A DNA stretch of 64,000 nt from Thermovorax subterraneus (GTDB lineage: Bacteria; Bacillota; Thermosediminibacteria; Thermosediminibacterales; Thermosediminibacteraceae), in contig JAKIHM010000001.1 in assembly GCA_021608145.1 (NCBI GenBank), positions 186,001 through 250,000 on the forward strand, in the 5' to 3' direction. The translations under genes were made by a program, and so were the position numbers. Positions 1 through 64,000 of the stretch are shown in pieces. The notes beneath the pieces are model-generated. The model saw only the letters and a program-made list of their open reading frames with translations. It made no database searches and was not told where the DNA came from. Positions within the stretch are counted from its first letter, which is position 1. Each line of letters begins with the position of its first letter.

Positions 1-2
1 AG

Positions 3-1292
3 GTTAAGGCCAGGATTCTTTCTGTCCTGTCCCACTACGGCGTAGATACCGGGGATCTGCCGCTCAACAGTATAATGAAAGATTTCGAAAAAGTGGTGAC
101 CCAGTCGCTGATAGAGATGATAGAAGACATCAATAAAGATTATTTTTTGATTCCATATATCCTGGATGACCTGCAGGATTTTCCTCCAGAAGTAAAACTC
201 GCTTACATCAGGGACATAGGCGAACACCGCCTGGAAAATGCTGTAGTTTTGCTTGAGATTTTGGCGAAGGTTGATGACATCCCGGTGGCAGAAGAAGCCG
301 CAAGAGCTCTGGGGAAAATAAGAAGCGGTAAAGCCCTTTATGCACTGAACAAGGTTTCCCGGGAAGTGGGAAACGAGCGGTTGAAAAAGACCGTGGAAAG
401 GGAAATCTTAAGGCTTAAGTTTAGCGGGGTGGCGGAAGAACCTTACGAAATGCCGGTGAATTTGAAAAAGCCGGTTAAGGTGATATTGTCTTCTATAGAT
501 GGACTAGGGAGCAGGGCTCTGTGGTTTACCTGGAGAAATCCGATTAAAAAAAGAAGGCTTTGCTCCATGAACCTCCTTGTCAACGTTTCAGAGGGAATAA
601 GGGACTGCTGGAGCATTTCCCAGATGACCAGCCGGGAATTTGAAAATTCTGTGAGGGACCTTTCAAGGAGTACGATAATAGTCGAGGCGGATGCCAATTA
701 TGCCGTTGCTCTGATAAAAGATGCCTACTATTGGAATTTAAAGGCAGGCAATCCCATACCTTATCAATTTTTTTTCTGGAAGGGCGTAATAGAAGAAAGC
801 ATGTCCTGCCGAATTGTCCCTAAACCTTATAGGCCTGACTTTGGCATGTACGACTTTTCGTCCATAAAGGCTAACGACGATTACTACAAAAGCACTTTTG
901 ACCTTTTCAACTACCGCCTCTTTGAAGACTGGTTTGTGGCAGAACCGAGGGTATACGATTACGCCGAGGAGCATAAGTCGAAAAACGGATATTACATTAA
1001 AAAGATGACGCTTTCCAAGGCAGAAAGCCTTTTTTCAAAGTTTACCTCAGAGCTAATCGAACCTCGAGTAGAAACATTGAGGAGAATGTTGGAGCTGTCG
1101 GCTGATTTCCTAAACAAGATGGGCGAAAGGGAACTTGTCAAAGTGGTGCTTTCGGCGATGCTCCACCTAGATACAGAGCCTCTCCACTACCACCCGTTTG
1201 TCCAGAGGATGATAATAGAAAGCCTGCGGGTTGCCCTTATAAACATGAAAAACGGTTTTGACATGAGGGTAAATCCAGAGGCCTTTGACTAG
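3..1292 (+). CDS. HEAT-repeat-like protein, 5' partial
   Basis: The reading frame is open to the left edge of the window, so the gene probably starts upstream; ATG at 75 is only an internal methionine with no convincing ribosome site. The first third reads as short paired amphipathic helices with recurring Ala/Leu/Arg spacing (for example [19 protein letters not shown]), typical of HEAT-like repeats used for protein contacts. The remainder is rich in aromatic residues and I do not recognise it. It ends 20 bp before metK, so the two are probably co-transcribed. No catalytic motif is visible and the function is unknown. Confidence 0.6.
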
Positions 1293-1312
1293 AGAAAAAG
1301 GAGGAATGCAAA

Positions 1313-2506
1313 ATGCCAAGGAAGTATCTTTTCACTTCTGAATCGGTGACAGAAGGGCATCCGGATAAAATTTGCGACCAGATTTCCGATGCCATATTGG
1401 ATGCAATCTTAGAAAAGGACCCCATGGCCAGGGTAGCTTGCGAAACGGCGGTCACCACCGGCCTGGTTCTCGTCATGGGCGAGATAACTTGTGACTGTTA
1501 TGTGGACATACCTTCAATTGCAAGAGAAACCATAAGGGAAATCGGGTATACCAGGGCAAAATACGGCTTTGACTGTGACACCTGTGCAGTCATCACGTCA
1601 ATAGACGAACAGTCCCCTGATATAGCGATAGGCGTCGATTCCGCCTACGAAGTGAGGGAAGAAGGGCAGGGCGATGAACTCGATCGAATAGGTGCCGGCG
1701 ACCAGGGAATGATGTTCGGCTTTGCAGTAGACGAGACTCCTGAACTAATGCCGATGCCCATAATGCTTGCCCACAAGTTGGCCAGAAGGCTTGCTGAAGT
1801 AAGAAAGACGAAGATTTTGCCGTATCTCAGGCCCGATGGAAAAACCCAAGTCACGGTGGAGTACGAAGACGGAAAGCCTGTGAGGGTGGACAAGGTAGTA
1901 GTGTCGGCACAGCACAAGTCAACGGTCGAACTTGCCACTTTGAGGAGCGACATAATAGAGGCTGTAATAAAAAAAGTGATACCTGAAGAGCTTATAGATA
2001 AAAACACCAAATTTTACATCAACCCGACGGGAAGGTTCGTAATCGGAGGCCCCCACGGAGATTCGGGGCTTACCGGGAGAAAAATAATAGTCGACACTTA
2101 CGGCGGCTACGCTCGTCACGGCGGCGGCGCATTTTCCGGCAAGGACCCGACGAAGGTGGACCGCTCGGCCTCTTACGCAGCAAGGTACGTGGCAAAAAAT
2201 ATAGTGGCAGCAGGGCTTGCCAAAAAGTGTGAAGTGCAGGTAGCTTACGCCATAGGAGTAGCCCATCCGGTTTCAATAATGGTGGATACCTTCGGGACCG
2301 GGGTGCTGCCCGATGAGAAGATTGAAAAGCTGGTTATTGAAAACTTCGATCTTCGCCCGGGAGCAATAATAAGAGACCTGGATTTGAGGAGGCCGATTTA
2401 CCGCCAGGTAGCTGCCTACGGGCACTTCGGCAGAACGGATCTGGACGTGCCCTGGGAAAAGACGGACAAGGCTGAGATTTTGAAAAAGCAGGCAGGCAGC
2501 CTTTAA
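1313..2506 (+). CDS. metK: S-adenosylmethionine synthetase
   Basis: Makes S-adenosylmethionine from methionine and ATP in the cytoplasm. The 397-residue length matches the family. Visible signatures are the N-terminal ATP-binding motif GHPDKICDQ (near residue 15), [10 protein letters not shown] near residue 122, and the glycine-rich loop [14 protein letters not shown] near residue 240. AGGAGG lies just before the ATG. It follows the preceding gene closely and is closed by a strong terminator. No S-box riboswitch is possible in the 20-bp gap upstream, so any SAM control would act further up. Confidence 0.97.
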
Positions 2507-2526
2507 AAAAAGGCTGCTTTTTTTTT
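2496..2526 (+). terminator. Rho-independent terminator after metK
   Basis: GCAGCCTTT pairs with AAAGGCTGC, followed by a run of T. The left arm overlaps the last metK codons. Confidence 0.85.
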
Positions 2527-2588
2527 GGGTATTAGCAGGAATTTTGGGGAATTTTGTCAAAATATATAAAAAGCCGGGAGGGAGAGCT

Positions 2589-3731
2589 TTGAAAAGGGTC
2601 CACCTGGACGCAAAACACCTTGAAAACGTTATAAGAAACACCATTGAAGCCGTAGAAAAAGGACACGAGGAGACCTTTAAGATAGCCGAACACGCCAAAA
2701 GAGAGTGCGAAAGGCTGGAAGAGGAGCTGGAGCAGATTAAAAGAAATATAGCAGAAACCATAAAGACGGTGGAAAAATTAGAGAAGATGGAGAAAAATTC
2801 GAAATACCAGCTCATGGTCGTGAGCAGGGACTTTGAAAAGTACAGCGAAGAAGACATTAAGGCGGCGTACGAGCGCTCCCGGGAAATTCAGATAATGCTT
2901 ACATTGGAAAGGGAAAGAGAAAAACAGCTCCGGGAAAAAAGAGACGAGATGGAGCGAAATCTCAAAAACATGCAGGATATATTGAAAAAGGCGGAGCGGG
3001 TCACACTGCAGATGGGGGTAGCACTCAATTTTCTAAAGGGCAATCTGCAGGACCTTTCAGAAAAGCTTACCGATATAAACCAAAAGCAGCTCTTTGCAGG
3101 GAAGATAATAAAGGCGCAGGAGGAAGAGAGGAAGGCAATTGCCCGGGAAATCCATGACGGCCCTGCTCAGTCGATGGCTAATTTGCTTGTGCATCTTGAA
3201 GTTTTAGAAAAAATTTACGAGGACGACCCTGATACGGTTAAAAGAGAGCTGAAGGATTTGAAAAAGATTGCAAAAAATACTTTGGCAGAGATAAGAAAGA
3301 TAATATTTAACCTGCGCCCTTCTGCCCTGGATGACCTTGGGATAGAGGCAGTGGCAAGGAGATATTGCGCTGAATTTCAGGAAGAGACAGGGATATCTGT
3401 AGACTTTGTAGTGCTGGGAGAAAGGATTAAACTCGATTCTAATGTGGAAATTACGCTATTTCGGGTGATACAAGAAGCATTGAGCAATGTAAAAAAACAC
3501 GCTATGGCAAGAAATGTAAGAGTAAAGCTCGAATTTTTGCCCGAAGCAGTGAACCTTGCCGTAGAGGACGACGGAGTGGGGTTCGACATTGAAAAATTGG
3601 ACGAAAAAGAAGGCGACCATTTCGGCCTTACAAATATAAGGGAGAGGGTGGACCTCTTGAGCGGCACGGTGAGGATCAGGTCTGAAATAGGCTGCGGGAC
3701 AAATATTTTTATAAGTATACCTCTTAGATGA
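2589..3731 (+). CDS. degS: DegS-like sensor histidine kinase
   Basis: Cytoplasmic two-component kinase of the HisKA_3/NarL type. The TTG at 2589 is chosen because GGGAGGGAG lies directly upstream. Residues 1-175 are a long charged coiled coil without membrane segments, as in DegS. The phospho-acceptor motif AREIHDGPAQS is near residue 188. The ATPase domain shows N-box and G-box residues (DDGVGFD, then GLTNIRERV) and ends near GCGTNI. It abuts degU, with the degS stop overlapping an upstream ATG of the regulator. Assignment as the DegS partner of the following regulator is firm; the target regulon cannot be read here. Confidence 0.88.
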   Translation: MKRVHLDAKHLENVIRNTIEAVEKGHEETFKIAEHAKRECERLEEELEQIKRNIAETIKTVEKLEKMEKNSKYQLMVVSRDFEKYSEEDIKAAYERSREIQIMLTLEREREKQLREKRDEMERNLKNMQDILKKAERVTLQMGVALNFLKGNLQDLSEKLTDINQKQLFAGKIIKAQEEERKAIAREIHDGPAQSMANLLVHLEVLEKIYEDDPDTVKRELKDLKKIAKNTLAEIRKIIFNLRPSALDDLGIEAVARRYCAEFQEETGISVDFVVLGERIKLDSNVEITLFRVIQEALSNVKKHAMARNVRVKLEFLPEAVNLAVEDDGVGFDIEKLDEKEGDHFGLTNIRERVDLLSGTVRIRSEIGCGTNIFISIPLR

Positions 3732-3745
3732 GAGGGGGATTTCTG

Positions 3746-4387
3746 ATGCCGAAGATATCCGTAGTCTTGGCAGATGACCATGTCCTTGTGAGAAAGGGGC
3801 TTAAAAAGCTCCTGGAGATGGAAAGCGACATCGAGGTGGTGGGCGAGGCCTCCAATGGACTGGAGGCGGTGGAAGAAGTAAGGACAAAAGACCCCGATGT
3901 GGTACTGATGGATATCAACATGCCCAAATTGAACGGCGTTGAAGCAACCCGGCTTTTAAAAAAGGAAAAATGCAGAGCTAAAATCATCGCCCTTACGATT
4001 TACGATGACCGGGAGTACCTTCTTGAGCTTTTAAAAATTGGCGTATCCGGCTACCTTTTAAAGGACATAGAGCCCCATGCACTAGTGGAAGCAGTGAGGG
4101 CGGTGAGCAGGGGGGAGACTTACATACAGCCTACCCTCACCCGGGCCTTAGTAGCGGAGTACAAGCGCCTCAGCCAGCCGCTTCAAAAGACTGGTCGCCC
4201 GCTGACCGCAAGAGAAAAGGAAGTTATGGCCTATATTGCCGAAGGGATGAGCAACATAGAGATATCGGAAAAACTAGGGATAAGCGAAAAGACCGTGAAA
4301 AACCACGTAAGCAGCATCCTGCGCAAGCTAAATCTGATGGACAGAACCCAGGTTGCGGTTTACGCCCTTAAAAACAACTTAGTGTAA
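3746..4387 (+). CDS. degU: DegU-like NarL-family response regulator
   Basis: Receiver domain followed by a LuxR/NarL-type DNA-binding helix-turn-helix. Acidic pocket ADDH near the N terminus, phosphorylation site in VLMDINMP near residue 55, and the switch Lys in YLLKDIEP. The C terminus carries the canonical LTAREKEVMAYIAEGMSN and EKTVKNHVSSILRKL. ATG 3746 is preferred over ATG 3728 because the AGAGGGGG ribosome site lies between them with proper spacing. It is expected to be phosphorylated by the adjacent DegS and to control transition-state genes. Confidence 0.9.
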   Translation: MPKISVVLADDHVLVRKGLKKLLEMESDIEVVGEASNGLEAVEEVRTKDPDVVLMDINMPKLNGVEATRLLKKEKCRAKIIALTIYDDREYLLELLKIGVSGYLLKDIEPHALVEAVRAVSRGETYIQPTLTRALVAEYKRLSQPLQKTGRPLTAREKEVMAYIAEGMSNIEISEKLGISEKTVKNHVSSILRKLNLMDRTQVAVYALKNNLV

Positions 4388-4397
4388 GCACGATTTA

Positions 4398-4447
4398 AAG
4401 TCCCCCCGAATAAATATAAGACATAAAGATGTAATGAGGGGGGACTT
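4398..4447 (+). promoter_or_regulatory. Hairpin masking the ribosome site of the next gene
   Basis: AAGTCCCCCC (4398-4407) is an exact complement of GGGGGGACTT (4438-4447), giving a 10-bp stem with a 30-nt loop. The right arm is the Shine-Dalgarno of the gene starting at 4450. There is no T run after it, so it is not a simple terminator; translational masking is inferred. Confidence 0.55.
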
Positions 4448-4449
4448 GA

Positions 4450-4911
4450 ATGGAAGTCTTTTTTAAAAAATTCGATATAGGCCTTTTCATCTTAGCGGTA
4501 TTTGCTACTGTGGGCATATACAGGATTTTGGAACTTTTTATTGAAAGGATACTCTCGAGGACAAAAAAAGAAAGTTTTTTAAGAAAACCCCAGTTGCTCA
4601 TCCTTGTCAAGGATTTGGAAGACAAGGTAGAAGGGATGATGAGGCTTCTGGCGAGCCGCGGAGTTTTTGAAATGGCGGACAAAGTCTTTGTTTACGACTT
4701 GGGTTCCAAAGACAAAACCTTAGATATTCTGGAAAGGCTTTCGCAAAAATTTGGATTCGATGTCGAAAATGGACTGAAAAAGCTGCCGGAAGGCGATTTT
4801 GTATTAGCGTTCAATATGAAAAATATAGCTCCCGAGAAAATTGCCGCGTACTTTGAAAGATTGTGCGATGTAGAAAAAGTCGAATTGGGTCTAAAATCCC
4901 ATGAAAATTAG
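4450..4911 (+). CDS. Small membrane-anchored protein of unknown function
   Basis: 153 residues. Residues 8-32 form one hydrophobic segment that would anchor the protein, followed by a basic stretch and a soluble domain with alternating beta/alpha pattern (LLILVKDLED; KVFVYDLGSKDKTLDILERL). The segment DLGSKDKT resembles the start of a nucleotide-sugar glycosyltransferase fold, but the usual DxD motif and length are missing, so I do not assign that activity. Its ribosome site is inside the hairpin described at 4398-4447. Confidence 0.65.
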   Translation: MEVFFKKFDIGLFILAVFATVGIYRILELFIERILSRTKKESFLRKPQLLILVKDLEDKVEGMMRLLASRGVFEMADKVFVYDLGSKDKTLDILERLSQKFGFDVENGLKKLPEGDFVLAFNMKNIAPEKIAAYFERLCDVEKVELGLKSHEN

Positions 4912-5024
4912 GACAGGTGTTCGAATTGAAAAATCTTGTCGAAACATTTATAATTAAAATTGTAAAGCCCTATTCTTCTAATAGTTACCCCTTAGTTCTT
5001 AGTGCCCCCCTTTCTTTCTTGGTA

Positions 5025-5049
5025 GGCCCAAAAAAAGGGCCTTTTTTTT
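5025..5049 (+). terminator. Rho-independent terminator
   Basis: GGCCC, seven A, GGGCC, then eight T. It closes the degS/degU/4450 transcription unit. The 4912-5117 gap otherwise shows only AT-rich sequence with a possible -10 (AATAATATAT) near 5082. Confidence 0.85.
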
Positions 5050-5117
5050 GTGCAAAAAAAGGAAATACACTATTTGTGTAGAATAATATATACCAAAATT
5101 ATGGTGGGGGCACGGCC

Positions 5118-6794
5118 ATGAAGGCAAAGATTTACGCAAGGGCAGTGGCTTTGGCAGGCTTAGGGATTCTTTTAGTAATGGCTAAGTTATACGGGTTTCC
5201 TTCTGGGTGGTTTGACTTTAAATATCTCATATTTCTCTTTTTGATGCTAATGGCTGAATTATTTGTTGTTCAAGTTGACAACGCGCGCCTTAGCATGGAA
5301 TATGGGACTGTCTATGCGGCCGGGTTTATCTTCGGATTGATTCCTGCAGCGGTTATGAAAGCTTTGAGCACCTTTTTCAGCCAACTCTACATAAAGTGGT
5401 CGGAAGGAAGCCTCCCTAAGGAGATGGACAAGGTATTTTTCAATGTAGGCCAGTACATGATCAGTTTTTTTGGTGGCGCTATTTTTTACATGGGATTGAA
5501 AAAAATAGGATATCCGGAAATTATTGCCCTATCATCCGGAATATTCGCTTACTTTTTCATAAACAATATTTTAATAGAAACCTATATTGTCCTCGAAAAC
5601 GGGCGCCTCGCATTAAGAAAATCGTTCGAGACCATAATGGTCGACTTTGGCACGTACATAATCTCCGTGCCTTCTGGAATCCTGACCGTTTGGCTTTATT
5701 CAAAACACGGCTTTAATTATTCTATCATGGGATTTCTCCCGTATTTTTTGATGATGTACGTTTTTAAGATATACATGAGCCTCATTGCTACTAATCGGGA
5801 GCTTACTGCACTCTACGATGTCGCTGCGATTTTGAATTCAGCCTTAAATATCGACGAAGTGATAAAAATAGTGTTCGATTCGGCAAAGAGCATTGCGCCG
5901 TGGGATACAATCTGCCTTTTCCTTTACAAGAAGGGATGTCTTGAACCCGTAATGTACGAAGGTTTTACCAGCGACCTGATAAAGGATTTCAAGATTAAGC
6001 CGGGTGAAGGCATCACCGGGAGGGCTCTGGTTAACAAAAGAGGAGAGATAGCAAGTTACAAGAAAAATTCTAAATGCCTCAAAGTGCCTGGCTTGCCGGC
6101 AGAGACGAAGTCGGTGATGTCAGTGCCGCTAATTGGCAATAAGGGGATAATAGGTGCGTTGACGCTTACATCGAATCGAAAAAACGCTTATAGCGCCAAA
6201 AATTTAAAGATAATGAGCATCCTGGCCAACCAGGCGGCTGTGGCCATCTCCAACGCCCGGTTATTCGATAAAACTAGCTACCTTGCCGTCACCGACGGTC
6301 TGACAGGGCTTTATAACCACAGGTATATATATAATCAGCTAGAGTACATGGTCAACCATGTGAAAAACTGCGGCGGCACTTTCAGCCTCATACTGATAGA
6401 TATCGATCATTTCAAGTCCTACAACGACAGTTACGGCCATCTCATGGGTGATAAAGTTTTAAAAAAGCTGGCACAAATTATAAAGCAAAACGTTCGAAAC
6501 GGCGATATCGTCGGCCGCTACGGAGGGGAAGAATTTGCGATAATCCTTCCCGATACGGCGGGCTCGGAAGCCTACACCATCGCCGAAAGGATAAGGAAGG
6601 CTGTGGAAAACACCGAATTTGCGGTGACGGAAGAAGGTAAAAAGATATTCGTGACCGTGAGTGCGGGAGTCGCCTCATGTCCCGACGATGCCTTGACCGT
6701 AAAAGAACTGGTGAATAAGGCGGACCAGGCCCTGCTTTTCGGCGCCAAAAAGAAAGGCAGGAACCGGGTGGTGGAATTCAAACGGTTGAGATAA
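5118..6794 (+). CDS. Membrane diguanylate cyclase (GAF-GGDEF)
   Basis: 558 residues. Residues 1-220 contain about seven to eight hydrophobic segments forming a MASE-like membrane sensor. A GAF domain follows (roughly 235-390; GEGITGRALVNKR is typical), and then a GGDEF domain. The catalytic loop is RYGGEEFAIILPD near residue 469, an active GGEEF variant, and metal-binding residues are visible in ILIDIDHFKSYND. I do not see the RxxD inhibitory site just before the loop. It should make cyclic di-GMP in response to a membrane or small-molecule signal. It stands alone between two terminators. Confidence 0.9.
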   Translation: MKAKIYARAVALAGLGILLVMAKLYGFPSGWFDFKYLIFLFLMLMAELFVVQVDNARLSMEYGTVYAAGFIFGLIPAAVMKALSTFFSQLYIKWSEGSLPKEMDKVFFNVGQYMISFFGGAIFYMGLKKIGYPEIIALSSGIFAYFFINNILIETYIVLENGRLALRKSFETIMVDFGTYIISVPSGILTVWLYSKHGFNYSIMGFLPYFLMMYVFKIYMSLIATNRELTALYDVAAILNSALNIDEVIKIVFDSAKSIAPWDTICLFLYKKGCLEPVMYEGFTSDLIKDFKIKPGEGITGRALVNKRGEIASYKKNSKCLKVPGLPAETKSVMSVPLIGNKGIIGALTLTSNRKNAYSAKNLKIMSILANQAAVAISNARLFDKTSYLAVTDGLTGLYNHRYIYNQLEYMVNHVKNCGGTFSLILIDIDHFKSYNDSYGHLMGDKVLKKLAQIIKQNVRNGDIVGRYGGEEFAIILPDTAGSEAYTIAERIRKAVENTEFAVTEEGKKIFVTVSAGVASCPDDALTVKELVNKADQALLFGAKKKGRNRVVEFKRLR

Positions 6795-6796
6795 AT

Positions 6797-6819
6797 AGCC
6801 CCTTTAAGGGGATTTTTTT
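6797..6819 (+). terminator. Rho-independent terminator
   Basis: GCCCCTTTAAGGGGA stem followed by seven T, immediately after the GGDEF gene. Confidence 0.8.
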
Positions 6820-6880
6820 GTTGCAGATGATGGGCAAAAATGATATAAACAATTTAAGAAAGCTACCGAGAGGTGCTATT

Positions 6881-9085
6881 ATGGTTGAACTTGAAGGAGT
6901 GGTGGAAAGGATTACCTTTCGCAATGAGGAAAACTTTTTCACCGTAGCTAAAGTAAAAATGAAGGATTCCGACGAAACGGTGACAGCTGTGGGTTTTTTT
7001 CCTTCGGTAAGCGAGGGTGAACTTGTGAGGTTGAAAGGCCGCTGGGTAATCCACGAAAAGCACGGCTACCAGCTAAAAATTGACTCTTATGAGACCCTTG
7101 TCCCCGCTACCGTGAGGGAAATTGAAAATTACCTGGCATCAGGTATTATAAAGGGTATAGGTCCTGCCACGGCTAGGAGGATTGTGGAAAAATTTCAAGA
7201 AAAGGCCCTTGAAGTCCTCGCCTCGTCTCCGGATATGTTGCTCGAAATACCGGGCATCGGCAGAAAGCGCCTGGAAATGATAACCCGCTCTTTTAACGAG
7301 CAGAAGGAGACGAGGGAAATAATGCTGTTTTTACAGCAGTACGGCATAGGGGCAGGTTTGGCGGTAAAGGTCTACAAAGCCTACGGGGAAAAGGCTATAG
7401 AGGTCATAAAACAAAATCCTTACAGGCTTGCCGACGAGGTATATGGCATTGGCTTTAAGACGGCAGATAAAATAGCCCGGCACATGGGAATGGAAATTGA
7501 CGCCCCAGAGCGAGTGGCAGCCGGAGTGAAATACGTTCTCCAGCAAGCTGCAGACGAAGGCCACGTCTTTTTGCCGAAAAGCGAGCTATTGAAAAAGGCT
7601 TCATTGCTGCTGGAAGTCGAACAAGGCCTTGTAGATGAAGTCTTGCCAGCCCTTCAGGAAAAGGGAGATATCGTGATCGATGGGGAAGAAAAAGATAAAA
7701 AAGTATATCTTTCGGCCTTTTACGTCTCGGAAAAGTCTGTGGCAAGAAAGCTATATCTTCTTGCAGGTTTCGGACAAGTAAAGCCTCTTGAGATAACTGC
7801 GGAGGAAGTAAACGAAATAGAAAGGCGCAGCAATATAAAGCTTGCTCCAAAGCAGAGAGAAGCCATAGAAAAAGCGGCTTCTTCCGGGGTTTTGGTCATC
7901 ACCGGTGGGCCCGGCACGGGCAAGACAACCCTCATAAAATGCCTAATCGAATTTTTTAAAGGGCACGGACTGAAAGTAGCCCTGGCTGCGCCCACCGGGA
8001 GAGCCGCGAAGCGCATGACAGAGGCTACGGGGATGGAAGCTAAGACCATCCACCGCCTCCTGGAATATAAGGTTTCCGGGGAAGGCGGCATGGTCTTCGG
8101 AAAGAACCGCGAAAATCCCCTCGACGAAGACGTGGTGATAATCGACGAAACTTCCATGGTGGATATAATTTTGATGCACCACCTGCTTTCAGCCTTGAAG
8201 CCTTTTGCAAGACTGATTCTGGTCGGAGACAAGGACCAGCTGCCGTCGGTGGGACCGGGGAGCGTTTTGAAGGAGATAATAAAAAGCAGCCGCATCCCGG
8301 TGGTGATGCTGGACGAAATTTTCCGTCAGGCCCGGGAGAGCATGATAGTGGTAAACGCCCACAGGGTTAACAAAGGACTTTTTCCGTACCTGAACGTAAA
8401 GGGTAGGGACTTTTATTTTGAGCAGGCAGCGGAGCCGGAGGAAACCCTGGATAAGGTGGTGGAACTGGTGTGCTCGCGGTTCCCGGGTTACGGCGGCTTT
8501 AATCCCATGGAAGATATCCAGGTGATAACGCCCATGAAGAAGACAGCCGTCGGAGTTCTTACGCTAAACCTCAGGCTCCAGGAAAGATTAAATCCCCCTT
8601 CGCCCGAAAAAAGGGAGATTTCTTTTCGCTCCTTTACCTTCCGGGTAGGGGATCGGGTGATGCAGATTAAGAACAATTACGAAAAGGAAGTCTTCAACGG
8701 CGACCTTGGGCGGATTGTAGAGATAGATGACGATGAGAAGGTGCTGGTTTCCTTCCCCGATGCGGAAGGGGAACGGATAGTGGCTTATGCAGGGGATGAA
8801 CTGGAAGAGCTTGCGCTTTCCTATGCCCTCTCCGTCCACAAAAGCCAGGGCAGCGAATTCCCCGTCGTAGTCATGCCCCTCGTTATCCAGCATTTCGTCA
8901 TGCTCCAGCGAAATTTGCTTTACACGGCCATTACCAGGGCCAAAAAGCTGATGGTGCTGGTGGGCTCGAAGCAGGCCCTGGCCGCAGCGGTGAGAAACAG
9001 CAGGGCTTTGATGAGGTACAGCTGTCTTTCGGAGAGGATATGCGATGAATTTGAAAAAAGCCAAATCTTTGATATGGAGGGTTAG
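6881..9085 (+). CDS. recD2: RecD2-type ATP-dependent DNA helicase
   Basis: SF1B 5'-3' helicase of the RecD2 (YrrC) family, about 734 residues, acting in repair without RecBC. ATG 6881 follows GAGAGGTG and gives the normal N terminus (MVELEGVVERITFRNEE). The N-terminal OB-like region is followed by helix-hairpin-helix repeats (GIIKGIGPATARRI; LLEIPGIGRKRL), motif I ITGGPGTGKTTL (nt about 7902-7935), motif II VVIIDETSMVD, motif III VGDKDQLPSVGPG and C-terminal SVHKSQGSEFPVV. It ends 3 bp before the first larE copy, so the native larEBC operon was probably coupled to it. Confidence 0.95.
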   Translation: MVELEGVVERITFRNEENFFTVAKVKMKDSDETVTAVGFFPSVSEGELVRLKGRWVIHEKHGYQLKIDSYETLVPATVREIENYLASGIIKGIGPATARRIVEKFQEKALEVLASSPDMLLEIPGIGRKRLEMITRSFNEQKETREIMLFLQQYGIGAGLAVKVYKAYGEKAIEVIKQNPYRLADEVYGIGFKTADKIARHMGMEIDAPERVAAGVKYVLQQAADEGHVFLPKSELLKKASLLLEVEQGLVDEVLPALQEKGDIVIDGEEKDKKVYLSAFYVSEKSVARKLYLLAGFGQVKPLEITAEEVNEIERRSNIKLAPKQREAIEKAASSGVLVITGGPGTGKTTLIKCLIEFFKGHGLKVALAAPTGRAAKRMTEATGMEAKTIHRLLEYKVSGEGGMVFGKNRENPLDEDVVIIDETSMVDIILMHHLLSALKPFARLILVGDKDQLPSVGPGSVLKEIIKSSRIPVVMLDEIFRQARESMIVVNAHRVNKGLFPYLNVKGRDFYFEQAAEPEETLDKVVELVCSRFPGYGGFNPMEDIQVITPMKKTAVGVLTLNLRLQERLNPPSPEKREISFRSFTFRVGDRVMQIKNNYEKEVFNGDLGRIVEIDDDEKVLVSFPDAEGERIVAYAGDELEELALSYALSVHKSQGSEFPVVVMPLVIQHFVMLQRNLLYTAITRAKKLMVLVGSKQALAAAVRNSRALMRYSCLSERICDEFEKSQIFDMEG

Positions 9086-9088
9086 GCG

Positions 9089-9925
9089 TTGAAAGAAATG
9101 GAAAAACTTAAAAAATTAAAAGACATGATAAAAAATCTCGGCAGTGTAATAGTTGCTTTTTCGGGAGGGGTCGACAGCACCTTCCTTTTGAAAGTTTGTT
9201 TGGACGTGCTCGGGAAAGAGAATGTGCTGGCGGTGACCGCCCGCTCGAGCACCTATCCTTCAAGGGAATTGGAAGAAGCAAAAGAACTCGCAAAAAGCTT
9301 CGGGGCAAACCACGAGATAATAGTCTCGGAAGAACTCGAAGTGCCCGGCTTTTCGGAAAATCCGCCTGAGAGGTGCTATTATTGCAAAAAGGAGCTGTTC
9401 GGGAAGCTCGTTAAAATAGCCCGCGAGAGGGGATTTAACTTCGTGCTGGACGGTTCTAACGCCGACGACACCGGGGACTTCAGGCCGGGAATGAAGGCAA
9501 AGGACGAGCTTGGGGTAATAAGCCCGCTGAAAGAAGCAGGGCTTACGAAAGCTGAAATCAGGGCATTATCCCAAAAAATGGGACTTCCCACGTGGAACAA
9601 GCCCTCGTTTGCGTGCCTGGCATCCCGCTTTCCGTACGGAGAAAGGATAACCGAGGAAAAATTGAACAGGGTTGGAAAAGCTGAAGACCTGCTGAACGAG
9701 CTCGGGTTTATCCAGTACAGAGTAAGGAACCACGCGGACCTTGCAAGAATTGAGGTATCCCCGGAAGAGATAGAAAGGTTCTTTGAAAGAAGCTTGAGGG
9801 AAAAGGTGGTGGCCGAATTCAAAAAGCTGGGCTTTGTCTACGTTTCGCTGGACCTTATCGGATACAGGACTGGCAGCATGAACGAAGGGCTTAAAGAGGA
9901 GGAGAAAGCGCTTTGGAAAAGCTAA
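9089..9925 (+). CDS. larE: NPN sulfur-insertion enzyme LarE (copy 1)
   Basis: PP-loop ATP-pyrophosphatase that adenylylates a pyridinium bis-carboxylate mononucleotide and donates sulfur to it on the way to the nickel-pincer nucleotide. ATP loop [10 protein letters not shown] (Ser25-Ser30). Cys176 in PSFACLASR aligns with the sulfur-donating Cys of known LarE, and Cys96/Cys99 (RCYYCK) could make this the cluster-containing type; that is inferred from family knowledge. TTG start follows GGAGGG. It overlaps larB by 13 bp. It differs from copy 2 by a handful of residues, mostly a short patch near residues 197-208. Confidence 0.93.
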
Positions 9926-10683
9926 AAGAGATTCTTTTAAAAGTCCAAAAAGGCGAGCTTTCCGTTGACGAGGCCATGAACTTTTTAAAATACCTACCTT
10001 ACGAAGACCTGGGATTTGCAAAAGTGGACCATCACAGGGTTTTGAGAAAGGGGGTGCCCGAAGTCATCTTCTGCCAGGGCAAGACCCCGAAGCAGGTGGT
10101 GAGAATTGCGGAGCGGATGATGCAAAAGGGCACGAATATAATGGGCACCAGGGCAAGCTTAGAAATTTTTGAAGAAGTTAAAAAAGCGATCCCCGAAGCC
10201 GTATACTACCCCGACGCACGGATATTTGCGGTGATAAAGGAGCCGGCGCCGAAAAACAAAGGCATCATCGCCGTGGTCTCCGCCGGGACGTCGGACCTCC
10301 CCGTGGCTGAAGAAGCGGCGGTGACCGCAGAGCTTCTGGGCAACAGGGTGGAAAGGCTCTACGACGTGGGCGTAGCAGGGATACACCGGCTTTTCATGAA
10401 CATGGAAGTTTTGGAAAAAGCCCGGGTGATCGTGGTGGTGGCTGGGATGGAAGGGGCCCTCGCCAGCGTGGTAGCAGGCCTTGTGGACAAACCCGTTATA
10501 GCGGTGCCCACCAGCGTCGGATACGGCGCCAATTTTTCAGGCCTTTCGGCCTTACTCACCATGCTGAACAGCTGCGCCGGCGGCATCACAGTGGTGAACA
10601 TCGACAACGGATTCGGCGCGGGTCTTGCCGCCCATCAAATAAACAGGCTAGGAGGCAGGGAAGATGAAACTTCTTTACCTTGA
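9913..10683 (+). CDS. larB: NPN carboxylase/hydrolase LarB (copy 1)
   Basis: 256 residues with a C-terminal PurE-like AIR-carboxylase fold ([20 protein letters not shown], then [21 protein letters not shown] and PTSVGYG). LarB carboxylates nicotinic acid adenine dinucleotide and releases AMP, giving the bis-carboxylated pyridinium mononucleotide used by LarE. ATG 9913 lies inside the end of larE. The two copies in the window are almost the same protein (Ile/Val at about residue 84 is the difference I can see). Confidence 0.93.
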
Positions 10684-10795
10684 TTGCTTTTCCGGGATAA
10701 GCGGCGACATGTTTTTAGGGGCCCTTTTGGACCTGGGGATAGATGAAAGGGATTTTATTGCGGAATTGAAAAAACTTCCGCTTTCCGGAAAATAA
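10664..10795 (+). pseudogene. larC: larC fragment (first 42 codons)
   Basis: Starts like full LarC ([19 protein letters not shown]) but leaves the repeat at 10789 and stops after 43 residues at TAA 10793-10795. The complete gene is at 30186-31358. The break is where the direct repeat ends, so it reflects the integration event rather than random decay. Confidence 0.93.
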
Positions 10796-10899
10796 GTGCT
10801 AGCATTCCTGTAATAATTTAAAATAACTTTTGTAAAAACAAAACCCTCCTGGTAAAAAATATTTGAATACAAAATCACTAACCTAGGAGGGCGATAGGT

Positions 10900-11106
10900 A
10901 TGAACAAAATCGAAAAGCTCCTTTTAGTTCATAGTTTCGACGTAATTTTCGACGGGATCGACTTTGCCAAAAAGAACCACTATACAAGGATTGTAAACCA
11001 TATCGGACTCGAACCAGTAAAGTTTTTCAGGTTTAATAATAGCAGAAATGGATACTTTCGTCTAGTTTCAAAAATACTCGGGTCCGTGTCAAGATTTTGT
11101 AGATAA
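10900..11106 (+). pseudogene. IS110-family transposase fragment
   Basis: The start resembles IS110-type transposases: MNKIEKLLLVHSFDVI, then a GIDFAKKNHYTRIVNHIGLEPVKFF segment carrying the first catalytic Asp of the RuvC-like domain. Only about 68 codons remain, against roughly 400 in a complete gene. It has its own CCTAGGAGGG ribosome site. It is the first recognisable object after the larC break. Confidence 0.6.
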
Positions 11107-11667
11107 AAATTTTTTCAAGATAACCCCACCACTATTTGAGTCTAGTTGAAAAAAACTTAATGTCTAATATTACTATTTTTGCAAAATAATAACATCAAAG
11201 TTGAATAATTATCTTCTCTCCAAACAGTTGCTTAGTTCAAAGCTATTCCTCAAATATGCCAAATCCTTTCTTCTAAATCATTGCCGAAAAGTTGGGACGG
11301 CTTAATTCCTTAAGCACATATTTTATCCATGGCTTGCTCGCGTAGGGCCCATTTAAAATCGGCAGTGAAACCCTAAGCCACTTTTCTATGTCTTCTACTT
11401 TTGCTTTCTTTTTCTCTCTCGTTTGAGTTATCACCGTTACTATCTCTTTTATTTCTTTCTGTTTTCATGGGCCAACGCACCGCGCCTGCCAGGTGTCGAA
11501 TATTTAACATAAGACCTCACACTCCTTTTGGTGGTTTGTGTTGTGTTTTGGGTGGTGAGGTCTTTTTTTCTACGTTTATATGCCTCTTCCTTCTTAGGCT
11601 CTTACTTACTTAAATTTTACAATGCCAAATGTTGGTTTTAGTAATGGTACATTATAGTTACAAAATT
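11084..11667. other. Gene-poor left edge of the island with IS remnants
   Basis: The sequence GTGTCAAGATTTTGTAGATA followed by GATAACCCCACCA resembles the terminal repeat of IS256-family elements. On the minus strand near 11270-11400 a short open stretch (ending KYVLKELSRPNFSAMI) looks like a C-terminal remnant of some protein I cannot name. A terminator is at 11512-11569. No intact gene is seen. Confidence 0.4.
11512..11569 (+). terminator. Rho-independent terminator-like hairpin
   Basis: AGACCTCAC pairs with GTGAGGTCT and is followed by seven T; the loop is long (about 39 nt). Confidence 0.6.
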
Positions 11668-11682
11668 TTCGACAATATCGAA
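11668..11682 (+). promoter_or_regulatory. Palindromic operator, upstream catabolic operon
   Basis: TTCGACAATATCGAA is an inverted repeat TTCGA-N5-TCGAA. A near-identical 15-mer (TTCGATAATATCGAA) lies at 21259-21273 before the second operon, in both cases followed by ATAAATT or TAAATTTT. The 15-bp size fits an IclR-family site, and an IclR gene lies at 27461. Confidence 0.6.
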
Positions 11683-11748
11683 ATAAATTCTTTTATTTTA
11701 GCAGGAAATTAGAGAATTGTGATAGAATATAATTAAATAAACAGCAAT

Positions 11749-11786
11749 AATCGAACAGCATTCGGCATTAACGAAAGGATGGTCCT
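11749..11786 (+). promoter_or_regulatory. Second shared element before the first island operon
   Basis: AATCGAACAGCATTC...ATTAACGAAAGGATGGTCCT aligns with 21324-21358 (AATCGAAAGGCATTC...AATAACGAACGATCCTG). Here it runs into the ribosome site of the first gene. The role (start region, second operator or RNA element) is unknown; the conservation between otherwise different flanks is what marks it. Confidence 0.5.
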
Positions 11787-11787
11787 A

Positions 11788-12597
11788 ATGGATATCAGAG
11801 AGTTCTTATTTACTCCATTGAAAGAGCATAAGTTCATAGGGGAGATAATTGCTTTACAACCGGGAATTTTGGCGGGAACAGAAAAATTAAAGGAAGTAGC
11901 TCTGGAATTAGGTTTGGAACTACAATGGATTCTGCAAGAAGGGCAACATATTGCGTCAGGTAGCTGCGTTTGCCGGGCAACAGGTACAGCTTGGCAAATT
12001 GCTCGTGCAGAGGAGGAGCTATTAGGCTGTATCGGTAAGCCTTCGGGCGTTGCTACGGCAGCATCTGAAATAGTTTCTTTAGCTGGTGACAAGGTACGGG
12101 TAGTATGTGGTGCTTGGAAGAAAGTGCCCCGAGAAATACGGGCAGATTTGCGCAAAGCTATCGCGACGGGTGGTGCAGGAATCCGGATAGTAGACGAACC
12201 TTTTGTGTATTTAGATAAGAACTATATCCGCATGTTTGGAGGTATAATTCCGGCGATACGCCGTGCTCAGGAGCTTCAGGAAAGAGTGATTGTAGTGCAG
12301 TTACGAGGGGAGGGAAAAACTTTAGCTGAAGAATCGAGGGAAGCTGCATACGAAGGAGCTCACATACTCATGGTGGATACTGGGAGGATTGAAGATTTAA
12401 AAACGGTACAGGAAGTAGCCTTAAAAGAAGGTTTTCGCAACCAAATTAAATTAGCCTTCGCTGGAGGAGTTAATAAGAATAATGTACGAGATATTGCCAT
12501 AGCGGGGGCAGATATTGTGGATGTGGGACGTGCTATTATCGATGCTCCCTTATTAGATTTCCGTTTAGAAGTAATATGTAAGGCTAACGAGAGGTGA
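11788..12597 (+). CDS. Divergent QPRTase/ModD-like phosphoribosyltransferase
   Basis: About 269 residues with the nicotinate-nucleotide pyrophosphorylase (NadC/ModD) layout: N-terminal swapped domain, then EEELLGCIGKPSGVAT matching the family's helix, and a C-terminal TIM-barrel portion (IKLAFAGGVNKNNVRDIA, ADIVDVG). The substrate signature differs from NadC: the DTRKT site reads GAWKK, the HR pair is absent and KDNH reads LDKNY. It therefore probably takes another pyridine or pyrimidine-like acid. No nadA or nadB is adjacent. ATG 11788 gives better spacing to AAAGG than ATG 11779. It is the first gene of the island operon, 9 bp before the MoaB/CinA-like gene. Confidence 0.7.
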   Translation: MDIREFLFTPLKEHKFIGEIIALQPGILAGTEKLKEVALELGLELQWILQEGQHIASGSCVCRATGTAWQIARAEEELLGCIGKPSGVATAASEIVSLAGDKVRVVCGAWKKVPREIRADLRKAIATGGAGIRIVDEPFVYLDKNYIRMFGGIIPAIRRAQELQERVIVVQLRGEGKTLAEESREAAYEGAHILMVDTGRIEDLKTVQEVALKEGFRNQIKLAFAGGVNKNNVRDIAIAGADIVDVGRAIIDAPLLDFRLEVICKANER

Positions 12598-12606
12598 AGT
12601 CGATAG

Positions 12607-13521
12607 ATGAAATGGGACTTATTGGAGAAGACTACATTTTGGATAGAGGATATAGAGCTTGAGGGTGTAGACTTAACCCAAGTTTCAGCAGCTGCTGCTA
12701 GGGCCTTGGGATTGTCCGAGAATGAAGTTATGGTAGTAGATGTGCGGCCAGGAGTGGTAGCATTCGATGTACTCCGCCGCCACGTTCAAGCAGAGATGGT
12801 GGCCGGTAAGGGTAAGGAAGTACTAGAGAGATTAAGCGAGCTTCCTGGAGTTACCTTGGGACCTGCTGCTTCTGTGCATTCAGAAGGGGTACTAGGACTT
12901 ATCGCCTTGGAACCCGCTTTAGCTCACGAGATCTTAAAGACTTCGGAGAAGATGTCCCGGGAGATTGAAGAAGCCATAATGCGGCGGGCTCTGGTCTTTG
13001 CTTCTGGAAGTGAGCTTTTAGCGGGAAAGGTCCAGGATACTAATTCACCTTACATTATGGAGGCTCTCAGAAACGCGGGTTATAAAGTGAGCTTCGGGGG
13101 GATTCTGGAGGACGATTTAATCACCGTGGTGAACAGGTTAGAAGGTGCTATAGAACAAGGGTACGGTCTTATTATCACAACCGGTGGTGTAGGTGCGGAA
13201 GACAAAGATTGTAATATAGAAGCCATTCTGCGGTTGGACCCTCAAGCCCATACACCCTGGATACTCAAGTTTACACCGGATATGCGCCGCCATCATAAGG
13301 AAGGTGTTCGTATAGCAGTAGGCCGAGTTGGAGTCACAAGGTTGATTGCCCTTCCTGGTCCCCATGAAGAAGCAAAATTAGGGTGCCAGATACTTTTGGA
13401 GTGCCTCAAACAAGGTGTAGATGATGCTGCCTTGGCCGAAAGAATCGCTTGTGTCTTGCGCCGCCGCTGGCAGGAGAAAGTGGGTAGTTGTGTTCATAAT
13501 AATTGTCATATAGAAAGATAA
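12607..13521 (+). CDS. MoaB/CinA-type molybdopterin-binding-domain protein
   Basis: 304 residues. The N-terminal ~125 residues are unassigned (it contains EVMVVDVRPGVVAFDVL). The C-terminal ~170 residues have the MoCF/CinA fold: FASGSELLAGKVQDTNSPYI, then GYGLIITTGGVGAEDKD and VTRLIALPGPHEEA. Such domains bind pterin or nucleotide substrates: Mog adenylylates molybdopterin and CinA cleaves pyrophosphates of nucleotides. Pairing with a QPRTase-like gene suggests a cofactor-nucleotide step, either for the W/Mo pterin of the AOR or for the pyridine nucleotide of the LarA protein; this is inference. A ~100-bp gap follows. Confidence 0.75.
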   Translation: MKWDLLEKTTFWIEDIELEGVDLTQVSAAAARALGLSENEVMVVDVRPGVVAFDVLRRHVQAEMVAGKGKEVLERLSELPGVTLGPAASVHSEGVLGLIALEPALAHEILKTSEKMSREIEEAIMRRALVFASGSELLAGKVQDTNSPYIMEALRNAGYKVSFGGILEDDLITVVNRLEGAIEQGYGLIITTGGVGAEDKDCNIEAILRLDPQAHTPWILKFTPDMRRHHKEGVRIAVGRVGVTRLIALPGPHEEAKLGCQILLECLKQGVDDAALAERIACVLRRRWQEKVGSCVHNNCHIER

Positions 13522-13622
13522 ACGTGGAGGAGGGAGCGTCCTACGGTGAAACAAGCTTCTTAATAGAAAACTTGCAACCTAAATTAAACCAACCCCAAAA
13601 ATTAAAATAGGAGGCTGTACAG

Positions 13623-14396
13623 GTGGATTTTCAAGCTGTTGCTAAAGAGTTGCTTAAAGCGGAAGTGGAAAGGAGGCCACTTGAGCCCCTTACTTCTACT
13701 TATCCCGGCTTGACGGTAGAAGAGGCTTACCGTATTCAACTTGCCGGGGTGGAAATGAAATTAAAACAAGGACGGAAAGTGATAGGTAAGAAGATTGGTC
13801 TTACTAGCAAGGCTATGCAGGATCTTTTAGGAGTCAAAGAACCTGATTACGGGCACCTTTTGGATCACATGCTTCTCTTAGAGGGTGAGCCCTGTCCGCG
13901 GGAAGAGCTGTTATGGCCCCGAGTAGAAGGAGAAATCGCCTTTATACTTAAAGATACTTTAAAAGGTCCGGGAGTTACCATTGCCGATGTCTTTCGTGCT
14001 ACAGAAGGTGTGATGCCGGCTATTGAAATAGTGGATAGCCGAATACGTGACTGGAAAATTAAGCTTCCTGACACGATAGCAGATAATGCTTCCAGTGCAC
14101 GGTTTGTGTTGGGCAGCCGTATGATACCGGTCAAAGATCTTGACCTTCGCCTTATCGGCATGGTGCTGGAGAAAAACGGCCAGGTAGTCAATACTGGGGC
14201 TGGTGCAGCAGTCTGGGGACATCCTGCCGCGGCTGTAGCCTGGCTGGCCAATAAACTAGCTGAATTTGACATAGCCCTTGAAGCTGGCGAGATCATCTTA
14301 TCTGGAGCGGTAACGGCTGCAGTAGATGCGGTAAAGGATGACGTGTTTACCGTATCTTTCTACGGTTTGGGGACTTTAAGTTTACGCTTCGTCTAG
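13623..14396 (+). CDS. 2-oxopent-4-enoate hydratase family protein (MhpD-like)
   Basis: 257 residues of the FAH-fold hydratase family, which adds water to 2-hydroxypenta-2,4-dienoate to give 4-hydroxy-2-oxovalerate (or acts as a decarboxylase in related members). Metal ligands are visible as the ExE pair in WPRVEGEIAF (Glu102, Glu104) with EIVDSRI later. GKKIGLTS and DNASSARFVLG are typical family blocks. GTG start follows AGGAGG. It is upstream of the two enzymes that act on its product, so the lower meta-cleavage order (hydratase, dehydrogenase, aldolase) is complete. Confidence 0.85.
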   Translation: MDFQAVAKELLKAEVERRPLEPLTSTYPGLTVEEAYRIQLAGVEMKLKQGRKVIGKKIGLTSKAMQDLLGVKEPDYGHLLDHMLLLEGEPCPREELLWPRVEGEIAFILKDTLKGPGVTIADVFRATEGVMPAIEIVDSRIRDWKIKLPDTIADNASSARFVLGSRMIPVKDLDLRLIGMVLEKNGQVVNTGAGAAVWGHPAAAVAWLANKLAEFDIALEAGEIILSGAVTAAVDAVKDDVFTVSFYGLGTLSLRFV

Positions 14397-14449
14397 CGAA
14401 TAAGATTAGTACATGCTTTGCTATTTAATAAGGAAGGAGGATTATAGAA

Positions 14450-15325
14450 GTGGATCGTGTTAAGGTTGCGGTTATTGGTCCAGGTAATATCGGTTCTGAT
14501 CTTATGTATAAAATCTTACGCAGTCGCTATCTCAAGATGGAGCTCATGGCGGGAATTATAGAATCAGAAGGGATAAAAAGAGCGCGGGCTCTGGGTATAC
14601 GAACCACCACCGAAGGTATAAAGCCTGTTTTAGAAGATGAGAGTATAAAGATAGTTTTCGATGCTACTGGAGCCAAGCATCATTTACAACATGCACCTTT
14701 ACTTAAGGCGGCCGGGAAGATTGCTATAGATCTTACTCCGGCAGCGGTGGGTCCTTATGTAGTTCCGCCTGTCAATCTTAAAGACCTATATATGGAATCT
14801 AATTTGAACATGGTTACCTGCGGTGGGCAAGCTACAGTACCTATTGTATATGCCATAAATAAAGCGGCGGGAGCACACTATGCCGAAATTGTAGCATCTA
14901 TCGCCAGCAAAAGTGCCGGCCCAGGTACCCGGCAAAACATTGATGAATTTACTCAGACCACAGCTAAGGCCCTCTGTGCCATAGGAGGTGCTAAGAAAGG
15001 CAAAGCTATCATTATTCTTAACCCAGCAGAGCCGCCCATTATCATGACCAATACCATTTATGTAGAAGTGGAAAATCCTGACGAAAAAGCCATAAAAGAG
15101 GCAGTACTTAAAATGGTTAAAGAAGTCCAAAGTTATGTACCGGGCTACCGGTTGCGTGTTCCCCCTATAGTAGATGGACATAAAGTTACAACCATCATCG
15201 AGGTGGAAGGTGCAGGAGATTTCCTACCTAAATATGCAGGGAACTTAGACATCATAACCGCGGCAGCTGTAGCTGTAGCTGAAAAATTAGCTGCCCGGAT
15301 GTTAGGAAAGGAAGCGGTAGTATGA
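14450..15325 (+). CDS. mhpF: Acylating acetaldehyde dehydrogenase
   Basis: 291 residues, MhpF/DmpF type: NAD-dependent conversion of acetaldehyde and CoA to acetyl-CoA. The Rossmann motif is [13 protein letters not shown] at the N terminus; the catalytic Cys is in [13 protein letters not shown] (about residue 126). The C-terminal dimer region ([17 protein letters not shown]) is also typical. GTG start follows AAGGAGG. It overlaps the aldolase start by 4 bp, as expected for the channelled aldolase-dehydrogenase complex. Confidence 0.93.
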
Positions 15326-16350
15326 ATTTGAAAAATGGAAATAAGTTTATCCATATAGTTGATACTACTTTACGGGATGGAAGCCATGCTGTATCACACC
15401 AGTTTACCCGTGAGCAAATAGAAGCTATTGCTGCTGGGTTAGATGCTGCTGGCATCGAATATATTGAGGTTTCCCACGGGGATGGTCTAGGTGGTTCTTC
15501 CTATAACTATGGTTGGGCTGCTTTAAGCGATGAAGAGATGCTTAAAGCCGCGTCCGGGGTAATAAAGAAAGCAAAATTAACGGTCCTGTTACTTCCCGGT
15601 ATAGGTACCCAAGAAGATTTAAAACTCGCAATTGACTGCGGCGCAAAAGCGGTCAGGGTGGCCACCCATGTTACCGAAGCCGATATCGGCGAACAACATA
15701 TTGGTCTAGCTAAAAAAATGGGCCTAGAAGCTTTTGGCTTCCTCATGATGGCTCATATGGTTCCACCGGAAAAGGTAGTAGAACAGGCACTTCTCTTTGA
15801 AAGTTATGGAGCAGATTATATTTATATAGCCGATTCGGCTGGTGCCATGCTCCCTGAGGATGTAAAAGCCCGGATAGGAGCGGTAGTGGAAAAAGTTAGG
15901 GTGCCGGTAGGGTTCCATGCCCACAACAATTTAACTCTGGCTACAGCCAATTGTCTGGCGGCTTTGGAGGCCGGGGCTACCTTCCTGGATGGCGCCTGCC
16001 GAGGCTTAGGTGCCGGTGCCGGCAATGCTCAAACCGAGGCTTTGGTTGGCGTGCTGCAGAAAGCAGGATACGAGACGGGAATAGACTTTTACAAGATTAT
16101 GGATGTGGCCGAGGATATTGTGGAGCCTATTATGCATAGGCCACAGGTGGTGCGCAATGCGTCTCTAATGCAGGGGTATGCAGGCGTATATTCTAGCTTC
16201 CTTCTTCATACTTACCGAGCAGCCGAAAAGTTTGGGCTCGATGCACGGGATATCCTTGCAGAGTTAGGGAGGAGGAAGATGGTTGGGGGACAGGAAGATA
16301 TGATTATTGATGTTGCCTATCAACTGGCAAAAAAGAAGGGAGGAAAGTAA
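15322..16350 (+). CDS. mhpE: 4-hydroxy-2-oxovalerate aldolase
   Basis: 342 residues, DmpG/MhpE type: splits 4-hydroxy-2-oxovalerate into pyruvate and acetaldehyde. HMGL-like TIM barrel starts with [15 protein letters not shown]; the metal-binding HAHNN is in [13 protein letters not shown] and [12 protein letters not shown] follows. The C-terminal part supplies the interface for MhpF. ATGA overlap with the dehydrogenase indicates translational coupling. Confidence 0.93.
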
Positions 16351-16352
16351 AA

Positions 16353-16973
16353 TTGAAGGTCGTGAATCTTATGGCGGTTGTAGATGAAGAGAAATGTAAA
16401 GCCTGCCGAACCTGCGAGCGGGTATGCCCGGTTCAAGCCATCAAAGTGGAGAACCGGAAGGCTATAGTAGATGCAGAGCAGTGCCGTGGTTGTGCGGCTT
16501 GTGAGCAGCGCTGCCCATACTATGCTATAACCATGGTCAAACGAGAAGAACCTGTAGAAGTGGCTATAAATATTGATGATGTAGATTACGACAAAGTTAT
16601 AAGTTTGTGCCGCTGTGCGAAGCTTAATCCTGAACAAATAATTTGTTACTGTACAGGAACAAGGGCAGAAGAAGTAGCTGCAGCCATCTTAAAAGGGGCT
16701 CGGTCGCCGGAAGATGTATCATTTATGACAGGGGCCCGAACAGGCTGCAAAGTGGAATGCATCCAGCCTATCTTAAGGCTCCTTAAGGCCGCAGGCATCG
16801 ACCCTGCACCACCTAAAGGTGGTTGGCAATGGTATGGCCAAACTCCTACGGTTTGGGATATACCGGAGAAAGTAAAGCAGAAGTATGCTAGCCGTGGCTT
16901 CTATTTTGATGAAGATATTAAACTTTTAGAGCGGGTGATAGAAGCCCCTTTACAAGGAAGGAGGGAAAATTAA
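16353..16973 (+). CDS. Ferredoxin fused to a BFD-like [2Fe-2S] domain
   Basis: 206 residues. Two 4Fe-4S motifs occupy residues ~15-57 (CKACRTCERVCP and CRGCAACEQRCP). After a linker, residues ~98-150 carry a BFD-like pattern: CYCTGTRAEEVAAAI then TGARTGCKVEC. The C-terminal 60 residues are unassigned. Such proteins pass electrons between ferredoxin and flavoprotein or metal-enzyme partners. It lies between the aldolase (2 bp) and the LarA-like gene (0 bp) and so is likely to be co-translated with both. The TTG start follows GGGAGGA. No redox enzyme sits directly next to it, so its partner is unknown. Confidence 0.85.
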   Translation: MKVVNLMAVVDEEKCKACRTCERVCPVQAIKVENRKAIVDAEQCRGCAACEQRCPYYAITMVKREEPVEVAINIDDVDYDKVISLCRCAKLNPEQIICYCTGTRAEEVAAAILKGARSPEDVSFMTGARTGCKVECIQPILRLLKAAGIDPAPPKGGWQWYGQTPTVWDIPEKVKQKYASRGFYFDEDIKLLERVIEAPLQGRREN

Positions 16974-18419
16974 TTGCGTGCGCCTATACCGCCTATACCC
17001 CCGCGAAAATCACAATATGGTATTGATCCTTCCCTGGTGAGGAAGAGGGTATGCGAGCTTCCGGGTATGACTTCGGTGCTTCTTAAGGAGCTCTTCCCGG
17101 ATTTGCCCGAGGTTATATACCCGGGTGAGGAGGGAGTAGCGACCATTCGTAAAGCTACGGAAGAAGCCTTACGAAATGTAGATATGAGTAAAATAAAGCC
17201 GGAACATTCGGTAAATATTTTGGCTTCCCATCACGGTTTTACTCTTCTGGGCGGTGAGCCATATGCGGAGATGCTCAAAACTATCAAGGATGTGATTGAA
17301 GCCCGGACAGGATGTAAGAATATTCGCCTTCGGGCCGGAGTGGGCTTGCGCTTCCGGGAGACGGAAGAATATATTAAACGGTACGGTCTAGATGAATATT
17401 TTGGCGGCAAAGCCATAGGTGTGGCTCCTATTGATGAAGGGATCCCCATCGAAACCGAGATCGGTACCCTCTATGGCATAAAGAAAATTTACGATGCCGA
17501 TTGGATCGTCCATGCCCACAATTCTGATGTGCGGGAGGTACATTTCCACCGTCAAGTTGACCGGGCGGTAAAGCCCTTCGGCATGTCCTATGCCCGTATT
17601 GAGACTCGTTCCACCTATCACCAGAACCTTGGTCCTCGCGCGGCCAACTTTACAGCTCGGGCTATCTTTGATTCGCCCTTTGTCCAGAGCAAGTTCGCCT
17701 TCGCCTGCTTCTTGATGGTGGCCCCTAACGGTATTATGGGCGTGGATGCAGATAACGATTTATATGCTTTGAACGACCGCGTAACCTATTTAGGGTGCCG
17801 TTACTACGGCAAGATGATGACCCTCTTTGGCGAGATAGACGAATGCATTGTTGCCTTAGACTTCCCCTGCCCGGTGGTCTATGTGTTCTCGGCCGGTGTC
17901 ATCTACGCCAACTTTGCGGGGGCTAATACCGACCTGTATGACCTGGATAATCCACTGCCCGGTTATACCTGGTACACCGAAGCCTTCTACGGCAAGCGGG
18001 GCAAGCCTTTGTTGGATGATATACCGCCCCTCAACCCGGCTATCAAGATGTGTGTTCACAATTATGCTTGGACCGGATATCCCAGCGCCTTCTTCAGCGA
18101 GCATATTCCTACGGTGGTAGTAGGCCGGGAGCAGGCTGAACTTTTCAACCGCGACCCACAAAACCTCAACTATATGAAGTATGCTGTGGTGGCCGAGACT
18201 ACGGAGGCGGCCATGGAATTCGCCTATAAGGTAACTGGTACTCGGAAGGTTTTGATCTTCGACGGCGCCATTGGCGGTATCAACTTAAGCGAACCCTTGG
18301 CCGAGTTCTTGCTCAAGCGGGCACCAGCGGTGAGCGAACGGGTAGAAAATGAGCTATTGCCTAAGTGGTTGCGACAGAGGGGGGTGGATCTGTCGCTTCT
18401 TAAACGTGCTGCTAGCTAA
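16974..18419 (+). CDS. LarA-family (DUF2088) nickel-pincer-nucleotide enzyme
   Basis: 481 residues. Assigned from pattern and context. In Lactobacillus LarA, His174, Lys184 (which covalently holds the cofactor) and His200 (Ni ligand) are spaced 10 and 16 apart; here His190, Lys200 and His216 (HFHRQVDRAVK, TYHQN) have exactly those spacings. The usual GxHRxxTEEE loop with catalytic His108 reads GLRFRETEEY, so Arg replaces that His. LarA enzymes racemise or epimerise 2-hydroxy acids; the altered residue suggests different chemistry or substrate. The gene lies on an island flanked by larE and larB, which make its cofactor. TTG start after GGAAGGAGGG. Confidence 0.7.
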   Translation: MRAPIPPIPPRKSQYGIDPSLVRKRVCELPGMTSVLLKELFPDLPEVIYPGEEGVATIRKATEEALRNVDMSKIKPEHSVNILASHHGFTLLGGEPYAEMLKTIKDVIEARTGCKNIRLRAGVGLRFRETEEYIKRYGLDEYFGGKAIGVAPIDEGIPIETEIGTLYGIKKIYDADWIVHAHNSDVREVHFHRQVDRAVKPFGMSYARIETRSTYHQNLGPRAANFTARAIFDSPFVQSKFAFACFLMVAPNGIMGVDADNDLYALNDRVTYLGCRYYGKMMTLFGEIDECIVALDFPCPVVYVFSAGVIYANFAGANTDLYDLDNPLPGYTWYTEAFYGKRGKPLLDDIPPLNPAIKMCVHNYAWTGYPSAFFSEHIPTVVVGREQAELFNRDPQNLNYMKYAVVAETTEAAMEFAYKVTGTRKVLIFDGAIGGINLSEPLAEFLLKRAPAVSERVENELLPKWLRQRGVDLSLLKRAAS

Positions 18420-18453
18420 GTACCAGGATATTAGGGCTCAAGGGTGGTTATAT

Positions 18454-18487
18454 GGGTATCTCTCCGATCAATAGCGGAGAGATACCC
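18454..18487 (+). promoter_or_regulatory. Intercistronic hairpin
   Basis: GGGTATCTCTCCG pairs perfectly with CGGAGAGATACCC across an 8-nt loop. There is no T run, so it is more likely an mRNA-stabilising or attenuating stem between the LarA-like gene and the transporter. Confidence 0.65.
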
Positions 18488-18549
18488 CCAAAAATGCACA
18501 GCCTCAAAATAAAGGGGCAAAAATAATATTAAAAACAGGAGGTAGAGTT

Positions 18550-19803
18550 ATGGCGCTTTCAACCAATGCAGTTCCCTCCAAGAAGGAGCCTATCTGGGAA
18601 AAAGGACCCGGATTTAGCGAGGGACTGCGCGATTTATGGAGCAAGCTTAATGTTAACACCGTTACAGCAGGCATTGTCGCTACTATTTTTGGGTGTACGG
18701 GACCTGCACTGATTATTATGAATGCTGCCCAGAATGGTAAACTTACTGATGCTCAAACTATTTCTTGGCTTTTTTCTGTATATTTCTTCGGTGGTCTCAT
18801 TGGCATAATATTAGGTCTATATTACAAAATGCCTATCAATGGAGCCTGGTCCATTCCTGGGGCAGTAATGGTGGCTTCGGCTCTGCCTTTGTTCCCCTTT
18901 AATGAAGCCGTCGGCGCGTACCTGATCGCTGGTATACTGGTCTTGTTGCTCGGCGTATCAGGTCTTATCGGTAAGGCCATGCGCTGGATTCCGTTACCTA
19001 TTGTGATGGCTATGATTGCAGGCGCCATGTTCAGGTTCGGACTAGGAATCGTAACTTCCACACAAAAAGCTCCTATTATCGCCGGTGCTGCTCTTATAGC
19101 CTACTTTGCTGGCCAGAGGTTAACGAAAAAGATCTCTCCTATTCTTTGGTCCCTTATAGTTGGCGTCATAGTAGCTTTCTTCGTAGGCGGCTTCAAATTT
19201 GCTGACGTTAAGATCACTTGGATACCACCGCAGTTCTTTGTCCCGAGTTTCTCTGTGGGCGCTCTGTTCGCTATTGCTATTCCCTTGGCTGTCCTGGTAA
19301 TAGGGGCAGAAAATGCCCAGGCCTATGGAGTGTTAACTGCTCAAGGGTATAAAGCCCCGATAAACGCCATGACGGTTATTAGTGGCATAGGAGGCATCGT
19401 AACTTCCTTCTTTGGCGGCCATAATGCCAATATCGCAGGACCGATGACCGCCATTTGTAGCTCGGAAGAGGCTGGCCCAGATAAATCAGGGCGTTACGCA
19501 GCTACTATTGTTAACGGTATTACGTTCGGGTCTTTTGGGCTTTTCGCCAGTGTTGCTGTACCCTTTGTTAAAGCTTTGCCTTCAGACCTGGTAAGTTTGC
19601 TGGCAGGGCTAGCCATGATAGGGGTATTGTTAAGTGCTTTTGAACAGGCTTTCTCCAGCAGAAAGTTTAGGTATGGCGCATTTTTTGCTTTAGTTGTAGC
19701 CATGTCCGGGATAACCCTTTTAAAGATCAGCGCTCCTTTCTGGTCTTTGGTAATAGGAGTGATCGTTTCCCTCATAATGGAACCGCAGGACTTTGAACGC
19801 TAA
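18550..19803 (+). CDS. BenE-like carboxylate/proton symporter
   Basis: 417 residues, about 12 hydrophobic segments. The fold is that of NCS2/BenE-type transporters, with the substrate-site stretch IGAENAQAYGVLTAQGYKAP and GGHNANIAGPMTAICSSEEAG. BenE members take up benzoate or related carboxylates. In this operon it probably imports the acid degraded by the island enzymes; the actual substrate is not visible. It starts 130 bp after the LarA-like gene with AGGAGGT and ends 18 bp before the M24 gene. Confidence 0.82.
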   Translation: MALSTNAVPSKKEPIWEKGPGFSEGLRDLWSKLNVNTVTAGIVATIFGCTGPALIIMNAAQNGKLTDAQTISWLFSVYFFGGLIGIILGLYYKMPINGAWSIPGAVMVASALPLFPFNEAVGAYLIAGILVLLLGVSGLIGKAMRWIPLPIVMAMIAGAMFRFGLGIVTSTQKAPIIAGAALIAYFAGQRLTKKISPILWSLIVGVIVAFFVGGFKFADVKITWIPPQFFVPSFSVGALFAIAIPLAVLVIGAENAQAYGVLTAQGYKAPINAMTVISGIGGIVTSFFGGHNANIAGPMTAICSSEEAGPDKSGRYAATIVNGITFGSFGLFASVAVPFVKALPSDLVSLLAGLAMIGVLLSAFEQAFSSRKFRYGAFFALVVAMSGITLLKISAPFWSLVIGVIVSLIMEPQDFER

Positions 19804-19821
19804 CTTGAAGAGGGTGGTGTA

Positions 19822-20925
19822 GTGGCCCCTCGTTTTGCCCAACGGTTCAAAAGGATCCAAGCCCTCATGGCAGACACAGACCTGGACTTATTGCTGGTAA
19901 CCAACCGCGAAAACCTGATTTATTTCACTGGTCTTACCCAGATAGAATGTTTGGCCGTTCTTATACCCCGGGAGGGAGAGCCCTGTGCGATCACCTTGTG
20001 GGTGGATGCCGAGTATGTACAGCAGGAGTCAGGCTTAACAACTTACGGCTATTTCTTCCCCCGGGAGAGCCTTGGTAGTAAACTTGTGGAGAGGATTAAA
20101 GCTTATGGATTCAAGGCGCCGCGTATAGGATTTGAAAGGTATTTTGTACCCTACGCCGTATACGATGCCTTGCGCCAGGCCTTCTCGGAGGAGAACTTCG
20201 TAGCTGCTGCAGATCTCTTTTACCGTGTAAGGTCCATTAAAGAGCCGGAAGAGGTAGAACTAATACGGCGGGCGGCGGCAGCCGCCTGCCGTGGCATGGA
20301 AGCAGCTATCAAGGCGGTAAGGCCGGGTGTAACAGAGCTAGATATTCTTGCCGAAGCAGAGTATGCCATGCTAAAAGCTGGCTCAGAAGGTTCTCCCTTC
20401 CGGCCCCAGGTAGTTTCCGGAGAGCGGACTTTGCTTACCCACCCTTGCGCAAGCCACAAAAAGGTTCAGCCTGGGGAAGTGGTGGTCATACACCTGGGAG
20501 CCACCTATGAAGGCTACTGTGCCAAGATGTGCCGGACTGTAGCCGTGGGGGCCATTTCTCCGGGCCGGGAAGAAGTATATAGAATTTTAGTGGAGGCTCA
20601 AGAGAAGGCTATATCCGTACTAAGGCCAGGGGCTAGATCTTGGGAGGTAGACGCTGCTGCCAGGGAAGTTATAAAAAGGGCAGGGTATGAGGAGTATTAT
20701 CTTGATGTAGTGGGTTATGGAGTCGGGCTTAGACAATCAGAGTTCTATCCTATCATAGGTAAAGGCCGGACAGAGATCATTGAGGCAGGCATGGTGGTGG
20801 ACTTGCTGCTACCCACCATCTACCGCCGGGACATCGGTGGCCCCAGGATAACAGATGTAATCTATGTCGGTGAAGAGAGGAATGAGATTTTAACTGATTA
20901 TCCTAAGGAACTGGTTAAAGTATAA
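19822..20925 (+). CDS. Creatinase/M24-fold hydrolase lacking metal ligands
   Basis: 367 residues with creatinase N-terminal domain and pita-bread C-terminal domain. In metal-dependent M24 peptidases two Asp, one His and two Glu bind metal. Here the Asp positions read VVIHLGATYEGY (His) and GYCAKMCRT (Lys); the His block reads VGYGVGLRQSE, and the Glu positions read MVVDLLLP (Leu) and PRITDVI (Asp). All five appear replaced, as in metal-free creatinase-type hydrolases. It therefore probably hydrolyses a small C-N substrate rather than a proline peptide. It is the last gene of the first island operon. Confidence 0.8.
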   Translation: MAPRFAQRFKRIQALMADTDLDLLLVTNRENLIYFTGLTQIECLAVLIPREGEPCAITLWVDAEYVQQESGLTTYGYFFPRESLGSKLVERIKAYGFKAPRIGFERYFVPYAVYDALRQAFSEENFVAAADLFYRVRSIKEPEEVELIRRAAAAACRGMEAAIKAVRPGVTELDILAEAEYAMLKAGSEGSPFRPQVVSGERTLLTHPCASHKKVQPGEVVVIHLGATYEGYCAKMCRTVAVGAISPGREEVYRILVEAQEKAISVLRPGARSWEVDAAAREVIKRAGYEEYYLDVVGYGVGLRQSEFYPIIGKGRTEIIEAGMVVDLLLPTIYRRDIGGPRITDVIYVGEERNEILTDYPKELVKV

Positions 20926-20949
20926 AATTTTGTAGTGGTTTAGTGCGAT

Positions 20950-20994
20950 AAAAAAAGGGAAGAAAGATGATTATTAATTTTTTCTTCCTTTTTT
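20950..20994 (+). terminator. Terminator after first island operon
   Basis: AAAAAAGGGAAGAAA pairs with TTTCTTCCTTTTTT over a short loop. The right arm itself supplies the T tract. Confidence 0.75.
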
Positions 20995-21258
20995 GGCTTG
21001 CTGGCTTTATTTGTTTAAGGGCATCGCTAAGCTATCTGGATTTAGAAAACGAGTACCCGTAGCTCAGAGTTTCCTCATAAAATTTTGTTAGTGCGAATAT
21101 TGAAAAGAATTACTAATTTTGTAGTTCTTTTATAGTTTTATAACAGATAGTGAGTAAACTTTTAGTAAAGTAAACTTTTAGTAAATAAAACCAATTACAG
21201 CAATTATAGAAAGTTGCATAAAAGTATTCAAACAAACAAGAGTAAATCACGAAAAAAT

Positions 21259-21273
21259 TTCGATAATATCGAA
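21259..21273 (+). promoter_or_regulatory. Palindromic operator, second island operon
   Basis: TTCGATAATATCGAA; partner of the site at 11668-11682, differing at one position. Proposed IclR-family binding site. Confidence 0.6.
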
Positions 21274-21323
21274 TAAATTTTAGAAGGAGAAATAGAAATT
21301 TGAGAGAATTATATATGTGTAAA

Positions 21324-21358
21324 AATCGAAAGGCATTCAACAATAACGAACGATCCTG
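21324..21358 (+). promoter_or_regulatory. Second shared element before the second operon
   Basis: AATCGAAAGGCATTC...AATAACGAACGATCCTG, aligned with 11749-11786. Here the next gene starts ~390 bp further on, so the element is not simply a ribosome site. Confidence 0.5.
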
Positions 21359-21485
21359 TAAAATTGAAGAATTGAATCTACAATTTTCTTCCATTTCTGA
21401 AAGATGAATTTATAGATTAATGAGATAAGATAAGGATGACAAGTATAAATCATAAATAATAAGTGTTAGGGGTAAGGAGGAATAC

Positions 21486-21521
21486 ATGTATACACAAAAT
21501 AACAAAAATTCTATAATATAG
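21486..21521 (+). CDS. Possible 11-residue leader peptide
   Basis: ATG preceded by AAGGAGGAATAC and followed by 11 codons (MYTQNNKNSII) and TAG. The ribosome site is strong, the peptide shows no regulatory codon run that I recognise. It may be a leader for the ADH-AOR operon or chance. Confidence 0.3.
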   Translation: MYTQNNKNSII

Positions 21522-21752
21522 AACATAAAACAACCTTAATAATTATGTAAAAGAGATCTTACGACTGTTATTAATCTTTACCCTTTTTAAAATAGTTGAA
21601 ATATTATTCTTTAATGCTATAAAATATGAGAGATTGTTAATCTTGATAATTTAAATAATATTAATGTTATTTGGAAGGAGGGATATATTAAAGATTTTTA
21701 AATTTATCAACATTACTCAAAAATTACACAAAATTAAGGGGGAGTGCATAAT

Positions 21753-22955
21753 ATGTTTCCGATGTTGAAGGTGGTAGAGTATTATACTCCACAGAAGGTT
21801 GTTTTTGGTGTTAATGCGGTTGATAATTTAGGACGTTACATCAAGGACACGGGCATAACGGGGAAAGGTATAATTGTGACTGATCCTGTAATAGTGCAGA
21901 CAGGAAGTGCAGAGAGAGTATCACAAGCTCTAAAGAAGGAAGGTTTTGAAGTAGCTATTTTTGATCAAGCTAAACCTGAGCCAGATGATGTGGTATGCGA
22001 TCAGGCTAGTGAATTTGCACGCAAAGAAAAAGGCAACTTTGTAATTGGCTTAGGTGGAGGAAGTTCCATTGATATTGCGAAAGTAGTTGCTCAACTTTTA
22101 GTGTTACCGGGTAAGACTGCAGATTATTTAGTTACTACTACCTTCCCGAAAAAAGGTGCACCTATTATTGCTATTCCTACTACGTCGGGTACGGGTACTG
22201 AATGTACTATGTATTCAGTAATTACTTTTGCGAAAGATGGGATAAAAGGATTTTTTGCCACACCTTATATTCTGCCTGATTTAGCACTAGTAGATCCGAC
22301 ACTTACTATAAGCATGCCACCGAAGGTGACAGCTTCTACAGGTGCGGATGCTTTAGCCCATGCAATTGAGACTATGATGGCTAAGCAAGAGAATCCTCTT
22401 ACTGATGCAATTGCTTTGAAAGCGATAGAATTTATAGCTGAGGCTTTACCAGTGGCGGTTTATGAAGGGAATAATTTAGAAGCTCGAGTTAAAATGGCGT
22501 ATGCATCAATGATGGCAGGCATGGCTTTTAATGATCCAGGTATCGTAGAAGGGCATGCTTTGGCACACACATTAGGGTCTGTATATCATGTACCACATGG
22601 GGTTGGTTGTGCAGTTGCTTTACCTTACGTTATGGAGTATAACATGGGACATTGCATGGATAAGCTGGCACGCATTGCTATAGCATTAGGTCAGAATACA
22701 TCTGGCATGAATGTTCGTGAGGCTGCTCAAGCTGCTGTATACGCGGTTAAGCAGTTATTAGAAGATGTAGGGTTACCAACCACTTGGGCTCCATTTGGCA
22801 AGAAAGAGGATATTCCGAAGTTGGCTGATATGATGGTGAATTGTTCATGGATTACAGCTTTTTATGGATGGTGCAAGCGTACGATGACGAAGGAAGCGGC
22901 AGAAGAATTGCTTACAAGAAGTTATGAAGGACGTTTAGGAGAAAAGCTGTACTAG
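21753..22955 (+). CDS. Iron-containing alcohol dehydrogenase
   Basis: About 400 residues, group III Fe-dependent ADH. NAD-binding GGGSSIDIAK and TTSGTGTECT are present, with metal-site His residues in HAIETMM and EGHALAHTLGSVYHVPHGVG. It interconverts an alcohol and an aldehyde. Paired with an AOR it would supply or remove the aldehyde; within the island it could also handle the acetaldehyde released by the aldolase. ATG 21753 is preferred over GTG 21744 because AAGGGGGA lies 9 nt upstream. Confidence 0.93.
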   Translation: MFPMLKVVEYYTPQKVVFGVNAVDNLGRYIKDTGITGKGIIVTDPVIVQTGSAERVSQALKKEGFEVAIFDQAKPEPDDVVCDQASEFARKEKGNFVIGLGGGSSIDIAKVVAQLLVLPGKTADYLVTTTFPKKGAPIIAIPTTSGTGTECTMYSVITFAKDGIKGFFATPYILPDLALVDPTLTISMPPKVTASTGADALAHAIETMMAKQENPLTDAIALKAIEFIAEALPVAVYEGNNLEARVKMAYASMMAGMAFNDPGIVEGHALAHTLGSVYHVPHGVGCAVALPYVMEYNMGHCMDKLARIAIALGQNTSGMNVREAAQAAVYAVKQLLEDVGLPTTWAPFGKKEDIPKLADMMVNCSWITAFYGWCKRTMTKEAAEELLTRSYEGRLGEKLY

Positions 22956-22966
22956 TTAAAAATAAT

Positions 22967-23003
22967 GGATGGAGCAGCTATTATATATTTCGCTGCTCCA
23001 TCC
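22967..23003 (+). terminator. Strong hairpin after ADH gene
   Basis: GGATGGAGCAGC pairs with GCTGCTCCATCC across 13 nt. Only weak T-richness follows, so it may attenuate rather than stop transcription into the ferredoxin gene. Confidence 0.65.
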
Positions 23004-23041
23004 TTAATCGCAAAAATAATGAGTTTTGGAGGTGACTAAAC

Positions 23042-23506
23042 ATGGCTAAAATATTAATGGTAGATCCTTCATTATGCACTGGATGCCACCGTTGTGAGAT
23101 GTGGTGTTCGTTGACTAAGTATGGGGAAATAAATCCATCTCGAACTAATGTGTATGTAGTAAGGAGAGAGCCAGGAATAGATGTACCAGTAGTATGTTTA
23201 CAATGTGGGTTGTGTATAAATGTCTGTCCCACTGGAGCACTAAAGCGCGATCAAAAAACAATGGCTGTAGTTGTAGATGGAGAGAAGTGTGTAGGCTGTG
23301 GTAAGTGTGTAAGTGTTTGTCCAATTGGTGTGCTCAGAATAGATAAAGAAACAAAGATAGCTACTAAGTGCGATTTGTGTGGAGGCTCACCAGCATGTGC
23401 AGCTCATTGTCCGCAGAATGCTATTAGATATGAGAATGTAGATAAAGTTGCAGCAAAACGTAGAGAACTTTGGGCTGTAGCTCAAGCTAAAAAGATAAAA
23501 GAATAA
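23042..23506 (+). CDS. Polyferredoxin electron-transfer subunit (HycB-like)
   Basis: 154 residues with four cysteine sets: CTGCHRCEMWC, CLQCGLCINVCP, CVGCGKCVSVCP and CDLCGGSPACAAHCP, enough for four [4Fe-4S] clusters. The last spacing (CxxCxxxxxCxxxC) is typical of HycB/DmsB-type subunits. It is 29 bp before the AOR gene, so it most likely accepts electrons from that enzyme. No membrane anchor or twin-arginine signal is present, so it is cytoplasmic. Confidence 0.9.
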   Translation: MAKILMVDPSLCTGCHRCEMWCSLTKYGEINPSRTNVYVVRREPGIDVPVVCLQCGLCINVCPTGALKRDQKTMAVVVDGEKCVGCGKCVSVCPIGVLRIDKETKIATKCDLCGGSPACAAHCPQNAIRYENVDKVAAKRRELWAVAQAKKIKE

Positions 23507-23535
23507 AGATTAAATTAAAAGGGGGTGTTCTTTCA

Positions 23536-25419
23536 ATGTGGTATGGTTACGCTGGTAAGCTTTTAAGAGTTAATTTGACAACAAAAGATATTAAGATAGA
23601 AGAGCTAGATCAACAAGAATTAAGAAAATATATTGGTTGTTCAGGTTATGCAGCTAAGATACTTTATCAAGAAATGCCTGCCGGTATAGATCCACTATCT
23701 CCAGAAAGTAAAGTAGTTTTATCAACAGGACCAGTTACAGGGACGCTTACTCCAAGTGGTGGAAGTTATGAAGTTTGTTACAAGTCACCTTTGACGGGTA
23801 CATGGAATCAAGCACGTTCGGGAGGAGCTTTTGGGCCAAAACTCAAGTATGCAGGTTTTGATTTTGTTATAATTGAAGGAAAAGCTGAAGAACCTGTTTA
23901 TCTTTATATTTACGATGGTTCAGTAGAGATTAGGTGTGCTAAACATTTATGGGGGTTGAATGTGGAAGAAACTACTGATACTTTAATACGTGAACTAGAT
24001 GATCCTGAAATTTGTATTGCCGCTATAGGGCAGGCTGGTGAAAATGGAGTTCTATATGCTGCATTGATGAATGACAGGGGACGAGCTGCGGGCCGTGGCG
24101 GAATTGGTGCAGTATTTGGTAGCAAAAATTTAAAGGCAGTTGTAGTTAACGGTCATAAAGGAGTCAAAGTTGCCCAACCAGAAAAGTTTGCTAAAGCGAT
24201 CGAAAAGGCTGAACAATGGCTGCAAAATTATCCATTCCAGTCTATACCGTTATTTGGCACTGTGGGATTAGTATCTTTGAATAATAGCTTAGGGATACTA
24301 CCGACTAAAAATTTTGAAACTGCTTATTTCGAAAAAGCGGAAAAGGTTTCAGGAGAAGTTATAAACAAACAATATAATATTAAACGTCGTGCTTGTTATG
24401 GTTGTAATTTCGCATGTGGAAGATATACAGCGGTAAAAAATGGAAAATTTGCCACTCCACCTATGGAAGGTCCAGAGTATGAAACAGTAGATATGTTCGG
24501 ACCTATCTGTTTAGTTGAAGATATAGAAGCTGTAATTAGAGCTAATTACTTATGTAATGTATATGGTTTGGATACAATTAGTACTGGCTTAAGTATTGGA
24601 TTTGTTATGGAATGCTACGAGAAAGGATTGCTAACAGAAAAAGATACAGATGGATTAGACTTACGATGGGGTAATGCGGAAGCAATGATAAAATTAATTG
24701 AAAAGATTGTTACGAAAGAAGGGTTTGGTGCATTTGTTGCTCAGGGTGTAAAGAGAATGGCTGAAAAATTAGGACCTAAAGCGGAAGAAATAGCTAATCA
24801 TGTTAAAGGACTTGAGGTACCAGCACACGAACCACGTTCTGAATCTAAAGTCATAGCACTACAATATGCTGTTACCCCTCGTGGTGCATGTCATATGCAT
24901 CCAACGTGGGCTAGTACGTTTGATTTTGGACAACTTGAGTGTGGAATGAAAGAATTTGGTATGCCATGGCCACCTGAGCCTATTCCTGCGGAAACACCGA
25001 CAAAAGGTAAAGCTTATCGATATGTAGCTTTGCAAGGTGAGATAAGTGAGATTGTAGGTGCATGTATTTTCCACTCATGGGGTACTGAAGGTAGCTGCAT
25101 AACACCTCAACTTTATGCTGAGATAGTTAGTGCACTTACGGGTTGGGATGTGACAGCAGAGGAATTGATTAAGGCAGCGGAGCGTTCGTGGAATTTGAAA
25201 CGATGTTTTAATGGCAGAGAAGGATTTACCCGCAAAGATGACAAGTTGCCAAAACGCTTCTCACAAGCTATTCCTAATGGTCCTTCTAAGGGAGCTAAAG
25301 TAGAAAACTTGGATACTATGTTGGATGCATATTATGAAGCAATGGGGTGGGATAAAGCTACAGGTTTACCAACTTCTGAAAAACTAAAAGAATTAGGTTT
25401 GGAATTCGCAATTAATTAA
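23536..25419 (+). CDS. aor: Aldehyde:ferredoxin oxidoreductase (tungsten type)
   Basis: 627 residues. N-terminal MWYGYAGKLLRVNLTTKD is typical of AOR domain 1, with pterin-contact regions near GRGGIGAVFGSKNLKA (about residue 190). Cys ligands of the [4Fe-4S] cluster are in RRACYGCNFACGR and a later Cys (GACIFH or EGSCITPQ). The enzyme oxidises aldehydes to acids with ferredoxin as acceptor, or the reverse at low potential. Neighbouring ADH, polyferredoxin and a MoaD-like protein fit a W-enzyme operon. Codons are clearly more AT-rich than in the 11.8-20.9 kb block. Confidence 0.93.
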   Translation: MWYGYAGKLLRVNLTTKDIKIEELDQQELRKYIGCSGYAAKILYQEMPAGIDPLSPESKVVLSTGPVTGTLTPSGGSYEVCYKSPLTGTWNQARSGGAFGPKLKYAGFDFVIIEGKAEEPVYLYIYDGSVEIRCAKHLWGLNVEETTDTLIRELDDPEICIAAIGQAGENGVLYAALMNDRGRAAGRGGIGAVFGSKNLKAVVVNGHKGVKVAQPEKFAKAIEKAEQWLQNYPFQSIPLFGTVGLVSLNNSLGILPTKNFETAYFEKAEKVSGEVINKQYNIKRRACYGCNFACGRYTAVKNGKFATPPMEGPEYETVDMFGPICLVEDIEAVIRANYLCNVYGLDTISTGLSIGFVMECYEKGLLTEKDTDGLDLRWGNAEAMIKLIEKIVTKEGFGAFVAQGVKRMAEKLGPKAEEIANHVKGLEVPAHEPRSESKVIALQYAVTPRGACHMHPTWASTFDFGQLECGMKEFGMPWPPEPIPAETPTKGKAYRYVALQGEISEIVGACIFHSWGTEGSCITPQLYAEIVSALTGWDVTAEELIKAAERSWNLKRCFNGREGFTRKDDKLPKRFSQAIPNGPSKGAKVENLDTMLDAYYEAMGWDKATGLPTSEKLKELGLEFAIN

Positions 25420-25437
25420 CGTATTTTATAGTAAATT

Positions 25438-25475
25438 GAGGTGGGTGTTTTAAATACCCACCTCCAACCTTTTTG
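25438..25475 (+). terminator. Rho-independent terminator after AOR
   Basis: GAGGTGGGTGT..ATACCCACCTC stem followed by CAACCTTTTT. Confidence 0.8.
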
Positions 25476-25640
25476 ATTATTTTCTGAAGTTATGATATCT
25501 TTTACTATGAAAAAAATTTTCACCCCCTAGAAGGTACAAAATTAAGTCCATATAATTGCGAAGAATAAGTGGTTTGAACCACCTCTATCCCTTTTGACTT
25601 GGATCTATATAAATCATATTTTTTGAGGTGATGTAGGAAT

Positions 25641-25874
25641 ATGAAAGTAAAAGTAAAGTTGATAGGAATACTTTCTCACTATTATCCTGCTCTTAGAGAG
25701 TTTAAAAGTGTGGAATTAGAAGATGGTATTACAGTTGAAGGATTACGTAAAAAATTAGGCCTATCCGAGGATTTAGTTACTTTCGTAATAGTAAACGATG
25801 AGATGGTTGAAAACAGTTATAAGTTAAGAGAAAATGATAAAGTTTTGTTTTTACCAGCAGTTAGTGGAGGATAG
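25641..25874 (+). CDS. MoaD/ThiS-like sulfur carrier
   Basis: 77 residues with ubiquitin-like fold and the C-terminal di-glycine (AVSGG) that is thiocarboxylated in MoaD/ThiS. Dedicated MoaD paralogs commonly accompany AOR genes and serve tungstopterin synthesis. GAGGTG ribosome site. It lies 220 bp past the AOR terminator, so it may have its own promoter. No moaE or moeB-like activating enzyme is nearby; a chromosomal one must be used. Confidence 0.88.
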   Translation: MKVKVKLIGILSHYYPALREFKSVELEDGITVEGLRKKLGLSEDLVTFVIVNDEMVENSYKLRENDKVLFLPAVSGG

Positions 25875-26100
25875 GGCAAATTATAGTGATAAATTAAAGA
25901 ATTGAATATAACTACACAATTAAAAGACAAGTTAAATTTTGGTAAATAGGGAAATGTGTATTATTAAATAAATTTTTTTAAGACATTGAAAGTAAAAGAA
26001 GAGTTAATCTTATTTATGGTTTGTAGGCTATAAAGTGTAAGCTGAGAATCGTATGCCTCATGCTTTGGAAAAGGAATATTTTCCTAATTTATTTGTACTT
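25875..26100. other. AT-rich spacer
   Basis: Nothing recognisable except AT-rich sequence leading into the IS relic. Confidence 0.4.
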
Positions 26101-27270
26101 GCAACCCTATACTTAAATAAAAAATAAAACAATCTCTATAACCTTGCGGGAACAAATTGACAGATTATGGAATGTATTTTGTTCTAACTTTAGCTTAATT
26201 ATAAAAGGCAAAAGGTCCCCTTTTTGGTTTTGTTGCAATTTTAAGCAACAAGCCGGCGAAGTAACCTTAATTATCATGTTTTTTTTGCTTTTATTGCAAT
26301 TAAAACAATAGTATTCTGAGTAATTGCACCTAAACAAGCTCACAATAATGAAAATCAATTACATTAAGACGCCCTAAAATTAATGGGAATTCTACCCTGG
26401 AAGTCGATTGTTCCACAGTAATACGTTGCAAATAAACCTTTTCCCTAACTTTGATTTTCTTGGGATAGTAGTTGTCTTTAGGATAAGTGTATACCATTCG
26501 GTCACTCTTGGAATAAGTGCAGGTGTTGGTATAAGTGCAAATTTAACCATTTTTCCCTCGTTTAGTTAAAGGGGAATACCCATTTAATGATGAAGTTTAA
26601 AATCCTTTAGAATAAGCTTAAAGTGACAGAATTCTTTTGGCCTTCGAAGAGCACAGCCTTTCGAATGGGACCGAGTCCGTTGACGAAATAGCCATTGGTA
26701 TATATTAGGTCTAGCTTTGGGGGTAGCTTCGGAGTGTCTTGGCATTTGACCCAGGGCAGTAAAGTAAATTTTGTGTTTAGGTTTTTCAGGAGATCCCTTT
26801 TTGACCTGGTTTTTTAAAGGAGTAGAAAAACTTGGAGTTATTTCCCTTTACGGGAACTTCTAGGCAGGTTGTATCCAGGACGAGAAGGAAAAAGCGAAAG
26901 GGTCGAGTTCATTTAAATAAGACTCTGGGAGCTATACCTGTTTATCTGAGATTTTCTTTAGCTCAGCTGATCCGATTTTATCTTTAAACCTTGAAAAGGT
27001 AGCTGTATGTGGAATGCTTTCAGTAAATCCACAAAACTTTCTTAGAGGTTCAGAAAGTTTAAGTAAGGGAAACCTGTAGTTCGACTGTAGGGATGGAGAA
27101 TATTTTTTGAATAATTAAAGCGGCAAGCATTGATGATAAGGAATACGTGGGCACCCAGTAGATTTATAGTGATTAAGCCTTACATCTAAAGGCATAAATT
27201 CCTCAATATTTATGTATTCGCTAAGCATTTTTATTTTATTGTTGCTGGATATGATTTGGAAGTCGCTGCA
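26100..27270 (-). pseudogene. Decayed DDE-type transposase (IS relic)
   Basis: Read on the minus strand, fragments in shifting frames resemble the N-terminal half of an IS1182/IS5-type DDE transposase: the segment FTESIPHTATFSRFKDKIG is followed by AELKKISDKQV and, after several stops and frame changes, by VTEWYTYPKDNYYPKKIKVR and a Cys-containing tail (CFNCNKSKK). At least five stops interrupt it. It separates MoaD from the IclR gene. A homologous fragment is at 28300-28560. Confidence 0.5.
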
Positions 27271-27384
27271 GAGGTCAATAATTGTAATTTATTTACATTT
27301 TATCCAAAAGGATCTACTTCCGTTTTTCTTTTTTCAAAATAAAATATTCTTCGTAAGGTGGAGGGGACCCTTCTTCCAATAGAT

Positions 27385-27418
27385 AAAAACCCCTAATTTT
27401 AATAAGGTTTGGGGGTTT
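27385..27418 (+). terminator. Hairpin upstream of iclR
   Basis: AAACCCCT pairs with the GGGGGTTT side across an AT-rich loop. Position just before iclR would insulate it from the upstream relic. Confidence 0.5.
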
Positions 27419-27460
27419 GCAATAACCTAAATAAGGGATGAGATTAAGGAGGTCTTAAAC

Positions 27461-28261
27461 ATGGAAAGAAATCCTGCTCAGATAAGGTCAGTAGCTAAGG
27501 CTTTGAAGATAATCGACATTCTAGCAGAAGCTCGTAAAGAATTAGCTTTGCACGATATAGCCCAAAAGTTAGGTTTGGCTAAAAGCACTGTCCACGGACT
27601 ACTTGCAACTTTAAAGAGTTTCGGATATGTAGAACAATCCCCTTTTACGGGCAAATATAAGCTGGGGGTACGTTTGTTTGAAATAGGAAATATTGTAGCT
27701 CATAGCTGGGATGTGCGGGCGGTAGCAGCTCCATATATTCAGAAGTTAGTGAACGAATTAGAAGAAACAGTTCACCTTGTTGTAATGGATAAAGGAGAAG
27801 TGTTATATATCGATAAAAGAGAGAGTCTTCAGTCTATACGCATAGTTTCTCAAATTAGAATGCGACTTCCTGCTCACTGTACCGGAGTAGGTAAAGTGTT
27901 ATTGGCTTACCTTCCATCTAGTGAAGTAAAGAGAATTATTGCTCAAAAAGGTCTTCCGCGTTTTACCAAAAATACTATAACAGATCCCAAAGCCTTAGAA
28001 GAGGAACTAGTTAAGATACGTATCCAAGGATATGCCATAGATAATGAGGAAATTATGGACAGTCTCCGCTGTGTGGCTGCTCCTATTCGTGATCACACAG
28101 GAAAAGTTTGTGCTGCAATAAGTGTATCAGGCCCCGTAGCAAGATTAGATGGAGAAAAGCTTAAGCTAGCTATAGATTTAGTAACAAAAACGGCGAAAGA
28201 CATATCAGCCGGTCTGGGTTATCGGGAAGAACTTGTTGGTAAACCAGTTTCTTTCACATAA
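27461..28261 (+). CDS. IclR-family transcriptional regulator
   Basis: 266 residues. N-terminal winged helix (IRSVAKALKIIDILAE, then HDIAQKLGLAKSTVHGLLATL) and C-terminal effector domain (LRLPAHCTGVGKVLLAYL-like block, and YAIDNEEIMDSLRCVAAPIRD). IclR proteins often control catabolism of aromatic or hydroxy acids. It is the only regulator on the island, and the 15-bp palindromes at 11668 and 21259 have the right size for its sites, so it is the best candidate for regulating both operons. Strong AAGGAGG ribosome site. Confidence 0.92.
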   Translation: MERNPAQIRSVAKALKIIDILAEARKELALHDIAQKLGLAKSTVHGLLATLKSFGYVEQSPFTGKYKLGVRLFEIGNIVAHSWDVRAVAAPYIQKLVNELEETVHLVVMDKGEVLYIDKRESLQSIRIVSQIRMRLPAHCTGVGKVLLAYLPSSEVKRIIAQKGLPRFTKNTITDPKALEEELVKIRIQGYAIDNEEIMDSLRCVAAPIRDHTGKVCAAISVSGPVARLDGEKLKLAIDLVTKTAKDISAGLGYREELVGKPVSFT

Positions 28262-28299
28262 TAGATTTGTGGTATTTAAACATCTATTTGGATATAGAA

Positions 28300-28560
28300 A
28301 GTATTGCCTAAGATTTTTGAACATGTTTGAAATAAATTTTAAACTATAATAAACACTTTTTATTGTAAACCAAGAGAGTTAATTTAATTTCAATCTTAGG
28401 CAACAAGCTATCTAAATTAACCTTAATGTATTATGCTTTCACGACCTTGATGTAATTAAAGCCCAACATTTAAATAAGAAGCATAGCAAACGTATTAAGA
28501 AAGCAATAAAACATTTATAATAATTAGGAGAAACATGATTATTAAATAAGACGTGGGATT
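28300..28560 (-). pseudogene. Second IS fragment, right edge of island
   Basis: Sequence around 28402-28470 (AGGCAACAAGCT...TTAACCTTAAT...) resembles 26235-26300 (AAGCAACAAGCC...GTAACCTTAAT...). It appears to be the end of a second copy of the IS seen at 26100-27270. No intact frame. Confidence 0.4.
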
Positions 28561-28610
28561 TGCTAATAGATTAAGAAAAAGTCAGGCTTTTAACAAGGGG
28601 GAATGATTCG

Positions 28611-29447
28611 TTGAAAGAAATGAAAAAACTTGAAAAATTAAAAGACATGATAAAAAATCTCGGCAGTGTAATAGTTGCTTTTTCGGGAGGGGTCGACAGC
28701 ACTTTCCTTTTGAAAGTTTGTTTGGACGTGCTCGGGAAAGAGAATGTGCTGGCGGTGACCGCCCGCTCGAGCACCTATCCTTCAAGGGAATTGGAAGAAG
28801 CAAAAGAACTCGCAAAAAGTTTCGGGGCAAACCACGAGATTATAGTCTCGGAAGAACTCGAGGTGCCCGGCTTTTCGGAAAATCCGCCGGAGCGGTGCTA
28901 TTATTGCAAAAAGGAGCTGTTCGGGAAGCTCGTTAAAATGGCCCGCGAAAGGGGGTTTAATTTCGTCCTGGACGGCTCTAACGCCGACGACACCGGGGAC
29001 TTCAGGCCGGGAATGAAGGCAAAGGACGAGCTTGGGGTAATAAGCCCGCTGAAGGAAGTGGGGCTTACGAAAGCTGAGATCAGGGCATTATCCCAAAAAA
29101 TGGGACTTCCCACGTGGAACAAGCCCTCGTTTGCGTGCCTGGCATCCCGCTTTCCGTACGGAGAAAGGATAACCGAGGAAAAATTGAACAGGGTTGGGAG
29201 GGCAGAAGAGATTTTAAGAGGCCTCGGGTTTTCCCAGTACAGAGTAAGGAACCACGCGGACCTTGCAAGAATTGAGGTATCTCCGGAAGAGATAGAAAGG
29301 TTCTTTGAAAGAAGCTTGAGGGAAAAGGTGGTGGCCGAATTCAAAAAGCTGGGCTTTGTCTACGTTTCGCTGGACCTTACCGGATACAGGACCGGCAGCA
29401 TGAACGAAGGGCTTAAAGAGGAGGAAAAAGCGCTTTGGAAAAGCTAA
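28611..29447 (+). CDS. larE: NPN sulfur-insertion enzyme LarE (copy 2)
   Basis: 278 residues; same function and motifs as copy 1 ([16 protein letters not shown], Cys176 in FACLASR). Differences from copy 1 include MKKLEK versus MEKLKK near the start, Met/Ile at about residue 110, Val/Ala at about 150, and the patch [14 protein letters not shown] versus [14 protein letters not shown]. This copy leads the complete larE-larB-larC operon, now with upstream sequence supplied by the island rather than by recD2. Confidence 0.93.
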
Positions 29448-30205
29448 AAGAGATTCTTTTAAAAGTCCAAAAAGGCGAGCTTTCCGTTGACGAGGCCATG
29501 AACTTTTTAAAATACCTACCTTACGAAGACCTGGGATTTGCAAAAGTGGACCATCACAGGGTTTTGAGAAAGGGAGTGCCCGAAGTCATCTTCTGTCAGG
29601 GCAAGACCCCGAAGCAGGTGGTGAGAATTGCGGAGCGGATGATGCAAAAGGGCACGAATATAATGGGCACCAGGGCAAGCTTAGAAGTTTTTGAAGAAGT
29701 GAAAAAAGCGATTCCCGAAGCGGTGTATTACCCGGACGCCCGGATATTTGCGGTGATAAAGGAGCCGGCGCCGAAAAACAAAGGCATCATCGCCGTGGTC
29801 TCCGCCGGGACGTCGGACCTCCCCGTGGCTGAAGAAGCGGCGGTGACCGCAGAGCTTCTGGGCAACAGGGTGGAAAGGCTCTACGACGTGGGCGTAGCAG
29901 GGATACACCGGCTTTTCATGAACATGGAAGTTTTGGAAAAAGCCCGGGTGATCGTGGTGGTGGCTGGGATGGAAGGGGCCCTCGCCAGCGTGGTAGCAGG
30001 CCTTGTGGACAAACCCGTTATAGCGGTGCCCACCAGCGTTGGATACGGCGCCAATTTTTCAGGCCTTTCGGCCTTACTCACCATGCTGAACAGCTGCGCC
30101 GGCGGCATCACAGTGGTGAACATCGACAACGGATTCGGCGCGGGTCTTGCCGCCCATCAAATAAACAGGCTAGGAGGCAGGGAAGATGAAACTTCTTTAC
30201 CTTGA
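29435..30205 (+). CDS. larB: NPN carboxylase/hydrolase LarB (copy 2)
   Basis: Same 256-residue protein as copy 1 apart from Val for Ile near residue 84. It overlaps larE by 13 bp and larC by 20 bp, indicating tight coupling. Catalyses the first NPN step from nicotinic acid adenine dinucleotide. Confidence 0.93.
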
Positions 30206-31358
30206 TTGCTTTTCCGGGATAAGCGGCGACATGTTTTTAGGGGCCCTTTTGGACCTGGGGATAGATGAAAGGGATTTTGTTGCGGAATTGAAAAAACTTC
30301 CGCTTTCCGGATACGAGATAGAAATTAAAAAGGCATTGAAAAAGGGCATCGCGGGCACCGATGTTTACATAAAGTCTTCTGAACACCACCCGCACAGGGG
30401 TTTGAAGGAAATATACGACATTATAGATAAAAGCGCGCTGAAGCCCGAAGTCAAAAAAATGAGCAAGGAGGCCTTCTTGAAACTTGCCCGGGCGGAGGGC
30501 AAAATTCACGGCAAAGCCCCGGAGGAAATCCACTTTCATGAAGTCGGCGCCGTGGACTCCATCGTGGACATCGTTGGAAGTTGCATATTGATGGATATGT
30601 TAAAGCCGGACCTGGTGGTTTCATCTCCGGTGAACGTAGGAAGCGGCACTATCGAGTGTGCCCACGGGGTGCTGCCGGTGCCTGCTCCGGCGACCCTGGA
30701 ACTTTTAAAAGGCGTTCCGGTTTACGCCCGTGGGGAAGAAGGAGAGCTCACCACCCCTACCGGTGCCTTGCTTTTGTCTGTTTTTGTAAGCAGGTTCGGG
30801 CCCATGCCGGAGGGAATCACGGAGAAAGTAGGTTATGGTCTCGGTAAAAAGGACCGCAAAAGCCCCAACGTGCTCCGGGCGGTGCTCATGGAGGCCGAGG
30901 AAGAGGATTTGGAAAAAGACCGGGTGCTGGTGATGGAAGCCAACATAGACGATATGAATCCCGAGCTTTACGATGAGGTCATGGAAAGCCTTTTCAATAA
31001 AGGGGCACTCGATGTTTTTATCACCCCGATTATAATGAAAAAAAGCCGGCCGGCGGTGAAACTTTCCTGCATAGTGCCCTTTGACAAAAAGGAACAAATT
31101 GCCGACGCCCTCTTGATGGAGACCACCACCATAGGCGTGAGGTACTACGAAGTCGACAGGTGCAAACTGGAGAGAAATATTGAGAAAAAAGAAACGCCGT
31201 GGGGAACTGTGAGGGTGAAGGTGCTTAAAAAAAGCGGCAGGCTAGTGCGAATTACACCGGAGTTCGAGGATGTGCGCCAAATATCGCGCAACTTCAATAT
31301 CCCCGTTCTCAAGGTGTATAACGATATGCTTGCATTATTGAACGAAAAAGATGAATAA
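30186..31358 (+). CDS. larC: NPN nickel-insertion enzyme LarC
   Basis: 390 residues. CTP-dependent cyclometallase that inserts nickel into the sulfurised pyridinium nucleotide. Starts [17 protein letters not shown]; a His-containing stretch ([24 protein letters not shown]) and the C-terminal LarC2 region ([17 protein letters not shown]) are present in one frame, unlike the lactobacilli where larC is split by a programmed frameshift. It is the only complete larC in the window, so both larE-larB copies depend on it. Confidence 0.95.
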
Positions 31359-31411
31359 AGCCCGAAAAATATGTTATAATGACTACAAAAAAGGAATTGG
31401 GAGTGTTTTAA

Positions 31412-32911
31412 ATGACGGAAAAGGTCAGGGTAAGATTTGCGCCTAGTCCTACCGGCAGCCTTCACATAGGAGGCGCAAGGACTGCTCTTTTCAACCTACT
31501 CTTTGCCCGCCATAACGGTGGAACTTTCATCCTCAGGATAGAGGATACCGACACCGAACGCTCCAGGGAAGAGTCGGTGGCCCAGATTATAAGGTCCATG
31601 AAGTGGTTGGGACTCGACTGGGATGAGGGCCCCGACAAGGGGGGGAATTATGGGCCTTATTTTCAGTCCCAGCGCCTTGAGCTTTACAGGAAAGAGGCCG
31701 AAAGGCTTATTGAGGAGGGCAAGGCTTACTACTGCTACTGCACGCCTGAGGAGCTCGCATCCCGCAGGGAGGCCATGCTGAAGGCCGGGAAAGCCCCGAG
31801 GTACGAGGGGATTTGCAGGAACCTGAGCGAGGAGGAAAGGAAAAAATACGAAGCCGAGGGCAGAAAGCCCGTCATAAGGCTGAAGGTGCCTCAGGAAGGC
31901 GAGACCATCGTGGAGGATATCATCCGCGGCACGGTCGTCTTTGAAAATTCGGTGCTGGACGATTTCATCATAATGAAATCCAACGGCATGCCGACGTATA
32001 ATTTCGCCTGCGTGGTGGACGACCATGCCATGGGAATTACCCACGTAATAAGGGCGGAGGAGCACCTTTCCAACACGCCTAAGCAGATACAGGTGTACAA
32101 AGCCCTAGGGTACGAAATTCCAGAATTTGCCCACGTGCCCATGATACTTGCGCCGGACCGGAGCAAGTTGAGCAAGCGCCACGGCGCTACCTCCGTCGAG
32201 GAGTTCCGCGACCAGGGTTACCTACCCCAGGCCATCATAAACTACCTCACGCTGCTTGGGTGGTCCCCACCGGATGGCGAAGAAATCCTGAGCATGGAAA
32301 AGGCCATAAAGGAGTTTAGCTTAGAGAGGGTAAACAAAACCGCGGCCATATACGATGTAAAAAAGCTAACTTGGCTCAACAGCCACTATTTGCGGGAGCT
32401 CGACCTGGATTACATAACCTCCGAGACAATTCCCTTCCTGGTCAAAAAGGGCATCATCTCGGAGGAGGAATCGAAACAGCGGTACGAATACATCAAAAAA
32501 GCGGTGGAAATTTCCAGGGACAGAGCGAAAACCTTGGACGAACTCGCTGACTCCATAGCCTTTTTCTTAAGGGATGTTGAGGAATACGAGGAAAAGGGTG
32601 TAAGAAAGCATTTCGCAAAAGAAAACGCCGCCGAGCTTCTTTTGAAAGGCGCCGAAGCCCTTGAAGAGCTGAAGCGATTTGACAAACAGCAGGCAGAGAT
32701 TGCTTTCAGGAGCCTCGCCGATGCTATGGGGGTGAAGGCGGCGGAGCTCATCCACCCGACACGCCTTGCCATAACCGGAAGGACCGTGGGGCCCGGACTA
32801 TTCGATATAATTGAGCTCCTAGGCCGGGAAGAGACCGCAAGGCGCATGAGAAAGGCGGCAAGATGGATAAAAGAAAGCGGAAATCTGACAAAAGCTGGAG
32901 GGGAGAATTGA
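31412..32911 (+). CDS. gltX: Glutamyl-tRNA synthetase
   Basis: 499 residues, class I synthetase. HIGH motif in [23 protein letters not shown]-type motif in [17 protein letters not shown]. The Cys residues in YCYCTPEEL resemble the zinc-binding insertion of bacterial enzymes. A TATAAT at 31375-31380 upstream suggests its own promoter after larC. The stop is 2 bp before the next start. Confidence 0.96.
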
Positions 32912-32913
32912 AT

Positions 32914-33498
32914 ATGGCGAAAATCCCCACTAGAGAAGAGGCCTTTGAATTGTTGAAAAGATATACGAAAAGTGAAAACCTCATAAAGCACGCCCTTGCG
33001 GTGGAATCCGTAATGCGCCACTTTGCCAGGCTTTTCGGCGAAGACGAGGAAAAATGGGGCATAATAGGCCTCGTGCACGACCTAGACTACGAAATGTACC
33101 CCGAACAGCACTGCAAAAAGGTAAGGGAAATATTGGAGCAAGAAGGCTGGCCCGACGACTACATAAAGGCGGTCCAGAGCCACGGCTGGAACATTTGCGT
33201 AGATGTAGAGCCCACGGAGAGGATGGAAAAGGTGCTCTATGCTGTCGACGAACTCACGGGCCTTATTACGGCTACGGTCCTTATGCGCCCAGACAGGAGC
33301 ATTATGAGCACTACCCTTCAGTCGGTAAAGAAAAAGTGGAAGCAAAAGAGCTTTGCCGCAGGAGTAAACCGGGAAGTCATCGAGGAAGGTGCGAAAATGC
33401 TCGGCATGGACCTGGACCGGGTGATAGAAGAGACCATAAAGGGCATGCAAGAAGTTGCGAGGGAAATAGGACTCCTTGGCGAATTCAAGGCCGAATAA
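32914..33498 (+). CDS. HD-domain hydrolase
   Basis: About 194 residues. HD motif is in GLVHDLDYEMYP with an upstream His (ENLIKHALAVESVMRH) and a later Asp (AVDELTGL), so the metal site looks complete. Such small HD proteins are predicted phosphohydrolases acting on nucleotides. ATG 32914 follows GGAGGGGA. Co-transcribed with gltX and followed by a terminator. Confidence 0.85.
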   Translation: MAKIPTREEAFELLKRYTKSENLIKHALAVESVMRHFARLFGEDEEKWGIIGLVHDLDYEMYPEQHCKKVREILEQEGWPDDYIKAVQSHGWNICVDVEPTERMEKVLYAVDELTGLITATVLMRPDRSIMSTTLQSVKKKWKQKSFAAGVNREVIEEGAKMLGMDLDRVIEETIKGMQEVAREIGLLGEFKAE

Positions 33499-33515
33499 CG
33501 AATAAAAATATTGCC

Positions 33516-33542
33516 GGGCGCTCAAAGCGCCCCTTTATTTTA
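33516..33542 (+). terminator. Rho-independent terminator after HD gene
   Basis: GGGCGC-TCAAA-GCGCCC followed by CTTTATTTT. Confidence 0.8.
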
Positions 33543-33543
33543 A

Positions 33544-33982
33544 CAACATACCGGTAGTGCGGAGGCTTTCGGGGGGGGGGTGCAGTTTTTCACGACCTGG
33601 GGAATTTGAATTTCACCTTTATCGTCAACGAAGATATATCGAACTTCGCCGATTTCAAGAAGTTCACCGAACCCATAATCGAGGTGTTGAGAAAGCTTTC
33701 CGTGAACGCGGAGTTTTCAGGGAGGAACGATATAACGATAGACGGCAAGAAAATTTCGGGAAATGCACCGTAGAGGTTCACATGAACGTGGAAAGAGGCA
33801 TTACAGAAGATGTGAAATTTTACGGGGACTTTTTCGGAAAGCGTGACATCGCCGAGGTGGAAGGGCTCTTGAAGGGCGTAAAGCACGAGGAAGATGAAAT
33901 AAAAAAGGCCCTTTCAAAAATAAATATAGACGACTATTTTGCGGGCATTACCGCGGAGGAATTGGTGAGCTTGTTTTTTTAA
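33544..33982 (+). pseudogene. lplA: Lipoate-protein ligase fragment
   Basis: Frames together recreate pieces of Lpl[12 protein letters not shown], then in another frame [14 protein letters not shown] ... [16 protein letters not shown], then [19 protein letters not shown] and DFFGKRDIAEVEG to the C terminus. The N-terminal ~65 residues are missing, the segment between KISGNA and VEVHMNV is deleted, and the first frame change falls in a run of ten G (33571-33580) where nine would keep frame. Lipoate ligase activity is not expected. Confidence 0.82.
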
Positions 33983-34065
33983 TTTACTTTATTATTGCAA
34001 TAAAGTTAAATTGATATTAAAATAGAAATCACATAAAAAATTGGTAGTAAGGAGTTGATACAAAA

Positions 34066-35654
34066 ATGGGAATTATGTAAATGGCAAGAAAATATACATC
34101 TACGACTCCACTCTGAGAGATGGAGCTCAGGCTGAGGGAATTTCATTTTCTGTGGGCGACAAATTAAAAATTGCAAAAAAACTGGATGAATTCGGTGTAG
34201 ACTACATTGAAGCAGGCAATCCCGGTTCAAATCCCAAGGATGTTGAATTTTTTGAAAAAGTAAAAGATATAAAGTTTAACAATGCTAAATTGGTCGCATT
34301 TGGCAGCACTCGAAGACCCTACATAAAGCCAGATGAGGATGCAAACTTAGCTGCTCTTTTGAGAAGTGAAACCTCCGTGGTTGCTATCTTTGGCAAAAGT
34401 TGGGATTTTCATGTCGCTGAAGTAATCAGAACTACGCTGGACGAAAATCTGAGAATGATATATGATTCTATTGCTTATATGAAAAAGCATGGCAAAGAAG
34501 TGGTATTTGATGCTGAACACTTTTTTGATGGTTATAAAGCCAACAAAGAATATGCATTAAAGGCCCTTGAGACTGCTTGGCAAGCTGGAGCAGACTGGCT
34601 CGTATTATGTGATACCAATGGCGGCTCGTTCCCTTCTGAAATCGCTGAAATAGTCAAGGTCGTGGTGGAAAAATTTTCGGCAATTCCTATAGGTATACAC
34701 TGCCACAACGATGGTGGTATGGCCGTCGCCAATTCCATCGTTGCAGTAGAACAAGGAGTTGTGCAGGTGCAAGGAACGTTTAACGGGTACGGTGAACGGT
34801 GTGGAAATGCCAATTTATGCACGATCATTCCCAATTTGCAGCTAAAACGCAATTACTACTGTGTTCCGCAGCAAAGTATAAGTGAATTGACTGGTGTTTC
34901 TCGCTATATAAGCGAAGTGGCTAACCTGGCGCCAAATGAGCGCGCCCCTTATGTTGGCAACTGTGCATTTGCTCACAAAGGTGGAATGCACATTGACGCC
35001 ATTTTAAAAAATCCCGCCACCTTTGAACATATACCGCCGGAGTCGGTAGGCAATCAAAGGCGAATACTCATGTCCGAGGTTGCGGGCCGCAGTACTATTC
35101 TCGGTAAAATTCAAAAAGTTGCGCCTTGGGTCACAAAGGATTCGCCTGAGGTGCAGCAGTTAATAGATAATTTAAAACGCCTGGAACATGAAGGTTATCA
35201 GTTCGAAGGTGCCGAAAGCTCCTTTGAGCTTATGGTGAGAAGGGCGCTGGGAAAGGACCATAAATTTTTTGAGGTAAAAAGTTTCCGGGTTCTTTGCGAG
35301 GAGCCATGGCAGGAGGATTACAGCGCATTAGCCGTTATCAAGGTAGAGGTAAATGGAGTAGAAGAAGTCACGGCAGCCGAAGGAGATGGCCCGGTAAATG
35401 CCCTTGACAAAGCCTTGAGAAAGGCTTTGGAGGTTTTTTATCCTCAACTCAAAAAGATGCGTCTTACCGATTACAAAGTTCGGGTGCTTGACACTTCAAA
35501 GGCCACCGCAGCTAAGGTCAGGGTCCACATTGAATCCACCGATGGAGAAAGGGTGTGGGGTACGGTAGGTGTATCTACAAACATAATTGAGGCAAGCTTT
35601 AATGCTCTAATAGACTCCATCGAGTATTTTCTTTATAACGAGATGGGAATATAG
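34066..35654 (+). pseudogene. cimA: (R)-citramalate synthase with frame break at the start
   Basis: Makes citramalate from pyruvate and acetyl-CoA for isoleucine synthesis. HMGL-like catalytic domain with IYDSTLRDGAQAEGISF, metal motif GIHCHNDGG, and C-terminal regulatory domain (about 500 residues in frame). The expected start (ATG 34066, AAGGAG upstream) is one base out of frame with the rest and meets TAA at 34078. In the main frame no ATG/GTG/TTG precedes the catalytic TLRDG motif; the first is GTG 34152, which would delete it. A single-base indel near 34078 explains this. The rest of the gene shows no decay, so a sequence error or very recent mutation is likely. Confidence 0.85.
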
Positions 35655-35670
35655 AAAGGAGCTGAAATGC

Positions 35671-36936
35671 ATGGGGATGACTTTGACTCAAAAGATACTG
35701 GCTGCTCATGCGGGTTTGGATAAAGTTGAGCCGGGACAGCTCATAATGGCAAATGTAGACTTGGTCCTGGGAAATGATGTTACTACTCCTGTGGCCATAC
35801 AGGAGTTTAAGCGCATGGGGGCTAAAAAGGTCTTTGATAGAAAAAAGATAGCACTAGTACCCGACCACTTTACTCCTAACAAAGACATCAAATCGGCAGA
35901 GCAGTGCAAAATTGTCCGCGAGTTTGCGTACGAGATGGGTATAGAAAACTATTTTGAAGTGGGTCAGATGGGAATAGAGCACGCGCTTATACCCGAGAAA
36001 GGTTTGGTGGTACCCGGCGATTTGGTAATCGGTGCTGATTCGCATACCTGTACCTATGGAGCCTTAGGTGCATTTTCTACCGGCGTAGGTAGCACTGATA
36101 TGGCTGCTGCCATGGCTACCGGGCAGGCATGGTTTAAGGTGCCTGAAGCCATAAAGTTTGTGCTAAAAGGCCAATTGAAAAGGTGGGTAAGCGGAAAAGA
36201 TGTAATACTTCAGATTATCGGAATGATTGGCGTGGATGGTGCTTTGTATAAGTCCATGGAGTTTACCGGGGAAGGCTTAGCCTCCCTTTCAATGGATGAT
36301 AGATTTACCATCGCCAATATGGCCATAGAGGCTGGCGCCAAAAACGGAATATTCGATGTGGATGAAAAAACTCTGGAATACGTAAGAGCACATTCCGAAA
36401 GGGATTTTAAAGTATACAAGGCCGATGAGGATGCAGAGTATTCGCAAGTATTCGAAATAGACCTGTCTAACATTCCGCTTACCGTGGCTTTCCCCCATCT
36501 TCCGTCTAATATCAGGACGTTTGATGAAATAGGCGATATTCCCATAGACCAGGTTGTAATAGGGTCATGTACCAACGGAAGGCTTAGCGACCTCAGGGTT
36601 GCAGCCCAGATCATGAAGGGCCATAAGGTCCATCCCCGTGTGCGCACGATAATTATTCCTGCAACCCAAAAGATATACCTTGAAGCTATGAAAGAAGGGC
36701 TTTTAGAGATATTCATTGAGGCTGGTGCTGTCGTTAGCACTCCTACCTGTGGCCCTTGCTTGGGCGGGCATATGGGTATACTGGCGAAAGGCGAAAGGGC
36801 GGTGGCTACAACCAACAGGAATTTCGTAGGCAGAATGGGGCACGTAGAGAGCGAGGTTTACATCGCAAGCCCGGCTGTAGCTGCTGCTTCAGCTATTACA
36901 GGAAAGATTTCTTCGCCCGAGGAGGTTATAAAATGA
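35671..36936 (+). CDS. leuC: 3-isopropylmalate dehydratase large subunit
   Basis: 421 residues of the aconitase family (LeuC/HacA type); isomerises 2- to 3-isopropylmalate and, with citramalate, serves the isoleucine branch too. Cluster Cys residues are in [13 protein letters not shown] and [36 protein letters not shown] is the family block. AAGGAG ribosome site. Overlaps leuD by ATGA. The downstream unit cimA-leuC-leuD-leuB is one operon. Confidence 0.94.
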
Positions 36937-37424
36937 TAAAAGGTAGAGCTATTAAATACGGCGATAATGTGGATACCGATGTAATTATCCCGGCCCGTTA
37001 TCTAAATACGACAGACCCTAAAGAGTTGGCTGCGCACTGCATGGAAGATTTAGATCCGGAGTTTAAAAATAAAGTCCGGCCCGGAGACATAATAGTTGCC
37101 GGCGCCAATTTTGGGTGTGGTTCATCCAGGGAACATGCTCCTATTGCAATCAAGGCTTCGGGTATTAGCTGTGTCATAGCCGAGACTTTTGCACGCATTT
37201 TTTTCCGCAATGCCATCAACATAGGATTGCCCATAGTAGAGTGCCCTGAAGCTGCCAGGGACATAAAAGACGGTGACCAGGTGGCTGTAGACCTGACGAC
37301 TGGTGAGATTACAAATTTAACTACAGGAAAAGTTTATAAAGCCCCTCCATTCCCGCCGTTCATGCAGGAGCTCATAAAGCTGGGTGGCCTGGTTGAATAC
37401 GTAAGGGAAAGGATGGAGGTATAG
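36933..37424 (+). CDS. leuD: 3-isopropylmalate dehydratase small subunit
   Basis: 163 residues. The swivel domain has IPARYLN, the substrate motif [13 protein letters not shown] and a typical C terminus. ATG 36933 overlaps the leuC stop and follows GAGGAGG, so it is preferred to the upstream in-frame codons within leuC. Works with LeuC in a heterodimer. Confidence 0.94.
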
Positions 37425-37426
37425 GA

Positions 37427-38491
37427 ATGAAAATTGCCGTAATACCGGGCGACGGTATAGGACCTGAGGTGGTCGGTCAGGCCATAGTAGTGCTCGAGGC
37501 GGTGGCACAAAAATTTGGCCACCGGTTTGAATATCGGGAAGCACTCCTGGGTGGAGCGGCCTTGGATGTAAAGGGAGTGCCGCTCCCCGATGAGACTTTG
37601 GAGATATGTTTGAAAAGCGATGCGGTGCTTTTGGGAGCGGTAGGGGGTCCCAAATGGGACAACCTGCCGGGGCACCTGAGACCGGAAGCAGGGCTTTTGG
37701 GAATACGAAAGGGACTGAACTTATTTGCAAACCTGAGGCCTGCCAAGGTGTTTCCTCAGCTTAAATCGAACTCCACTTTAAAAGAAGAAGCGCTAGGAGA
37801 AGGCATCGATATACTGGTGGTGCGAGAACTCACGGGCGATATCTACTTTGGCGAAAAGGGAAGGGCTAAAATTCCCGGTGGCGAGAAAGCTTGGGATACG
37901 GCCGTCTATACCACTTATGAGGTGGAGCGCGTGGCTCATCTGGCATTTAGAATTGCAAGAGGGCGCCGCCGAAAGGTCACATCGGTAGACAAGGCAAACG
38001 TTTTGGAAAGCTCCAGGCTATGGCGGGAGGTAGTATCGAAGGTAGGAGAGCAGTATAAGGATGTGGAGCTGAATCATATGTATGTCGACAATGCCGCAAT
38101 GCAGCTTATAAAAAACCCACACCAGTTCGACGTAATACTTACTACCAATATGTTCGGTGATATCCTGAGCGACGAGGCGGCCATGCTTACGGGGTCTTTG
38201 GGAATGCTTCCTTCTGCAAGCCTGGGAGAAGGAAGGCTGGGGCTTTATGAACCCGTCCATGGGTCTGCGCCTGACATCGCAGGGCAGGACAAGGCAAACC
38301 CCATTGCCACTATATTAAGCGCCGCAATGATGCTACGCTATAGTTTTTGCCTGGAAGAGGAAGCCCGGGCCGTAGAAAATGCGGTAAGCAAAGTGCTAGA
38401 CCAAGGATACAGGACTTCCGACATTGCAACACCTGGCGCCAAAATAGTGGGGACGAAAGAAATGGGAAGCCTTATTGCGCGAAATATATAA
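37427..38491 (+). CDS. leuB: 3-isopropylmalate dehydrogenase
   Basis: 354 residues. NAD-dependent oxidative decarboxylase of the ICDH/IPMDH family. [10 protein letters not shown] at the N terminus, [14 protein letters not shown], metal-binding Asp in [13 protein letters not shown], and the NAD-site block [14 protein letters not shown]. Two bases after leuD. Last gene of the operon. Confidence 0.95.
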
Positions 38492-38512
38492 TAAACTAAT
38501 AACGAAACAACG

Positions 38513-38539
38513 AAAATGACGGGGAAATCCCCGTCATTT
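38513..38539. terminator. Bidirectional terminator
   Basis: AAATGACGGGG-AAAT-CCCCGTCATTT lies between convergent leuB and the rubrerythrin-like gene and overlaps the end of the latter. Confidence 0.8.
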
Positions 38540-38962
38540 CGCGTACCTGAGCAATATTCCTTCTAGCATCCTGGCGTGCCTTGCTTCGTCCTTGGCCGAT
38601 TCGTTGAAATAATCCCTGGCGGATTCGATTCCAAGTGCAGCTGCTCTGTCAGCTGCTTGCTTTTTTCCTTCGTTGGCACTGGTCTCCCCTTCGAGCATCT
38701 CCCGTATGTTTTCAAAAAGGTCCTCGTGAATCATGCCATTTAGCTCAGCGAACCTGGCGGCGTGTTCGGCTTCTTCCCATGCTACGGTCTTTAAAACTTC
38801 GGCAATTTCGGGATATCCCTGGCGCTGGGCCAATCTTGCTATGGCAAGATAAATACCGGTTTCCTTCGTCTCACCCATGAAGTTCTGTCTTACCACACCC
38901 TCAAGCTCCGTCCCCTTGGTTTCACCTATGAGATTTTCCACCGTTAAATTTCTCTTTACCAC
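38534..38962 (-). CDS. Rubrerythrin-type ferritin-like protein
   Basis: 142 residues forming a four-helix ferritin-like domain with Glu/His motifs (GETKETGIYLAIARLAQ, WEEAEHAARFAEL, DEARHARMLEGIL) for a di-iron site. There is no C-terminal rubredoxin domain. Such proteins reduce peroxide in anaerobes. The start overlaps the end of the Cys-rich gene upstream, so translation is coupled. A palindrome at 39459-39476 may place both under redox or metal control. Confidence 0.88.
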   Translation of the reverse strand: MVKRNLTVENLIGETKGTELEGVVRQNFMGETKETGIYLAIARLAQRQGYPEIAEVLKTVAWEEAEHAARFAELNGMIHEDLFENIREMLEGETSANEGKKQAADRAAALGIESARDYFNESAKDEARHARMLEGILLRYAK

Positions 38963-39434
38963 TAAAAACGCCTCCTTTACAATTTATTTTTAATCGTTTA
39001 TTATCGTTTTTCCTCCGGTGATATGCTTCAAAAATCTTGTCTGCTATCTTTTCATTTACCTTTTTTATGTCGTTCAGATAGACAAAGACGCTACCCTTGT
39101 ATTCCTGAGGTTCCCCGAGCAGTATAATCTCTAATGCGCTTCTTATTATATTGATTATGCAATTTTCGTCGTGGTAAAGGTTGCAGTTCCTGCAGTGGTT
39201 GAGCAAATATCCCACGGCACTTGCTACCTCTACCTCATCGTAAATCTTTGTATCGTAATAAGGCAAGTTTTCAATTCCGCCATCTATAAATTCGGTTTTT
39301 TCTTTCAAGGAAGTTGTGAGGATTTTTTTGCAATATGCAATTAAGCAATTGTCCCAGTCGCACTTTCCACACACAATCTCTCCCAGACAGCATTTTGAAA
39401 CTTCGTTGATTAAACCTTCAACATCTACCGCCAC
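38922..39434 (-). CDS. Cys-rich protein of unknown function
   Basis: 170 residues with many Cys: CCLGEIVCGKCDWDNC ... C near the N terminus and CRNCNLYHDENC in the middle. The spacing suggests Zn or Fe-S binding. I do not recognise the family. It is the first gene of a unit with the rubrerythrin, and its last ~14 codons overlap the rubrerythrin start and ribosome site. A role in oxygen or metal stress is inferred from the neighbour only. Confidence 0.7.
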   Translation of the reverse strand: MAVDVEGLINEVSKCCLGEIVCGKCDWDNCLIAYCKKILTTSLKEKTEFIDGGIENLPYYDTKIYDEVEVASAVGYLLNHCRNCNLYHDENCIINIIRSALEIILLGEPQEYKGSVFVYLNDIKKVNEKIADKIFEAYHRRKNDNKRLKINCKGGVFSGKEKFNGGKSHR

Positions 39435-39458
39435 ACTTTACCCCCTTTCTATAAAAAA

Positions 39459-39476
39459 TAGTAATAATTACTACTA
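39459..39476. promoter_or_regulatory. 18-bp inverted repeat, candidate Fur/PerR-like box
   Basis: TAGTAATAATTACTACTA has half sites TAGTA(A/G)TAA matching at 8 of 9 positions, 25 bp upstream of the Cys-rich/rubrerythrin unit. AT-rich palindromes of this type are common at peroxide or metal-responsive genes. Confidence 0.5.
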
Positions 39477-39550
39477 TTAATATATAAAAAATTGTTGAAT
39501 TTAGTCAAGGGGTTTTTTGACCAGATTTTGCAAAAATATTGTGGGCCTTT

Positions 39551-39597
39551 GTGATATCATTTAAAATGTGATATTATATCACTTAAAATGTGATAAA
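39551..39597 (+). promoter_or_regulatory. Repeated GTGATA sites before the ATPase gene
   Basis: Contains GTGATATCAT, the perfect 15-bp palindrome GTGATATTATATCAC (39568-39582) and TGTGATAA, separated by repeated TTAAAAT. Three phased copies suggest a cooperative operator for the downstream gene. Confidence 0.55.
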
Positions 39598-39612
39598 AAA
39601 TGGGGGATGATT

Positions 39613-40737
39613 ATGACTAGAGGATTATTTCCAGTCGGCGGCCCTGTTGACAGAGAAGACCTGGTGGGCCGAGAAGAATTCATAGTTTCTCTAGTCAATC
39701 GTTTGCAAGAAGGGCAGAGCGTGATGCTGGCAGGACCTAGGCGAATCGGCAAGACATCTGTAGCCCGTGAAGTCCTGCGCAGGCTTAAAGAAAAAGGGGC
39801 TTATACCGCCGCGGTGGATTTCTTCCGTTTTTCCGGCAAGCGGGATTTTGCTTATAGTTTAATAAACGCGTGTCTGGAAAACAGAACTGGAATCAAGAAA
39901 ACCCTGAGTATTTTGCAAGACAAGGCTAAGGCCCTATCAGGGGGAGCGAAATTCGCCATTAAGCTTAAAGATCTTGAAATTTCCTTCGGCTTTGCCGAGA
40001 AAAAGTCGGACGATGAACTCCTTGACTACGCCCTGATGCTTCCGGGCATTTTGGCAGACAAGGACAAGAAGCTAATGGTGGTCATGTTTGACGAGTTTCA
40101 GGATGCTCCCAGGGTGACGGACACCGAAATTTTTAAGCGAATGCGAGCTCATTTTCAGGCACAAAAAGGCGTGGCATACCTTTTCCTGGGGTCCAAAGAA
40201 GGGATGATGCAGGCCCTTTTCAGCGAGAGGAAGGAAGCGTTCTACCGCTTTGCCACAATGCTTCCCATTCCTGGTATTTCAGAAGATGATTGGGTGCCGT
40301 ACATCGTTAAAAAATTTAATTCCAGGAACATTCAGGTGGATGCGGATATGGTAAAAGAGATAATTAGCCTTTCCGGTGGGCATCCGCAGGATACTATGTT
40401 CCTCTGCTCTGAAATTTACTACACCCTTTTGGAAACGGGAGATGATGTCATTACCCATGACTACGTGCGCCTGGGGTACGAACGGGCTATGTTGGCTCTT
40501 GCTCCCATCTTCGACGAAATACTGGATGATTTAAGTGCACGTCCCCAGGTGCGCAGGGTCCTATACCGGCTTGCGCTGGGTGAAAATGCCTACGAGGAAG
40601 GGATTCATCCCAATAAAGTCAAACGGGCCATTGACCTCCTGCTTGGCAGGGCCGTTATAGAAAAAACAGCCCGGGGGAGTTACGTTTTCGTAGAACCGAT
40701 GTTCCAGCAGTATATTTTAGAACAATTTCGACATTAG
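39613..40737 (+). CDS. AAA-family ATPase (archaeal-ATPase/AAA_14-like)
   Basis: About 374 residues. Walker A in LAGPRRIGKTSVAREVL, Walker B in LMVVMFDEFQDAPR, sensor-like FLGSKEGMM, and a C-terminal winged-helix (IHPNKVKRAIDLLLGRAVIEK). This family resembles ORC/Cdc6-like STAND ATPases common near mobile elements and in archaea; targets are unknown. ATG 39613 follows GGGGGATG. It is monocistronic and preceded by a palindromic operator cluster, which hints at self-regulation or regulation by an unlinked repressor. Confidence 0.85.
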   Translation: MTRGLFPVGGPVDREDLVGREEFIVSLVNRLQEGQSVMLAGPRRIGKTSVAREVLRRLKEKGAYTAAVDFFRFSGKRDFAYSLINACLENRTGIKKTLSILQDKAKALSGGAKFAIKLKDLEISFGFAEKKSDDELLDYALMLPGILADKDKKLMVVMFDEFQDAPRVTDTEIFKRMRAHFQAQKGVAYLFLGSKEGMMQALFSERKEAFYRFATMLPIPGISEDDWVPYIVKKFNSRNIQVDADMVKEIISLSGGHPQDTMFLCSEIYYTLLETGDDVITHDYVRLGYERAMLALAPIFDEILDDLSARPQVRRVLYRLALGENAYEEGIHPNKVKRAIDLLLGRAVIEKTARGSYVFVEPMFQQYILEQFRH

Positions 40738-40875
40738 AAATACCTCTGAAGCTAGACAAAAAAAGGACATGAACATTGGGTAGAAATGTTGTACAGCTTA
40801 TGGTATCATACTGAGGGAAATTATAATGAAATAATAATCTTAATGAAATAATAATCTGGGGAAAGATGGTGGGCA

Positions 40876-41928
40876 ATGTCCGTAGCTTTATCCGATTTTT
40901 TATGCCAGGTGCTTTCAAATAAGACTTTGATGGTCACCGTGCTCTTGACGCTTGGGGTCATTTTCGTAAACGGCTGGACCGATGCGGCCAATGCCATCGC
41001 GACTTGCATATCCACACGTTCGATAAGCCCAAAAGCGGCTATACTCATGGCTTCCATATTCAATTTCATCGGCGGGTTCTTCATGACCATCATGAATCCC
41101 ATGGTCGCCCAGACCATATACAACATGGTGGATTTCGGGGGAGATGCCCACGAGGCCCTCGTGGCGCTGTGCGCGGCCCTTTTTGCAATTGTGCTCTGGG
41201 CCACCGCGGCGTGGTGGTTCGGTATACCGACCAGCGAAAGCCATGCACTCATAGCCGGGGTCAGCGGAGCTGCCATAGCGCTGCAAGGTGGAATAGGCGG
41301 CATAAATCCCGCCGAATGGATAAAGGTCATATACGGGCTTGCACTTTCCCTGTTTTTGGGTTTCTTCACGGGATGGGCGACGGTAAAAACCACCGAGATT
41401 GTACTGAGAGGTTTTAACAGGAGGAAATTGTATACACCGCTTAGGTTTGCGCAGATAATAAGTGCGGCGGGGATGGCATTTATGCACGGCGCCCAGGACG
41501 GACAAAAATTCATGGGTGTCTTCTTGCTAGGAATATTTCTTGCCCAGGGAGAGGCTTCTGCTACAAAGTTCGTCATTCCAATTTGGTTAATTGTCCTTTG
41601 TTCCATAGTAATTGCCCTTGGCACGTCGCTCGGCGGCATGCGGATTATTAAATCTGTCGGGTTAGACATGGTGAAGCTGGAAACATACCAGGGTTTTTCC
41701 GCAGATTTGGCAGGCGTTATATGTCTTTTCATAGCCTCAGTGTTCGGACTTCCGGTCAGCACGACCCACACTAAGACGACCGCCATAATGGGCGTGGGGG
41801 CCGCAAAGCGCATATCAGCCGTAAACTGGGGGATAGTAAAGGAAATGTTCCTCGCCTGGGTTTTGACGTTTCCCGGCTGCGGACTGATAAGCTTTTTGAT
41901 GGCTCTGGCGTTTATGAAAGTTTTTTAA
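40876..41928 (+). CDS. pit: Low-affinity inorganic phosphate transporter (Pit)
   Basis: 350 residues, about 9-10 membrane segments, PiT family. The duplicated signature is visible as NGWTDAANAIATCISTRSISP near the N terminus and LPVSTTHTKTTAIMGVG near the C terminus. Imports phosphate (or metal phosphate) with a cation. It is followed 24 bp later by a DUF47 protein, the usual partner. Confidence 0.93.
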   Translation: MSVALSDFLCQVLSNKTLMVTVLLTLGVIFVNGWTDAANAIATCISTRSISPKAAILMASIFNFIGGFFMTIMNPMVAQTIYNMVDFGGDAHEALVALCAALFAIVLWATAAWWFGIPTSESHALIAGVSGAAIALQGGIGGINPAEWIKVIYGLALSLFLGFFTGWATVKTTEIVLRGFNRRKLYTPLRFAQIISAAGMAFMHGAQDGQKFMGVFLLGIFLAQGEASATKFVIPIWLIVLCSIVIALGTSLGGMRIIKSVGLDMVKLETYQGFSADLAGVICLFIASVFGLPVSTTHTKTTAIMGVGAAKRISAVNWGIVKEMFLAWVLTFPGCGLISFLMALAFMKVF

Positions 41929-41952
41929 AAAAAATATGGAAAGGGAAAGGTC

Positions 41953-42579
41953 ATGAAGCGCAAGAAAAACGTGAACTATTATTACGAGACTTTTGTAGAA
42001 ATGATAGATTACTCATTAAAAGCCGCTGAATTACTAAACAGCGTGATGAGCAATTTCAAAAGGCAAAATGTGCGGGCTAAAATCAAGGAAATGCACCTTA
42101 TTGAACACAGCGCGGATGAATTGAGGCATAAAATGATAAAAAAACTCGCCCGCGAATTCATAACCCCTATCGAGCGAGAAGATATCATGGCCCTTGCGAA
42201 TGCGATAGATACACTGACGGACATGATAGAGGATGTTCTGATGAGAATCTACATGTACAACATTCAGGAGATAAAAGAATACGCCATAATGATGGTAAAG
42301 GTAGTCGTGAGGGCCTGTCATTTGCTGAAAGAGGCTTTCGAAGAATTCCCCAACTTCAGGAAGTCGGAAAAACTTCACCGGCTCATTGTGGAAGTGAATA
42401 AACTGGAAGAGGAAGGGGACGCCCTTTATACCGAAGCTACCAGGAATATATACGTCAACTGCGATAATTGCAAGGAGTTGCTGGGGTGGGACATGACGTA
42501 CCACTATCTGGAAAAATGCTGCGATGCCTGCGAGGATGTGGCGGATATACTGGAGAACATCATTATGAAAAACACTTAA
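41953..42579 (+). CDS. DUF47/PhoU-like regulator of phosphate transport
   Basis: 208 residues, all-helical PhoU-like three-helix repeats (HSADELRHKMIKKLAREFITPIEREDIM is the typical metal-binding segment). DUF47 proteins pair with Pit transporters and modulate uptake. Its final block (CCDACEDVADILENIIMKN) is typical. Confidence 0.92.
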   Translation: MKRKKNVNYYYETFVEMIDYSLKAAELLNSVMSNFKRQNVRAKIKEMHLIEHSADELRHKMIKKLAREFITPIEREDIMALANAIDTLTDMIEDVLMRIYMYNIQEIKEYAIMMVKVVVRACHLLKEAFEEFPNFRKSEKLHRLIVEVNKLEEEGDALYTEATRNIYVNCDNCKELLGWDMTYHYLEKCCDACEDVADILENIIMKNT

Positions 42580-42631
42580 TATAAGACTTATGAAAGGAGG
42601 ATGGCCGGTTAGAAGACCCGGCCGAAATTTT

Positions 42632-42838
42632 ATGAGTTTTAAAGACAAGGTAGTGGTTGTAACGGGGGCAGCTCGGGGTATAGGGGAACTTTTATTTGCT
42701 CTCGGGAAGCTGCAAAGATAATGAGAAGAAACGGAGGAGGGGCCATAGTTAACATTGCGTCCACCAGGGCGATAATGTCCGAACCCAACTCGGAAAGCTA
42801 TGCGGCGTCTAAAGGGGGAATAATTGCGCTCGATAAGA
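42632..42838 (+). pseudogene. Short-chain dehydrogenase fragment
   Basis: Begins [18 protein letters not shown] (NAD-binding motif), then a deletion and frame change, then [20 protein letters not shown] and [11 protein letters not shown] with the catalytic Ser and YxxxK. About 70 residues remain of ~250. It stops abruptly at 42838, where a different relic begins in the opposite direction. Confidence 0.85.
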
Positions 42839-42845
42839 TTTGGCA

Positions 42846-43090
42846 AAATTTATGCTATATTTTCCATATATTGCAACAATACCATCAGGATATCTCCCGG
42901 GTCCGCGTCCCAGGTTATTCCGGCACCGCGGTATACCTCAACGAGGGCTTCCTCCAGAGCTGCTTTCTAAATATCCGCAAGGTCGCGAAGGTAAAGGCCA
43001 AAAAACGTCCTTAAAGTCTGGATATGCAGTATAAGCGGGCTTAGAAGTACAGCGCCGTGCTCTTCATCTTCCTCAACGGGCCTAAGGCGC
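42846..43090 (-). pseudogene. Relic of a HerA/VirB4-type ATPase
   Basis: Minus-strand frame reads [38 protein letters not shown], a stop, then [18 protein letters not shown]. The '[16 protein letters not shown]' pattern resembles the helical region of conjugation-type or HerA-like ATPases before their Walker B. Evidence is by eye only. Confidence 0.35.
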
Positions 43091-43099
43091 ACCTGAAGG

Positions 43100-43622
43100 G
43101 GGGTGAGGAAGCCCCCTTTGGGTTACGATGTCGATAATGACGGAAAGTACGTAATCAATAAAAAAGAAGCTTTTATAGTAAGAAAAATATATGAAATTTT
43201 CCTGCGGGGCTACGGTTACGGTAAAATAGCCGAAGAGCTGAACAATCATGGCAGCAGGACCTAACTCGGAAACTTATTTACCAAAAACGGCATCTATGAA
43301 ATCCTGATTAACGAAAAATACAAGGGGACTTATGTATTCAACCGCAGGTCCTCAAAAAAAGAAGGAAAAAGGAATAATCACAAATACGAAGATAAGGATG
43401 AAATAATACGAATACCCAATGCTCTACCGGCCATTATCGATGAAGAAATGTTTGAAAAAGTACAGGAAAAAATATTTGGAAGAAAGCGAGGGCCGAGAAT
43501 GACACAAAATATTCTGTGGTGATTGCGAAAGTTCTTATACGTGAAACGGCAGCTTTTGTAGATAAAATAATAATCTATCCCGGTAGAAATAAATATTAAG
43601 TTTAAAACGGAAAGGGGTAAAG
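43100..43622 (+). pseudogene. Large serine recombinase fragment 1
   Basis: Reads KPPLGYDVDNDGKYVINKKE, IVRKIYEIFLRGYGYGKIAEEL, a stop, LGNLFTKNGIYEILINEKYK, then PALPAIIDEE..VQEKIFGRKRGPRM and a jump to VDKIIIYPG. These are the recombinase and C-terminal domains of a large serine recombinase; the catalytic domain and the zinc ribbon are missing. It ends with ACGGAAAGGGGTAAAG, the same as fragment 2 at 53125-53140. Confidence 0.85.
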
Positions 43623-43777
43623 TATGTATTCTGGTAGTTACACATAAACCCTTTTAAAAACTATTGATCCTTTCAGATTCCGAACTAGATCTTCGTTCCT
43701 GCTTTGAGCCACCTCGCCGGCATGGTTATCAAAAAAGATATCGGTAAGGGATAGGCTAGGGGAGCGGGGAGGGATAA

Positions 43778-43920
43778 TTGGAGGGGACCCGCCAAAGGCG
43801 GGGCGGAGGCCGTTTATGCTCACCGCGGCAAGGCGGACCCCTTGCCGGAGCCCAAGGCCGGGATGTTATAATGGCAAAGGTCGTGAGGCGGATTAAATAC
43901 CCGGCCGGAGGCCGGGGTTG
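43778..43920. repeat. Cluster of GC-rich hairpins
   Basis: Three stems in 140 bp: CCCGCC-AAA-GGCGGG, GGCAAGG-CGGAC-CCCTTGCC and CCCGGCC-GGA-GGCCGGG. They precede the double hairpin at 43951. Unequal spacing and sequence exclude CRISPR. Confidence 0.6.
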
Positions 43921-43950
43921 TTGTCTATTTTATACCATCTTTGCATTTAT

Positions 43951-44043
43951 AAAGGGCACTTCCGCCGGGGCGTAAGCCCGAAAGCGGAGGTGCCCAATAA
44001 TTTCGGCCCTGCATGGTGCCTGCAAAAGGCTCGATGCAGGGCC
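43951..44043. repeat. 92-bp double-hairpin repeat, copy A
   Basis: Stem 1: GGGCACTTCCGC with GCGGAGGTGCCC; stem 2: GGCCCTGCAT with ATGCAGGGCC. It lies 16 bp past the end of herA. Same orientation as copy B at 48325-48416. Confidence 0.9.
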
Positions 44044-44058
44044 TTTAAAGTTTTTAAG

Positions 44059-45798
44059 TTAAATGAAGTTATTCGCCTTAAGAAATTCTTCTGGAGTATT
44101 AAATGCCGTGAAAAATAACGGTGAACCGGCGAAGGATAAAGGAGAGACAGGTCCAACTGTCATAAAGGAATATTGCCGTGCTGATGGATCAAAAGAACTG
44201 TGAGGATCCCGAAAAGTCTGGTAAAGTTTTAATGCATTGAGGTCTCCACCTATAATCTCTTTTAGAGCCATAAACTCTGTCCCTAAAGCTAATCCGAAAC
44301 CGAAAAATAGGATCCTAAGCTGATTTATTATCTCTTTATGTAAGCTTGAAAGTGTCTGGCTTATAAACATCCATCCAAGGCCGTATTTTCTTGTAGTCCT
44401 TACGGCATCAATTAAAGAAATCCTGACACTTTCTTGCTTGTCGTTTTCATACTTTTCTCTAGGAGCCAATCTATGTGCCTCATCAAGTATGACGAGCGTA
44501 TTCAAAAACTTATTCTTTTTATAGGCATCTTCCGCAAGATAAGTAAGCCCATCTAGAAGTCTTTTTATGACCAGCGCTTGAATAGTGTCGTTCCAGAAAA
44601 GTCCACTAGCCATTTCTTTAGATAAATCTATAATTACAACCGGACGGTTATTTAAATTAATATCGAAAGTCTGGTAAATAAGCTGATTTATAGAGACTGC
44701 CCCATTACGGTTTTCACTGAATAACTCAGCTACTGGTTTCCAGTAATCGTTAAAAAATTCCTCTCTAGATGCTTCTTGAAGCATAGAAACAAATCTGGCC
44801 CTTGATTGATCACTTTTATAGATCTGACGTTGGACATTCTGATCATGCAGTATTTCCCAGCATTTATTGAAAGCATCTATTGTATTTAGATCTTTTAGCC
44901 TAATGTTAGCCTTTTCTAACTTTTCCACTAGAATTTCACAGGCTGTCCTTCTGTTTTCTCCTTTAGGAATAGAAAGACGTTCAAAGAATTGGGATTCGTA
45001 AAGTATCTCACTAAACAAATCCCATCTGTCAAGGACTAAATCTTTGATTCTTTTTACTATTACATTTTTACCTAAACACCTAAGTATGCCTGCTAAATCC
45101 AAAGAAAATCCTTGCAGTCCAACTTGACCACTTATATCTTTAGCAAATTCTCCTTGAGGATCTATTATAAATACAGCCATCTGAGGGTATCTTGCATAAG
45201 CCAGCATGATCATTTTTGCGAGGACAGACTTACCCGAACCTGTTTTGCCAAATATCCCAATATGGTATGCCTCACCAGCCCCATGTGGACCGCTCCCAAA
45301 ATGTTTAAACCAGAGGGGTAGTTTTGGTTTCGAACCATATACACAGCCCAAATAAAAAATTTCGTCTCTATATCTTTCAAGGAGTATATTTATAATTTCT
45401 TCTGTTGCCAAGTTAATATAGGTTCCAGTTGCTGGGACGGTCCCCAGAATGCTAGGCTCAAACCTACTGCCTTCGTCGCTGAAAACAGCACTTACCGTCA
45501 TCTGTCCTAGGTGAGTATCCTGCTGACCGCTTACCTGGCTGATCTGCCCTTTTTGTCTTGCTAAAGACCTCATAGTCGGATCCTCAAGCCATATATTCCT
45601 CAGTTGAATCTCGGTTATCTGTCCTAGTGCGTAATGCTTTTTTCCGTCTTGGATAAAGCTGAAAAAAGCCAGTTCTCCTACTAGTTTTTTCCCAACAGCA
45701 GTTCCCAATATATCTAAGGAGAGCTCGCTGGTTGAGGAAGGCGATCCGATTGTCCCTATACGCTCAGCATTACTAAGTAAATTTTCAATATCGCTCAT
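44059..45798 (-). CDS. herA: HerA-type DNA translocase/helicase
   Basis: 579 residues. N-terminal HAS-barrel-like region (1-150), Walker A GIFGKTGSGKS (184-191) with MAVFIIDPQGEFA, Walker B LVILDEAHRLAP, and the arginine-containing VRTTRKYGLGWMFISQ. HerA forms hexamers that pump DNA and works with the nuclease NurA in end resection; HerA proteins also serve anti-phage systems. It overlaps the nurA end by ATGA. Base composition is more AT-rich than the chromosome on either side. The partner nurA is frameshifted here. Confidence 0.93.
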   Translation of the reverse strand: MSDIENLLSNAERIGTIGSPSSTSELSLDILGTAVGKKLVGELAFFSFIQDGKKHYALGQITEIQLRNIWLEDPTMRSLARQKGQISQVSGQQDTHLGQMTVSAVFSDEGSRFEPSILGTVPATGTYINLATEEIINILLERYRDEIFYLGCVYGSKPKLPLWFKHFGSGPHGAGEAYHIGIFGKTGSGKSVLAKMIMLAYARYPQMAVFIIDPQGEFAKDISGQVGLQGFSLDLAGILRCLGKNVIVKRIKDLVLDRWDLFSEILYESQFFERLSIPKGENRRTACEILVEKLEKANIRLKDLNTIDAFNKCWEILHDQNVQRQIYKSDQSRARFVSMLQEASREEFFNDYWKPVAELFSENRNGAVSINQLIYQTFDINLNNRPVVIIDLSKEMASGLFWNDTIQALVIKRLLDGLTYLAEDAYKKNKFLNTLVILDEAHRLAPREKYENDKQESVRISLIDAVRTTRKYGLGWMFISQTLSSLHKEIINQLRILFFGFGLALGTEFMALKEIIGGDLNALKLYQTFRDPHSSFDPSARQYSFMTVGPVSPLSFAGSPLFFTAFNTPEEFLKANNFI

Positions 45799-46944
45799 GA
45801 TAATTTTCCCCCTTCGGTTCTATATCCGTACATGCTGAAAAATATCTCGGACACATCCCCGGTATGAAGTTCTATCATGCGCCGGGTTGATGTTTGCCTA
45901 AATGCTGGCATTGCATTACCCAAATGTTTAACTATCCTGTCAGCTATAAATAGTGGATAGGGTTCCATAATACCCGGCGTGCTGCATTGATATCTCAGTC
46001 CTTGAAATAAAATGGACAACCGGGTATTGTTGGCTGCAACAGAAGAAGACATCTCTATCCTTAAAGCAGGTGTCCATCTGTGCGGCTTGTAATACACCAC
46101 ATAAATCCTATTAATAAGCGAAATTATTTCGTCAATCAATTTTATGAGACTCTTATTGTTTCCAGGAGATTTCAGGTGCCACGGCTGTGCAGGTTTTGCT
46201 AAAGGAATGGGCATAGTATACTCTCCAGGCTGCAAAACGAAGGTTAAAAGTGCTCTATCATCGTAGTAAGGCGGCCATCCGAATTTTTCCCCAAGCTCCC
46301 GTCTTGTTGTATATTTAGGTAAACTTACCCATATCTTATCGGTTCTTGATGACTCAAGGACTTTTCTGTATGAGGTTAAAAACTGTTCAAACCCTTCTAT
46401 TAACCTCTTTCCCATACTGTCTACTTCACGCCCTAGAGCTTTGTTTACGGCCTGGTTCATGTAAATTAATGGGGTAGTAAGGGAACCGTCTAGCATGACA
46501 ACATCATGAGGTGCTTTCACAGCAAGTTCAAATTCCATCTGCATCATAATTCCTCTTATAATGGTACCTGTGTCCGGGTCATGCTTTTCAGGCGCTATAA
46601 AAACCAAGTGATTGGGTTTCTCCCAGTACCTAGTCTCCGAAGGAGGAGTTAAACCTACCTTCAATCGCAACTGCCGCACAGGCGACAAGATCTATCGCAA
46701 GAAGTCTCTCTATCGCATAAGAACCGTCTACACCACAGGTCGTCGGCGGTTGTGGATATCCTATATCTCTGTCGCTTTTTAGAATATTGCTGGTCAGAAG
46801 TTGCTTTCGGATCTCATTCTTGTTCTTTTGGAGCCTTTTAAAAACACTAAAAAGTTTTTCCCCTATATGGGCACTTTCTTCAAGCACCTCTTCTACAAGA
46901 GCCTCCGGCAATTCTGAAAAGATACCCTGTTCATCTCTCTCCAT
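45795..46944 (-). pseudogene. nurA: NurA nuclease, frameshifted by a 4-bp duplication
   Basis: Two frames join to a normal NurA. The N-terminal part has GVDGSYAIERLLAIDLVACAAVAIEG (first catalytic Asp) and the C-terminal part has TPPSETRYWEKPNHLVFI, VVMLDGSLTTPLIYM (second acidic motif) and RMIELHTGD. At 46653-46660 the plus strand reads ACCTACCT; removing one ACCT restores EGLTPPSE in one frame. Length would be about 380 residues. As written, no full nuclease can be made unless slippage or frameshifting corrects it. Confidence 0.85.
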
Positions 46945-46972
46945 TACAATCCCCCATATATTCTTGATCTAG

Positions 46973-48205
46973 TTATTTTATCAACAAACTCTTTTTTATT
47001 GCATTTTTATCCCAATACTTCCATTCGTCGTTACTTTTTACCCTTTTAATTAAGTATCGTTCTTTCCAATATTCAGCCAATTCTTCGAATTTATAGTCAT
47101 AATAATCGATCTCTTTATCAATTCCATTTATATACTCCCTTACATTTGAAGCAAGTGGGAAAATAAAGACTTCTCTCTTAACTTCGTGTCTTAAAAGAAT
47201 TTCGGTGCTGTCAATACCCAAAGCTTTTTTTAAATCCACCTCCTCGTTTATCGCCTTTATAGCAGTTCTGATTAACCTAAATTTGTAGTTGGGCCCGTTA
47301 CCGTAGCCTCCTTTAACCTCAATCCCCTTCAGGTACAAATACTCTTTCATTAACCTACATATCTCTTCAGTGTATTTAAAAGTCCCGAATCCTTTTGTAT
47401 AACCAAGCGAAATACACAAAAGCCTGCCTTTATATTTTACTCTGTTGTATATTGAACTCCGACCATAAGCTGAAGTTGTGGTCAAAAGGACTAAGTGAGG
47501 GGAGATAATATTTTGTTCCATTTCTGTTTTCCTGTTACTGTATTTCTCTCTATAAAATTCTCTCACTTCATTTGCTACTGCACTCATTGCAACCAGTTTG
47601 CCACCTAGCAGCATACTATACGGTGGTACTGCGCCTAATGTAAATATATCCATGGTTTCATTAAGTTTATATACCTTATCCTTACCTCTCAAATTGAGCC
47701 ACTCGTTCCTTAATGTTAACCCTAAAGCTGGGGAGTGGCATCCCAATATCCCCATCAGCTTCCCGTTGTATTCATCGATGATAAGAAAACACAGCCTCCG
47801 ACCATAGCCATAAGAGTAAGGCAGACTCCATGTAAACCTCGCTACCTTAAATATATCCCATTCTTTTTTCGTTCTTACGGGGACCAATTTCGGAGATATT
47901 TTTTCCGGTAAAACATCCTTACCATTTGCAAAATATTCATCGACAATCTTTTCTCCTTTTTCGACTAAAAATTTTCTATGTTTCAGCAAGAACTCAATTC
48001 GGGCTTTTTCATGCATTTTTCTAAGGATCTTTTTATCGCCGCTATCTACCTTATCAAGAGCATAGCTTTTTATTTTTTCAATAATTTTATTCCGCAATAT
48101 TTCCTTTTTTATCTCAGTATCAATATCATTATTATTTAATATATTCTCTATTTCGCCTTCATCACTAAAATTATCTAACTCTTTGAACTTATATTCTATC
48201 GACAA
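46973..48205 (-). CDS. DruA-like (DUF4338) protein
   Basis: 410 residues. The segment CFLIIDEYNGKLMGILGCHS, followed by LRNEWLNLRGKDKVYKLNE and then LLTTTSAYGRSSIYNRVKYKG with ISLGYTKGFGTFKY, resembles DUF4338, the domain of the Druantia protein DruA. N-terminal 100 residues are helical and charged. Function of DUF4338 is unknown. It is the first gene of the operon with nurA (28 bp) and herA, so the three probably act together; no DruE helicase is present. Confidence 0.65.
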   Translation of the reverse strand: MSIEYKFKELDNFSDEGEIENILNNNDIDTEIKKEILRNKIIEKIKSYALDKVDSGDKKILRKMHEKARIEFLLKHRKFLVEKGEKIVDEYFANGKDVLPEKISPKLVPVRTKKEWDIFKVARFTWSLPYSYGYGRRLCFLIIDEYNGKLMGILGCHSPALGLTLRNEWLNLRGKDKVYKLNETMDIFTLGAVPPYSMLLGGKLVAMSAVANEVREFYREKYSNRKTEMEQNIISPHLVLLTTTSAYGRSSIYNRVKYKGRLLCISLGYTKGFGTFKYTEEICRLMKEYLYLKGIEVKGGYGNGPNYKFRLIRTAIKAINEEVDLKKALGIDSTEILLRHEVKREVFIFPLASNVREYINGIDKEIDYYDYKFEELAEYWKERYLIKRVKSNDEWKYWDKNAIKKSLLIK

Positions 48206-48324
48206 TCCGTTGCACCTCCGTATAGTTTTAATTATACCATAATTGCCTTAATTTTCTATAAGGAATAAGTATAGTATATAAACTGTGTATATTATCTCTA
48301 CATCTCTATACCGCTTTTACTGCA

Positions 48325-48416
48325 AAAGGGCACTTCCGCCGGGGCGTAAGCCCGAAAGCGGAGGTGCCCAAAATTTCGGCCCTGCACGGAGCCCGCAAGA
48401 GGCTCGATGCAGGGCC
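48325..48416. repeat. 92-bp double-hairpin repeat, copy B
   Basis: GGGCACTTCCGCCGGGGCG... through CGATGCAGGGCC, nearly identical to copy A apart from the second loop (CGGAGCCCGCAAG versus TGGTGCCTGCAAA) with compensating stem changes. It lies 120 bp upstream of the druA-like start, so the two copies bracket the three-gene module. Confidence 0.9.
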
Positions 48417-48446
48417 GGCATCTTTAGTATATACTAAATACCTGTT

Positions 48447-49232
48447 TTAACTTTTTGGAGGGTAAAATGCTCCTATAACTACAAATGTAGCAAACCTATG
48501 AAATTTATGTACCGTTCCAACATAGAAATATAACTCGCGATTTTCTTTAAAAAAATCGAAATATTTCTTCTTTATTTCGATAAGCACCTTATCTTTATAT
48601 TTCTTTCTCCAGCTACGGTAACTTTGATATATTTCCCAATCAACATATGATAGTATATGTTCCCCATTGCATTTATCGTCATAACAATTGAATTTATAAG
48701 CAAAGGACCAAGGTATTTTTTCTAAAACTTGCTTTTGTACTGATGAAAATAAGCTTATTTGTCTAAGATACATTTCCTTTTCTGGACTCCAATTTTCTGG
48801 TTCTTCTCGTATAATAAGGTCAAGTACTTCTTTTGGTTTAATTAATCCAAGAGATATATTTTCATTCTTACATTTTTCTATTAATTCTTCTAATGATTTA
48901 TTCAGCAAAGGAAGAATAATTTTTTTTCTTTCAGCCCAATTGTTTTTGGTGTCTACAAAGTGTAATTTTCTTATACTATCTGGATCAACATGGTAACTTT
49001 CAGGCCTTGTATTATCAGATGACTTTATAACTTTAGCTTCTATCCAATCATATTTCCTAAATTGCTTTTCTTGGGGAAGGTCCCTAAATTGGACAGGATA
49101 TAACCTTATCCATTTACCTACATCGGTTATCCCTGCCACACATACAGCTTCACCATATCTTCTTGAAGGCTGTGGATATGCTTTAACAGTGATTAATATC
49201 CTTTTCGTCTCCCATTTGTGTGTAGAACCCAT
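48447..49232 (-). CDS. Unrecognised protein paired with DUF488
   Basis: 261 residues. N-terminal half is beta-rich (KRILITVKAYPQPSRRYGE, VCVAGITDVGKWIRLYPVQF, then KYDWIEAKVI) and reminiscent of PUA/ASCH-like nucleic-acid binding folds; the C terminus ends YFYVGTVHKFHRFATFVVIGA. Cys residues in CYDDKCNGEH may bind metal. I do not know the family. Its start overlaps the DUF488 gene by 50 bp, so the two are translated together. A function in nucleic-acid recognition is a guess. Confidence 0.7.
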   Translation of the reverse strand: MGSTHKWETKRILITVKAYPQPSRRYGEAVCVAGITDVGKWIRLYPVQFRDLPQEKQFRKYDWIEAKVIKSSDNTRPESYHVDPDSIRKLHFVDTKNNWAERKKIILPLLNKSLEELIEKCKNENISLGLIKPKEVLDLIIREEPENWSPEKEMYLRQISLFSSVQKQVLEKIPWSFAYKFNCYDDKCNGEHILSYVDWEIYQSYRSWRKKYKDKVLIEIKKKYFDFFKENRELYFYVGTVHKFHRFATFVVIGAFYPPKS

Positions 49233-49695
49233 TCAAATCACCTTGTAAATGCTTTATTATCAACCCATTACCATCCATTTTTTTTATGTTCCATGCTAAT
49301 ATACTTCTGTGGCATTCGGAATAATTTTTTTCATAGCACAATAGACAGCAATTTTCCTGATGAATCTCATTTAAAAGCTCTTTCAGCAAATGTATATTAG
49401 ATTGCAACATTTTTTCGTATTCATTAATAAACATAATGAAATCTTTTGTTCGATATAGCTTTTCACGAAGGTCTTTTGGAGTCCCAAGTTTTTCTAAGTG
49501 CTTGTACTTAATGCCATGTTCAAATAATACTTTACTTAAAATCGACTTAGAAAAACCTTTTTTTCTACTTACAGGATTCTTTCTAACATCTATAATCGTA
49601 TCAATATGATTTTTCTTAATTATATTTATAAATTGTTCTAAATCAATTCCTTCGTATCCGATTGTGTAAACAGTATTGACTGACACGACAAACAC
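49183..49695 (-). CDS. DUF488 family protein
   Basis: 170 residues. Typical DUF488 blocks: VYTIGYEGIDLEQFINII, DTIIDVRKNPVSRKKGFSKS, YKHLEKLGTPKDLREKL, and CCLLCYEKNYSECHRSILA. The conserved Arg, Cys and His suggest an enzyme active site, but its reaction is unknown. It overlaps the following 261-residue gene, forming a compact two-gene unit outside the 92-bp repeat. Confidence 0.88.
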   Translation of the reverse strand: MFVVSVNTVYTIGYEGIDLEQFINIIKKNHIDTIIDVRKNPVSRKKGFSKSILSKVLFEHGIKYKHLEKLGTPKDLREKLYRTKDFIMFINEYEKMLQSNIHLLKELLNEIHQENCCLLCYEKNYSECHRSILAWNIKKMDGNGLIIKHLQGDLNGFYTQMGDEKDINHC

Positions 49696-49750
49696 CTCTA
49701 GTTTATATTATCTTCTTCAATAAAAATAGAAAATCTTCCCGGTTCTAATA

Positions 49751-50173
49751 TTAATATCCTATCAGGAACAAGCTACCGAGGACTTCGTGATATTTTATTA
49801 TAACTGCCTGGTCCGGTGTAACAATTAAAGTTACCGCAGCGGGGATAAACATATCTTTCTCGTACTGATTCTTTTTTTCACCTTTTTTAGTCGTCTCTTC
49901 GCCCATTTTATTTACGACATCATATATCTGAACTTTTTCGGCTATAATTTTAGAAACAGCATCCTTTTCCTGATCCTTGGACACCCATCCTACATCCACT
50001 ATATCGCCGGGCTTTATTTTCCCTGCTAGCGATGAAGTGAGATTCACACTTATAGTTATCCTCCTCATACCTTCCTCTATAACAGGCACTTTTTCCGTAA
50101 AGACCATATTTTTTAGTATATAGGAACCGGCGCTGATATCGACTTTTGCGTAGCCGCTTACTTTCTCGCCCAT
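49751..50173 (-). CDS. SAF-domain protein, CpaB/RcpC-like, probably truncated
   Basis: 140 residues. The sequence GYAKVDISAGSYILKNMVF and RRITISVNLTSSLAGKIKPGDIVDVGW is the SAF plus beta region of the pilus-assembly protein CpaB. The N-terminal membrane anchor found in complete CpaB (~250 residues) is missing and there is no good ribosome site before the first Met. No other Flp pilus gene is nearby. Most likely a 5'-truncated remnant. Confidence 0.6.
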   Translation of the reverse strand: MGEKVSGYAKVDISAGSYILKNMVFTEKVPVIEEGMRRITISVNLTSSLAGKIKPGDIVDVGWVSKDQEKDAVSKIIAEKVQIYDVVNKMGEETTKKGEKKNQYEKDMFIPAAVTLIVTPDQAVIIKYHEVLGSLFLIGY

Positions 50174-50234
50174 TTCGTCTAAATTATTCTTATTTGGACA
50201 ATATGTGATAAAATTAATATAAGAGGTGGACGTA

Positions 50235-50689
50235 ATGGATTTTGGTGAAAGATTACAAGAATTAAGGAAAGAAAAAGGAATTAGCAGGAAAGAACTTGCA
50301 AGAGCATTACAATTATCGTATTCCGCTATTGCAAAATACGAAACAAATGTGAGGAAGCCAGACCAGGAGACCCTGAAAAAAATCGCCGATTATTTTGACG
50401 TAACCGTGGACTACCTCCTGGCCGCTCCAATAGCCGTAAGCTTACGCACAAAGATGAACGGGATATTGAAAAAATCATCGAAGAGATGAGGCAAAGGATT
50501 GAGAATACGGAAGGATTAATGCTTGACGGAAAAATATTAAACCCAGAAGATATCGAAGCGATAATTAACGCCGTGCGGGTGGGATTAGAGATGGCGAAGC
50601 TACGGAATAAAGAGAAGTATGAGCTACGGAATAAAGAGAAGTATGGAAGAAAAAAGAGAAACAATGATGGAAGTATAAAAAATACTTAA
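50235..50689 (+). pseudogene. XRE-family repressor broken by one missing base
   Basis: N-terminal Cro/C1 helix-turn-helix (RLQELRKEKGISRKELARAL, YSAIAKYETNVRKPD) ends in DYLLAAPIAV. In the next frame the same DNA continues as GRSNSRKLTHKDERDIEKII and then EEMRQRIENTEGLMLDG, the standard tail. One G missing at about 50420 (CTGGCC for CTGGGCC) explains the change. A 24-bp tandem repeat (GAGCTACGGAATAAAGAGAA...) lies near 50600-50645. Probably the repressor of a former integrative element. Confidence 0.78.
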
Positions 50690-50715
50690 AAACAAAAAAA
50701 GCCGGAGGAAGAGGT

Positions 50716-51516
50716 ATGTATATAGCATATTTTGACGAAAGCGGAGATGATGGTTACCCTAAATATTCTTCTGAATTATTCGTTTTAACGAGCGTATATA
50801 TGGACGAATCCGTATGGAAAAATAATTATAATACCATAAAAGATTTTCGTAAAGACTTAAAAAGAAAATATAATTTCCCTGTAAAACTGGAGTTTCATAC
50901 AAAAGATTTTTTAACGGACAAAAACCCCTACAGGAAATACAACTGGGATCCGGAAACAAAGAAAAACATACTTACGGATTATTTCAACTGTATAGCAAAA
51001 TTGGAAGTAAAAATAATCAATGTGGTTATCATAAAACCAAATATTTTAAAAGACGATTACAATGTCTTAGATACCGCTTTTTCTTACAACATACAGAGAA
51101 TAGAAAACGATTTAAGTGAAGCGGGTAACTCCAAATTTCTCATTATTACAGATGAGGGTAGAGTTGGTAAAATGCGAAAAACTTCCAGAAGGATGCAGAA
51201 ATATAACCCTATACCCTCAAAAATATATCCAGGAAAATATTTATATAACGAAATTAAACTCTTGATAGAAGATCCTTTACCCAAGGAATCAAAGGAATCG
51301 TACTTTTTACAGATTGCAGACTTAATAGCGTACATAGTCTATCTATATAGTTCGAAAACATTTATACAAGTTGACTGGGCAAACAGAGTTAAACGAATAC
51401 TAGACTTTGGTGATATTATAAATTTCCTGAATATGATAAAAGCCCGCATAAATTGTAAAGCGGCTTCTGATAACGAATTCGGCATAGTAAATTATCCAAA
51501 ACCAAAAAAGCAATAA
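50716..51516 (+). CDS. DUF3800 protein (RNase H-like fold)
   Basis: 266 residues. Begins YIAYFDESGDDGYPKYSSEL and contains FLIITDEGRVGKM and ADLIAYIVYLY, the acidic positions of DUF3800. The family has an RNase H-like fold and is frequent on mobile elements and near phage-defence genes; its activity is unknown. Intact, with GGAGGAAGAGG upstream, between the broken repressor and the ImmA-like gene. Codons are AT-rich. Confidence 0.85.
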   Translation: MYIAYFDESGDDGYPKYSSELFVLTSVYMDESVWKNNYNTIKDFRKDLKRKYNFPVKLEFHTKDFLTDKNPYRKYNWDPETKKNILTDYFNCIAKLEVKIINVVIIKPNILKDDYNVLDTAFSYNIQRIENDLSEAGNSKFLIITDEGRVGKMRKTSRRMQKYNPIPSKIYPGKYLYNEIKLLIEDPLPKESKESYFLQIADLIAYIVYLYSSKTFIQVDWANRVKRILDFGDIINFLNMIKARINCKAASDNEFGIVNYPKPKKQ

Positions 51517-51644
51517 AAAACACCACCTACGGCGCATTCGCGCTTTCAGTGGTTCACTTTTATAGTATCAAAAATAATATTAGCTGTCAAGACTATGGAA
51601 GAATTTTCTTGTTCAAAGTTAACTCTATTAGGCAGGTGGCCCCT

Positions 51645-52079
51645 TTGAAGATAAAGCGCATTGTAAGAAGCCTTGTAAAAAAGTATAAAACCAGCGACCC
51701 ATTTGAACTTATGGATGCGCTGGACATAATATACATAAAGCACCCTCTGCCTGAAAACGTCAGAGGATTTTATTTTACCAAACTTCGCAGGAAAATCGTG
51801 GTAATAAACAGCATTTACGAGAAGAGGCGGCAGATTCTGACTGCGGCCCATAAATTGGGGCATTGCATTTTGCACCCGAAAATGAATGCAATCTTTCTGG
51901 AACTGAATACTTTCATGGTTACAAGTAAGTACGAAAATGAAGCCGGTAAATTCGCCGCAGAACTGCTAACGTATGAAATAGACTTCACCGTATACGAAGG
52001 ATATGTTATGGAACAAATCGCCTGTGCTTTAGATATTCCCGAGAATGTGCTCAGATTAATTCTTAGGGAGGGTATCTAA
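51645..52079 (+). CDS. ImmA/IrrE-like protein with altered catalytic motif
   Basis: About 144 residues from TTG 51645 (GGCAGGTGG upstream). ImmA/IrrE metallopeptidases cleave XRE repressors to induce mobile elements. The zinc motif should be HExxH; here it reads AHKLGH, with Lys in place of the catalytic Glu, while both His, the following LHP and the later Glu (YENEAGKFAAELL) remain. Protease activity is therefore doubtful. It overlaps the recombinase start by one base. Confidence 0.82.
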   Translation: MKIKRIVRSLVKKYKTSDPFELMDALDIIYIKHPLPENVRGFYFTKLRRKIVVINSIYEKRRQILTAAHKLGHCILHPKMNAIFLELNTFMVTSKYENEAGKFAAELLTYEIDFTVYEGYVMEQIACALDIPENVLRLILREGI

Positions 52080-53140
52080 TGAGTGAAGGAAAAATTAAAG
52101 CGGCAGCTTATTGCAGGTATTCAAGCAATAACCAGAGGGAAGAAAGCATTGAAGCCCAGCTGCGGGCTATAAAAGAATTTACAGAAAAAGAAGGTTACGT
52201 CGACAGTCCCGAGAGTATAATATTAGAATCCGTCCTTGAAGGTATGGCGGAATACTACTCTCGGAACCTTGCAAGAGAAGTAATGAAGGGAATGAAAAAG
52301 ACAGCTCTACAGGCAAAGCATACGGGCGGTTTGCCACCGCTTGGATATGATGTAGATGAAGAAGGTTATTATGTAATCAATGAGCAGGAAGCAGTCATAG
52401 TAAAAAAAATTTTTTCTCTTTATTTAGATGGCTATTAATATAAGGCAATAGCCGATATTTTGAACAGACATGGATATAGAACTAAATTGGGAAATCTTTT
52501 TGGGAAAAACAGCATTTACGATATCCTTATAAATGAGAAATACAAAGGCACTTACGTTTTTAACAAAAGATCGAGCAAAGACAGCTTAGGTAGGCGGAAC
52601 AATAGAAGATTCAAGGATAATGAAAATATTATAAGAATCCCGAACGGTATGCCGGCTATAATTGATGAGCAAACTTTTGATAAAGTCCAAGAGAAAATAC
52701 ATGCAAGGAAGAGGGGTCCTCGTATGAGTGAAAAAAGGTTCTGGAGTATGTCAGGCAGTTTGAAGCTGAAAAAAGCGGCGAAATCAAATACCTAGAAAGC
52801 AAAATAAAGGACCTTGAAGCTAAGATCGAAAGGCTGATAGACGCCATTGCAGAAGGATATGGTGATAAAGAAATGATAGATAAAAGGATGAAAGCCTATA
52901 AGGCCGAAAAAATACAGTGCGAGAGCAGGCTAAGCGAATTAAAATTAAAAGAGTATAGCTGGATAAACGAAGAAAAAGTAGCGGATTACCTGAGAATTTG
53001 CAGGGAAGCCCTTCTAAGCGGGGATCCTAAAGCCCAAAGAAAAATAATAGAAACTTTTGTAGATAAAATAATAATCTATCCCGATAGGATAGATACTTCT
53101 CTAAAAATAAATATTAAGTTTGAAACGGAAAGGGGTAAAG
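52079..53140 (+). pseudogene. Large serine recombinase fragment 2, next to ssrA
   Basis: Starts AAAYCRYSSNNQREESIEAQL (nucleophile Ser region), then loses ~80 residues of the catalytic domain before SPESIILESVLEGMAEYYS, has a stop at 52436-52438, continues in the same style to RKRGPRMSEK, loses the zinc ribbon, and resumes in another frame as VRQFEAEKSGEIKYLESK to IIIYPDRIDTSL. Coiled-coil and C-terminal end are present. It converges on the 3' end of ssrA with no gap. It cannot be active. Confidence 0.9.
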
Positions 53141-53141
53141 C

Positions 53142-53490
53142 TGGTGGAGGCGAGGGGAATCGAACCCCTGTCCGAAGGCGCATCGATAAAAGCCTCTACA
53201 GGCTTATCCCTCGTTTTAAATCTCGCCGGCTTCACTCCCGAGGGCAGGATTGAAAACCGGCCAGCTTTGTTTGTTTCTCTTCCGCTGCCAAAGCTAACAG
53301 CGGAAGAAGAGCCCGGAGCTATGACACCCTTTTCCGGCAACCGGGCACGCCGGGAAGGGCGTGCTGCTGTTTAATTAAGCAGCAAGAGCGAGTTCTTCGT
53401 TGGCACTTATTTGTGCTTCCGGATTTACGAGTCGGAAAGCTCGGCCTGCAGCTTTTATCTCCGCTGCCCCCGTCGAGACCAAACGCCCCC
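53142..53490 (-). ncRNA. ssrA: tmRNA
   Basis: Minus strand. The 5' end GGGGGCG pairs with CGCCTCC before ACCA at the 3' end, forming the tRNA-like acceptor stem; the T arm is GGGGTTCGATTCCCC-like. The reading segment gives the tag ANEELALAA followed by TAA (complement near 53373-53402), a normal proteolysis tag. CCA is encoded. tmRNA with SmpB rescues stalled ribosomes. The 3' end is a common integration site and is where the serine recombinase relic ends. Confidence 0.96.
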
Positions 53491-53628
53491 ATATTCGCTT
53501 TTTTCCATATATATTATACACCAAAAAACGCGAAATATCAATAAAGGTCAAAGACTGAAAAAATCACACTTTGAAGACCTGCTTTATATACTACTATTAG
53601 AAAAAATCTCAAAAAGGAGTGAATCCAG

Positions 53629-54705
53629 GTGTCAGGCGATGAGTATATGAAAAAACTCGAGGAACTGGTGGATAAATTCGAAGTGGATGAAGGGTTATCC
53701 ACGATTGACAAGAAATTTGAGTTTTGGGAACTGGTTATCCTAAAACTGCTTTTAAATAAAAAATTTGGGCTCAAGGAGATAAAAAAGGAGGTAAGGGAAA
53801 TTGAAGAAAAACTGGATAATCCTAATACCGGCCTTGCTGAAATTAAGAAAGAAATACGGGAAATCGAGGACAAACTAGACAACCCGAACTACGGTTTAGC
53901 TGAGATTAAGAGAGAGATCAGCGAAATAGAGGGTAAGCTGGATAATCCCGACATTGGCTTAGGGGAGATAAAGAAGGAAATCCAGGATATAGAGTGTAAA
54001 CTGGATAGTCCCGAATTCGGCTTAGCCGAGATAAAGAAAGAAATTCAGGATATAGAGTGCAAACTAGACAACCCGAACTACGGTTTAGCTGAGATTAAGA
54101 GAGAGATCAGCGAAATAGAGGGTAAGCTGGATAATCCCGACATTGGCTTAGGGGAGATAAAGAAGGAAGTCCAGGATATAGAGTGCAAACTGGATAGTCC
54201 TGAATTCGGATTAGCTGAGATAAAAAAAGAAATCGAAGATATAGAGGAGAAACTCGATAGTTCCGACTTTGGTCTTGAGGAGATAAAAAGAGAGATAAAG
54301 GAGATTGAAGAAAAACTGGACGGAATAATCCCGCCAACAGGCAATATATTAACGACGGGACCGGTAGTGGCCGACAACAGCGTGAACAGCATAGTTGCAA
54401 AAGTTCTTAACAACTCTGATGAAACGGTAACCGTCACCGTCAATCTTTACGATATCGGGACGTGTCCGGACGCTAAAGAACTGGTGCAATCTTTTGAACT
54501 TACCATCGAAAGCAAATGCTCAAAAGCCGTTGTCCTGCAAAAACCTGCGACCGAATGGGAAGTCCAGTATATAGGCGTCGGGCCGGAAATCTTCGTCTTT
54601 ACGGCAGGCCGCAGCAACGGTAAAAATGCACCTATTTCTGCCAGCAACTTAATCCCGGCAAATACCTTCAGGCACAGCGAACACGTCCTGACGACCGACC
54701 CATAG
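53629..54705 (+). CDS. 21-residue-repeat coiled-coil protein
   Basis: 358 residues. Residues 1-50 are a charged lead-in. Residues 51-231 consist of eight full 21-residue repeats and part of a ninth, consensus IKKEIxEIExKLDNPxxGLAE; 21 is three heptads, so a long rod-like coiled coil with regular NP breaks is expected. The final ~120 residues are beta-rich (ILTTGPVVADNSVNSIVAKV, VTVTVNLYDIG) and look like a small surface-type domain. No signal peptide. GTG start after AAAGGAG. Function unknown; possibly spore- or surface-associated. Confidence 0.8.
   Translation: MSGDEYMKKLEELVDKFEVDEGLSTIDKKFEFWELVILKLLLNKKFGLKEIKKEVREIEEKLDNPNTGLAEIKKEIREIEDKLDNPNYGLAEIKREISEIEGKLDNPDIGLGEIKKEIQDIECKLDSPEFGLAEIKKEIQDIECKLDNPNYGLAEIKREISEIEGKLDNPDIGLGEIKKEVQDIECKLDSPEFGLAEIKKEIEDIEEKLDSSDFGLEEIKREIKEIEEKLDGIIPPTGNILTTGPVVADNSVNSIVAKVLNNSDETVTVTVNLYDIGTCPDAKELVQSFELTIESKCSKAVVLQKPATEWEVQYIGVGPEIFVFTAGRSNGKNAPISASNLIPANTFRHSEHVLTTDP
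53779..54322 (+). repeat. 63-bp coding repeats with a 189-bp higher-order unit
   Basis: Eight to nine 63-bp units encode the 21-residue repeat. A three-unit block starting near 53872 recurs near 54061 with very few changes, indicating a recent 189-bp duplication. Confidence 0.85.
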
Positions 54706-54772
54706 AGTGGCTTTGAACCTATCTGCTGCGTAACCATCGTCAAGCGTAATGCCCCTGCCTATGCCTATTAAG

Positions 54773-54812
54773 AAAAATCTATCCCCGAGGGGGATAGATT
54801 TTATTATTTTTT
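54773..54812 (+). terminator. Rho-independent terminator
   Basis: AAAATCTATCCCC-GAG-GGGGATAGATTTT followed by an AT/T-rich stretch. Confidence 0.8.
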
Positions 54813-54955
54813 ATGTGCTTTTATAGGGAATAAGCGTGAAAATTTTTCGGGAAACTACTTTTTGGAGGTGCATTGCATGAGAATAACGGCGAATTAATGG
54901 AGCAAAGCGGTGCGGTAAAGATAATGAAAAAATAGCATAAAGGGAGGCAGAGAGG

Positions 54956-55870
54956 ATGAATAAGGAAATCAATTTATGGCAGGTGGATGTAAGGCCTTTT
55001 TTGGCTACCGAAAGAGACCCTGCGAAGTTTTGTTTTGAAAAGGGAATTGTAGCTATAGGTTGGGGTGTGCCTGGGAAGCCACTTTCAAAAGAAGAATACT
55101 GGGAAATGGGAAAAGGGATTTACGCCAAAGATACCCATTGGGTGCGGGCATCTACCCCATTCCTTTTTCAGATGAAAGAAAACGACCTGGTGTGGCTGAA
55201 GGATTTCGAGGGGTTTTATTACTTGGGAAGGATAGAAGGCGAATGGCAGTACCGCGACGAACCTGAATTTTTGCAGGTAGGCTTGCCGAATGCGAGAAAA
55301 TGCAAATTGTTTAAAGTAGGAAGCGATGCGCCGGGAAGCATCGAGCACGGATTTAGAACGGGAAGCATAGTGCAAAAGATAAATGACTTTCCAGCCCACT
55401 TATTTTCCCGCATTTCATACAACAGGCTCTCCGGGGAAGAATTTTACGCCGTTGAAGAAGATTTTATGGAGAAAGCGGATGTATTTGGTCTTCTTACTAA
55501 TTCGGAACTGGAAGATGTGGTGGCGCTGTTCCTGCAGAGGGATGGTTATTATGTAATCCCGAGCACCTTCAATACGGAAGAAAATTATAACTTCCAGATG
55601 GTGCACCAATCGACTGGCGAGAGGGCTTTCGTCCGAATAAGCCCGAATAGTGTCCTCGATCCAAATATGTTCTCCCGGTTCCCCCATAAGGTATTCCTGT
55701 TCAGTCCGGTGGGTTACCGGAGTTTTGAAGTTCCTTTAAGCCATGTGGTCGCTTTGAAAAAAGAAGATATGGAAAACTTTTTTAAGACCCACGAAAATTT
55801 GATGCCGTACTCCATTAGGATTTTTTTAGACTGGAAAAAGACAAAAACAACTGCAGGAAGCAGCATGTAA
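54956..55870 (+). CDS. Possible modification-sensing restriction-type protein
   Basis: 304 residues. The N terminus (FCFEKGIVAIGWGVPGKP, STPFLFQMKENDLVWLKD, YYLGRIEGEWQYRD) resembles PUA/EVE-like domains that read modified bases. The C terminus (LEDVVALFLQRDGYYVIPST, FQMVHQSTGERAFVRIS) has the shape of a Mrr-like nuclease fold, but the usual D...QxK residues are not clear, so it may be a degenerate nuclease or a binding protein. It stands alone in the accessory zone after ssrA. A type IV restriction role is inferred. Confidence 0.6.
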   Translation: MNKEINLWQVDVRPFLATERDPAKFCFEKGIVAIGWGVPGKPLSKEEYWEMGKGIYAKDTHWVRASTPFLFQMKENDLVWLKDFEGFYYLGRIEGEWQYRDEPEFLQVGLPNARKCKLFKVGSDAPGSIEHGFRTGSIVQKINDFPAHLFSRISYNRLSGEEFYAVEEDFMEKADVFGLLTNSELEDVVALFLQRDGYYVIPSTFNTEENYNFQMVHQSTGERAFVRISPNSVLDPNMFSRFPHKVFLFSPVGYRSFEVPLSHVVALKKEDMENFFKTHENLMPYSIRIFLDWKKTKTTAGSSM

Positions 55871-55978
55871 GTTTGCCGGATGTCAAACAAACTACGATAT
55901 AGATAGAATGTACAAACTAGCCGGTAAAGTCTGAATTTGATATAATAATACCCGAGCGGATTTTGAAAGTGGGAGAGG

Positions 55979-57523
55979 ATGCCGTTGGGAGCAAAGTGCA
56001 TAATGATTCAGGGGACAGGGTCTTCTGTAGGGAAAAGCAGGATAGTAACAGGGCTTTGCCGGATATTAAAGCAGGACGGTTTTAAAGTGGCACCGTTTAA
56101 AGCCCAGAACATGGCTTTGAATTCTTATATCACAAAAGAAGGTCTGGAGATAGGAAGGGCCCAGGCCACACAGGCAGAGGCGTGTGGACTCGAACCGTCG
56201 GTGCTCATGAACCCGGTGCTTTTAAAACCAACTTCCGACAAAAACTGCCAGGTGGTCCTGAAAGGCAGGGTATACGGCAATTTGTCGGCTATGGACTATC
56301 ATGAATTTAAAGCCAAGCTCAAAAAAGTCGTTCGCGAAGCCTACGAGGAATTAAAGAGCCAGTACGAAGTGATAGTTATCGAGGGGGCCGGAAGTCCGGC
56401 AGAGATAAACTTGCGGGAAAACGACATAGTAAACATGGGCATGGCCGAGATGGCCGACGCCCCCGTCGTAATCGTGGGGGACATAGATAGAGGCGGCGTG
56501 TTCGCATCGCTTTACGGAACGGTGATGCTCCTTAAGGAAAAGGAGAGGGAAAGGGTAAAGGGTGTCATAATAAATAAATTCCGGGGAGATGTGAAACTGC
56601 TAGAGCCGGGGATAAAGATGCTGGAGGATTTGATTAAAAGGCCCGTGCTCGGAGTTGTGCCTTACGATTATTCTTATATTGACGAAGAGGACGACCCGAC
56701 TTATGAGATGAAGAGGGTAAGATTGAGGAATAATAAAGCAAAAAGCGTAATAATAAAGATTCTGCTTTTGCCCCACATTTCCAATTTCACCGATTTCGTG
56801 CCCCTTTCGAATTTTGAAAATACCTACATTGAATACGTAAAGCCCGGGGAGAGCATAGGCGATGCCGATGCGGTTATAATACCCGGCACGAAAAACACCA
56901 TCGGCGACTTTGTAAGAGTTAAGGAATGGGGCTGGGATGAGGAGATAAAAAGCCTTGCCCAAAAAGGGGCGGTAATTGTGGGCATCTGCGGAGGCTTCCA
57001 GATGCTAGGGAAAATCATCAGGGACCCATACGGGGTCGAAAGCGAGATAAAGGAAGTCGAAGGGATAGGCCTTTTGGACGTGGAGACCGAAATTACGAAA
57101 AATAAGGTAACCCGAAAAGCGAAAGGCCGCGTGCTGGAACATGAAAAAGGGCTGGCAGCCCATCTATCAAACCTGGAAGTGGAAGGATACGAGATACATA
57201 TGGGAGAAACCACCGTAAAGGCGGGCGCAGAAGCGTTTGCAACAATCAGGCGAAAAGAAGACGGGGAAAAAGTGCTGGATGGGGCTGTTGATAGAACGGG
57301 CAACATTTGGGGCACGTACCTCCACGGCATTTTCGACAGGGGCGAGTTTACCAAAAGGTTTGTAGATTTCCTGTCAGAAAGAAAGGGGCTAAAAACTTCG
57401 GAATCAAAACCGGATTTTGTAAACTTCAAGGAAGAACAGTTCGATAGATGGGCTCAAATTTTGCGAAACTCCCTGGACATGGATGCGATTTACAGGATAA
57501 TAGGCCTGGAGCCTAAGCGTTGA
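55979..57523 (+). CDS. cobQ: Cobyric acid synthase
   Basis: 514 residues. Amidates four side chains of adenosylcobyrinic acid diamide using glutamine and ATP. N-terminal dethiobiotin-synthetase-like ATPase starts MIQGTGSSVGKSRIVTGL; C-terminal class I glutaminase-like domain has VGICGGFQMLGK with the nucleophile Cys and WGTYLHGIFD with the His. No other corrin genes are in view, and no cobalamin riboswitch fits in the ~100-bp leader. Confidence 0.95.
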   Translation: MPLGAKCIMIQGTGSSVGKSRIVTGLCRILKQDGFKVAPFKAQNMALNSYITKEGLEIGRAQATQAEACGLEPSVLMNPVLLKPTSDKNCQVVLKGRVYGNLSAMDYHEFKAKLKKVVREAYEELKSQYEVIVIEGAGSPAEINLRENDIVNMGMAEMADAPVVIVGDIDRGGVFASLYGTVMLLKEKERERVKGVIINKFRGDVKLLEPGIKMLEDLIKRPVLGVVPYDYSYIDEEDDPTYEMKRVRLRNNKAKSVIIKILLLPHISNFTDFVPLSNFENTYIEYVKPGESIGDADAVIIPGTKNTIGDFVRVKEWGWDEEIKSLAQKGAVIVGICGGFQMLGKIIRDPYGVESEIKEVEGIGLLDVETEITKNKVTRKAKGRVLEHEKGLAAHLSNLEVEGYEIHMGETTVKAGAEAFATIRRKEDGEKVLDGAVDRTGNIWGTYLHGIFDRGEFTKRFVDFLSERKGLKTSESKPDFVNFKEEQFDRWAQILRNSLDMDAIYRIIGLEPKR

Positions 57524-57639
57524 TGCCGGTTAATCCTTGGCGCCGCCGGGAGGTACAGGCCACGGCATTCGCAAAATTACAAGGGCCCCTAGACCTGACA
57601 AGGCTGACATTAGTGCGCACCTGGCTTATGGCTCCTCAT

Positions 57640-59259
57640 TTATTTTCCTTCTAGGGCTATCAGGGCTGCCCCTAGAGCACCGATTATTTGCGGCTCGGGA
57701 GGAATTAAAATTTTTTCTCCGAGCCTTTTTTCAATGGCACTTACAACCCCGCGGTTTTTTGCCACCCCTCCCGTCATCATGTAGCTTCCCTTCCTTCCGA
57801 CCCTTTCTATCAGAGATACAGCCTTTGAAGCCACGGCTTTGTTCAGGGCGTGGATTATATCCCTCTGGTCCTTATTTTGCGCGATTAGGGATATCACTTC
57901 CGATTCGGCAAATACTGTGCACATGCTGGTGATGGTGATATCCTCTCTTGCCTTCTCGGTTACCTTTCCCATTTCTTCTATGGAAACGCCTAGGGTCCTT
58001 GCCATAACTTCCAGAAACCTGCCCGTTCCGGCTGAACACTTATCGTTCATCACAAAGTCCACCACATTGCCCTCATCGTCCAACCTTATCACTTTGCTGT
58101 CCTGCCCGCCTATGTCTATCACAGTCCTGACGGCGCTGTCAATGAAGAAGGCGCCTTTACCGTGGCATGTAATTTCGGTTACGGTCTTTTCCGCAAAGGG
58201 GATGCTCACCCTTCCGTATCCCGTCGCAACCACTATCTTGATATCATCTTCTTTGAGGCCCGCGTCTTTTAATGCCAATTCGAAAGCTTGCCTCGCGCTT
58301 TCTAAAGCCTTGGGACCTGTCGGCACGATGGAGTACGATATTATGTTTTTGTTTTCATCGATTATTACCACATTGGCGGAAGTGGAGCCGCTGTCGATCC
58401 CCGCAAAGTATCCGCTTCTTACTTTTTCTTTTTCAACTTTTTTCATGCCGATGGACTCCAAAAAGGCATCCACTCTCGTTAAAATCTGTCCGCTTCCCGC
58501 GTCGGTGTAATCGGTTTCAATTTTGAGTAAGGGGATGTCCAGTTTTTCCTTGAGTTCGGCGTACTCGTAGGCGTAAAAATCGCAGAACTTTATGGTGTTA
58601 TATATGATGCCTTTAAATCTTTTTCCCTCGAGGATATTCCGGTCTTTTGCCATTCTCATGCACGGGGTAAGGTTCAACAGAGATTCGGCGTAGTTTCTAA
58701 GTAAATCACCCTCCGGTTCGACATCGAATTTCCTTTCCTCTCCTGTGCACGTGAGGTTGATGATTTCCGCTCCGAAGGATTTAATTTTTTCCACCACGTC
58801 CTCTTTGAGTCTTGCACCCATTACGGCTATGCTTTCGGAAAACACCTTTTTCCCTTTTGCGGCCTTTTTCTCCAAAATATTGAGCAAATTTTCTTCGGAA
58901 AAATCCCTTTTCTTGTAGGCTGTGTATGCCTTTATAAAACCCTTTATTTCGCTGCAAAAAAGGTCTTTTGCCTCGGGGTCCTTTTTCCTGGGGAGGTCAA
59001 GTACATGGATGAACTTTACCCTTTGCTTTAAAACATCGTAAAGCCTTTTTATGCTGTCGCAGCAGCTCGTCAGCACTATTTCGTCTATGTTTTTGTCAAT
59101 TACGTTTTCCAGGACTCCTTTTGCGAAACTGCAGATGTTCGAATGAAGGAGGCTTTCTGCGCGCTCGTAGGATTTTGAGTCCGGCTCGAGCTGTACCGGC
59201 GTTTCCCCGAAGGCTTCGATGATTTCCACGGGAGTGTACTTGCACACGTATCCTACCAA
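57640..59259 (-). CDS. HgdB-like/HgdC-type activator fusion ATPase
   Basis: 539 residues. C-terminal half is a BadF/HgdC ASKHA ATPase: YFAGIDSGSTSANVVI, VIDIGGQDSKVIRL, the cluster Cys in NDKCSAGTGRFLE and SMCTVFAESEV, and MTGGVAKNRGV. The N-terminal ~275 residues resemble part of an HgdB-type dehydratase subunit (LTSCCDSIKRLYDVL, TPCMRMAKDRN). ATP hydrolysis would drive a low-potential electron onto the partner encoded upstream. This could be a 2-hydroxyacyl-CoA dehydratase or a double-cubane-cluster reductase system; the lack of CoA-transferase genes favours the latter. Confidence 0.85.
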   Translation of the reverse strand: MVGYVCKYTPVEIIEAFGETPVQLEPDSKSYERAESLLHSNICSFAKGVLENVIDKNIDEIVLTSCCDSIKRLYDVLKQRVKFIHVLDLPRKKDPEAKDLFCSEIKGFIKAYTAYKKRDFSEENLLNILEKKAAKGKKVFSESIAVMGARLKEDVVEKIKSFGAEIINLTCTGEERKFDVEPEGDLLRNYAESLLNLTPCMRMAKDRNILEGKRFKGIIYNTIKFCDFYAYEYAELKEKLDIPLLKIETDYTDAGSGQILTRVDAFLESIGMKKVEKEKVRSGYFAGIDSGSTSANVVIIDENKNIISYSIVPTGPKALESARQAFELALKDAGLKEDDIKIVVATGYGRVSIPFAEKTVTEITCHGKGAFFIDSAVRTVIDIGGQDSKVIRLDDEGNVVDFVMNDKCSAGTGRFLEVMARTLGVSIEEMGKVTEKAREDITITSMCTVFAESEVISLIAQNKDQRDIIHALNKAVASKAVSLIERVGRKGSYMMTGGVAKNRGVVSAIEKRLGEKILIPPEPQIIGALGAALIALEGK

Positions 59260-59277
59260 GATTATCCCCCCTGAATT

Positions 59278-60546
59278 CTAGAGCATCTCCAGGAAAGCTT
59301 CGAGCCTCGTCCTGTTTTGCCCTTCCTGATTGTTCCTCTTATCAACGCAATCGCCGTCAAGGCAAAGGAACGGGATGCCCATTTCCGATGCAAGCTTTTT
59401 TATAAAAAAGACCCCGCCCATGGACTGCTTGCAGCCGAGGTGACAAAACTGGATGATGCCGTCGGGCTTTATTTTTTCCACAAGCTCTCTTATCCTGGAG
59501 ACCCTCCGGTCTATACCACCGTTAAACGAAGTCAGGATAAGCTTTTCCGCAATGCCCGAAAATGGGTCCTTCTCGTCTATTTCATCGAGAAAATCGTAGT
59601 TTATGTCGCTTCCGGCGATACGATATTTTTCGCCAAAATTAAAATAGTCTTTGAAATTTTTCTCGAACATGGGCAAAAGGTGTACAAAAAACACGCTCTT
59701 TCCGCTTTTTTCGGGAGCTTTTCTGATATCGGCAAGGAGCATCTCGAAAAACTTTAGAATCTCTTTGCTTCCTATGAAAACGTGGGAGGCAAAGAGCATG
59801 TACATTTCGAAGGTCATAGTGGTTTGAAGGCTTTTCCCCCCGGCGTAATTCAGGTACTCCTTCATGAGGGCCCGCGTTTTGTTCTCCGTCTTCACGACTT
59901 CCCTTAACTTATCGATATCCAGTTTTCTCTTGAAGGCTTCTTCAAGACTTGATGCCGCTTCGAAAAGCTGCTTTTTCACATAGGAAACCGCCTCTTTGGA
60001 ATACCTATACGGGACGTCTATAATGCAAAGGGGGACGCCCAGCTTTTTCGAAAGGTACCGGAAGGTTGGGATATTGGCATCGCAGGCGATGGAGGTAGCA
60101 ATCATAAGTCTTGGCTTTTCGAGGATGCCGAGTTCTCCGGCGCCGAGGAAAGTTTTGTGGTAGCTGCATAGAGTATTCGATATGCCTTTTGATTCGGCGG
60201 CGTCGATGAGGCAATCCTCGATGAAAAAGCCCGACATGAAGGAAGAGTAAGCTTCGATGAATAGAGGCTTTATGTCCATCGCCATCAAAAACTCCGAAGG
60301 GGAAAAGAGGTTTACCCAGGCGGAATTTTGGGGGTGTTTTAGCGGGTCAATCACGCATTTTATGCAGTACTTGTTGAGGAAATGAAAAGATTGAGGCACT
60401 CTTTTGTCTTTAAAAAGACTAACGTAATGGTGGGCGAAAGAAAGGCCAAAATTTATTAGTTTTTTCACATGTTCTGGCCTTTCCATATTCTTTTTTATAA
60501 GACTTGCGTAAAATTTTACCGGGTCCATGGAAGTCATTCTCCACAA
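59278..60546 (-). CDS. HgdB/double-cubane-cluster-type reductase subunit
   Basis: 422 residues of the 2-hydroxyglutaryl-CoA dehydratase D family. Cluster-type Cys are visible at YCIKCVID, SIACDANIP and QFCHLGCKQSMGG, and the C terminus has the usual CLDGDCVDKRN..GQNRTRLEAFLEML. It is 18 bp upstream of the activator fusion in the same operon. Double-cubane proteins reduce small molecules with ATP; dehydratases act on 2-hydroxyacyl-CoA. The sequence by eye does not settle which. Confidence 0.82.
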   Translation of the reverse strand: MWRMTSMDPVKFYASLIKKNMERPEHVKKLINFGLSFAHHYVSLFKDKRVPQSFHFLNKYCIKCVIDPLKHPQNSAWVNLFSPSEFLMAMDIKPLFIEAYSSFMSGFFIEDCLIDAAESKGISNTLCSYHKTFLGAGELGILEKPRLMIATSIACDANIPTFRYLSKKLGVPLCIIDVPYRYSKEAVSYVKKQLFEAASSLEEAFKRKLDIDKLREVVKTENKTRALMKEYLNYAGGKSLQTTMTFEMYMLFASHVFIGSKEILKFFEMLLADIRKAPEKSGKSVFFVHLLPMFEKNFKDYFNFGEKYRIAGSDINYDFLDEIDEKDPFSGIAEKLILTSFNGGIDRRVSRIRELVEKIKPDGIIQFCHLGCKQSMGGVFFIKKLASEMGIPFLCLDGDCVDKRNNQEGQNRTRLEAFLEML

Positions 60547-60604
60547 ATTGTAATGCTATTTTGTATTTTATCAGCCTGTATCGCGATAAGCAATACCAAA
60601 AATA

Positions 60605-60635
60605 AAAGCCGTGCCTCGAGGCACGGCCTGTTTTT
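60605..60635 (-). terminator. Terminator between small peptide gene and hgdB-type operon
   Basis: AGCCGTGCCTCGAGGCACGGCCT is a near-perfect palindrome with T on the plus strand and A on the other side; it can act in either direction. Confidence 0.7.
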
Positions 60636-60741
60636 AGAAGTTGTCGCCCAAAAGAAGCAGTATGAGAATTAGGAACACCAGGAAAGCTTTGCGGTCAAAG
60701 AAGTAATCCCTTCCATAGCCTCCGCCGCTGACTTCTGTCAT
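60634..60741 (-). CDS. 35-residue YjcZ-like sporulation-type peptide
   Basis: Reads MTEVSGGGYGRDYFFDRKAF followed by LVFLILILLLLGDNF. A Gly/Tyr-rich start and a hydrophobic C-terminal helix are the layout of YjcZ/small spore-coat peptides. AGGAGG lies 8-10 nt upstream of the ATG. It is easily missed because of its size. Confidence 0.65.
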   Translation of the reverse strand: MTEVSGGGYGRDYFFDRKAFLVFLILILLLLGDNF

Positions 60742-60821
60742 TTTTCAAACCCTCCTTTTGTGGTGTCTACTACAATATATGCAGGCCGTTTTTTGGTGGT
60801 TACATTGGGGGATTCAAATGT

Positions 60822-62327
60822 TTACACCATTCCCGCAAACAGCGCGCTGGAAATGGCGATGCTGAGGAAATTCACCAGGTCGTTGTTGACGAAGCCGAAT
60901 CCCCGGACTAGCCGATTTTTCCTGCCGAAAGAAAACCTCTTTTCCGTTTCGGTTTTCAGCTCTTCCGAATAGTACACGCCCTGGCACGTGGCGCCTAGGA
61001 GCGAATCTATAAGGGAACCTAGAAATCCGCCCAGGGTTATTATGAATGTATTTCCGAGCCCTGTTATGGCTGGGTCGAAAAGTCCCATAAATTTGAATGC
61101 TACTGGGGTTAAGATGCCGATGAATAAGGCGCCTGAAAGAGCAGCGATGGTGCCGGGGAGGCTCACTGCACCTGAGGTGCCCCGTTCCACCCTCCTGAAG
61201 TTACGAAGCGAAATCGGCCTTGCCGAGCTCAAAACCCCCAGCTCCGTGGCCCAGGTATCGGCATTGGCCGCGGCAAAGGATATGGCAAGCAGCACGAGGT
61301 ACGACGGATTTTTACTAATGTAATAAAGCACCGAATAAAAAAGCCCGACGCCGCCGTTGGCAAAAACCTGCATTACGTCCCTGCGGCCCGTTTTGTCGAA
61401 CTTTCGTGCAACTTCGCTTTTTGCGCTCTTTTTAAAGTGGGAAAGAAGACTCGAGGAAATGAAAAAGAGCACCATCAATAAGGAGCCGAAGATTCCCGAT
61501 GTGGCGTACATCAACGTGCCAAGGAGCGTTGCGCCCGCGGAGCCGTCTAGGGTGAGGGAATTTTTCCTGTAAGCGGCGTACGCTATGAGAAAGCTCAGCA
61601 AAAATCCGATTGACGCCATATAGATAAAAAGAAAAACGCCGATGTTCTTTAAAACATAAAGAAGATAGTACGAAGAAAGTGCGGTGGCCAAAGGAACGCT
61701 CAGGTTGTCCGTGCCGGAAGGCGAAAGGGCCTCTGCTGTCGAGGCGGTTAGGGCCGCCACAAAGCTTATCCTGAAGATATGTGGGTCAAACCCCAGAAAA
61801 GCACCCAACGATGCAGCTATGGATAAAAATGAAAAGACGAACATCGCCGCAGAGCCTTCCAGGCTCTTTTCGCTTTTAAAAACCCTGTACTTCAATTTCC
61901 CCCACTTTTTGCCAAAGATTGCCGCAAACCCGTCGCCGTATCCCATGGCCAGGACTCCCGCAAGGCCGATGTGTTCGAAATCACCTCCCAAGAGCCCGCC
62001 CTTCCACGTAAGGAGAATGAGAATCAAAAGCGACACTGGGAAGTACACCGTCCCCAGGTCGGAGCTTTCCTGCCTTTCCATGCCCTTGAACAAATTGTTC
62101 TTGTAAGAGTAGTAATTTAACACCACGAAAAGAGCAGGAGGTATGAGGGCGTACCGCATGTCGTCGATTAAAAGCATGGCCAAAAGCCACCAGTGGGAAA
62201 CCCCTATGTGCACGAATTTCCTGGTAAATTCGGAGCCGAACCTTCCCGCTTTCCTCAAAATCTCAGAAACAATTATGATGGAAAAGACAAAGAGAATCGA
62301 TACGATAACTCCCCAAAAGTCGTGCAA
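60822..62327 (-). CDS. Dolichol/phytol kinase-like and DUF92 fusion
   Basis: 501 residues, about 12-14 membrane segments. Residues 1-215 match the SEC59/VTE5-type CTP-dependent prenol kinase family (RKFVHIGVSHWW, ALAMGYGDGFAAIFGKKWGK, KSLEGSAAMF). Residues ~225-501 are DUF92/TMEM19, the family of plant VTE6 phytyl-phosphate kinase (GGVGLFYSVLYY, ANADTWATELGVLSSARP, GTSGAVSLPGTIAAL, GSLIDSLLGATCQG). The fusion would carry out two successive phosphorylations of an isoprenoid alcohol. Inference from family names only; no bacterial substrate is known to me. Confidence 0.82.
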   Translation of the reverse strand: MHDFWGVIVSILFVFSIIIVSEILRKAGRFGSEFTRKFVHIGVSHWWLLAMLLIDDMRYALIPPALFVVLNYYSYKNNLFKGMERQESSDLGTVYFPVSLLILILLTWKGGLLGGDFEHIGLAGVLAMGYGDGFAAIFGKKWGKLKYRVFKSEKSLEGSAAMFVFSFLSIAASLGAFLGFDPHIFRISFVAALTASTAEALSPSGTDNLSVPLATALSSYYLLYVLKNIGVFLFIYMASIGFLLSFLIAYAAYRKNSLTLDGSAGATLLGTLMYATSGIFGSLLMVLFFISSSLLSHFKKSAKSEVARKFDKTGRRDVMQVFANGGVGLFYSVLYYISKNPSYLVLLAISFAAANADTWATELGVLSSARPISLRNFRRVERGTSGAVSLPGTIAALSGALFIGILTPVAFKFMGLFDPAITGLGNTFIITLGGFLGSLIDSLLGATCQGVYYSEELKTETEKRFSFGRKNRLVRGFGFVNNDLVNFLSIAISSALFAGMV

Positions 62328-62340
62328 TTTAAAAACCCCC

Positions 62341-63468
62341 TTAATAGTCTTCGCTTTTAACTGGCAGCGTTATAATGTACACCCTGCCCTTGTCGGTGCC
62401 CGCGAGGACATTGCCGCCGGCCGCGGCAAACCATAAGACCCTGCCTTTGGGCCAGAGGCGGGTTCTGGTGTGGGGTCCCGTGATATCAATGGATTCCCTG
62501 AAGCGGCCGTAAATCACTTCATATTCCCCCACCGATATGGGATGGGGATATTCGGGCTCAAATCCCCCCGCTCCCTCCTGGACCTTCCAGGATGTGACGG
62601 TTCCCGTTTCAAGGTCTACCACCGATTGCAGGTGCCATAAGCCCAATGACGCGGAATAGCTGTACCCGCCGGGGTGTTCTTCATATTCGCCGATGTGGTA
62701 AGGGTATTCCACAATAAGCATATTTTTCCCCTCGCGGCGGATGATGCTGAACCAGGGTCTGGGGGATCTTTGTCCAGGCGGGCTTGAGACGTTAGAGAAA
62801 CCCTTGTCGGGAGTAAATCCGGCTTCTTCCGGATCCGGCATCGGAAGCCGCGCTATCACAGTTTTCTTTCCGGCGGCGAATTCAAACTTGTAAAGGTAGC
62901 CCTCGCTGTCCACCAAAAACATGTGCTCCTTTTCGATGAGGGGGAAGCTCACCTCTTTGCGGCCAAAGCTTAGCTCTTTTACCACGATTCTCCTGCCGTA
63001 GTGTTGAACGGGTAATATTACTTTGAAACTCCCCGATAAGGAAAAGGTGATTATCACAAGGAGGATTTGAGCTGTTACCAGCCTGCGGCGCAGGACGTGC
63101 CACGGGGTTACGAGTTTATGCCGCAAAAACAGAACGGCGATAGATAAAACTACGGCGGAAAAGATGCATTTCAATGCGAAGGCAAGTATTTGGCCGCCAT
63201 ATCCGACCGGCGGAGCGGTCAAAAAAGAGACCAGACCCAAAAGAGGAGGGCCCGCGAAAATTACAAGCAGCACCGACGGCCATAGCTTCAAGCTGCCGGC
63301 GGAAGTTAAGAGAGAAATGCAAAAACAACCCATCAGCCCGAAATACCTCAGTATGGAGAAAGACTCGCCGGAATTTCTGGAATGCGCGATAAAACCCGCC
63401 AGCAAAAAAACACCGCTCACCGCCCACGAAACCAGGTTTTCGATTACCGCCGTCTTTTTTATTTTCAA
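62341..63468 (-). CDS. Membrane protein with C-terminal propeller-like domain
   Basis: 375 residues. The first ~145 residues contain about five hydrophobic segments. The rest is soluble and beta-rich with repeated Trp/Gly turns (HMFLVDSEGYLYKFEFAAGK, SLGLWHLQSVVDLETG, VLWFAAAGGNVLAGTDKGRV), suggesting a beta-propeller or PQQ-like fold outside the membrane. I do not recognise the family. It ends 13 bp before the prenol kinase fusion gene, so the two are one transcription unit. Confidence 0.7.
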   Translation of the reverse strand: MKIKKTAVIENLVSWAVSGVFLLAGFIAHSRNSGESFSILRYFGLMGCFCISLLTSAGSLKLWPSVLLVIFAGPPLLGLVSFLTAPPVGYGGQILAFALKCIFSAVVLSIAVLFLRHKLVTPWHVLRRRLVTAQILLVIITFSLSGSFKVILPVQHYGRRIVVKELSFGRKEVSFPLIEKEHMFLVDSEGYLYKFEFAAGKKTVIARLPMPDPEEAGFTPDKGFSNVSSPPGQRSPRPWFSIIRREGKNMLIVEYPYHIGEYEEHPGGYSYSASLGLWHLQSVVDLETGTVTSWKVQEGAGGFEPEYPHPISVGEYEVIYGRFRESIDITGPHTRTRLWPKGRVLWFAAAGGNVLAGTDKGRVYIITLPVKSEDY

Positions 63469-63633
63469 TCCCCCCGTTTATAATTTTGAATAGCTTATTA
63501 CATCCTCTTTATGAATATTGCCGCAAGATTTCATGGGTGCCCCTTCCTTCCCCTTAATGTTACCGTATAACCACGATAAAAGTTTAATCCCCCGCTACTA
63601 TCGTATACCAACCGATGGCAAAAGACAAGGGAG

Positions 63634-63662
63634 TTGATTTTGCCCGCGGCAGGCATTATAAT
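63634..63662 (+). promoter_or_regulatory. Sigma-A-type promoter of dinB
   Basis: TTGATT, 17-bp spacer, TATAAT, 31 bp before the dinB start. I see no clear LexA palindrome (GAAC...GTTC) around it. Confidence 0.7.
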
Positions 63663-63693
63663 ATTAATACAAACAAATGTTCGAGGTGGTTTT

Positions 63694-64000
63694 ATGCTCA
63701 CCATCCTCCACGTGGACATGAACGCCTTTTACGCCTCCTGCCACCAGGCGGTAGACCCCTCGCTCAGGGGAAGGCCTGTGATAGTCGCCGGAGACCCCAA
63801 AAAGAGAAACGGCATAGTGCTCACCGCCTCCTATGAAGCGAGGAAGTTCGGGGTAAGGACTGCCATGCCCCTCTGGGAGGCAAAGAGGCTGTGCCCTAAA
63901 GCGGTTTTTCTAAAGCCCGACTACCGGCTCTACGTAGAATTCAGCCACCGGGCGATGGAAATCCTGAAGAGATTTACACCCCTTGTGGAAGTCTTCAGCA
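63694..64000 (+). CDS. dinB: DNA polymerase IV, 3' partial
   Basis: Y-family translesion polymerase. First ~102 residues are visible: ILHVDMNAFYASCHQAVDPSL with the catalytic Asp and the steric-gate region, VLTASYEARKFGVRTAMPLWEA and FLKPDYRLYVEFS. GAGGTGG ribosome site. The window ends inside the palm domain. Confidence 0.93.
   Translation, partial: MLTILHVDMNAFYASCHQAVDPSLRGRPVIVAGDPKKRNGIVLTASYEARKFGVRTAMPLWEAKRLCPKAVFLKPDYRLYVEFSHRAMEILKRFTPLVEVFS

Follow-up and report, generated by a model that had tools for sequence, protein, structure and literature searches.

An open reading frame of the window (the whole stretch of 64,000 nucleotides analysed here) encodes a protein, here called X, that is related to the nickel-dependent lactate racemase LarA and has so far gone uncharacterised. 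Predicted structures indicate that X almost certainly has the two-domain LarA fold, and it probably uses the nickel-pincer nucleotide (NPN). As judged from sequence, X stands outside the LarA family both by profile and by catalytic residues, the equivalents of Asp72, Arg75 and His108 being absent. Gene context makes it rather likely that X acts in furan-carboxylate breakdown, and we tentatively propose that it opens the furan ring reductively, acting on 2-furoate as an NPN-dependent enzyme linked to ferredoxin. The features of the locus are listed in Table 1.

Table 1. Genes and codons of the X locus, with positions in the window
Feature	Position	Strand	Basis
larE and larB, first copy	9089..10683	+	TIGR00268, NF033503 over cut-off
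QRPTase-like protein, altered active site; cofactor maturation possible	11779..12597	+	Pfam QRPTase N and C domains
MoCF (molybdopterin-binding/CinA-like) domain protein	12607..13521	+	Pfam MoCF_biosynth
MhpD-like 2-hydroxypenta-2,4-dienoate hydratase	13623..14396	+	TIGR03220 best, 323.7 bits, below cut-off 408.8
MhpF, acetaldehyde dehydrogenase (acetylating)	14450..15325	+	TIGR03215 over cut-off
MhpE, 4-hydroxy-2-oxovalerate aldolase	15322..16350	+	TIGR03217 over cut-off
Ferredoxin, two [4Fe-4S] motifs and BFD-like [2Fe-2S] domain; presumed electron donor to X	16353..16973	+	Pfam Fer4, Fer2_BFD
X, LarA-fold protein, 481 aa	16974..18419	+	ORF; fold match to LarA only; 64-member family
Arg126 codon of X, position of LarA His108	17349..17351	+	hhalign register
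His190 codon of X, position of LarA His174	17541..17543	+	Spacing to Lys200; His in 53/64, else Tyr/Asp
Lys200 codon of X, presumed NPN tether (LarA Lys184)	17571..17573	+	Invariant, 64/64
His216 codon of X, presumed nickel ligand (LarA His200)	17619..17621	+	Invariant, 64/64
BenE-type aromatic acid transporter, presumed furoate uptake	18550..19803	+	Pfam BenE, TIGR00843 over cut-off
M24 (creatinase/prolidase-like) hydrolase	19822..20925	+	Pfam Peptidase_M24; 33/60 loci
Iron-containing alcohol dehydrogenase; furfuryl alcohol to furfural possible (putative substrate)	21744..22955	+	Pfam Fe-ADH
Ferredoxin-like partner of aldehyde oxidoreductase	23042..23506	+	Pfam 4Fe-4S domains
Aldehyde ferredoxin oxidoreductase; furfural to furoate possible (putative substrate)	23536..25419	+	Pfam AFOR_N, AFOR_C
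ThiS/MoaD-like protein adjoining aldehyde oxidoreductase	25641..25874	+	Pfam ThiS
IclR-type regulator; homologue in 41/60 loci	27461..28261	+	Pfam IclR_C
larE, larB (second copy) and larC	28611..31358	+	TIGR00268, NF033503, TIGR00299 over cut-off

Relationship of X to LarA

The TTG start codon of X directly abuts the 3′ end of the ferredoxin gene, and the N-terminus that it opens, MRAPIPPIPP, is common to relatives. Searches of Pfam (E-value threshold of 1) and NCBIfam matched no family, including Lar_N (PF09861), phmmer against PDB sequences gave chance matches only, and a profile HMM of X found nothing convincing among 33 canonical LarA ORFs (best E-value 0.024). When the same genome was scanned with Lar_N, three other ORFs were matched, X not among them. 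Identity between X and LarA is about 15%, and X was not found on plasmids.

Template-free AlphaFold2 prediction gave two models, one built with 49 relatives (pLDDT 85.7) and one with 40 more diverse relatives (pLDDT 90.3). Both reach Z-scores of 15-18.7 to 12 LarA-type entries, among them LarA, Mar2, the Isosphaera racemase, single-histidine LarA homologues and Thermotoga 4nar, while the next best fold scores 7.0. The earlier note had placed X with LarA from residue spacings, and both predicted models are indeed LarA-like rather than of an unrelated fold. Foldseek TM-scores are modest (0.37-0.53), likely due to a differing orientation of the two domains, as occurs between known LarA homologues (PMC12611868). 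The hhalign alignment of the X family with LarA is colinear over residues 53-183, and its register is weak and local, so the relationship rests on the fold.

Active-site residues and cofactor anchors

Residue counts were made across 64 relatives from several phyla of bacteria and archaea. His190, Lys200 and His216 keep the spacings of 10 and 16 residues that separate His174, Lys184 and His200 of LarA, as the earlier note had read; the equivalence of Lys200 and His216 to Lys184 and His200 is by spacing and motif, not superposed coordinates. The pattern H-x9-K-x15-H is present in 29 of 33 canonical LarA-type ORFs and in 53 of the 64 X relatives, compared with 1.8% of shuffled sequences. Seven residues never change in the 64 sequences (Lys200, His216, His180, Arg187, Arg193, Glu210 and Arg212), and the His174 position is His in 53 and Tyr or Asp in the remainder.

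The altered G-x-H-R loop that had also been remarked upon is real: X reads G124-L-R126-F-R128-E, with Arg126 aligned weakly on His108 by hhalign (E-value 0.027 with canonical LarA, and 0.0083 when the broader family is used). Arg occupies this position in 48 of 49 sequences of the first set and 56 of 64 in the wider one, the others having Gly or Ala. Rather than serving as a base, Arg126 may hold either the carboxylate or the oxygen that leaves. The LarA motif D-x-T-R, whose Asp72 and Arg75 hold the NPN ribose and phosphate (PMC12611868, PMC11770544), occurs in 26 of 33 LarA ORFs versus 1 of 64 members of the X family, and X itself is without it. The description of X as a LarA with one acid/base residue changed was right as to the fold, the cofactor Lys, the nickel-ligand His and the replacement of His108 by Arg. 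It was too narrow in that X also lacks Asp72 and Arg75 and is picked up by no LarA profile.

It had further been asked whether Arg at the His108 position defines a clade linked to MhpD/E/F, and the tree bears this out for MhpD. Arg126 with His190 characterises the clade linked to MhpD, and Gly/Ala or Asp/Tyr forms occur in the clade without it; the 12 rows lacking MhpD are explained by one change (support 93/86). The exception is a long-branched row (L110), which has Arg126 and His190 yet no MhpD. The cofactor anchors are fixed across the X family, while the acid/base positions follow genomic context.

Genomic neighbourhood of X

By scanning genome contigs we obtained 60 X loci from Bacillota, Myxococcota, Thermodesulfobacteriota, a spirochaete, Archaeoglobus and Thermoproteota. 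The neighbours of X across these loci are ferredoxin (55), MoCF (46), QRPTase-like (45), MhpD (44), MhpE and MhpF (38-39) and BenE and M24 (about 34), counts that are affected by several contigs ending early. Several loci that keep ferredoxin, X, QRPTase-like, MoCF and MhpD have neither MhpE nor MhpF.

The substrate class put forward earlier, a 2-hydroxy or 2-oxo acid from the MhpD-E-F pathway, would make X an NPN-dependent racemase or epimerase, or else a dehydrogenase linked to ferredoxin. In its favour, MhpD, MhpF and MhpE adjoin X in 38-44 of 60 loci and every characterised LarA homologue uses 2-hydroxy acids (PMC7583248, PMC11770544). We consider this distinctly improbable: X has lost one acid/base His together with the Arg75 that binds the carboxylate, a racemase does not need a ferredoxin, and the pathway contains no 2-hydroxy acid. 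4-hydroxy-2-oxovalerate, rejected here as a substrate, is not one, and the dispensability of MhpE and MhpF argues against it too. That dispensability, together with the recurrence of HmfF (below), leaves the proposed substrate class unsupported.

Compared with human QPRT, the QRPTase-like family has R102, R138, H160, K171 and E201 replaced and K139, R161 and D222 kept, all of which we take to be acid- or PRPP-binding residues. We rejected the view that the gene at 11779 acts as a canonical QRPTase, because most of the acid-binding residues are lost. Although the proposed furoate chemistry does not need them, the QRPTase-like and MoCF proteins accompany X almost as constantly as the ferredoxin does; they may mature or modify the cofactor of X, an idea consistent with the lack of Asp72 and Arg75.

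Association with NPN biosynthesis

larB, larC and larE each score over cut-off in 35 of 39 X-carrying genomes, and they adjoin X in 14 of 60 loci (flanks of up to 10 kb) as well as in the window. Among 299 sampled genomes of the phylum, 18 of 19 with X have LarB, versus 139 of 280 without X (Fisher 6e-5, an optimistic p-value as genome relatedness is ignored). Four genomes (G007, G018, G030 and G032) have X and larB/C/E with no Lar_N gene at an E-value of 0.001. Conversely, two X genomes (G019 and G020), one of them a complete chromosome, have ordinary LarA genes and no match to larB/C/E; genomes of this kind are those of Breznakiella homolactica (L036) and Oscillibacter sp. 1-3 (L038). In Archaeoglobus sp. 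JdFR-37 (L052, L093), X and a Lar_N-type gene apparently share one 12.3-kb contig.

These counts also bear on whether the cofactor that X would hold in its LarA fold is, instead of plain NPN, another one or an altered form whose making involves the QRPTase-like and MoCF proteins. The absence of Asp72 and Arg75, which hold NPN in LarA, would agree with such a cofactor, as would the two X genomes without larB/C/E and the fact that QRPTase-like and MoCF genes accompany X at 45-46 of 60 loci and across most of the divergent clades. We nevertheless judge it unlikely, in view of the frequency of larB/C/E in X genomes and at X loci, the invariance of the Lys and the nickel-ligand His, and the loss from the QRPTase-like protein of most acid-binding residues of real QRPTases.

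In a published survey, about 15% of genomes carry larB/E/C without larA, so that further NPN proteins are expected (PMC11796402). X is a concrete candidate in some such genomes, among them Moorella thermoacetica DSM 21394. Of the 157 genomes with LarB in the phylum sample, 39 lack a Lar_N match, and X is present in 2 of these 39. X was thus rejected as an explanation of all orphan larBCE genomes, and other NPN proteins remain to be found.

Association with furan carboxylates

Clustering of all neighbouring ORFs revealed one further recurrent enzyme, a UbiD protein. Among solved structures its best match is PtHmfF (6H6V; 551 bits, versus 194 for the next PDB relative). The UbiD protein is carried by 12 loci at 48-66% identity to PtHmfF, with the furan-specificity His, and also the Arg, kept in 12 of 12. 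One HmfF residue has been named as key to furan specificity, favouring furans over pyrroles (PMC7976604), and we take the His of the E-H-L-L-L-G motif to be this residue. HmfF converts FDCA to 2-furoate (PMC6604932). Within the phylum sample, 5 of 19 X genomes encode HmfF (60% identity or above), versus 2 of 280 others (Fisher 1e-5, optimistic for the reason given above), and in all five it lies within 16 kb of X. The furoate idea had been drawn from carbon and redox balance before HmfF was detected.

HmfF was not found in the window's own genome (E-value threshold of 1e-80). No BenE was seen in the 12 HmfF loci, a point weakened by short contigs; mutual absence of BenE and HmfF is what would be expected if the two are alternative entries of furoate. 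The aerobic hmfABCDE/furoyl-CoA route was rejected, as no such genes recur near X. Because HmfF recurs and MhpE and MhpF are dispensable, we place X before MhpD, acting on an aromatic furan carboxylate.

Proposed reaction of X

From what was computed (the fold, the invariant Lys and His, the Arg in place of His108, the neighbourhood and the links to larB/C/E and HmfF) we infer a mode of cofactor binding, a substrate, a hydride chemistry and a direction of electron flow. NPN would be carried on Lys200, with nickel liganded by His216, and X would work as a reductase, not a racemase. The ferredoxin encoded just upstream would reduce the NPN cofactor, supplying two electrons, and the reduced NPN would pass a hydride to 2-furoate at C5. 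Vinylogous cleavage of the C5-O bond would then release 2-hydroxypenta-2,4-dienoate. By our own reckoning the formulae balance (C5H4O3 + 2[H] = C5H6O3), the product being exactly the substrate of MhpD. MhpD would hydrate it, MhpE would yield pyruvate and acetaldehyde, and MhpF would convert the latter to acetyl-CoA. Furoate could enter through BenE, from FDCA through HmfF in other genomes, or from furfural through the alcohol dehydrogenase and aldehyde oxidoreductase.

Several observations weigh against this proposal: the missing Asp72 and Arg75, the MhpD score below the family cut-off, the own genome without HmfF, the two X genomes without larB/C/E, and the QRPTase-like and MoCF proteins for which the reaction has no need.

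Pyrrole-2-carboxylate, thiophene-2-carboxylate or some other heteroaromatic carboxylate might instead undergo the same reductive opening, with divergent paralogues serving further substrates. Desulfobacterota paralogues without MhpD, beside other genes and in up to 4 copies per genome, would suit this, and BenE carries aromatic acids in general; pyrrole-2-carboxylate, if reduced and deaminated, would by our own chemistry also give 2-oxopent-4-enoate. Against it, the UbiD proteins next to X are HmfF-type enzymes retaining the His by which furans are preferred to pyrroles (PMC7976604), and no recurrent deaminating enzyme was found among the clustered neighbouring ORFs. We regard this alternative as improbable.

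The Thermodesulfobacteriota sample (the phylum of locus L058) gave 15 X matches in 10 genomes, up to 4 per genome. Some divergent paralogues retain QRPTase-like and MoCF genes and others have only ferredoxin nearby. One genome (G414; L115, L116 and L117) has 4 X paralogues, 3 of them in a tandem region that also holds several ferredoxins, a distant UbiD gene and an aldehyde oxidoreductase; its paralogues perhaps act on several heteroaromatic substrates.

History of the locus

Two larE-larB copies (9089-10789 and 28611-30311), 97.1% identical over 1703 bp, flank an X island of 17.8 kb (about 10790-28560 of the window). In two genomes of the same genus (L095 and L096) the site is joined, with a single larEB and no island, and in a genome of the same family the island stands in front of one larEBC. 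Given the flanking copies, the island-free sites and the arrangement in the same family, the island was probably acquired by recombination at larEB.

Comparison with known systems

X shares with LarA and its homologues (PF09861, COG3875; PDB 5HUQ, 6C1W, 9EIA) the two-domain fold, the Lys and His positions with their spacing, and the presence of larB/C/E in the same genomes, often at the same locus. It differs from them in having no Lar_N match, in the change of His108 to Arg (Gly/Ala in other clades), in the missing Asp72 and Arg75, and in its ferredoxin partner and aromatic-acid gene neighbourhood. The top structural match of X is the single-histidine LarA subfamily (LarA_Sp and LarA_Bw; 9Q3K and 9Q3J; Z-scores of 18.5-18.7), which also has the LarA fold with one catalytic His missing and a substrate likewise unassigned. 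LarA_Sp and LarA_Bw keep His108 and have Asn in place of His174, whereas X shows the reverse, with Arg126 and His190; they also keep the cofactor Asp, are seen by Lar_N-type searches and lie near carbohydrate genes (PMC12611868).

The known NPN enzymes do no more than take a hydride from a 2-hydroxy acid and return it. It is conceivable, and we put it a shade more cautiously than the furoate reaction itself, that X is the first net-redox NPN enzyme, with a cofactor possibly modified via the QRPTase-like and MoCF partners. Its ferredoxin-driven opening of the aromatic furan ring would then be the key step of a so far undescribed anaerobic pathway for furoate and FDCA, common to acetogens, sulfate reducers, gut Oscillospiraceae and Archaeoglobus. 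We found neither an anaerobic furoate pathway nor an NPN reductase in the open-access literature; a prior description in subscription papers is possible.

Furan acids are by-products of plant biomass, and furans inhibit the fermentation of biomass hydrolysates. A 2018 review named only two anaerobic microorganisms that degrade furan aldehydes, without giving the pathway (PMC6604932). The aerobic Trudgill pathway for furfural and HMF (hmfABCDE and hmfFGH of Cupriavidus basilensis) has the same 2-furoate entry, and relatives of its HmfF stand beside X in the 12 loci. That pathway hydroxylates furoyl-CoA and ends at 2-oxoglutarate (PMC6604932), whereas the X cluster would exit via MhpD-E-F to pyruvate and acetyl-CoA. 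The X cluster, which is widely common among oxygen-avoiding microbes, looks like an undescribed anaerobic route of furan-acid breakdown; if so, it would fill a gap in anaerobic furan degradation, and oxygen-free removal of furans would be directly useful.

Follow-up and report, generated by a model that had tools for sequence, protein, structure and literature searches.

A recurrent DruA-NurA-HerA operon, likely a defence module, and its frameshifted copy in a genomic island of Thermovorax subterraneus

Background

The question raised by this locus is whether three adjacent genes of Thermovorax subterraneus, encoding a DUF4338 protein (DruA), NurA and HerA, form a functional unit and, if so, whether that unit serves defence. 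The genes lie in a stretch of 64,000 nucleotides (contig JAKIHM010000001.1, positions 186,001 to 250,000), here called the window. The original prediction, made from the sequence alone, described a tight, AT-rich operon placed among mobile-element relics and a DUF488 pair and bounded by direct double-hairpin repeats. It regarded the operon as a possible new defence system and knew of no described system combining the three proteins.

Results

The cassette contains druA, nurA and herA in co-directional order on the minus strand (Table 1), with gaps of 28 bp and -4 bp. All three Pfam matches exceed the curated cut-offs, and the tight operon of the original prediction is confirmed. The 410-residue protein is DUF4338/DruA, matching the full Pfam profile with 246 bits (E=5e-73) and the PADLOC DruA1 model with 298 bits. 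NurA matches PF09376 with 36 bits (E=6e-9). HerA matches DUF87 with 53 bits (E=6e-14), and both its Walker A (GKTGSGKS, residue 184) and Walker B (LVILDEAH, residue 435) motifs are retained. Besides DruA1, several weak HerA models in PADLOC were matched by the triad, and NurA was matched by none. The G+C content of the cassette is 0.38 compared with 0.475 in its surroundings, and its neighbours are the DUF488 pair and a relic of a recombinase; both points agree with the original prediction. No open reading frame of the size or kind of a DruE/YprA-type helicase was found at 40-52 kb of the window; DruA is accompanied solely by HerA and NurA. Promoter and terminator scans gave no higher yield than shuffled sequence.

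Table 1. Location of the triad genes, their flanking features and the chromosomal NurA-HerA pair (window positions unless another locus is named)
Feature	Position	Strand	Remarks
druA (DUF4338/PF14236), 410 aa	46,973-48,205	-	first operon gene; TTG start; GGAGGTG ribosome site; Pfam, PADLOC, fold model
nurA (PF09376), frameshifted	45,795-46,944	-	Pfam; alignment with intact relatives
herA-type DNA translocase ATPase, 579 aa	44,059-45,798	-	DUF87; Walker motifs intact
Double-hairpin repeat, copy 1	43,951-44,043	+	left cassette edge
Double-hairpin repeat, copy 2	48,325-48,416	+	right cassette edge
Second gene of neighbouring DUF488 pair, PADLOC PDC-M19B candidate	48,447-49,232	-	context, outside triad
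DUF488 gene, PADLOC PDC-M19A candidate	49,183-49,695	-	context
Truncated rcpC/cpaB, pilus operon end of ancestral integrated element	49,751-50,173	-	
Serine recombinase in pieces	52,079-53,139	+	ends beside ssrA 3' end
ssrA (tmRNA), apparent integration site	53,142-53,490	-	
Chromosomal NurA-HerA pair	L225 3,216-6,105 (G000 C39)		also L226

The proposal of a repaired operon in the original prediction implied that a break had been noticed, and nurA is indeed frameshifted. Its N-terminal part (46,944-46,657) and the remainder (46,655-45,795) lie in different frames, and a short tandem duplication marks the break. In four relatives the gene is intact, with an alignment of 61-70% on both sides of the break in the window. 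Three residues, D, E and D, are invariant across the NurA family and correspond to those of RNase H-like nucleases. Because the frameshift separates one catalytic D from the E and the other D, which are on the second fragment, the triad copy in the window has probably lost its activity; it would retain it only if the break were an assembly error or were bypassed by recoding.

A sequence search of solved structures with NurA gave a weak NurA match only. The NurA of a Caldanaerobacter relative was modelled with a pLDDT of 88.5, and the ten best PDB matches of the model were all NurA (E 5e-11 to 4.5e-9); its identity is confirmed by the predicted fold. The best PDB matches in a profile search with HerA were HerA/DUF87 ATPases, followed by TdpA and archaeal HerA, and the key residues of HerA are invariant across 22 members. 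The window DruA, modelled together with 50 relatives, gave a pLDDT of 88.6 and a pTM of 0.86. The best Foldseek matches of this model in PDB were mixed, many of them GNAT acetyltransferases, with probabilities up to 0.97 and every E value at or above 0.01. A conserved stretch, LGAvPPYxxLLGGKLVA, follows a long strand and resembles the CoA loop of GNAT proteins, and a published analysis describes DUF4338 as a GNAT domain (PMC10853773). DruA is likely to have a GNAT-like fold, weak by statistics, and acetyltransferase activity is putative.

Part of the 3' end of the serine recombinase is duplicated at 43,553-43,622, about 10 kb from ssrA. The region 43,553-53,140 beside ssrA appears to be a decayed genomic island. 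In the relative G001 the flanks are the same and the whole island is absent, the window positions 52,767 and 44,041 being about 420 bp apart. In G024, rcpC is followed by the DUF488 pair, a single double-hairpin repeat and then the left flank, with no DruA cassette. At the equivalent point the window carries the DruA cassette and a second copy of the repeat. The cassette would therefore have entered or left between repeats, and the triad in the window is best read as cargo inserted into the ssrA island. Relatives of the island in G022, G023, G024 and G004 are larger and probably encode a Tad-like pilus together with relaxase-like and VirB4-like proteins (L209-L212, L215, L216 and L218). The cargo found after rcpC differs between them: G024 has the DUF488 pair there, and in both G022 and G023 the repeat is followed by a small nucleotidyltransferase-HEPN-like pair.

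The two repeats are direct and 95% identical, and each folds into a pair of strong hairpins (z about -7 to -9). They belong to a unit of about 350 nt (window 43,691-44,043) that ends in the two hairpins and has copies in G001, G004, G022, G023 and G024. Relative genomes with the repeat have 1-5 copies, often at operon ends, and no family was matched in an Rfam search. The cassette lies exactly between two copies, as the original prediction had it, but a role of the repeats as boundaries of a defence system was rejected, since in relatives they occur at the ends of other operons where no triad is present. They are instead a small intergenic family of the integrated element of the host lineage and not part of the triad system.

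Three further features were noted in the window. An ImmA-like (M78) peptidase and a DUF3800 protein, with an HTH regulator nearby, are encoded at 50,716-52,079 and resemble the control regions of mobile elements. A protein consisting of 63-nt (21-residue) tandem repeats is found at 53,629-54,705, with a repeat content common to G001. An AAA ATPase at 39,568-40,737 has weak matches to the antiphage models DS41 and PDC-S01.

A second triad was found within the genus (G002). It has the order NurA-HerA-DruA and a very divergent HerA, and it is located behind VirB4-like conjugation genes. Both triads of the genus are in conjugative-element contexts and are mutually unrelated versions. A NurA-HerA pair without DruA is conserved in the genus, beside a metG-like gene on the chromosome of both G000 and G002, and its HerA scores just 32-37 bits with the profiles of island HerA. 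Because the genome of the window and the genus hold this distinct chromosomal pair, the triad is an accessory addition and not the housekeeping NurA-HerA.

A scan with the DruA alignment, using one genome per species, gave 284 relatives, the best 80 loci of which were analysed. NurA and HerA are found in the same tight, co-directional operon at 53 of these 80 loci, a proportion that is not a rate for all DruA because the loci were ranked by their likeness to the window DruA. The association, for which the original prediction had called for a neighbourhood survey, is widespread. Neither of the two outcomes named there as refuting, a 410-residue protein outside DUF4338 or an association lacking in other genomes, was obtained. 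The order is DruA-NurA-HerA in 50 of the 53 triads and NurA-HerA-DruA in the other three, the median gaps being -10 and +1 bp. Among the remaining loci DruA is joined by HerA alone in 2/80, by NurA alone in 2/80 and by neither partner in 21/80, several of the last being at a contig edge. The NurA background is 19 matches in 32 genomes, from which we estimate that chance would place about 0.2 NurA neighbours in 80 loci of 10 kb each.

The 53 triads span 15 phyla, chiefly Chloroflexota (22) and Bacillota (12), and include the isolates Caldanaerobacter subterraneus, Thermanaerothrix daxensis, Thermogemmatispora tikiterensis and Pyrinomonas methylaliphatogenes. A single archaeal case was found, on a metagenome-assembled contig. 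In the sample from the phylum of the window (398 genomes) DruA is present in 47, and among the matches that reach the end of the profile, triads are found in G000, G002, G121, G152, G281 and G373. Seen from the side of HerA, five of the six strong relatives of the window HerA in the phylum adjoin DruA and the sixth belongs to a NurA-HerA pair without DruA. The DruA-NurA-HerA operon is a real module, conserved in many unrelated prokaryotes.

The three parts differ in how they have evolved. The distances of NurA and HerA are closely correlated (Mantel rho 0.83-0.91) while those of DruA with either are less so (0.25-0.43), all values being above those of 500 shuffles. In ten locus pairs HerA is 70-76% and NurA 54-80% identical but DruA merely 34-38%, compared with a mean of 57-61% for DruA in locus pairs at like HerA identity. 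These low-DruA pairs include the window with L131, L152, L154 and L159, L099 with L142, and L105 with L149. On the DruA tree the triad status is clustered, with 18 changes compared with 25.4 when shuffled (none of 500 shuffles as low), and its distribution would need several gains or losses. Since NurA and HerA co-vary tightly and DruA is exchanged more freely, we read HerA-NurA as a putative fixed engine and DruA as its exchangeable partner, a swappable sensor or licensing subunit.

DruA is also found without the others, as in the solo genes of L051-L053. An origin of the window DruA by replacement from such a solo gene, suggested by L051-L053 being its nearest relatives in the phylum sample, was rejected after L093 and L094, whose DruA proteins are 77% and 69% identical to the window DruA, were found to be full triads. 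Replacement of DruA deeper in the tree is upheld. Short DUF4338 proteins (profile 1-226) are a separate observation; they occur in L059-L065 and in G383 (five copies), are multicopy and are apparently located near IS4-type transposase-like genes.

Discussion

The triad shares parts with several known systems. Its DruA is of the same family as the DruA of Druantia type I (PF14236, PADLOC DruA1). Druantia types I-III are however centred on the helicase DruE/YprA, while the window has neither a DruE-type helicase nor DruB-D and carries a HerA-NurA engine instead. As DruE is missing the triad is not Druantia as defined, and NurA is not mentioned in the Druantia literature searched.

In DUF4297-HerA and Sir2-HerA a HerA hexamer is coupled to an effector enzyme, and both activities are needed for antiphage defence (PMC11291478). 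The triad has this theme in common with them, including a HerA with intact Walker motifs, but its nuclease is NurA with an RNase H-like fold, DruA is added and the HerA sequences are only distantly alike. It is neither of these systems because the adjacent effector is NurA and not Sir2 or DUF4297. TdpAB, whose antiphage role is linked to phosphorothioate and which is not known to have a DruA component, likewise joins a HerA-type ATPase (TdpA) to a nuclease partner. The similarity to its structures (8wet and related) is weak, with 47 bits and E 1e-11 for TdpA from the HerA profile and E 0.009 for TdpB from the NurA of L006 only. No phosphorothioate gene was seen in the window cassette.

The break-repair pair of archaea and Deinococcus consists of the same two proteins in the same adjacency, with a NurA fold match of E 5e-11, but the HerA of the triad is a separate, diverged lineage that goes with DruA, is carried on elements and has a patchy distribution. 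The HerA/FtsK capture and BREX-related capture systems with GNAT combine a HerA translocase, a GNAT protein and a nuclease in a similar way, and a DUF4338 GNAT has been noted on DndF (PMC10853773, PMC12839542). The triad lacks the PglZ, Orc/Cdc6, TGT and Dnd parts of these systems, and NurA is mentioned in neither of the two papers. No publication joining DruA/DUF4338 or Druantia with NurA was found in a search made mostly outside subscription journals, where an earlier description is possible. In agreement with the original prediction, the triad is apparently an undescribed HerA-nuclease module with a DruA partner.

Defence is the likely role of this module, judging from the kinship with Druantia, the HerA-nuclease precedents, the mobile and patchy distribution and the defence genes found inside the operon. 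Such genes are a pentapeptide protein with a P-loop (L131), a Sacsin/NOV_C protein (L154) and GmrSD with McrBC upstream (L159). The triad is patchily distributed and, in this genus, carried by mobile DNA; DruA is also found on plasmids and some IMG/VR contigs. In a search for defence genes in the flanks with PADLOC and Pfam, 91 flank ORFs were not visibly richer than 91 random ORFs, a control that held Gabija and Cmr genes. What was predicted as a possible new defence system thus holds as a real and apparently undescribed module, with its defence role drawn from these indirect lines.

The mechanism may be pictured as follows. HerA would assemble into a ring of six subunits and drive double-stranded DNA into a dimeric NurA nuclease. 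DruA, GNAT-like and with a motif like a CoA loop, would be a subunit for sensing, licensing or tagging that determines when, or on which DNA, HerA-NurA works, and invading phage or plasmid DNA would be degraded. We consider it fairly probable that the locus in the window is a defective copy of a conserved, mobile defence system of three genes that degrades DNA. A more specific version is put forward tentatively, namely an immune system spread across phyla whose GNAT-like DruA either marks DNA, recognises it or acetylates a partner, and by doing so switches HerA-NurA onto invading DNA; DruA would be exchanged between lineages like a specificity subunit.

Break repair is the role usually assigned to HerA-NurA in thermophiles, and many hosts of the triad are thermophiles, with mesophiles included. 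An accessory repair or recombination module, in which HerA-NurA resects ends under regulation by DruA and aids hosts or mobile elements with broken or incoming DNA, giving no immunity, would agree with the common occurrence of thermophiles among the carriers, with end resection as the best-known role of HerA-NurA (PMC9960219) and with the effects of Thermus HerA on UV survival, transformation and DNA donation (PMC5448004). It is nevertheless unlikely, as the genome already has its conserved chromosomal NurA-HerA pair and the triad, with a DruA from a defence family, has a patchy distribution, is carried on elements in this genus and is present in mesophiles. Resection by HerA-NurA has moreover been doubted by the authors of a recent structure, who argue for an antiviral use (PMC12977600).

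The triad could also serve the element that carries it, through entry exclusion or in rivalry among integrated elements, by destroying the DNA of competing conjugative elements or plasmids. The conjugative contexts of both triads in the genus point in this direction, as do the DruA genes on plasmids and IMG/VR contigs, but many of the 53 triads are located in long contigs. We give this a small chance, and it is a sub-case of defence rather than its opposite.

It is very improbable that DruA is a mobile GNAT-like passenger that repeatedly lands upstream of HerA-NurA without working with them, for although it varies more freely than its neighbours, has solo copies and has short multicopy relatives near transposase-like genes, the genes overlap or abut in fixed order in 50/53, triad status is clustered on the DruA tree (18 changes vs 25.4) and the Mantel correlations are positive.

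Conclusions

DruA is a protein without a settled function. In the triad it stands without DruE and beside the well-studied HerA-NurA engine, which makes its function directly testable; the operons are small and present in cultured bacteria. With the triad, an immune role becomes likely for HerA-NurA pairs of bacteria, a question that has been raised as open for the archaeal pair (PMC12977600).
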